A stretch of 26,826 bases of DNA, from positions 1-26,826 of the IMG/VR virus record IMGVR_UViG_3300047356_001015, one strand, 5' to 3'. The DNA comes from a virus. A model generated the notes under the pieces. That model did no database searches. It was given only the letters and a program-made list of their open reading frames with translations, and was not told the origin of the DNA. The translations under genes were made by a program, and so were the position numbers. Position 1 is the stretch's first letter. Each line of letters begins with the position of its first letter. This document shows positions 1-26,826 of the stretch, one piece after another.

Positions 1-292
1 CTGATATATTACTATGCCTAAATACTGTAGATCTGTTAATCTCAGTCCATAGTACAACTACAACATCATCTTTTTGTATATTAGAGTTTAATATTGCCTC
101 TGATATATATCTATTAGAAGCCCCGCCGCAGCCTAGATTGACAACTTCTTTATCTAGCTTTTTCCCTAGCAATGCGGGCCAAGCATATTGACTAGGGGTC
201 GGCGATGGTTTATCAGTTTTTTTATTAACAAGACAGTCTACTTGTCCTTCACCGTATGTGTGACTGCATCCAAACGCAATAAGTCTACTCAT
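1..292 (-). CDS. SGNH/GDSL-type hydrolase, 3' part cut by window edge
   Basis: Only the N-terminal 97 codons are in the window; the gene continues past the left edge. The protein opens MSRLIAFGCSHTYG, a variant of the SGNH block I (usually GDS), with Ser10 as candidate nucleophile. NLGCGGASN at about residues 51-59 fits block II with its Gly and Asn. VVVVLWTEINR lies where block III would be, but without the usual GxND. SGNH proteins hydrolyse or transfer esters and acyl groups on sugars and lipids; the substrate here is unknown. The ATG at 292 overlaps the stop of the upstream gene in an 8-base ATGAGTAG, implying translational coupling. A second SGNH gene at 2744-3433 shares the layout. The catalytic Asp-His end is outside the window, so activity cannot be judged. 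Confidence 0.7.
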   Translation of the reverse strand, partial: MSRLIAFGCSHTYGEGQVDCLVNKKTDKPSPTPSQYAWPALLGKKLDKEVVNLGCGGASNRYISEAILNSNIQKDDVVVVLWTEINRSTVFRHSNIS

Positions 293-947
293 TATATTTT
301 TCCTTTAACCAATCAAAATTATTTATTAGGTTAAGATTAGAGCTGCTAGAAAGGCCAAAGCGCATGCCATCGCGAGCACCTCGTAACGCATATCCACTAT
401 AATCTCCACTAGCATAAGTAGTCCAAGTTTTAAGTCGTTCATCTGTTTCCTCCTTGTTTTGTCTATCTATTGAGTTACTTGCTAATTTAGCACATTCTCT
501 AAATGCACTACGCCATGTACTAAATTCGTCTATGTTAAATGCTGTAATATTACTAACTTCTTCGATTACTTTTAAATTACTACTAATACTAGTAGTCATA
601 TCAGAACTAGTTGTGTCCATATCTAAAGTTAATTGTCGAGGCAATAATTTTACGCCGCCATACCCGTATGTCAAATCATTCACAGGATTTCTACTATGCC
701 ACACATGTACCCATTCCTGTTCTTCTATCTTAGGAATATAACTAAAATCAAAGTCTTCTACTATAATAGCATCGGCATCAACTACCCAAAACATATCTGT
801 TAAGGAAATTTTAGCAGCCTCTATATGTGCCTGATGTATTCCTTTGACTCCGTGTATACGTTTAGCATATGGAAATCTTTGCTTTAGTATAGAGTATCTA
901 TGTTCTGCATTAGACTCTTGATAGCTTATAAAAATTATATCGTACAT
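285..947 (-). CDS. GT-A-like putative glycosyltransferase (paralogue of 7362-8252)
   Basis: A 220-aa protein with a GT-A-like look: an N-terminal beta-strand (YDIIFISYQE), then KRIHGVKG near residue 29, then a hydrophobic strand ending in Asp57-Ala58-Asp59 (VVDADA), which resembles the metal and nucleotide-sugar binding DxD motif. Downstream, YGYGGVKLLP and TWRSAFRECAKLA match in order the YGNGSIKMW and AWRAGFREGVKMS segments of the gene at 7362-8252, so the two are diverged paralogues. Such proteins recur in marine T4-like phages, usually without assigned function. The gene lies 18 bases after the dehydrogenase and overlaps the SGNH gene after it by 8 bases, which suggests one late transcript. 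No clear Shine-Dalgarno precedes the ATG. Glycosyl transfer is inferred from the DxD and context; donor and acceptor are unknown. Confidence 0.6.
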   Translation of the reverse strand: MYDIIFISYQESNAEHRYSILKQRFPYAKRIHGVKGIHQAHIEAAKISLTDMFWVVDADAIIVEDFDFSYIPKIEEQEWVHVWHSRNPVNDLTYGYGGVKLLPRQLTLDMDTTSSDMTTSISSNLKVIEEVSNITAFNIDEFSTWRSAFRECAKLASNSIDRQNKEETDERLKTWTTYASGDYSGYALRGARDGMRFGLSSSSNLNLINNFDWLKEKYNE

Positions 948-965
948 AAGTTATTATAACACCAT

Positions 966-2096
966 TTACGTTAAATGTCTAGTATTTCCGTAGTATATTA
1001 CAGTATTAGGCCCATTATATGTTCTCCAAGGATCAAAAACAACAACATTTTCTGGAACTATATCAGTGTCATGTACTCTAACAAATATGCTAGGGTTTTC
1101 GTTAACAACCCAACCACCTAATTCTTTTACATAATGCTGAACAAGCAAACTGTAACTACCATCAATATATTCAACATTAGATTTATAACTATCACTACTA
1201 AATTGTATCCTATTACCGTGTTTAAGAATTTCTATAGCCATATTTCTTGCTTGTGATTCTCTAGCATTCATTATACTATCGAATATATCGTAATCTAAAT
1301 GTAAATTTTTGGCCATGTAGCGTAGAGCTATATTATCTCTTGGATGACATGCTCCTCCGTCTCCCATTCCTGCCTTCATGTAACTTGGCCCCATAATACG
1401 CTGGTCGCTGTTGGCAAGTGCATCAGTTACTACATCAACATTAATATTTCCTTGTCGTTGTGCAACATCTTGTATCATATTTACTAAACCAATTTTTGCA
1501 CTAATAAATGTATTGTAAAATACTTTGATACACTCGCATTCGTCCCAGGTTCCAATAACATAACGAGGAGTATTTTCCATTATAGACTTGTAAAAATCAA
1601 CCAGTTGTTTTGCATCACCTGTTTCGGTACCATCTTCTGTGCCTATCATTACCATTTCAGGATTTACCATATCCCAAGCAACTGTTCCCATAGCAATCAA
1701 ATAAGGATTATATACAAAACGTGTGTTAGTTACTAGCGGTATAAACTCTCTACGCACTGTGCCAGGTAACACTGTGCTTATTAATACAAGTAATTGATCT
1801 TTTGTCATATGCTTGTTTGCTTCAGCAATCACTTCTTTAACAATGTCGTATTGAAAATCTTTTGGCTCTAGATGTGCCGTTGGTGCTCTGCCATCGTAGT
1901 CTGGATCATGAGGTGTTGGTACAGCAACAAATACAATATCAGCGCCATTAATTGCACCTTGGATTGTAGGGAACTGTAATACATCACTATTTCCACGTCT
2001 AGCAATATCATAACCAGTTACACTGTGTCCTTTTTGTGCAATAACTTCTGCACACGGCATTCCTAATTTACCTAATCCAATAAAACTGATTTTCAT
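966..2096 (-). CDS. UDP-glucose/GDP-mannose dehydrogenase family protein
   Basis: A 376-aa protein that keeps the family landmarks in order. They are the Rossmann loop GLGKLGMP at residues 7-14, a second strand with AVPTP at 58-62, STVLPGT at 107-113, the central-domain ECIKVFYN with Lys191 and Asn195, and GGACHPRDN with the expected catalytic Cys250. Family members use NAD to oxidise the C6 hydroxyl of a nucleotide sugar to a carboxylate, giving uronic acids for polysaccharides. The C-terminal domain after about residue 300 is shorter and more diverged than usual (typical length 390-450 aa), so the substrate may differ. The gene is first behind a perfect T4-type late octamer at 2130-2137 and is followed by a GT-A-like gene and an SGNH gene. 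Family assignment is firm; the particular sugar is not known. Confidence 0.85.
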   Translation of the reverse strand: MKISFIGLGKLGMPCAEVIAQKGHSVTGYDIARRGNSDVLQFPTIQGAINGADIVFVAVPTPHDPDYDGRAPTAHLEPKDFQYDIVKEVIAEANKHMTKDQLLVLISTVLPGTVRREFIPLVTNTRFVYNPYLIAMGTVAWDMVNPEMVMIGTEDGTETGDAKQLVDFYKSIMENTPRYVIGTWDECECIKVFYNTFISAKIGLVNMIQDVAQRQGNINVDVVTDALANSDQRIMGPSYMKAGMGDGGACHPRDNIALRYMAKNLHLDYDIFDSIMNARESQARNMAIEILKHGNRIQFSSDSYKSNVEYIDGSYSLLVQHYVKELGGWVVNENPSIFVRVHDTDIVPENVVVFDPWRTYNGPNTVIYYGNTRHLT

Positions 2097-2121
2097 ATAT
2101 ATTTTTCCATTTATTGACTGT

Positions 2122-2129
2122 CATAAATA
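2122..2129 (+). promoter_or_regulatory. Late-type promoter octamer CATAAATA (plus strand)
   Basis: This octamer differs from the T4 late consensus TATAAATA only at the first base and ends 30 bases before the ATG at 2160. It directly abuts the reverse-oriented perfect octamer at 2130-2137. A weaker sigma70-like alternative also exists in this gap (TTGACT at 2114 with TATGCT after 16 bases, or the TATAAT at 2144). Confidence 0.5.
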
Positions 2130-2137
2130 TATTTATA
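2130..2137 (-). promoter_or_regulatory. T4-type late promoter TATAAATA (minus strand)
   Basis: This is an exact match to the T4 late promoter octamer on the minus strand, 33 bases upstream of the dehydrogenase ATG at 2096. It would serve the minus-strand set of dehydrogenase, GT-A-like and SGNH genes. Recognition in T4-like phages requires the phage late sigma factor (gp55 type), which is not in this window. Confidence 0.7.
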
Positions 2138-2159
2138 TGCTACTATAATAGGAACACTA

Positions 2160-2747
2160 ATGTTTGAAAAAATCGCAAATTTTGAAAAAGAGCTAAGTGA
2201 ATTTACTAATTCACCGTATGTTGTTACTACAGATTGCTGTACACATGCCATTGAATTATGTTTGAGATTAGACACTATTACAAAATGTAAATTTAGTGCG
2301 TACACTTACCTTAGTGTCCCAATGACAATGAAAAAGTTAAACATAGACTACGAACTAATAGAAGAATCATGGAGTGGCGAATACAAATTTCATAATACTA
2401 GAATATGGGATAGTGCTAGATGCCTACAGCCAAACATGTATCGTAAAGGACAACTACAGTGTGTTAGCTTTGGCTACAGCAAACCTGTTGACATTGGTCG
2501 AGGAGGTGCAATATTTTTAGATTGTTTCGAAAGTTATAAAAAATTATTAGCAATGCGTTATGACGGTAGAGACTTATCGATATCACCTTGGATAAATCAA
2601 AAAGAATTTGAATTGGGATTTCATTATAAAATGAATCCGGAAGAGTGTATTAGAGGAAGTAAGGCTCTTGCTTCTTACAAACTAAAAAATAATTTTGATA
2701 TAAAACAAGTTAGCTATCCGGACTGTAGGGAGTTAAAAATAAAATGA
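2160..2747 (+). CDS. Compact DegT/DnrJ/EryC1/StrS-type PLP aminotransferase
   Basis: A 195-aa protein with the signatures of sugar aminotransferases of the DegT/StrS family, at about half the usual 370-400 aa. FEKELSEF at 8-15 and VTTDCCTHAIEL at 22-33 match the family's opening and its SGTxAL phosphate-binding turn, here changed to CCTHAI. IWDSA places Asp84 as the pyridine-nitrogen partner. SFGYSKPVDIGRGGA at 103-117 matches the SFxxxKxxxxGEGG loop, with Lys108 as the predicted PLP lysine. Family members transfer an amino group from Glu or Gln to keto-sugars or keto-inositols. Both the segment between the phosphate turn and Lys108 and the C-terminal half are shortened. The ATG at 2160 has AGGAA five bases upstream, and the stop overlaps the next start as ATGA. 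It may be an active minimal enzyme or a binding relic. Confidence 0.7.
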   Translation: MFEKIANFEKELSEFTNSPYVVTTDCCTHAIELCLRLDTITKCKFSAYTYLSVPMTMKKLNIDYELIEESWSGEYKFHNTRIWDSARCLQPNMYRKGQLQCVSFGYSKPVDIGRGGAIFLDCFESYKKLLAMRYDGRDLSISPWINQKEFELGFHYKMNPEECIRGSKALASYKLKNNFDIKQVSYPDCRELKIK

Positions 2748-3433
2748 AAATTTTATGTGTCGGTGACAGTTGGACGTACGGTCACGGAGTTAACAAAGAT
2801 CAAGCATGGCCTGCAATTTTACAAAAAAAGTACGGTGTTAAAGTAAAAAATGTAGGCAAGCCTGGCGTAGGTAATATGGCTATTGCAGATAGAGCAATAG
2901 ACGAATTAAAACAACAAAACTACAATTTAGTAATAGCCGGATGGTCAGGTGTAACACGTTATGTAGTGAACGAAGAAATGATTGATTTTTCCTATAGTAA
3001 AGATGTAAAAGTTAGAGACAAGTTTTTTAAAAATAAATCAATTTCTCACATAGAAGATGATTTTAACGATTGCCGCAATAAATTAAAAAACAAATGCAAA
3101 AATATTAAATTTATCGAATTTAGTGTCTTTGGTGACTTTCAACATTTATATTACGACACGTTTACAAAAAAATCCTATCTTGATTTACTTGCAGAAGCAC
3201 AAGGTTGTAACTTTAAATACAATATTCCGTTTTTTGAATTTGATTACTTATCAGATATTAATTTAAAAAATACAACTAGATTTGCAAAAAGATACTTTCC
3301 AAAAAACTGGGCTAGAGCTATAGTAGAAAGAGAAGATATTAGGCCGAGTGAATACTTTTTAGATTGCGGACATCCTAATGCTAAGGGACACGAATTATGG
3401 GCATCGTACCTAGGAGAATATATTTTTGATTAA
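2744..3433 (+). CDS. SGNH/GDSL-type hydrolase
   Basis: A 229-aa protein with SGNH family landmarks. Block I is CVGDSWTYGHG with nucleophile Ser9. Block II is NVGKPGVGNMA with Gly41-43 and Asn44. Block V is DCGHPNAKGH near the C-terminus, giving Asp207-x-x-His210. The usual GxND of block III is replaced by AGWSGVTR, like WTEINR in the hydrolase at 1-292, so the two share a subtype. Members hydrolyse or transfer acyl and other ester groups on sugars, lipids or small metabolites. There is no signal peptide, so it should act in the host cytoplasm. It starts within the stop of the aminotransferase gene (ATGA) and its own stop overlaps the amidinotransferase start by 8 bases, so co-translation is likely. 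The substrate is unknown; a role in tailoring the same product as its neighbours is inferred. Confidence 0.75.
   Translation: MKILCVGDSWTYGHGVNKDQAWPAILQKKYGVKVKNVGKPGVGNMAIADRAIDELKQQNYNLVIAGWSGVTRYVVNEEMIDFSYSKDVKVRDKFFKNKSISHIEDDFNDCRNKLKNKCKNIKFIEFSVFGDFQHLYYDTFTKKSYLDLLAEAQGCNFKYNIPFFEFDYLSDINLKNTTRFAKRYFPKNWARAIVEREDIRPSEYFLDCGHPNAKGHELWASYLGEYIFD
3412..3416 (+). promoter_or_regulatory. Ribosome binding site AGGAG supporting a TTG start
   Basis: AGGAG lies nine bases before the TTG at 3426, inside the 3' end of the SGNH gene. No in-frame ATG or GTG exists that would keep the conserved N-terminal NEWDxLKEVIVG of the amidinotransferase, so this site supports TTG as the start codon. Confidence 0.6.
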
Positions 3434-4298
3434 TACTGTAAATGAATGGGACTGTTTAAAGGAAGTAATTGTTGGTGATGCAATTTATGCAAATAGACCA
3501 ACAGGCTGTCATTTTGAAGAACCTGGTCCATACCCAAATCATGTTATTGCAGAAGCAACATTAGATTTAAATAGGTTTGTTAGTACCCTTGAAAGTGAAG
3601 GTGTAATAGTACATAGACCAAAAGTACATAACTTTCAAGTTAATAATGGAATGTACAATTATTGTCCAAGAGATAGATTATTAATCATCGGCGACACAGT
3701 TGTTGATTGCAATATGCAATACGAATGTAGAGAACAAGAGCGTAATTATATAGACTTTGTTCTAAAAGATGCAAAGAATGTTATACACACACCACGTAAC
3801 AACATTATTAAGTTTGATGCAGCTAACATTAGCAGATTAGGCAATACGTTATTATACTTAGAAAGTGTTAGTGGTACTAGACAAGGAGCAGATTGGCTAC
3901 AACAACAGTTTCCTAATCATACTGTAGAAGTAACACAAACCTACGGAGGCGTACATATTGATAGCACCTTTAGTCCTGTTGCAGACGGGCTTGTTGTAGT
4001 TAATAAAGATCGTGTTACAAAGAAATCATTACCTCTCTGTTTTAAAGACTGGGAAGTTATTTGGTTAGGTGACAAAGATCTAACACAGAAAAGTTTTACA
4101 GGAGAAGCATTTGCAAGTAATTATATTTTGTTAAACTTCTTTATGATTCGTCCAGACTTGGCAGTTATTGATGACTGTCCTAAACTAGAGCAAGCACTGA
4201 GAGCAAATGGAGTACTAAGTTACACAGTACCATTTGCTCATTCAAGAACACTCGGGGGCGGACATCATTGCACCACACTAGATTTACACAGGGGATAG
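3426..4298 (+). CDS. Amidinotransferase, AGAT/StrB family
   Basis: A 290-aa protein of the arginine:glycine / inosamine-phosphate amidinotransferase group. NEWDCLKEVIVGD sits at residues 6-18. CPRDRLLIIGD at 80-90 matches the AGAT-type PRD segment, and FDAAN at 130-134 carries the triad Asp131. GGVHIDSTF at 174-182 provides His177 and Asp179, and LGGGHHCTT at 276-284 gives the nucleophile Cys282. The family moves the amidino group of arginine to an amine acceptor through a Cys-amidino intermediate; the PRD segment favours a transferase over an arginine deiminase. It is shorter than human AGAT. The start is TTG, supported by AGGAG nine bases upstream, and overlaps the SGNH stop. Its place two genes after a StrS-type aminotransferase recalls the amine-then-guanidine order of streptomycin biosynthesis. 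The acceptor is not known. Confidence 0.85.
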   Translation: MINTVNEWDCLKEVIVGDAIYANRPTGCHFEEPGPYPNHVIAEATLDLNRFVSTLESEGVIVHRPKVHNFQVNNGMYNYCPRDRLLIIGDTVVDCNMQYECREQERNYIDFVLKDAKNVIHTPRNNIIKFDAANISRLGNTLLYLESVSGTRQGADWLQQQFPNHTVEVTQTYGGVHIDSTFSPVADGLVVVNKDRVTKKSLPLCFKDWEVIWLGDKDLTQKSFTGEAFASNYILLNFFMIRPDLAVIDDCPKLEQALRANGVLSYTVPFAHSRTLGGGHHCTTLDLHRG

Positions 4299-4300
4299 AT

Positions 4301-4795
4301 ATGTATAAATTAGGACATATAAATTTAAACATAGACATTAATGAAATTAAGTCATTTGAATACACTAGACAACCATTAAATTTACAAGAAGAAGATAAAT
4401 GGGAAACTGGCGTATACAACGGCATGACATTCGGCGGGGAATTATATAGCGGAAAAAACTATATACCAGAATGGACTAAACAAATAAGCAAAGATCTAAA
4501 TATGAAAGATTGTGGGTATTCATTTTATAAAATGAAAACAAATAATATTATTCCTACTCATGTTGATCACTACTCAACATATACTAAAATATTCAAGAAG
4601 AATATTAAAGATGTAGTAAGAGCAATTGTGTTTTTAGAAAACTGGAAATCTGGACATTATTTTGAAGTAGACGGATTTCCGGTATTTAATTGGAAAGCTG
4701 GCGACTATTGTATGTGGACACATAGCGTACCGCATTTTGCTGCAAATATTGGCATTGAAGATAGATATACTTTACAAATTACTGGCGTTAATTAA
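4301..4795 (+). CDS. 2-oxoglutarate/Fe(II)-dependent oxygenase (aspartyl/prolyl hydroxylase-like)
   Basis: A 164-aa protein with the double-stranded beta-helix signature. HVD gives metal ligands His87 and Asp89; about 55 residues later HFAANIG supplies the distal His145, and Arg155 in DRYTLQITG fits the 2-oxoglutarate carboxylate binder. WKAGDYCMW just before the distal motif is also typical. The closest-looking group is the Asp/Asn beta-hydroxylase type. Enzymes of this fold hydroxylate or otherwise oxidise proteins, sugars or small molecules and are common in marine myoviruses. I chose the ATG at 4301, two bases after the previous stop and six after AGGGGA, over an in-frame TTG at 4268 buried in the upstream gene. 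The stop overlaps the next start as TAATG. The substrate may be the amidinated product or a protein; neither can be read from sequence. Confidence 0.75.
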   Translation: MYKLGHINLNIDINEIKSFEYTRQPLNLQEEDKWETGVYNGMTFGGELYSGKNYIPEWTKQISKDLNMKDCGYSFYKMKTNNIIPTHVDHYSTYTKIFKKNIKDVVRAIVFLENWKSGHYFEVDGFPVFNWKAGDYCMWTHSVPHFAANIGIEDRYTLQITGVN

Positions 4796-5982
4796 TGGCC
4801 CATTTAAAAATTTATCATAATAATAATATTTACTTTACAAGTGGTAATAGAAACCAAAGAACTAAACTTAAATCTATTAGGCCGCAATGGGAAGATAGGT
4901 TATTAAATAAACTTAAAAAAGTTATCAAACCTACTAAGCAAGAGATTGTTATAATTTTATTTGCAGGATGTACACAAACAAACGAAAAAGATATCATTAA
5001 ATTTATAAGAAAAAATTCTATTGAAAAAATATATTTCTTTATGGAAGATGTGCTTAGGTTATATTCAAATACAAATAATTTTAATATGCTAGAAACTTAT
5101 CCAATAGAAACTATTCCCGACGAAGTACGTAGCTACGAATTAGATATTATTTCAAGAATTTTATCTAAAACAAAATGTAAATATAAAATTTATCATTGTG
5201 AAAAAGACTCATTTATTATAGCAAAAAACTATAACTTAAAAATTGATTACTTTGACTATTATTTTACAAGCATTGCATCAAATATGTATACTAAAGATGA
5301 TTTTGTAAACGATAATAATAGATATATCTTTGACAAAAAAATATCTTGTTTTAACCTTCGTTTTGAATACCATCGTTACATAATAGGTTTGTTAATAAAA
5401 GACTTTGATACTGTGTTAAGTTTAAACAACTTATGTACTACTAAACAATTACTTAATAATAAAACATTGCCTCTTGCAAACTTTAGTCCGCAAACTGTAG
5501 AGAAAATATTAACAAGTCATTACGAATTAGAAAATACTCCAATCTTATGGGACGCTAAAAATAGTGATGTAGTAGATATAGAAAGTGATAAGCAAAGAAA
5601 TACTATTCAAGGTGTTTCAAAAGCATTTGTTGATGTTGTAACTGAAACTAGATATGCATCTAATATGATAAATCTAACAGAAAAAACAATCAAACCTATT
5701 GTAGCACATAGGCCGTTTATTATGGTAGGTCCAGTAGGTACAATTTCACATTTACAAAGTTTAGGATTTCAAACATTTAATAAATGGTGGGACGAAAGTT
5801 ATGATAATGAAACTAACCACAATAAAAGATTAGAAATGATATATAAAATCATAAATGATATTAATAATATACCAATCGACAATCTAAAAATAATGTTACA
5901 AGAAATGCGTAGTGTACTAGAACACAATTACAAGACCTTAAGAAAACAATTTAACAAGAATAAAGAATATCTAATTACGTAA
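4795..5982 (+). CDS. Protein of unknown function, possible GT-B-like C-terminal half
   Basis: A 395-aa, Lys/Asn/Ile-rich soluble protein with no signal peptide and no membrane segment that I can see. I do not recognise the N-terminal half, which has alternating strands and helices (VIILFAGCTQ at about 52-61). The C-terminal third contains NLTEKTIKPIVAHRPFIMVG, then GTISHLQSLGFQTF, then WWDESYD and a final helical stretch. The order TEK, K-P, RPFI, G, LGF, DESYD resembles the nucleotide-sugar binding half of some GT-B glycosyltransferases and similar conserved proteins of marine viruses; this is a resemblance only. It begins in a TAATG overlap with the oxygenase gene, so it is the last member of the plus-strand operon. 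Its last codons lie inside a 16-base palindrome shared with the convergent radical SAM gene. Confidence 0.55.
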   Translation: MAHLKIYHNNNIYFTSGNRNQRTKLKSIRPQWEDRLLNKLKKVIKPTKQEIVIILFAGCTQTNEKDIIKFIRKNSIEKIYFFMEDVLRLYSNTNNFNMLETYPIETIPDEVRSYELDIISRILSKTKCKYKIYHCEKDSFIIAKNYNLKIDYFDYYFTSIASNMYTKDDFVNDNNRYIFDKKISCFNLRFEYHRYIIGLLIKDFDTVLSLNNLCTTKQLLNNKTLPLANFSPQTVEKILTSHYELENTPILWDAKNSDVVDIESDKQRNTIQGVSKAFVDVVTETRYASNMINLTEKTIKPIVAHRPFIMVGPVGTISHLQSLGFQTFNKWWDESYDNETNHNKRLEMIYKIINDINNIPIDNLKIMLQEMRSVLEHNYKTLRKQFNKNKEYLIT

Positions 5983-5986
5983 TTAG
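5971..5986. repeat. Perfect 16-bp palindrome joining two convergent genes
   Basis: CTAATTACGTAATTAG is identical on both strands and contains the stop codons of both convergent genes (5982 plus, 5975 minus). Each therefore ends in Leu-Ile-Thr-stop read from the same palindrome. It has no loop and no T-tract, so it is not an obvious intrinsic terminator. Confidence 0.85.
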
Positions 5987-7360
5987 TTTACAATCTTGAT
6001 AGAATTGTTCCATTTCAGGAAAAGTTTTTAAAAAATTTGTAGAACGTCTACGATCATGCTCATCAACAAATATAGCAAAATCTTTTCTAAATATATCAAG
6101 TTGTTGTTGTGTTAAGTTTTCGTTATCAAACACTTCTAGTAATCTACTAAACTTGTCACCTTCCCATTTATGAAACCCGTTTTTTACATTTACGTTTTCT
6201 AAGTTACTACGAATGAATTCTAACTGTTTAGCAATGTTTTTTGTCCATTCTTTTGGGGCAATTTTTATAGTTTGATGATCGGGCCATCTTAAATAAGGAA
6301 CATCTAGTATAATCGGTGTTGGCTTTCCTAGTCCTCCAAATTCAGTTTTAATAGATAGTATATCCTGTAAAAATTTATCAAAAGAAAACATGCTTAATAA
6401 ATTATAGGTACTCATACAAGTAAAAGTACAGTTAGGCACCTCAGTTAATATACGTCTAATAGTTGCAATCCATTTATTATAATTAAGTCCGTATCTAATA
6501 TATTCAGCTTGTGTACCATGTGCTTCGGCACTTGTAAATATTTTAAAATTTTTAACTTTGCCTTCATTACAGATTATTTTAATTTTTTCAATAAATTTAT
6601 CTATTACAGCATCAGGTAAGCACATATTACTATTGATAGAAAATTCTAAATTTGGCAAGGGATTTTCTATCAAATAATCAAGAATTTTAAAAGTATCTTT
6701 TGATAATAATGGTTCGCCACCAGTAATTCTAAACGTGTGTAATTTAGACGATACACTAGGCCACCATTTCCAAAAAGCTTCAACATAAGGATTATGTTCT
6801 CTATTTGGTATAGGCATAGTTCCTTGCTTTTTAATCCAATCTAAATCATTAAAGTTACTACTAGTTTTATATGCACCATGCTGTTGTATTTCTTCTACCC
6901 ATTTACTACTAACCTGAGGACTACAATAACTACATTTTAAATTACACACATGACTAAAACTAACTTCTAAGTAACTAGGATCAACATCGTCATCCCAAGG
7001 CTTAGATATAATTTCATCAATAAAATTTCTAGCCCATGGTTCTGCAGATTTATATACTCTATCGCTAAGAGCTTCAGGGTTACAATCTTCTACTCGCCAG
7101 CAATAGTCACATTCACTAGGACGTTTTCCTTCTAACATTTCTTTACGCTGAAGTTTTTTAAATTTAGTATTATGTAATGCACTTGGATTATCAGCAATTT
7201 CATCTAAAGGAATTTTATGCGGAACGGGATGATGACAACTGTGTGTTTGTCCACTATGTAAATGTAAAGTTACCTGCTTCCATTTTGCTGTACAAAAACT
7301 CGGACTTACTTCATTTAAAACATTATCTCGGAAATGATATAGATCATCAGATGTTTTCAT
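5975..7360 (-). CDS. Twitch-domain-containing radical SAM protein
   Basis: A 461-aa protein. The canonical radical SAM motif VCNLKCSYC gives Cys139, Cys143 and Cys146 for the 4Fe-4S cluster that cleaves SAM, and ITGGEPLL at 212-219 is the SAM-binding GGEP. Upstream, a separate region holds FCTAKWKQ (Cys23), SCHHP (Cys42), ECDYCW (Cys84, Cys87) and Cys93, with NPSALHNT and RKEMLEGKRP between. This order matches the twitch-type auxiliary cluster region of radical SAM proteins common in marine phages, here N-terminal to the SAM domain. Known radical SAM/twitch enzymes modify peptides or sugars; the substrate here is unknown. The start lies one base past the stop of the GT-A-like gene, so it ends the early operon. 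It converges on the plus-strand operon with an 8-base overlap at the stops. Confidence 0.85.
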   Translation of the reverse strand: MKTSDDLYHFRDNVLNEVSPSFCTAKWKQVTLHLHSGQTHSCHHPVPHKIPLDEIADNPSALHNTKFKKLQRKEMLEGKRPSECDYCWRVEDCNPEALSDRVYKSAEPWARNFIDEIISKPWDDDVDPSYLEVSFSHVCNLKCSYCSPQVSSKWVEEIQQHGAYKTSSNFNDLDWIKKQGTMPIPNREHNPYVEAFWKWWPSVSSKLHTFRITGGEPLLSKDTFKILDYLIENPLPNLEFSINSNMCLPDAVIDKFIEKIKIICNEGKVKNFKIFTSAEAHGTQAEYIRYGLNYNKWIATIRRILTEVPNCTFTCMSTYNLLSMFSFDKFLQDILSIKTEFGGLGKPTPIILDVPYLRWPDHQTIKIAPKEWTKNIAKQLEFIRSNLENVNVKNGFHKWEGDKFSRLLEVFDNENLTQQQLDIFRKDFAIFVDEHDRRRSTNFLKTFPEMEQFYQDCKLIT

Positions 7361-7361
7361 T

Positions 7362-8252
7362 TTATAATTTTATATTTCTTGCAGGCTGAGTGTAAACTTT
7401 CTTAAAAAATTTACTCTGTTGCTCATCTAAAGGCATTTGTCCTATTGGTAGTTTAAGTTCGTTTACTAACGAAGCTCCTAGAACTTCTATAGCTTCTAAT
7501 AAGTCATCACCTGTTATTTGTGTTTTTTGTTTTTCATTCCACAGGTTATTTAAATATGTGAAGTCTCTTACCTGTATGTGATCCCAATCTGTACACATTG
7601 TTTTAAAAACACCTTCTCTAGCGCCGTATATAGTCCATAATCCGTTTTTTATATCTGCACCAACCATAGTCCAAACTAACAGTCTGTTATAATTTTGCCA
7701 CCATAACTTTTCTAAATCTTTTATTACCGATCCTCTGTTTAGCGACATTTTTACACCTTCGCGGAATCCTGCTCTCCAAGCCTGTTGAGGAGTTGAACTA
7801 ATAATACTAGTCGAAAAATTTTCATTTAGTTGAAGATAATTATCAAAATAACAAAATTCTATACTTGTGTCATCGGAGCCGTCTGTATTTTCATGTGTTT
7901 TCATATTTTTTACAAAATTTCTTGTCCACATTTTTATACTACCGTTACCGTACATTAGTCCATTTACATCTATCTTGCCAGCCCAGCTAAATTGATAATC
8001 TTTTGTTGCATTTAGTTTATTCAAATCAAGATCTACTTCTAAAAACTTAGGATCAATAATTGTATCACCATCAATAGTAATAAAATTTTCAGTTTCGCTT
8101 AGATCAGCACATGCTTTGTGTGCAGCATCTGAACCTTCTACTCCATGTACACGTTTAGCCCATGGGACTTTGGCTAGTAAGTCTGCATAATTTTCTTCAG
8201 CGTTAGGTTCATCATAACTTAAAAATATTATATCTTGATCAATTACTTTCAT
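7362..8252 (-). CDS. GT-A-like putative glycosyltransferase (paralogue of 285-947)
   Basis: A 296-aa protein. DIIFLSYDEPNAEENY at 7-22, AKRVHGVEG at 32-40 and FITIDGDT at 57-64 form the same N-terminal layout as the protein at 285-947, with Asp61-Gly62-Asp63 as the DxD-like motif. YGNGSIKMW and AWRAGFREGVKM again align with the paralogue. An extra C-terminal tail of about 70 residues is absent from the shorter copy. The GT-A-like reading suggests metal-dependent transfer of a sugar from a nucleotide donor; donor and acceptor are unknown. The ATG at 8252 lies 14 bases inside the preceding gene, and the stop is one base from the radical SAM start, so all three are likely translated from one mRNA. 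Confidence 0.6.
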   Translation of the reverse strand: MKVIDQDIIFLSYDEPNAEENYADLLAKVPWAKRVHGVEGSDAAHKACADLSETENFITIDGDTIIDPKFLEVDLDLNKLNATKDYQFSWAGKIDVNGLMYGNGSIKMWTRNFVKNMKTHENTDGSDDTSIEFCYFDNYLQLNENFSTSIISSTPQQAWRAGFREGVKMSLNRGSVIKDLEKLWWQNYNRLLVWTMVGADIKNGLWTIYGAREGVFKTMCTDWDHIQVRDFTYLNNLWNEKQKTQITGDDLLEAIEVLGASLVNELKLPIGQMPLDEQQSKFFKKVYTQPARNIKL

Positions 8253-8784
8253 GTTTATATCCTATTGTATGTACATGCGGTATATGACTACTATTAGTTA
8301 AAACCGATACTGTTTTATGCGACGAGCAATTACTAATTTTTATTTCTTTTTGTGTTGCAAATTCTTTTAAATTAATACTAAACTTATCTAATAATATAAA
8401 TCTGTTAGTGCTATCTACAATATAATATTCTTTTAGATAATCTTCGCCTATTGACAATGCTGTACAATTTACATCATCTATAAAATTATTTACGACCCAT
8501 CCGTCTTTTTCTTGTACAATCTGGATTCCTGATTCTAATATATCTGCTTTATTTACAAAATTTGTATGATGTACAGATTCTTCTTCATCGATATTGATAG
8601 GAACAATGTGATAACTTCCTTTTGTTTTAACATTTTCAATTACTTTGTAATCAAACATTGCTTTTTCGCCATTATTAAATTCATTAAAAGTTTTTTTATC
8701 AATTTTGATATACTTTTCAACTGTTGCTTTAATATTAGAGACTGAAGTTATGTTGCCTTCTTCGTCATAGTGTAAGTAAAACAT
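8239..8784 (-). CDS. Protein of unknown function, 181 aa
   Basis: I do not recognise this protein. It begins MFYLHYDEEGNITSVSN, has mixed alpha/beta character, many acidic and Asn residues, and a His-rich C-terminal end (SSHIPHVHTIGYKH). There is no signal peptide or membrane segment. The ATG at 8784 is preferred over an upstream GTG at 8805 because AGGAG lies eight bases before it, and because it forms a TAATG junction with the preceding glycosyltransferase gene. Its stop lies 14 bases inside the next gene. The position inside a glycosyltransferase operon suggests an accessory role, or a virion protein that is modified by the enzymes, but nothing in the sequence proves either. Confidence 0.7.
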   Translation of the reverse strand: MFYLHYDEEGNITSVSNIKATVEKYIKIDKKTFNEFNNGEKAMFDYKVIENVKTKGSYHIVPINIDEEESVHHTNFVNKADILESGIQIVQEKDGWVVNNFIDDVNCTALSIGEDYLKEYYIVDSTNRFILLDKFSINLKEFATQKEIKISNCSSHKTVSVLTNSSHIPHVHTIGYKHESN

Positions 8785-9611
8785 TATATTTTCTCCTCTA
8801 GCCACTTAACTATATCATTTGACAAAAAACTATTTTCAACGTAATGCAATACACCCGATTGTTTATATCCATTAATAATGATATCATTATTTCCAAAATC
8901 AACAGTTAGAAGTTCTGTCCATTTAGATGGTGGATTATATAAATTTTGTAAATGAGGTTTCATATGTGTAAACGCTAATGTACTATTATCTAAACAATAT
9001 CCTTGCATATCTAATATTTTTAATGCTATTGCTGCACTAACATCAACACTACACCAGGCTTGAAAATCGTTAGGTGCATATTGTTTGTAAAATTCTCTCC
9101 AATGTTTCATTACTATATCAAGCAATACGAAAAATCCGTGTGTACTTTCTGATTTTGAAAATTGATATAGTCCTGTATATACATTTGGCAAATCGTTTGA
9201 ATCAAATGTTTTCCTATAATATCGAGAAGTAATTAGTTCGTTTCGATAAGTCTTAACATTTTTTGTAAATAATAAAGGAGGTGATTTTGTAAAATCTTGC
9301 CAAACTTTATTAATATTATCTAACACCAACATATCTACATCCATAACAACTGTATTTTCATAAGGTGTTATGTGGTAAACTTTCCAACGATTTTCAATTT
9401 TCCATTGTTTATTATTAGCACCATCGCCCCAAGGTATAGGTATAATTTTATCAAATACCTTTTGATACTCAGGAAGTACTTCGTCGTTAGTAATTAAACT
9501 TATATTGGTTCTAGGACTGTTAGCAAGAACACTTAACGCTAGTGCATACGCTTGTCTAATATAATCTGTTGTATTATTATTTTGTGCAACAAGACAAATG
9601 CCGTTACTCAT
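8784..9611 (-). CDS. GT-A-like glycosyltransferase, GT8-type look
   Basis: A 275-aa protein with N-terminal GICLVAQNNNTTDYIRQA, a segment SLITNDE (38-44), and NTVVMDVDMLV where Asp91-Val92-Asp93 is the DxD expected for metal and nucleotide-sugar binding. The strand-then-DxD-then-hydrophobic pattern is that of GT-A enzymes such as the GT8 group. WCSVDVSAAIAL near residue 195 could form the second acidic site. It is a diverged tandem copy of the next gene upstream (9604-10455): both open with NNNTxDYxxQA and carry D-x-D in the same place. The ATG at 9611 is chosen over an in-frame TTG at 9629 because AAGGAG lies seven bases before it and it sits in an ATGAGTAA overlap with the upstream stop. 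The sugar and acceptor are unknown. Confidence 0.7.
   Translation of the reverse strand: MSNGICLVAQNNNTTDYIRQAYALALSVLANSPRTNISLITNDEVLPEYQKVFDKIIPIPWGDGANNKQWKIENRWKVYHITPYENTVVMDVDMLVLDNINKVWQDFTKSPPLLFTKNVKTYRNELITSRYYRKTFDSNDLPNVYTGLYQFSKSESTHGFFVLLDIVMKHWREFYKQYAPNDFQAWCSVDVSAAIALKILDMQGYCLDNSTLAFTHMKPHLQNLYNPPSKWTELLTVDFGNNDIIINGYKQSGVLHYVENSFLSNDIVKWLEEKI
8793..8797 (-). promoter_or_regulatory. Ribosome binding site AGGAG deciding the start at 8784
   Basis: AGGAG on the minus strand lies eight bases before the ATG at 8784. A GTG start at 8805 would place this site inside the coding sequence, so the shorter 181-aa product is favoured. Confidence 0.7.
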
Positions 9612-10455
9612 TAGCAAACTCCTTATCAATAAACTTGTCTAAACTAAACTTGTTCATAATATGAGTAGTAGCATCATCTAACTTAACAGCAAGATAATCA
9701 TGATCTCTTTGTGCTAATAATTTTATACTACTATTGTTTGCATCTACTAGTACATCCTTATCAGTAGATACCCACATATCAGTAGGAATATCTAGAGGCC
9801 AGTTACTATCTTCTACAAACCCTCGCATTGTGTGTAATGCAATACTAAAAGCAAAATCATTTCTAAATTTTGTTTCGATGATATTATAAACTAATCTATA
9901 ATAATTATAATTTTCTTTAATATGTTTTACTAAATCAAATACTGTTTTTGACGTATAACTCTTAGTAAAGTAAATTATTGTCGCCCAATACATTGGTACA
10001 GAATTATCACTAATTCTATCAAAACTTTTATAAGATTTACTAGTATTTACTAATTGATAATTCTTAGCAATCATGAAATCTTCTGACATGTTAAAACAAG
10101 TTAGTAATTTATCATTACTAATCAATAAATCAGTATCAAGAACTAATGTTTGTTCAAATACTGTAAGATCAAATGCACTATCTCTTGCACTATTTTTCCA
10201 ATCTAACTTGCCGTGATTTCCATGTATTCCATCATAAAATGTTTTGTTAGATGGAATAGGAGCAGGGCTATATGTAACTACATCAATATATTTTTTATAA
10301 AACGGAAATTTTTTAATTAGGTGGTCTTTGTCATCAGTTATTAGTTGTACTGATAACCCTAGATATTTTTTTATACGTTTTGCACAATATATTGCTTGCT
10401 TTACATAATCAATTGTATTGTTATTAAAAGCAAATAAAACTACGCCTTTTTTCAT
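9604..10455 (-). CDS. GT-A-like glycosyltransferase, tandem paralogue of 8784-9611
   Basis: A 283-aa protein opening MKKGVVLFAFNNNTIDYVKQA, followed by VQLITDDKD at 36-44 and TLVLDTDLLI, giving Asp107-Thr108-Asp109 as the DxD motif. The match to the neighbour at 8784-9611 in both the NNNTxDY opening and the DxD strand indicates an old tandem duplication; elsewhere they differ clearly, so the two may use different donors or acceptors. The insert of about 15 residues between the opening fold and the DxD (GIHGNHGKLDW) is absent from the neighbour. The ATG at 10455 overlaps the previous stop as ATGA, and the stop overlaps the next ATG by 8 bases. GT-A fold transfer is inferred from motif and order, not proven. 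Confidence 0.7.
   Translation of the reverse strand: MKKGVVLFAFNNNTIDYVKQAIYCAKRIKKYLGLSVQLITDDKDHLIKKFPFYKKYIDVVTYSPAPIPSNKTFYDGIHGNHGKLDWKNSARDSAFDLTVFEQTLVLDTDLLISNDKLLTCFNMSEDFMIAKNYQLVNTSKSYKSFDRISDNSVPMYWATIIYFTKSYTSKTVFDLVKHIKENYNYYRLVYNIIETKFRNDFAFSIALHTMRGFVEDSNWPLDIPTDMWVSTDKDVLVDANNSSIKLLAQRDHDYLAVKLDDATTHIMNKFSLDKFIDKEFANE
9619..9624 (-). promoter_or_regulatory. Ribosome binding site AAGGAG deciding the start at 9611
   Basis: AAGGAG, which encodes Lys-Glu at the end of the upstream glycosyltransferase, lies seven bases before the ATG at 9611. It makes that ATG the likely start rather than the in-frame TTG at 9629. Confidence 0.7.
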
Positions 10456-10799
10456 AGACTAGTTAATCCTTCAACTGATCTGTTGTCTTTAATTTTTTTA
10501 TAATCATATAAGTATTTTCTAGATGCAAAAGTATAGACACCTAATAACTGTCTTGTAAATTCTTTTAGATTATTGACATCAAAAGGAATACTATTGTCAT
10601 CTAACAAAACTGTTTCTCCTTGATCTAATTCTAGCAAACTTTGGCAGAAACTAATTAAATCCATAGTAACAGTTATTTTATGCCCATTAGTATAATGGAC
10701 AAGATTATCTTGATACTGCTTTAAAAAAATACGTTTTTGGTTGTTTTGTGTTTCTAAAAAGTTAGAAAATTCTAGAGCTTTTTCCAGTCGTTCATCCAT
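10452..10799 (-). CDS. Conserved-looking small phage protein, 115 aa
   Basis: A small soluble protein beginning MDERLEKALEFSNFLETQNNQKR, mostly helical at both ends with a short beta segment (YTNGHKITVTMDLISF) in the middle. It resembles a conserved hypothetical protein found in many marine T4-like phages; I know of no assigned function. It is the first gene behind a strong sigma70-like promoter, with AAGGAG five bases before the ATG, and its stop overlaps the next start as ATGA. It should therefore be made early and in quantity with the glycosyltransferases that follow. The acidic/basic helical make-up could suit a small adaptor or regulator, but there is no recognisable DNA-binding motif. 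Confidence 0.75.
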   Translation of the reverse strand: MDERLEKALEFSNFLETQNNQKRIFLKQYQDNLVHYTNGHKITVTMDLISFCQSLLELDQGETVLLDDNSIPFDVNNLKEFTRQLLGVYTFASRKYLYDYKKIKDNRSVEGLTSL

Positions 10800-10810
10800 G
10801 GGATCTCCTT

Positions 10811-10833
10811 GTATATACTGTTATAGTATATAC
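10811..10833. repeat. Inverted repeat GTATATAC-N7-GTATATAC over the early promoter
   Basis: Two copies of the self-complementary octamer GTATATAC are separated by seven bases. One covers the -10 hexamer and the other the expected start of transcription. The placement is that of an operator for a dimeric repressor, although alternating TA steps could also arise by chance in AT-rich DNA. Confidence 0.45.
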
Positions 10834-10853
10834 TAAAACTAAGTGTTTGTCAA
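10825..10853 (-). promoter_or_regulatory. Sigma70-type promoter TTGACA-N17-TATACT
   Basis: On the minus strand a perfect TTGACA (10848-10853) is followed by exactly 17 bases and TATACT (10825-10830). The first ATG (10799) follows about 25 bases later with AAGGAG before it. This is a near-consensus host sigma70 promoter, as used by early genes of T4-like phages. It sits in the 61-base gap after the 303-aa structural gene and would drive the 10799 to 5975 operon independently of the late tail genes. Confidence 0.85.
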
Positions 10854-10860
10854 GAGTTAA

Positions 10861-11772
10861 TTAGAAAGTATTTGAACTGCCAGTAGCTACACTAGGTGAT
10901 GTAACTTCAACGTTTGAGCCTGTAGCACGTCTAACAGTAATAGCACTTGTTAGAGTGCCTTGGACGGGTTCATCAACAGGTGCGCCAGTTCCTGTTTGGT
11001 CGCCTGCATCATCGTCTCTGAAAAATACACGTACTCTTATTCCGTTAGTGATATATCTAATATAAATTTGGTAGTCGTTTTCTGAGTACGGATTAGTACC
11101 GCCATCTTGGAAAATTTTTACCTCAGTGCCATTTGTGTTCAAATCATACATACCTGTGTTGGTAATTGTACCTTGGTTACCGCCACCGTCTGCATATGCA
11201 CTTGTATAGTTTATACTTACGTTTTTAGCATCGTTTACTAGGCTTTTCCAATCTAGTGTTTTAGCTTCAGAACCAGTATAAGATAAAGACGAATTAATAC
11301 TAACCACTCCGCCGGCATTCCAAAATGCTTTGAATGCGTTTGCACTTCCCCAGGTTAACTGTACATCATGTATTTGTGTACCATTCCATCCACCTGATTT
11401 ATTTTTTGTTCTTGCTGTACTAAGTGTACTTTGTGCCGTTGCCATTGTAAATCTATTTGATGTTACTGTAGATAATGCCGTTTCAAATTCGTTATGTATT
11501 GCTGCTGTAATGCCTGTGTCTGTATCAACTGTTGTTAGTGCTACGGCACTATTAGTTTGGTGTGCGCTTGCTTTGCGAATATCACCTCTTAAATTGTTCC
11601 ATTGTGATGCTGTAATTGTTGAACCTACAGATACCGACGGTGCTGAAATACCAACATTATATCCCGATGAACCGTTACCGCTTCCTGTTGGGGTTCCCAT
11701 TACTGTGTTTATACCGCTTCTTAGTGTGGTATAATGTGTTTCATTAATACTTGAGCCTACTGATACAGCCAT
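10861..11772 (-). CDS. Phage virion/tail-associated structural protein
   Basis: A 303-aa Gly/Ser/Thr/Asn-rich protein with the composition of phage fibre proteins. The N-terminus carries a repeated unit: VSVGSSINETHYTTLRSGI at 3-21 and VSVGSTITASQWNNLRGDI at 47-65, followed by AHQT. This paired unit is typical of tail-region proteins in marine T4-like phages. The rest is predicted beta-rich (TLDWKSLVNDAKNVSINYTS). There are no enzyme motifs and no signal peptide. It has its own late-type octamer at 11800-11807, 27 bases upstream, placed over the stop of the fibre gene before it. It is the last gene of the late tail block; its stop lies only seven bases from the -35 box of the early promoter. 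A role in the fibre or baseplate is inferred from context. Confidence 0.65.
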   Translation of the reverse strand: MAVSVGSSINETHYTTLRSGINTVMGTPTGSGNGSSGYNVGISAPSVSVGSTITASQWNNLRGDIRKASAHQTNSAVALTTVDTDTGITAAIHNEFETALSTVTSNRFTMATAQSTLSTARTKNKSGGWNGTQIHDVQLTWGSANAFKAFWNAGGVVSINSSLSYTGSEAKTLDWKSLVNDAKNVSINYTSAYADGGGNQGTITNTGMYDLNTNGTEVKIFQDGGTNPYSENDYQIYIRYITNGIRVRVFFRDDDAGDQTGTGAPVDEPVQGTLTSAITVRRATGSNVEVTSPSVATGSSNTF

Positions 11773-11799
11773 TCTTCATCCTTTTTTAAACTACGTACT

Positions 11800-11807
11800 T
11801 ATTTATA
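11800..11807 (-). promoter_or_regulatory. T4-type late promoter TATAAATA overlapping a stop codon
   Basis: This is an exact late octamer on the minus strand, 27 bases before the ATG at 11772. It overlaps the last codons and TAA of the fibre gene 11803-13311. Confidence 0.75.
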
Positions 11808-13311
11808 CTTTTAAGACACACTCGATTAATTTTTCTGACTCGTCCTGGCTTGATTCTAGAGCAATTCCTACTAATGCTGTTGATGCTATAGTAGTACAAA
11901 CACCATCTTCCCATGCATAAACAGGCTGTCCTTTTGTTACAGTTCCTTTTACTCTTACTGGAACACGCCCTTTAAGACCAATTGCTTGACCGTCACAATC
12001 GCTATTCATTAAATATGCAGGCTCTGCAGATATAACTCCAATTGCCATGCAACTTGCTTTACATGCTGTAGCTTCTGCTTCGCCGCCGACACACATTGCT
12101 GTTCCTGTTGGATAATCTTGATCAGTTACATAAACTTCTGCTAAGTCAGCATATCTTGCACTTGTTGCTGTGCCTTGAAATAATACTGCATTTAAGTTTC
12201 CTGATCCGTCTCTTACAGCTATAGTATTGCCGGTGCCTGTTCCGCTTGAGTCTACTGATCCTACTCTAGTATTTCCACCTACAATAAGAGCACTTGCTTT
12301 TTCTGAAATTCCATAATAATTTCCGGCATATACATCATCAAATGGTGCTGCTGTAGAACCTATGTCTATACTTCTATAAACAGTTGGACCTGTACTTTGT
12401 ATACCAGGTAAAATATTTCCTGGACGGATATCTACAACATTTACGGTTGCTCCGCCGGATTCTTTTACTCTAAATTTAATTTCGTCACCTTGTGAATTTT
12501 GTATAACACCTTCGTTATCATTCTCGATAAACAATTTTAAATCTAATCCTGCACCAATTGCAATACCTGCATCAGTTTGGAAGTTTGTTATCTCTGTGAA
12601 TACTGTTGGCGCACCTGGGTTAGCTGTAACATAATTACTTGCATCAACTCCGTTAAGTTTTAATGCGTTAGATGCTGTACCGTGGAATTGATGATCTGTG
12701 CTTGTTACTCCAGCTGTTGCACTTTGCGTATTTTTAAGTGTAACACCCTGGCGTACTATATCAAATCCTGAAATTGCGTTTTGTGCATCAGTTGAGTCGA
12801 TAGTAAATTCTACTGGGCTTATTAAGAATTGTACATCGTCGTTTACTGTTGCAGCAATTACACTTCTACTAATTGATCCAGTATCAAGTACTGTTTTACT
12901 TTGCATTTGTGTAATGCCTGTACCTGCATCTTGTGGACCTACGAGTACAAAATCTGTGCCGTTGTATGCATATAACTGTTGGTTAGTTGTATCCCACCAA
13001 AAATCACCAGTTGATAAACCTGCTGGTGCTGTAGCACTAATTTCTGCGCCGCCTGTTGTGCGCCATTTGCCACCGTCATAAAATTTTAATTTGCTATTTG
13101 CTGTATCAAACCATATTTGGCCTTGTATAGCCCTTGGTGGTTGATTTGCTCCTGCAAAGTTTTCTAAAAGAAATACAAAGTTTTCGTTTTGTATCTCACC
13201 GTACCCTGCATAATTCTTACCAACTAACTTAATGTCAGTTGTTTGATCAATAGTACCGTCTTGTACTATTGTAAGCTGGGTAGTATCATATTTGTTTATT
13301 GTGTACGCCAT
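11803..13311 (-). CDS. Tail-fibre-like protein 1, Cys-rich C-terminal domain
   Basis: A 502-aa protein. Residues 1-125 form the domain shared with the next two upstream genes: DGTIDQTT, GYGEIQNENFVFLLENFA, AIQGQIWFDT, LKFYDGGKW and TGDFWWDT. The middle is beta-rich (RVGSVDSSGTGTGNTIAV). The C-terminal 120 residues begin ARYADLAEVY and continue with GTAMCVGG, AIGVISAEPAYLMNSD, LKGRVPVRVKG and KGQPVYAWEDG. This order is seen at the ends of many marine phage fibre proteins and resembles the peptidase G2/chaperone-like endings of some phage tail proteins; I see no certain catalytic set. Six cysteines cluster here (407 to 498), unusual for a fibre. A GATAAATA late octamer lies 21 bases upstream of the ATG. 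It is likely part of the host-recognition apparatus. Confidence 0.75.
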   Translation of the reverse strand: MAYTINKYDTTQLTIVQDGTIDQTTDIKLVGKNYAGYGEIQNENFVFLLENFAGANQPPRAIQGQIWFDTANSKLKFYDGGKWRTTGGAEISATAPAGLSTGDFWWDTTNQQLYAYNGTDFVLVGPQDAGTGITQMQSKTVLDTGSISRSVIAATVNDDVQFLISPVEFTIDSTDAQNAISGFDIVRQGVTLKNTQSATAGVTSTDHQFHGTASNALKLNGVDASNYVTANPGAPTVFTEITNFQTDAGIAIGAGLDLKLFIENDNEGVIQNSQGDEIKFRVKESGGATVNVVDIRPGNILPGIQSTGPTVYRSIDIGSTAAPFDDVYAGNYYGISEKASALIVGGNTRVGSVDSSGTGTGNTIAVRDGSGNLNAVLFQGTATSARYADLAEVYVTDQDYPTGTAMCVGGEAEATACKASCMAIGVISAEPAYLMNSDCDGQAIGLKGRVPVRVKGTVTKGQPVYAWEDGVCTTIASTALVGIALESSQDESEKLIECVLKV

Positions 13312-13332
13312 GTTTCAGTTCCTTGTTACAAG

Positions 13333-13340
13333 TATTTATC
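13333..13340 (-). promoter_or_regulatory. Late-type promoter octamer GATAAATA
   Basis: The octamer matches the late consensus except at the first base and lies 21 bases before the ATG at 13311, in the 35-base gap between two fibre genes, with AAGGAA downstream as ribosome binding site. Confidence 0.65.
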
Positions 13341-13346
13341 AGATCC

Positions 13347-15269
13347 TTACGGATATGCTATTGTGGAATTCCAAGTCCACACTCCTGCTGTTATTGTGAA
13401 TGTCATTGTAAATCTCGATGGATCTAGTGCCACCGTACCTGTAGCTGGATTAATGAATGCTATATCTTGTATAACTGATTCATTTTGTGTTCCTGCTGAA
13501 TCAACTGAAATAGTTGATTTTTGTAAAACCCCAGTAGCATTTGGCGAAGTAGATACAGTAATTTGAATTCCTGAAATTGTACTGGCCGCATATGATGTAC
13601 AATGTATTTTAGCAACTTTTCCATTTGCTGCTGCTGAAGCAGGATATACTGATTCTATAACAGCTTTTACATCGTTTATTGGTCCGTCACCTACGCCGGG
13701 TACATTTGGTGATACAAATCCTGTAATATCTAATGCTAAAGACATTGGTTCAAATGCAATTTGTGTATCTACATAACCTTTATTTGCTACGTCAGTTGTA
13801 CCCGTTGGTGCAGCCACTCCAGTAATCTTTTGTGTGTTTACTGTTATATCGCCTGTAGAGCTAATATTTAATGCTCCTGGCGAACTAATACTTCCAACTG
13901 CTGCATTACCACTTACAGTTACAGATGTTAGTGTACCAACATTTTGTAAAGAAGAATTTACAACTCCGCTACCTAATGTTGTCGCTGTAAGTACATTTGC
14001 ATTTGAAATTCTAAAAGACTTTCCTAATTCTAAGTCTATATTTTGATTGGATGTAAAGTTGCCTGTTGAGTTTTTCCAGATAAAGTCTTTACTACCATTT
14101 AAGCTGTTAATAACAAATCCGCCGCCGTCGATTCCTGCATCGTCTAATTCTGTTGAATCATCAGTAATTCCTAATTGTATTTGCGGATCTTGTACTCTTA
14201 ACTCTGCTGAATCAATAATTGTGCTTGCGCCGCCGATTGCAATGTTTCCTTCAATCGTTAAGTCGCCTGTAACTCTTGCATCTCCAGTTACATCTAATGC
14301 AACTGTTGGTGTGTCTTGAAAAATACCAAAACGTCCATTTAGTGTATCAAATGTTAACCCATCAATTTGATTCGAACCAACTTTTCTTCTGATTGCAAAT
14401 GGTTGATTTTGATTTAAAATATCAATAACTGTTTTTGTATCTGTTTCTGTAGTTTTAAATTGTCCGTATGCTGTATCACCGTATCCAACTTTTACTCCAG
14501 ATTCTCCTTTAACAAATAATCCACCGTCCATTGTTTGATCAACAATAACATTACTACTATCTCTTTCGTTATTTCTAACAAAGTCAGTACTAGCAACTGA
14601 TACACCTTGAGCATCTACTAAGTTTTCTGCTGTTGATGCAATTCCATTCCAACGGAAAGCAATGTTATCTCCATTATCTGCTGTATAAAGTGGATTAAAC
14701 CCTACCTTGATTACTCTTCCTGCTGCATATGGTAATAGTACATCTTCAGTTCTCGGTGTAAATTCTTTTGCACTATGTATACCAATTAAGTTTCCTTGTA
14801 TATATTGTGCTAGGACTGCTCTAGTTTGTCCTGATGTGTCAATCATTGTCACAGCTTCTAACAAAGTTTTTCCTTGTGTAGCTGTGTAATTAGGTCCTAC
14901 AGCAACAACATCGGTTCCATCATAAAAATATAATTTATTTTGTTCATTATCAATCCATAAATCACCTGCAACCATGTTAGGTTGTGAAGAACTTATAATT
15001 GGGCCGCCTGCAATTCTAAATGTTGTTCCGTTGTAAATTTTTAAACGCTGATCGGAAGTATCGTACCAAAGTTGTCCTGGTATTGCATTTGAAGGAGCAC
15101 TAGTACTTGCAAAACTTTCTGTTAATTTAATAAAGTTTTCATTAATATATTCGCCAAAGCCTTTATAATTTCTTCCTACAAGGGTTAGATCTGAAGAGGT
15201 AGTATCAATTACTCCATCTTGTAATTCTACTAGGAGTGAGCCGTCTGTTTTGTTTAGTTTATAACTCAT
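13347..15269 (-). CDS. Tail-fibre-like protein 2
   Basis: A 640-aa protein sharing the N-terminal domain of its two neighbours (LQDGVIDTTS, GFGEYINENFIKLTESFA, AIPGQLWYDT, LKIYNGTTF, AGDLWIDN). The middle resembles repetitive fibre shafts: VTGDLTIEGNIAIGGAS, then VTVSGNAAVGSIS and ISSTGDITVNTQKITGVAAPT. The motif DVANKGYVDTQI (about 490-501) is the ANKxYVD unit common in phage tail fibres. The C-terminal 120 residues form a beta-rich domain unlike those of the neighbours, likely the exposed tip. The ATG overlaps the previous stop as ATGA with AGGAG seven bases upstream, so translation is coupled to fibre gene 3. Cytoplasmic synthesis and assembly into the tail are inferred; there are no enzyme motifs. 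Confidence 0.75.
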   Translation of the reverse strand: MSYKLNKTDGSLLVELQDGVIDTTSSDLTLVGRNYKGFGEYINENFIKLTESFASTSAPSNAIPGQLWYDTSDQRLKIYNGTTFRIAGGPIISSSQPNMVAGDLWIDNEQNKLYFYDGTDVVAVGPNYTATQGKTLLEAVTMIDTSGQTRAVLAQYIQGNLIGIHSAKEFTPRTEDVLLPYAAGRVIKVGFNPLYTADNGDNIAFRWNGIASTAENLVDAQGVSVASTDFVRNNERDSSNVIVDQTMDGGLFVKGESGVKVGYGDTAYGQFKTTETDTKTVIDILNQNQPFAIRRKVGSNQIDGLTFDTLNGRFGIFQDTPTVALDVTGDARVTGDLTIEGNIAIGGASTIIDSAELRVQDPQIQLGITDDSTELDDAGIDGGGFVINSLNGSKDFIWKNSTGNFTSNQNIDLELGKSFRISNANVLTATTLGSGVVNSSLQNVGTLTSVTVSGNAAVGSISSPGALNISSTGDITVNTQKITGVAAPTGTTDVANKGYVDTQIAFEPMSLALDITGFVSPNVPGVGDGPINDVKAVIESVYPASAAANGKVAKIHCTSYAASTISGIQITVSTSPNATGVLQKSTISVDSAGTQNESVIQDIAFINPATGTVALDPSRFTMTFTITAGVWTWNSTIAYP

Positions 15270-17362
15270 GATGTTACTCCTGTGTATATAATATAATTAA
15301 CTGTTTGATATGGGTTCATTATATTTAAATCATCACCTACTGTCGGTGATAATATTCCACCACTTTTATCAATTGTTTGGGATAATTGATCAGCACCAGT
15401 TTGTATTGTACTTAATGATGCATCATCTGGTTTATCTCCGCCTCTACCGTCAACAGCTCTAATAGCTGTAAATTGAACACCGTTATCAGCTCTTAAATCA
15501 TGCTCGTGTTCTGGTAAATTATTAACATCTATTGTAACATCGTCTGTTCCATCAACAGCACCTAATACACTTGAGTTAGAGTCTCTTGATCTAGTATCTG
15601 GAACTTCAACTGCCGGATTTGTGCCGCCCATAGTTAATGATCCTAGTGGGAACCTTCCTCTTAGATCAGGTAGAGCAAAATTTCCTGCTGTTACTAATCC
15701 TTGTGCTTTATAAGTAAATCCAATTAGTTGATATAAAGTATTGTATACACCTTGGCTTAGTTCTTGTCCATTACAAAAGAACCAACCTGTAGCTGTAGGT
15801 TCAATATTTCCTGCAAATGGCATAATACTTCCAATAGGTGTAAGACCTGCAATATTCTGAAATAATGTTCCTCTTGATATACGTCTTAGACCCGTACTAG
15901 ATCCGCTAATTCTATCAATAATAAATTCATCGTTTGATAAACTATCAGTTACTTGTGGTTTTCCTGAAATGATTGTATTTTTAATTGATATATTAAAATC
16001 TTTTACAGCTCCACCTGTTTGTCCGTCAAATACGTTTTCAACAGTTTCAACATCGCCTGTTAATCTAAATGTTGTAGAACTTGTAAGTTTATCAGCACTT
16101 CCTGATTTACCACTTACACTACCACTAACTGAACCTTCTAAAGATCCAATAAATGTAGTTGCATACATTTTACGCCATTTATTTGTAGGACTACCAATAT
16201 TACGAGTGTTATTTAAATCTGGCATAATAAGTTCTGATTCAGTTGTATCAACTGTAAGATCATTATTACCTAAAGTAATACCTTTTTGTACAACAAGATT
16301 TTCGCCAATGTTTAAAGATTTAGCAACGCCAATGCCGCCTTTTACAATTAATGCTCCATTGCTTATAGTTGTACTTTCGGTTACATCATTAGTTCTAATT
16401 ATTCCACTTGTTAATAAATTCCCTGTAACATCTAATGCTTCGTCGGGTGCTTCGTTATTAATACCAACTCTTAAACTACTATCAACTCGAAGAACTGTTT
16501 TACTTGCGCCTGCATTACGCACACGCATATCAATATTTGATCCTTCAATATTATGTTGTATTATACCAGCACTTCCTTCAATGCCAATACCCATTTCTCC
16601 GTTAATGCCGTATGCAATACCAGTGTTGTTCTGAATGTTTAACGGATTAGTAGATGTTGATTCAACATCTCCTCTTAAAAAGTTTGCACTTGGAACAGCA
16701 AGATCATTTACAATTAAATTTTCTGCTTGTTCTGCAACTCCATAGAATTTTACATTGTTTACTCCGTCAGCATCAGTATCTCTGTTTGCTAAGTTAATGC
16801 CTGGCTTAATTGCTGTAAAGCCTTGCACTGTTGCTTTTGGAACAAAGTCGTCAAAAGCAACAATAGCAACAATATTTGCACTAACTTGAATTTCAATTAC
16901 TGTGTATTCAACATTATCTTGTCCAACAATACTACTAGGTTTTGCACCTGTTGTTAATCCTTGACTAAATTCTGGACCTACTAATACCCAAGTAGAACCT
17001 GAAAACAAATATAATTGCTGTGATGCAGTGTCAACCCATAGATCACCGTCTGTTGCATCTGTCGGATCAGGTTGAGATGTACTCTTAGCTAAGCCGCCAC
17101 TTGGTATCCAAGTAGTGCCATCGTAAACTAATAATTGTCCTGAAATACTATTATACCAAAGCTGACCTTGTATAGAATTACTAGGTTCAGTTGGACTTGC
17201 AAAATTTTCTAATAAGCGTAATAAGTCTTCAGCAATAACAGCGCCATAGCCAGTTGAATTTCTTCCTGGAAAACTTAGGCTTGTTGTGTTATTAATTGTA
17301 CCATCTTCAATAACAATAGGATCTTTTTCAGCACTATTTGTAAAATTAATCGTATATGCCAT
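15266..17362 (-). CDS. Tail-fibre-like protein 3 with Tail Collar domain
   Basis: A 698-aa protein with the shared N-terminal domain (IEDGTINNTT, GYGAVIAEDLLRLLENFA, SIQGQLWYNS, DGDLWVDT). A shaft-like middle (ALDVTGNLLTSGIIRT, IGENLVVQKGITLGNND) leads to a Tail Collar domain at about 508-575: PIGSIMPFAG, GWFFCNGQELS, YNTLYQLIGFTY and FALPDLRGRFPLG. Collar domains occur at the receptor-binding end of short and long tail fibres. After it, NLPEHEHDL gives a His619-x-His621 pair, the type that binds metal in trimeric T4-like fibre tips. The end MNPYQTVNYIIYTG is typical of the collar family. The ATG lies four bases past the preceding stop, with AAGGAT as ribosome binding site. It is the strongest candidate in the window for a receptor-binding protein. 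Confidence 0.85.
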   Translation of the reverse strand: MAYTINFTNSAEKDPIVIEDGTINNTTSLSFPGRNSTGYGAVIAEDLLRLLENFASPTEPSNSIQGQLWYNSISGQLLVYDGTTWIPSGGLAKSTSQPDPTDATDGDLWVDTASQQLYLFSGSTWVLVGPEFSQGLTTGAKPSSIVGQDNVEYTVIEIQVSANIVAIVAFDDFVPKATVQGFTAIKPGINLANRDTDADGVNNVKFYGVAEQAENLIVNDLAVPSANFLRGDVESTSTNPLNIQNNTGIAYGINGEMGIGIEGSAGIIQHNIEGSNIDMRVRNAGASKTVLRVDSSLRVGINNEAPDEALDVTGNLLTSGIIRTNDVTESTTISNGALIVKGGIGVAKSLNIGENLVVQKGITLGNNDLTVDTTESELIMPDLNNTRNIGSPTNKWRKMYATTFIGSLEGSVSGSVSGKSGSADKLTSSTTFRLTGDVETVENVFDGQTGGAVKDFNISIKNTIISGKPQVTDSLSNDEFIIDRISGSSTGLRRISRGTLFQNIAGLTPIGSIMPFAGNIEPTATGWFFCNGQELSQGVYNTLYQLIGFTYKAQGLVTAGNFALPDLRGRFPLGSLTMGGTNPAVEVPDTRSRDSNSSVLGAVDGTDDVTIDVNNLPEHEHDLRADNGVQFTAIRAVDGRGGDKPDDASLSTIQTGADQLSQTIDKSGGILSPTVGDDLNIMNPYQTVNYIIYTGVTS

Positions 17363-17366
17363 CTAA

Positions 17367-17981
17367 TTATCCTTCGTTAAAACCAGTTAAACTTTGTACT
17401 CTAACTGTATAATCTATTTGTATAAGCCTATTAAGTGACTTTTGTACAGGATGGAAAATAACATGTGTTAGTAATCTGCCAGTTCCTGATGCACTGTATG
17501 CTCTTAATCCTAATTCATCAAATACATATAAACTATTTTGATCTGCTGCTGTATCAAAAGCATCTTGTCCTGTAGGTTCACCATAATCTAATAAACATGT
17601 TACTAAGATATCAGTATAGTTTGTGCCGCTTACATGACGTGTTTCAATTTTATTTCTAGCAGGATCTAAATTGTTAACACTTCTATCATCTACAATCTTT
17701 GTAAATGTTTCGTTGTACAAACTTGCATTAGTACCAGTTGAATTTGGTGTTAGATATGTAATAATACCTGTAGGATCAACGCTAGTTCCGCCATTTCCAA
17801 ACCCCATTTCATATATCCAACCTGTGCCAGCATTGCCTAAACTTTCAGCTAAACTAATACTCATATTTTCATAATGAATAGCGTTACGCTTGTCTATAAT
17901 AACTTCGCCAGTTTCTGGATTATGTATTTTGATGTGACCTTGTAGTAGCACACCGCTTTGTTCGTTTAATTTATCTGTCAT
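17367..17981 (-). CDS. Phage structural protein, tail/baseplate-associated
   Basis: A 204-aa protein with the segments LLQGHIKIHNPETGEVI, NAIHYENMS, EMGFGNGGTSVDPTG and LYVFDELGLRAY. It has no enzyme motifs, signal peptide or membrane segment. It looks like a conserved structural protein of marine T4-like phages; the FDELGL segment and the GFGNGG loop are features I associate with that set, but I cannot name a T4 counterpart. It sits between the giant adhesin-like gene and the first fibre paralogue, where a fibre-attachment or baseplate-peripheral protein would be expected. It has its own GATAAATA octamer 22 bases upstream, and the next gene follows after four bases. The exact position in the virion is unknown. 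Confidence 0.6.
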   Translation of the reverse strand: MTDKLNEQSGVLLQGHIKIHNPETGEVIIDKRNAIHYENMSISLAESLGNAGTGWIYEMGFGNGGTSVDPTGIITYLTPNSTGTNASLYNETFTKIVDDRSVNNLDPARNKIETRHVSGTNYTDILVTCLLDYGEPTGQDAFDTAADQNSLYVFDELGLRAYSASGTGRLLTHVIFHPVQKSLNRLIQIDYTVRVQSLTGFNEG

Positions 17982-18003
17982 AGTTTATACCATCCTGCTG
18001 TTG

Positions 18004-18011
18004 TATTTATC
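18004..18011 (-). promoter_or_regulatory. Late-type promoter octamer GATAAATA overlapping a stop codon
   Basis: The octamer lies 22 bases before the ATG at 17981 and includes the CGA-TAA end of the giant gene, the same arrangement as at 11800-11807. Confidence 0.65.
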
Positions 18012-21000
18012 GCGGCAAGTCAACTCTTGCTGCACGTAAGAATCTACTTATGTTAGAATCGCTATCTGCAAGTGCAGTACCTGGTTCTGTCCACTGTTGT
18101 CCTTGTTTTCTTACAACAATCACTTTTGTATTCTGTGTTGGAGTGGTTGTAAGTACTAGCTGATTACCGTTTACAGTAAATTCAGCTGATATTGTTTCGT
18201 CACCTTCAGGACTATCCTGAGAAACTGGTCCTGTTATTTCGTTAAAAATGTAATTGTTTATTGAATTTTTACGTAAACGCTTACCTGCAACAAAAACTTC
18301 AAATTCGTTTATATTACTAGCTGTAAAATCAAGTTCATATGTCGACGATGTACCGTCTGCTGTAAATATTGTTGTTAATGTTTCATCTTTGTACGGCATA
18401 GAGTTTTTGCCTGAAATATTTAATACTACTGTATCAGCTGGATACATGTTTTTAACACCTGTTCCTAAAGTACCTCTTCTAAATTGACTTATTACATTTC
18501 CGTTACGTACAAAGTATTCAATTCTTTCCCCGCCAATCATAATTATTGCTGGTTTTAGTGATCCTGCAACTGGTGACGGTAATGCTTCTCCATTAATTAC
18601 CGTAATACTTTGATCGTATTGATACAAATCTTTTGCTAGTGTAACTTCTTCTTCATTGTTTATCCTAATGTAGTGTGTTCGGTTCAACATATCTTTAAAC
18701 TGTGACCATCCAAATTTATTTTGTGTTTTACTAGCTGCAAAATGTACTACTTGGACTACATCATTTTCAGATATAGTTGATTCAATTTTAACATACTGTT
18801 TATTATCTGTTACAAAATAATCTACACTCGGAGTTAGTAATTGTCCATTAATTGATACCCATAAATATTGTGCATCAATAGCTTCTTGATTTAATTTTAT
18901 AAGTCCATTATGTAGATGTATATATTTTTGGTATTCATCAGTGCCTGGAACTAAATTAATTCTGTCAATTACATCATAATTTATTGTTTGTATATCTTGA
19001 TAATCATGATTATTAAATGTAAATATTTCAATTTCTGTGCCTTCAGCAATAGCTGTATCAAAATGTATTTGATTAGGAGTTTTTACAAATAGCCTTGACG
19101 CAGAATCTACATATCCAAATCTATACTCACCGTCGGTCATTACAAACACATCTAGTATGTCACCATCTTGCTGTTGCACTTCGCCTTTTAATCTAATAAC
19201 AGTACTTGCTCCTACTATTAAGTTCCATTTTACAGTATCAAGTATAACACCGTTTAAGTAAACTTCTACATATCTGCTATCAAGTGAGCCAGGAGGGAAT
19301 TGCCATTCCTCAATTTTATATTCTAATGTAGTTGCCTTAGTAATATATCTTTGATTATATCCTGCGTTAAATATTTTATTTCCAGCTTTTACTAATGTTT
19401 TAAAATGCAATGGTTGCTGTACACTTGGAGTGGTTGTAATGTCATATGCTAAACTACTTCCATCAGCTGTAATAGTTTCAACATTTACTTCACTATAGTT
19501 TTTAACTAATAAATCGTCTTCAAAGAACACATATTTAATTTCAGAACCTGCTGTTGGAGGTATAGCAAACTTGATTAATGCATTGCCAGCAATGCCATCT
19601 GCTTTTTTACTTTTATTTACAACGTTTTCTATTGGAAGGCCGTTCATTGTAATAATATTTTGTAAGTTAGCTTTGTATCTTACATTTGTTATAAATGAAG
19701 TTGTACTTCCGTCAGCTACTATTGTATCAATATCAATAATTTTTGTTCCGCTTACGCCTAATGTTATAATATTTACTTTAGAATTTATAGCCGGTGCGCT
19801 TGCTAGTGTTATAGTGTTATTATTAAAATCAATAGTATAGTCATTGTCTTCGCCAAGTGTTTGTATATTTCCTGCTACTTTAACAAATACTGATTGTGTA
19901 GTTAAAGGCTTTGCTCCTATATCAAATGTAACTTTACTACCATTACCATTATAATTTGTAGAAGCTACTTGGCTTCCTCCACCTTTAGGTCTTTCAAACA
20001 CTTTAATATCAACAGTATCTAATATCTGTCCAGGAACTTGTTCTTCAGGGCCTGCACTTGTAGTAGGTGTAACAAATCCATCACCGTCAATTGTAATGTC
20101 TGCACTTTCTAATCCTGTTGCTGTAGAATAATTTAAACTACCGCCTTGTATAATACTGTCGTATGTTTGCTCATTTGGTAGGAAAGTGCCATCGCTAGTT
20201 GATTTTCTAAATATTACAACATCTGTATTTCCAAATGGAACAGCTTCTTCGTTAAATGCAACATAGTTTGTTACATCATAATCATCATCTGTTCGAGACC
20301 ATGCTGTTTGCCCTGCACCTGTAATACTTTGCACTAGTGCATTTGGATTTGTCTGCTGTGCTGTTCCAAAATTAGGATCATCAATTCTAACATTGTTTCT
20401 ATAAACATGATATTCTACACCTGTTTCTAATGGCTTGCTAAAATTAAATAGTGTTGTACTATCACCTAATTCAAAAATTTCATCATTATAAGTATTATCA
20501 TAACTATCCCAAGTTGATCCAAACCATGCATCTGAATCCCATCCTTGACCCTGCGACATTCCAAAGCTCTTAACTTCTACGCCGCCGTAATCAATGCCTG
20601 TCATTAACTGGCTTAATTCTTTGCCTAATTGCCCTTCTTGTGGATTATATAAATTACTAATTCGATCTGCTGCTTGATATAGATCTGGAGAAAGTTTGTA
20701 ATTAATAACAATTATATCGTTAGCATCTGGTTTATTTGTAAAAGATACTTGTCCATAATATCTTTCATAGCTTGCTGTAGCATCTAAGATATTAGTATAG
20801 GTATATTCGTTACTTAATTGTTCAATATTATTTCTAAATACACTTATATCAGTAATCTTTAAATCAATGGGCCAATTTAAATTAAATTCAAACTGAGATC
20901 CTGATGCTGTAAATGTTTGTGTTTGATCAATTTGCGTATATACATATGTTCCTGTAGTTCTATCAAAATTAACTGTAGTAGTAATTCCTCTTACTGGATT

Positions 21001-24000
21001 ATTACCTAGTTCTACACTGAAAGTTGCATCTCTGCCGCCATCTATAAGATTGCCGTTAACTGAGATTACAGGTGTGCTGTAATATCCGCTACCAGAAACA
21101 ACTACATCAACCTTTGTTACATCTCCCTTTGTTCCTAAATATGTTTTTAGAACAGTGCCTGATCCACCGCCGCCGGTTAATGTTAACTCTGGAGGTGATG
21201 TATAACCTTGACCACCATCAACTGGAGTTACGCTGACAATGCTATAGCTACTATTATCTAACCAATTTTTATTTGGATAAGTTTCTAGATCAGGAGTTGT
21301 TCCTACTAGTACATCATCAATAACTTTAATATTCTTTGGTAATATTTTACCTTCTATAGCATTATAAGATGCTGGTAAGTCAAAATCAGTTGTTACTGTT
21401 TTTGTAGGGTCTAAACCCTCATACGCACTTAGGTATTCTCTAATTTTTGTTGCAAACGGTTTAACTTCTTTAACATATGCTTCGTAACTTGGAAGGTTAT
21501 CATTGTTAAATGTAATATCTTCACGTAACGAACCAACGTTATGTTTAGCTTTTATAAAACTAGTTTTAAACGCCCAATCTACGTATGTTTGTTCTGAAAA
21601 TACATAACGCAAACTTGCAAAAAATAACTTATTAAATTCAACTAATAGTTCATCAATTAAAATATCATCTTTTATTGTGTTTAAAATAATTCTAAGTTCT
21701 TTAATTGGTTCACTGTCAAACACTTTAGTATCAAAACTAATTGTATCAAACCCAGTAAATGCTGCTTCTGAATCATATAACGTTTCGTTAAATTTAATTG
21801 TACCGTTTTGTCTACCAATAGTTTTATAATTTTGTGTATAATCTTCGCTATCGCTGGCTGATATTTTTTCAATTAACAGCCATCCGCCTGTACCAATATT
21901 TGATATTTTTACAACACTTCCAACAGGATTATCTAAACTTGTTAATTCATAACTATTGTCAATAAGGTAATCAATGTCAGTTGCTTCATTATATCCTGTA
22001 GCATACCAATCAATATATTTCCAAAATAAAGATACATTATAAGATTGACTTTTTATTCTATTCCAGGCTCTATTTTCTCTTTGATAAAGAGCCCATTTAC
22101 CTAGCAAAGTTTCATCAGCTTTAACTAATACAGAAAAATTTCGTACAGTTAAAATAGTACTTGAATCGTAATATGTTCCTTCTTGCAATACTGTTACAGA
22201 TATTATTTTACCTGCTCCGTCGATTACTGGCAATAATTCTGCATCTGTACCTTTGCCTGCTATTGATATAGTAGGAGGATATCTGTATCCTTTACCAGGA
22301 TTAATAATAGTTACATCTGTAATTTTTCCGTCTTTGATCACAGGAGATAGTACTGCTCTTTCAATTTTGTCTGTTCCAACTGTTGCAAGATCTGCTACTG
22401 TTTCTACTTCAACATCATATAAATTACTAGCTGTAGTTAATATCGGATCGTTTAACGATAATTTGCTTATATCTTTATCGTCAATAATTAAATTCTTTGT
22501 AAGAACAAGGTTTACACGCTCAATCACTTGTTTTAGTGCTTCGTTTTTGTTTTTAAACCAAGACTGTCGAGGTCTATTAAGTGACCCGTATTTTTCTCTG
22601 TCACTAAGTGTTGGATCTGGTACTATTCTCGATTGTGCATCATATCCGATTAAACTATCAAACCATTTTATAACAACATCTGGATTTGGTTGGCTAGTTT
22701 CAAGGCCTTCGCTAACAATTTGATATTGGTTATGAATATTTTGGTTTTGATTTTTAATTGTCCAAAATTGTATATTAATGGCAACATCTGTACCTTTTAT
22801 CAAAGGTTCGCAGTTATATAGTACAAATTTTTCTGGTGAAATAAGTGCAACAAATCTATGTCCTTTTGCTGCAGGATCAGTAATATATTGTGCAATTTCT
22901 CTAGTATCAATTTTTCTAAATTCAACATTAGGAACAATAGTTTTATCTGTTACCCAGAAATAATACATTGTTTTGAAAGTTTTTAAAATTTCATTGTATA
23001 CTCGTCTTGTTGAATACGATGAATCTCCGTATAAACTTTTACCACTATATCCTTTAGAAAACCCAGTTTCAGTATCAGACTCTGCGTCCCAAGCACTTGG
23101 AAGTACATCTGATTCTACCCATTCGTAAACATTAATTGAATTTCCTTGAAATACTTTGTTCCAAGATTGTGTTGCATATTGAATACTACCTTGATAAGGA
23201 TTAGTAAACTTGGCTGTTGTTAAGTTCCACCAAACTTCGCCGACTTGTTTTGGTCCCCAAGCAGATGTTTGATCTTGTATTGCACTAATACTACTAGAAG
23301 TAGTATAAACTGCAGGATCAAAATATGTTTTATATGTAAGTTCTTGCTCCGCAGGTCCTGCTACTTTGCCTTGTATTGGATCTATGTAATCAAGATATGT
23401 AAGTAATTCGTTTTCTTTAATGTTATATAAAAATATTTTTTTAATTTTTTCTACATCAACTGTTTTGTTTGAAGACCTATATGTTTCCCACATCTTAACA
23501 TCTTGATCTATTCTAAAATCAACTACTTGGCCTTGAGAATTTTCATCAACTTTAGTTTCTAATCCTGTATAAAAATGATTAAGTTTTGCTAGTATGTTTC
23601 TGCCAAACGTATTAACATCCGAATCTGGAATTTGAATAGTTTGTGCAAACAACATACCTGTTGGAGTTTTTTCGTATACAAATACTACGCCAACATCTTT
23701 TCTTTCTTCAACTATTTCTGTAAAAGAATTATCAAATCTAGTGGTATTAGAATCAAATGTAGTTGTTTCAGTTGAATCAGCATTTCTCGAAGTTACAAAT
23801 AACTTATTTCCGTCATATTGCAACTCCCAACCAAATCTTTCAGCACGTTCATTGTTAGGACTTTGTAAATCTTGTAAGAATGTAAACACACCATTAACTT
23901 GATGATAAATCGAAACTTTACCTTGATCGGCATTGTAATCATCATTAAATGGTTCTGAAATTGCTATATACATACCATCATCTGATATTGCTATTGCCTT

Positions 24001-26826
24001 TCCAAAGCCGCTAGTTTTATCTGGTGCTTGTATTTCTTGGCCTCTTTCCCAAAAGCCATTATTTTGCCGATATACAACAACTTGATTAGTTTTATCATTA
24101 TCGTATAATGCATTAGCAATTAGTACATCACCGTTTTTATTAATATCAAATTCACTTCCGAAGGTCGAAAGTAACCCTTGATCAAGAACTGTGCTTCCGT
24201 CAGTACTGTCGTTAATAACACTAGTGCCTGAAGAGTTTGGTATAAATCCAACATAGTCAATTAAATCATCTGTACTTGTCCAGTCAGTTGTATTAAATGT
24301 GCCTGGTGCTAAATTAGTTTTTGCTACATATAATACTCCTGTTCCGCTCACCGCAGGATTTTCTCTGTAAACAATATCGTTAGTAAAATAACTTATACTT
24401 TCGTTAAAGACACCTTTGTACTTTTTGTTTTTCGCATATTCCCATGTATATGTAATACCATTTTCAATGCCAGTCTTAATAAAATAGATTCTACCTGGTG
24501 AAGATTGTGTCTGTGTGCCTTCGGCATGCACCATTGTTCTATACAAGCCGTTACTAGTTTTTGCAATTTTAATATTGCTACCAAGTTTAAAGTTCGACTG
24601 TTGTTCAGGAACAGTATATGTACCAATTTCATCATATCTGCCCGGAGCAGATCTACTGTATACTGTGTATAGTCCTTGGTTAGTAAATCCACTTGGTGTT
24701 CCTGTTGATTCTGCCGGAATTCTATAAACTTGTTCCCAATCGTTGTTTATACTACTTGGTGGATTTGGTAATCTAGGAATACCTAAAACATTTCCTTCAG
24801 TATACATCCAATATTCAACTTCATTAATATTATCTTCTGCACTTAATGTAATAGGATTTCCGCTATCAAACACTAGCATTTTACCTATTCCAGAAGGTGT
24901 ATACCCTAATGATGTAAATTGTATTTCGCCCATTACACGATCGGTTTGATAATTTACATCAGGATCACCTGGTGTAGCCAAGTATTCTATTTCTGCATTT
25001 TGTCCATAGTCGTCGCCAACACTAAATGTACCTACTAAATTTTTTACAAATATAGTGGCATTTAAACTGTTTCTTTGATAAAATGTTACTTCAGCTGTTG
25101 CTCCAGTTGTTAAATCACGAACTGTATCACCTACTCTTGGCTCAAAAGGATTATCTGATGCATCTGTTTTAGTAAAGTCTAAATTAATGTATCCGTCCCA
25201 TACGTCATAAACGTTTCTTGTTGTGTTTGTAACTGTAGAACTTAATCCTATTGTAGTTAGATCTTTGAAGTCACCGGTTGTGTATTGCGGTAATTGGTTA
25301 ACATAAACACTAACTGGATCACCTGGAGATATAGTATCACTGAGTGCTTTAGGAGCTCGCATTACATATAAGTTACTTGAGAAAGTAGAATTACTTCCAC
25401 CTGCTCCAGGTAGCCCTCTATATGTTAACGTTCTTATATAACCAGTAAAAGTATTTTGACTACTAATATCAGTTGTTAAATAATCCAAACTCGAATAATA
25501 GTATCTACCAGTTGGAGTACTATCTGATATTAGATCCCAGTAAACTAATCCGGCGCCCTTGTCAATATTTGTTGTAGACGAAGTTGGTGTATACACAGGT
25601 GTGTCAATCCACCAATATCCACCCCAAACTGTTGAAGTGTTGACAGGGTCTACTGGTCCTTGTTTAACATATTCGCCGATAAAGTCGCCATCGTCTCTAA
25701 ATAAACTATCGCTAGTATTAAATGAACCGTTTACATCTCTTAGATATATTAGTATTTCAGCGCCTACTAATTTAGTATATTCAACTGTACCAGTAGCAAC
25801 CGGTGTTTGTAAAACATCTCCTATATCAACAGCGGTTGTACTACTATTAACATATAAAACTTCGTCAATTTTCTTTTGTATTGTATGTTCTTGACTTAAA
25901 AATGTATCTGTGATTACTGCATGACTTCCGTTAAAAGGTGCCCTCGATGCTAAAGCTGATAAGTCTTGGTTTCCGTATGTTACTGAATTCCATTGCAATC
26001 TTACCTGATCGTTTATTCCACTACCTTCATACAACGAAAACGGTGCTCGAACAAGTATATGGCTTGTTGGTAAACCATTAAATGCAAGTAAGTTATTATT
26101 AGGATCAATTGCATAATCCCCAACAAGCAATGTTGGAATAAAATCTGTGCTATTATTTTGCAAACCTGCAGCTTCAATATTTTCAACAACCGAACTAAAA
26201 CTATTGAATACAATATTATCTTCTTCGCCTTCAATATCAATTTTGGCACGCCATAACCCTTGATCTTTTCCAACTATACTATTTTTAGGATAATCAACAG
26301 CTGATTGAAATGCTCCTGAATATTTTGTTTTTACATTTGAAGCATTAGGCGAACCGACTACAACATATTCACCGTCTGGACTTATTGCTAGGCCTGCTCC
26401 AAAACGCTGTCTATCGTTACCAAACTTAAAAGGTTCAATAGTTTGTGTTAATATATATGTCAATGCATTAGTTGGTCTATTATATACATAAACCTTTCCG
26501 TCAGCGTCATCTGGTGTACTTACTAATAATGTAGTATTTCTATCGTCAACAGCTATTGATGTTCCAAAATTTGATCCATTGTTTATCCACTTACCAGTAC
26601 GGAAAGTATGTGCTGTAAAACTAGACGAGTTTGTTGGTATAGTTAAGTCAGGATCATCATATAACTGGAATGATGATGATGTAATAGTTCCGCCAACATA
26701 TTTTGAAGTACTATTAAGTTCTACAGTACCTTGTATATCACTAAACGTTATTCTATCATATTTTGATAATTTATGAAATCCTTGATTAAAAATAGTAGTA
26801 CTAGCAACATCTAAAGTAATAGATTC
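18007..26826 (-). CDS. Giant tail/adhesin-like structural protein, 5' end beyond window
   Basis: The frame stays open to the right edge: all 121 codons upstream of the TTG at 26463 are sense, so the protein has at least 2939 residues in view and starts outside. Its domains, N- to C-terminal, begin with FG-GAP-like strands (FGTSIAV near 26550, FGAGLAISPDGEYVV near 26380). A carbohydrate-module-like YFTNDIVY segment lies near 24390. Three more FG-GAP-like units follow: FGSEFDINKNGDVLI near 24150, FGKAIAISDDGMYIAI near 23980 and FGWELQYDGNKLFV near 23810. A mixed central region comes next, then GxGY units at about 22280, 21200 and 21080. From about 20960 to 18080 there are repeated beta-sandwich units opening with xADGSxxxF. 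The protein ends FLRAARVDLPR. Marine myoviruses carry such giant structural proteins; host-surface binding is inferred. Confidence 0.8.
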   Translation of the reverse strand, partial: ESITLDVASTTIFNQGFHKLSKYDRITFSDIQGTVELNSTSKYVGGTITSSSFQLYDDPDLTIPTNSSSFTAHTFRTGKWINNGSNFGTSIAVDDRNTTLLVSTPDDADGKVYVYNRPTNALTYILTQTIEPFKFGNDRQRFGAGLAISPDGEYVVVGSPNASNVKTKYSGAFQSAVDYPKNSIVGKDQGLWRAKIDIEGEEDNIVFNSFSSVVENIEAAGLQNNSTDFIPTLLVGDYAIDPNNNLLAFNGLPTSHILVRAPFSLYEGSGINDQVRLQWNSVTYGNQDLSALASRAPFNGSHAVITDTFLSQEHTIQKKIDEVLYVNSSTTAVDIGDVLQTPVATGTVEYTKLVGAEILIYLRDVNGSFNTSDSLFRDDGDFIGEYVKQGPVDPVNTSTVWGGYWWIDTPVYTPTSSTTNIDKGAGLVYWDLISDSTPTGRYYYSSLDYLTTDISSQNTFTGYIRTLTYRGLPGAGGSNSTFSSNLYVMRAPKALSDTISPGDPVSVYVNQLPQYTTGDFKDLTTIGLSSTVTNTTRNVYDVWDGYINLDFTKTDASDNPFEPRVGDTVRDLTTGATAEVTFYQRNSLNATIFVKNLVGTFSVGDDYGQNAEIEYLATPGDPDVNYQTDRVMGEIQFTSLGYTPSGIGKMLVFDSGNPITLSAEDNINEVEYWMYTEGNVLGIPRLPNPPSSINNDWEQVYRIPAESTGTPSGFTNQGLYTVYSRSAPGRYDEIGTYTVPEQQSNFKLGSNIKIAKTSNGLYRTMVHAEGTQTQSSPGRIYFIKTGIENGITYTWEYAKNKKYKGVFNESISYFTNDIVYRENPAVSGTGVLYVAKTNLAPGTFNTTDWTSTDDLIDYVGFIPNSSGTSVINDSTDGSTVLDQGLLSTFGSEFDINKNGDVLIANALYDNDKTNQVVVYRQNNGFWERGQEIQAPDKTSGFGKAIAISDDGMYIAISEPFNDDYNADQGKVSIYHQVNGVFTFLQDLQSPNNERAERFGWELQYDGNKLFVTSRNADSTETTTFDSNTTRFDNSFTEIVEERKDVGVVFVYEKTPTGMLFAQTIQIPDSDVNTFGRNILAKLNHFYTGLETKVDENSQGQVVDFRIDQDVKMWETYRSSNKTVDVEKIKKIFLYNIKENELLTYLDYIDPIQGKVAGPAEQELTYKTYFDPAVYTTSSSISAIQDQTSAWGPKQVGEVWWNLTTAKFTNPYQGSIQYATQSWNKVFQGNSINVYEWVESDVLPSAWDAESDTETGFSKGYSGKSLYGDSSYSTRRVYNEILKTFKTMYYFWVTDKTIVPNVEFRKIDTREIAQYITDPAAKGHRFVALISPEKFVLYNCEPLIKGTDVAINIQFWTIKNQNQNIHNQYQIVSEGLETSQPNPDVVIKWFDSLIGYDAQSRIVPDPTLSDREKYGSLNRPRQSWFKNKNEALKQVIERVNLVLTKNLIIDDKDISKLSLNDPILTTASNLYDVEVETVADLATVGTDKIERAVLSPVIKDGKITDVTIINPGKGYRYPPTISIAGKGTDAELLPVIDGAGKIISVTVLQEGTYYDSSTILTVRNFSVLVKADETLLGKWALYQRENRAWNRIKSQSYNVSLFWKYIDWYATGYNEATDIDYLIDNSYELTSLDNPVGSVVKISNIGTGGWLLIEKISASDSEDYTQNYKTIGRQNGTIKFNETLYDSEAAFTGFDTISFDTKVFDSEPIKELRIILNTIKDDILIDELLVEFNKLFFASLRYVFSEQTYVDWAFKTSFIKAKHNVGSLREDITFNNDNLPSYEAYVKEVKPFATKIREYLSAYEGLDPTKTVTTDFDLPASYNAIEGKILPKNIKVIDDVLVGTTPDLETYPNKNWLDNSSYSIVSVTPVDGGQGYTSPPELTLTGGGGSGTVLKTYLGTKGDVTKVDVVVSGSGYYSTPVISVNGNLIDGGRDATFSVELGNNPVRGITTTVNFDRTTGTYVYTQIDQTQTFTASGSQFEFNLNWPIDLKITDISVFRNNIEQLSNEYTYTNILDATASYERYYGQVSFTNKPDANDIIVINYKLSPDLYQAADRISNLYNPQEGQLGKELSQLMTGIDYGGVEVKSFGMSQGQGWDSDAWFGSTWDSYDNTYNDEIFELGDSTTLFNFSKPLETGVEYHVYRNNVRIDDPNFGTAQQTNPNALVQSITGAGQTAWSRTDDDYDVTNYVAFNEEAVPFGNTDVVIFRKSTSDGTFLPNEQTYDSIIQGGSLNYSTATGLESADITIDGDGFVTPTTSAGPEEQVPGQILDTVDIKVFERPKGGGSQVASTNYNGNGSKVTFDIGAKPLTTQSVFVKVAGNIQTLGEDNDYTIDFNNNTITLASAPAINSKVNIITLGVSGTKIIDIDTIVADGSTTSFITNVRYKANLQNIITMNGLPIENVVNKSKKADGIAGNALIKFAIPPTAGSEIKYVFFEDDLLVKNYSEVNVETITADGSSLAYDITTTPSVQQPLHFKTLVKAGNKIFNAGYNQRYITKATTLEYKIEEWQFPPGSLDSRYVEVYLNGVILDTVKWNLIVGASTVIRLKGEVQQQDGDILDVFVMTDGEYRFGYVDSASRLFVKTPNQIHFDTAIAEGTEIEIFTFNNHDYQDIQTINYDVIDRINLVPGTDEYQKYIHLHNGLIKLNQEAIDAQYLWVSINGQLLTPSVDYFVTDNKQYVKIESTISENDVVQVVHFAASKTQNKFGWSQFKDMLNRTHYIRINNEEEVTLAKDLYQYDQSITVINGEALPSPVAGSLKPAIIMIGGERIEYFVRNGNVISQFRRGTLGTGVKNMYPADTVVLNISGKNSMPYKDETLTTIFTADGTSSTYELDFTASNINEFEVFVAGKRLRKNSINNYIFNEITGPVSQDSPEGDETISAEFTVNGNQLVLTTTPTQNTKVIVVRKQGQQWTEPGTALADSDSNISRFLRAARVDLPR

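Follow-up and report, generated by a model that had tools for sequence, protein, structure and literature searches.

In the sections of PMC6884629 covered here, the 7-deazaguanine genes of phages are FolE, QueD, QueE, QueC and DpdA. Where the literature examined mentions a phage-borne amidinotransferase, it does so in an annotation line, and the covered sections of two reports, on phage cytosine hypermodification (PMC12783734) and on large aquatic phages (PMC12619734), contain no mention of one. In the covered sections of PMC11360552, the gene reported from ocean viruses is GAMT rather than AGAT; a creatine/guanidinoacetate route was considered here for this reason and was set aside rather than rejected. 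In the literature searched, which was partly surveyed, we found no viral guanidino-sugar pathway and nothing on the function of the genes described below.

The locus lies in a 26.8-kb window (the whole stretch of viral DNA analysed, 26,826 nucleotides). Five plus-strand genes at 2160–5982 had been predicted to overlap or nearly touch, and we confirmed all of their reading frames and junctions. A mini-aminotransferase gene (AT; 2160–2747, 195 aa, ATG start) shares an ATGA overlap with an SGNH/GDSL hydrolase or acyltransferase gene (2744–3433, 229 aa, ATG), which in turn overlaps the amidinotransferase gene (AGAT; 3426–4298, 290 aa, TTG start) by 8 bases. The TTG start gives the N-terminus MINTVNEW and is identical in the L010 homologue. 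After a 2-base gap follows a 2OG-Fe(II) oxygenase-like gene (4301–4795, 164 aa, ATG), joined through a TAATG junction to the fifth gene, a predicted GT-B-fold glycosyltransferase (4795–5982, 395 aa). The flanking genes are on the minus strand: a UDP-glucose/GDP-mannose dehydrogenase-like gene (UGDH; 966–2096) diverges from the operon, and a radical SAM gene (5975–7360; PF04055 over cut-off) converges on it. Further along the same strand lie three tail-fibre/structural genes (11803–13311, 13347–15269 and 15266–17362), which PHROGs describes as tail fibre, virion structural and short tail fibre and among which there is a Pfam match to the PF07484 collar family.

AT matches PF01041 (DegT_DnrJ_EryC1) with 39.5 bits against a Pfam cut-off of 19.8, and its structure model (pLDDT 92) aligns with WlaRG (5U23) over 184 residues at a VIA Z of 19.3. 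It has the same fold, PLP lysine and aspartate as WlaRG, ArnB and GDP-perosamine synthase of the DegT/DnrJ/EryC1/StrS family, and most of the solved structures closest to it belong to NDP-sugar aminotransferases. Both the PLP lysine (Lys108) and the pyridine-binding aspartate (Asp84) are present in 95/95 aligned rows, for which frames were limited to 180–260 aa (1/95 excluded). The original prediction of a PLP aminotransferase was right about family and lysine, but the protein is only about half the normal length: its 195 residues compare with approximately 360 for a full two-domain DegT chain, so that it falls short of full length, and the TM-score by target length is ∼0.4. Since the 184 residues align within residues 30–316 of WlaRG, AT has nothing that corresponds to about 100 internal residues of WlaRG or to its C-terminal end. 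Family-wide decay of an aminotransferase is ruled out, as 94/95 relatives are short frames (189–249 aa) that keep the lysine and the aspartate; the remaining one is the AT–FolE frame of L166 (see below). That this putative 195-residue DegT enzyme is missing about half of the usual structure speaks against the cassette reading proposed below. The half-size family comprises at least 589 confirmed viral stretches, and in a cultured Flavobacterium phage its member belongs to a glycan cluster, with no AGAT nearby, that contains a mannosyltransferase, a 'pilin glycosylation protein' and an NDP-sugar epimerase. If the cassette reading holds, the half-size AT would be an unusually small PLP enzyme of the DegT fold and would test the minimum fold that is needed.

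The best solved match to AGAT is StrB1 (PDB 1BWD; E = 1.5e-41), to which residues 2–105 and 130–289 align; human AGAT matches with E = 3.7e-16. No Pfam family matches the AGAT protein, and a search for ADI (PF02274) gave no match across the record. His177, Asp179, His281 and Cys282 are found in 104/104 aligned rows (3/106 frames excluded by length). Asp131 is found in 90/104; the other 14, all of a long AGAT type, have His or Asn. The window AGAT has the full putative triad of Asp131, His177 and Cys282. The numbering of Cys282 and Lys108 is as originally given, and conservation of the two residues in homologues, set beforehand as a test, holds in every row of both alignments. In a comparison with L098, where gene order is identical, the window shows 83% identity in UGDH, 67% in AT and 45% in AGAT, whereas the corresponding values for L017, a FolE-linked type, are 62%, 47% and 78%. 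Judging from these identities and from a tree (with long branches at L013, L014 and L064), the window AGAT looks to have been exchanged in place, and this apparent exchange between settings suggests that the same reaction is used in both.

UGDH exceeds the Pfam cut-offs for PF03721 and PF00984 and matches phrog_9148 in PHROGs (E = 6.6e-95), with 150 bits for NCBIfam NDP-sugDHase being under the cut-off of 189.8. Its Cys250 and Lys191, which we take to be the catalytic cysteine and lysine, are found in 59/59 aligned rows, 12/70 frames outside 350–480 aa having been excluded. The SGNH gene is over cut-off for PF00657 (GDSL lipase; 34.1 bits, cut-off 23.6) and PF13472. For the oxygenase call, the Pfam score stays under cut-off (PF05118, Asp_Arg_Hydrox; 17.9 against 22.6 bits), but the iron triad HxD...H, formed by His98, Asp100 and His156 (counted from 4268), is kept in 96/96 rows (0/95 frames excluded by length). 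The fifth gene, formerly 'unknown', has no Pfam or PHROGs match. Its model (pLDDT 79) has T4 BGT (1C3J) as its best match, with a VIA Z of 13.5 over 281 residues, and scores 11.8 with an alpha1,3-fucosyltransferase; on this model, the gene is predicted to encode a GT-B-fold glycosyltransferase.

Neighbourhoods were counted among the best 80 of 438 hits of a viral AGAT scan and the best 80 of at least 589 confirmed hits of a viral AT scan; both were ranked by likeness to the window, and the frequencies therefore describe near relatives. Fourteen contig-repeating loci (L001, L002, L003, L005–L011, L094, L095, L100 and L103) were dropped before counting. Near-copies on separate contigs were kept in unclustered counts; among them, L012, L015 and L016 are near-copies of the window itself. 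Cluster counts (51 AGAT, 42 AT and 52 pooled AT) refer to clustering at 85%, with 2/53 AGAT clusters excluded from the 'main' family and L166 omitted from the clustered AT set. Near AGAT, the 2OG gene occurs in 51/51 clusters (in 38/51 on the same strand and within 150 bases), GT-B in 45/51 and UGDH in 39/51; radical SAM occurs in 19/51, AT in only 11/51 and SGNH in 3/51. AGAT is present in 7/7 contigs found via the 2OG gene, near-copies of the window excluded, and L271 carries all six families in a different gene order. GalE, UGDH or GT4 lies within the locus in 39/42 AT clusters, and the predicted surroundings of glycosyltransferase and sugar genes are indeed seen around the module. Phages repeatedly carry AT and AGAT next to each other, with more than one gene order, and the outcome set beforehand as refuting the original prediction, a lack of co-occurrence elsewhere, did not arise. 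A fixed five-gene unit is not found; judging from the gene neighbourhoods, the viral module is looser, and the window shows one of its arrangements. Among cellular AGAT loci, module-type neighbours were found in 1/72, on a short contig, this absence being weak at many loci because little flank is available.

Relatives of the genes are under purifying selection, with median dN/dS values of 0.115 for AT (40 pairs), 0.086 for AGAT (40 pairs), 0.091 for 2OG (21 pairs) and 0.08 for the fifth gene (8 pairs). Because of this selection and the recurrence of its parts in many contigs, the gene set is more than chance, and a chance pile-up of open reading frames is ruled out by catalytic-residue conservation, selection and co-occurrence together.

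From the enzyme families, their conserved residues, co-occurrence and selection, as seen in sequences and models, we infer substrate, step order and acceptor of a virus-encoded cassette that would make and transfer a guanidino-bearing nucleotide sugar, with the phage's own tail fibres as the most likely acceptor; we give this reading a probability of about 0.5. UGDH would first oxidise an NDP-hexose to the uronate, which the 2OG-Fe(II) oxygenase would hydroxylate or provide with a ketone in place of a hydroxyl. Using PLP on Lys108, AT would transfer an amine from glutamate onto the keto sugar, and AGAT would move the amidino group of L-arginine via Cys282 onto this amine, leaving ornithine. 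The GT-B glycosyltransferase would transfer the sugar to the acceptor, perhaps the tail fibres and possibly DNA, and the SGNH enzyme would adjust acylation. Alternatively, AGAT and 2OG could act on an amino acid or a lipid. A link to fibres is seen in 22 loci, where the start of a fibre-like frame precedes the end of AGAT by 8 bases (18 loci) or 26 bases (4 loci). This AGAT-coupled family (A7) shares a segment with the window fibre at 13347–15269 (E = 1.4e-8); among its 20 members, two unnamed PHROGs families match one member each and the PDB none. The shared segment, together with a repeat motif that we take to be fibre-like, makes A7 a putative fibre family.

The sugar may instead be placed on phage DNA, on 7-deazaguanine or another base, which we consider possible but rather unlikely. 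Here, GT4, GalE and AT, encoded between a TGT-like gene and FolE, would make and attach the sugar, and AGAT would add the guanidino group. AT-anchored loci (n = 76) argue for this, as they frequently contain FolE (67), a TGT/DpdA-like gene (48), QueD (42) and QueE (26). FolE follows AT within 150 bases in 51/76, often accompanied by other 7-deazaguanine genes, a GalE-like epimerase and a glycosyltransferase, and in L166 AT, without its last residues, and FolE form one open reading frame. L166 is a single contig, so that a deletion or an assembly error is possible, and the link is already contained in the FolE counts; adjacency and fusion thus add slightly to the argument, and by them the connection of AT with deazaguanine genes is no weaker than that with AGAT. 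Further points in favour are L018 and L020, in which the deazaguanine and sugar clusters are merged, G002, a near-identical relative of the window with a TGT-like gene, GT4, FolE and QueE (no QueD in its 47 kb), and the T4 DNA glucosyltransferases, which are the closest folds to the modelled fifth gene. FolE, QueD and QueE are all present in G025, which is of the window type; none is among the family matches in the window. Against a DNA acceptor, FolE is present in 3/62 and QueD in 0/62 of those AGAT loci that lack AT, and the sole AT of G002 lies outside the FolE cluster, ∼35 kb from this deazaguanine-type cluster. The module is also present in the cyanophage S-SCSM2R, in which no QueD was found, and G022 has AGAT, UGDH, 2OG and GT-B, with no TGT-like gene, FolE or QueD found. 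The TGT-like gene is so assigned by motifs that we take to be TGT-like; with Pfam TGT (PF01702) in 0/7, no PDB match and an hhalign probability of 0.3% with 9g DpdA, we do not regard it as a proven DpdA.

It is unlikely that the true unit comprises UGDH, 2OG, AGAT and GT-B, with the window AT serving another product and the host supplying the amine for AGAT. AT is the rare partner in AGAT clusters (11/51, against 51 for 2OG, 45 for GT-B and 39 for UGDH), which implies that in most phages the amine is sourced elsewhere or AT is distant. Moreover, AGAT is absent nearby in 56/76 AT loci, and FolE is present in every one of the 56. Direct adjacency speaks for a connection between AT and AGAT: it is seen in 7/42 AT clusters of the AT-anchored sample, for which a crude estimate, treating clusters as independent and putting 3 to 5 AGAT in every 300 genes, gives a chance of 2e-5 to 4e-4. 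It is seen in 11/52 pooled AT clusters, with two AGAT types, a figure biased upward because AT- and AGAT-anchored loci are mixed. The 7 adjacent clusters represent 8 loci, and in 3 of these (L124, L132 and L141) the AGAT is of the long type, in which His or Asn replaces Asp131. Both genes also occur in 8/10 records of at least 200 kb. In the AGAT records of this size (n = 6), AT lies ∼100 kb away beside FolE in 4 and is missing in 2.

More speculatively, large phages may combine the synthesis of a 7-deazaguanine base with that of an amino/guanidino sugar, for which the half-size AT and one to four AGATs would be used, and join the two on DNA into a charged, glycosylated, hypermodified base. 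The window virus would then represent a branch whose AT is not part of the deazaguanine operon but of a sugar module next to the tail-fibre genes. The charge of such a base would be positive.

Some phages carry genes for remodelling the sugars on the surface of their host, and together with the sugar-enzyme context these lend some support to a product that alters the surface glycan of the host or occurs as a free metabolite in the course of infection. We regard this as improbable, given that AGAT is coupled to a fibre-like gene and that the module is positioned beside the window fibre genes. A streptomycin-like guanidino-cyclitol pathway is very improbable and is ruled out as the leading idea, since, even with StrB1 as the closest solved structure to AGAT and StrS within the DegT family, neither PF01408 (GFO/IDH/MocA) nor PF01658 (inositol-1-phosphate synthase) was found in the related virus records (0/16 each), which are partly fragments and whose inositol could come from the host. 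The streptomycin-type logic of the original prediction thus finds no support beyond the enzyme family; of its shared amine-then-amidino pathway, adjacency, catalytic residues and sugar-gene context survive, and the analogy and the fixed unit do not.

If the reading of a guanidino-sugar cassette is true, phages equip their virions or DNA with a sugar bearing a strongly basic group that resembles arginine. Such a group could influence how acidic cell surfaces are bound, or protect DNA against nucleases. The occurrence of AT in both a deazaguanine operon and a sugar module offers a concrete entry to phage DNA and virion hypermodification.

Compared with known systems, AGAT has the FDAAN, H(I/V)DST and RTLGGG(F/H)HC segments in common with StrB1, the Streptomyces inosamine-phosphate amidinotransferase, but is shorter (290 against 348 aa) and lies among NDP-sugar genes, whereas cyclitol genes were not found in the 16 related virus records. 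The fifth gene shares the GT-B fold with T4 beta-glucosyltransferase and the GT10 fucosyltransferases at only 8–11% identity. FolE, QueD and QueE of the 9g-type 7-deazaguanine DNA-modification clusters recur in relatives that carry the mini-AT, but these add GT4, GalE and the mini-AT itself, and QueC is over cut-off in only 1/17 records. Synechococcus phage S-SCSM2R (PQ898602), a complete cyanophage, encodes a 195-aa AT, radical SAM, 2OG and AGAT among glycosyltransferases, with no UGDH match within the 24.6 kb examined, and its AT and AGAT are each 38% identical to those of the window.

The five plus-strand genes at 2160–5982, described in the original prediction as overlapping or almost touching, are borne out by the gene coordinates. 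In the window, which covers all 26,826 bases of the virus record, this operon is flanked on the minus strand by genes for a UDP-glucose-dehydrogenase-like protein (UGDH; 966–2096) and a radical SAM protein (5975–7360), and lies about 6 kb away from the block of tail-fibre and structural genes. The window UGDH has 376 residues, about 30 fewer than most of its viral relatives (about 407). In contig L101, a UGDH-like frame of 710 residues (5794–7923) neighbours a second UGDH piece of 205 residues (4326–4940), as if the gene had been split by an insertion. Two pairs of paralogous proteins on the minus strand of the window (7362–8252 with 285–947, and 8784–9629 with 9604–10455; about 28–30% identical) have no clear family and are possibly glycosyltransferases. 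The same strand also carries a long frame, 18007–26826, which runs for at least 2,818 codons and is still open at the record end, with FG-GAP segments and weak T7-tail-fibre-like segments.

The first operon gene (2160–2747, plus strand) encodes an aminotransferase (AT) that scores above the DegT/DnrJ/EryC1/StrS cut-off with only 195 residues. The solved structures nearest to its predicted model (mean pLDDT 92, with 47 aligned rows as input) are for the most part NDP-sugar aminotransferases, with Foldseek matches to GDP-perosamine synthase and ArnB and a VIA match to WlaRG (Z 19.3, 2.3 Å, 184 residues). The TM-score is about 0.7 by the model's own length versus about 0.4 by target length, and the aligned WlaRG range is 30–316, leaving about 100 residues inside the WlaRG chain, as well as its C-terminal end, unmatched. 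Small size is common to the family, 94 of 95 relatives being 189–249 residues long, and Asp84 and Lys108 are kept in all 95 rows that these 94 and the window make up.

Family searches assign the second gene (2744–3433, plus) to the SGNH/GDSL proteins. The amidinotransferase (AGAT; 3426–4298, plus) has no Pfam match, and its best solved match is StrB1 (1BWD, E 1.5e-41), followed by HsvA, SxtG and human AGAT. His177, Asp179, His281 and Cys282 are conserved in 104 of 104 rows and Asp131 in 90; the other 14 rows are of a long type with His or Asn replacing Asp131. The small 2OG-Fe(II) oxygenase-like protein (2OG; 4301–4795, plus) falls under the Pfam cut-off, and the iron triad is intact in 96 of 96 rows. 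The fifth gene (4795–5982, plus) is without match in family searches; its predicted model (pLDDT 79) has the fold of GT-B glycosyltransferases, among which T4 beta-glucosyltransferase (BGT; Z 13.5) leads by a small margin (fucosyltransferase, Z 11.8).

Scanning viral contigs yielded 438 confirmed stretches for AGAT and at least 589 for the mini-AT, and the best 80 of each were retained. The 81 AGAT-anchored loci from the best of the 438 carry 2OG in 79 cases, GT-B in 67, UGDH in 54, AT in 19 and SGNH in 5; after clustering at 85% (51 clusters), the counts are 51, 45, 39, 11 and 3, respectively. With near-copies of the window set aside, a 2OG-anchored scan found seven contigs, each of which has AGAT. 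One locus, L271, has UGDH, 2OG, AT, AGAT, SGNH and the GT-B gene, in an order different again. Seen from the AT (best 80 of at least 589), AGAT lies within about 8 kb in 20 of 76 loci and directly adjoins in 7 of 42 clusters (85% clustering); three of the eight loci behind these seven clusters have the long AGAT type. Whole-record searches of records of at least 200 kb found AT in four of six AGAT records, about 100 kb apart, and AGAT in four of four AT records, two of which have three or four AGAT-like frames. Such multiplicity within one large phage was seen in G032 and G028 (the records of L132 and L120, three or four frames each), and the observation also covers L264 (5696–6853 and 8362–9279). 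Among 72 bacterial and archaeal loci with AGAT relatives, module neighbours occur, within the flank sequence present, only in L173, a probably viral contig of 4.4 kb from a Bacteroidetes bin.

Shortly downstream of AGAT, some virus contigs encode a BMP/PnrA-type nucleoside-binding protein (L018, within 9108–12641, where the family was tested; L017, 9073–10143; L011, 12961–14031). By eye, this stretch of L018 also has reading frames resembling an NMT1-type ABC transporter.

The mini-AT has a second setting, beside FolE. In one frequent arrangement, a TGT-like gene is followed by a GT4-like glycosyltransferase, a GalE-like epimerase, AT, FolE, HIT, QueD and QueE, and 76 AT-anchored loci contain FolE in 67, GT4 in 59, GalE in 50, TGT-like in 48, QueD in 42 and QueE in 26 (FolE and QueD called by Pfam, QueE by an NCBIfam match far under its cut-offs). 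QueC is above cut-off in 1 of 17 records. FolE starts at most 150 bases past AT in 51 of the 76 loci and is more distant in 15; all nine loci that lack it have the AGAT module. One published account gives FolE, QueD, QueE, QueC and DpdA as the 7-deazaguanine genes of phages (PMC6884629). In L166 (8001–9257), AT, without its last residues, and FolE form a single open frame of 419 residues, which may stem from gene fusion, deletion or misassembly on this one contig. A conserved 149-residue protein upstream of AT (L152, 3803–4249, and relatives; 43 of 76 loci) has no Pfam match above cut-off and is QueD-like by eye.

The TGT-like gene has motifs resembling those of TGT and no match to Pfam TGT, the PDB or 9g DpdA. 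Its family is conserved in large phages (60 reading frames, mostly 490–560 residues, e.g., L131, 3748–5319) and may be a new DpdA type; its relatives in Pseudomonas phage PA5oct bear the annotation 'hypothetical'.

Both clusters are merged in L018 and L020, in the order TGT-like, GT4, GalE, UGDH, 2OG, AT, FolE, AGAT. G002, a larger record near-identical to the window, starts with a TGT-like fragment, GT4, FolE and QueE, and its sole AT sits in the AGAT module; in G025, with the gene order of the window, AT is likewise absent from the FolE region. The window gene order recurs in L098 and L101. Against L098, the window is 83% identical in UGDH and 67% in AT, but only 45% in AGAT, whereas against L017, of the FolE-linked type, the values are 62%, 47% and 78%. 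The window AGAT groups with FolE-linked-type rows in the tree (support 100/100). Judging from the sequences, an AGAT of this type seems to have taken the place of the resident one in situ, and this suggests that one reaction is required in the two settings alike.

As a whole, the evidence fits a cassette that would oxidise, aminate and guanidinylate a nucleotide sugar and transfer the finished sugar to an acceptor. The virus-encoded route to a guanidino-bearing product suggested in the original prediction is partly supported. Enzyme families, catalytic residues, selection and co-occurrence are observed, and we infer substrate, order and acceptor. A fibre-like frame begins 8 or 26 bases ahead of the AGAT end in 22 loci and, in 16 more, on the AGAT strand, roughly 750 bases downstream (39 pairs examined, near-copies counted). 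This family obtained no name from PHROGs or the PDB; when seven window proteins were searched with its profile, part of the fibre encoded at 13347–15269 matched (E 1.4e-8). In two phage groups, fibre genes are coupled to the AGAT module or lie next to it, and for this reason we favour the tail fibre as the acceptor. DNA is the main rival, owing to the FolE setting of AT and the BGT-like fold of the fifth gene. However, the 252-kb record G022 has the module minus AT, without TGT-like gene, FolE or QueD, and the complete Synechococcus phage S-SCSM2R, in which a search for QueD found none, also carries the module.

S-SCSM2R, whose host is Synechococcus sp. WH7803, encodes a 195-residue AT, a radical SAM protein, 2OG and AGAT amid glycosyltransferases. 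In Flavobacterium phage immuto, where AGAT was not found, the mini-AT has a mannosyltransferase on one side and a 'pilin glycosylation protein' on the other, followed by an NDP-sugar epimerase. Campylobacter CP220-type phages have a distant AGAT, and in CC_R7 a QueD gene lies about 5 kb from it; the part of PMC6884629 that cites dADG in Campylobacter phages does not name them. In the data examined, these known enzyme families, with a half-size aminotransferase family among them, occur in this combination almost exclusively in viruses.
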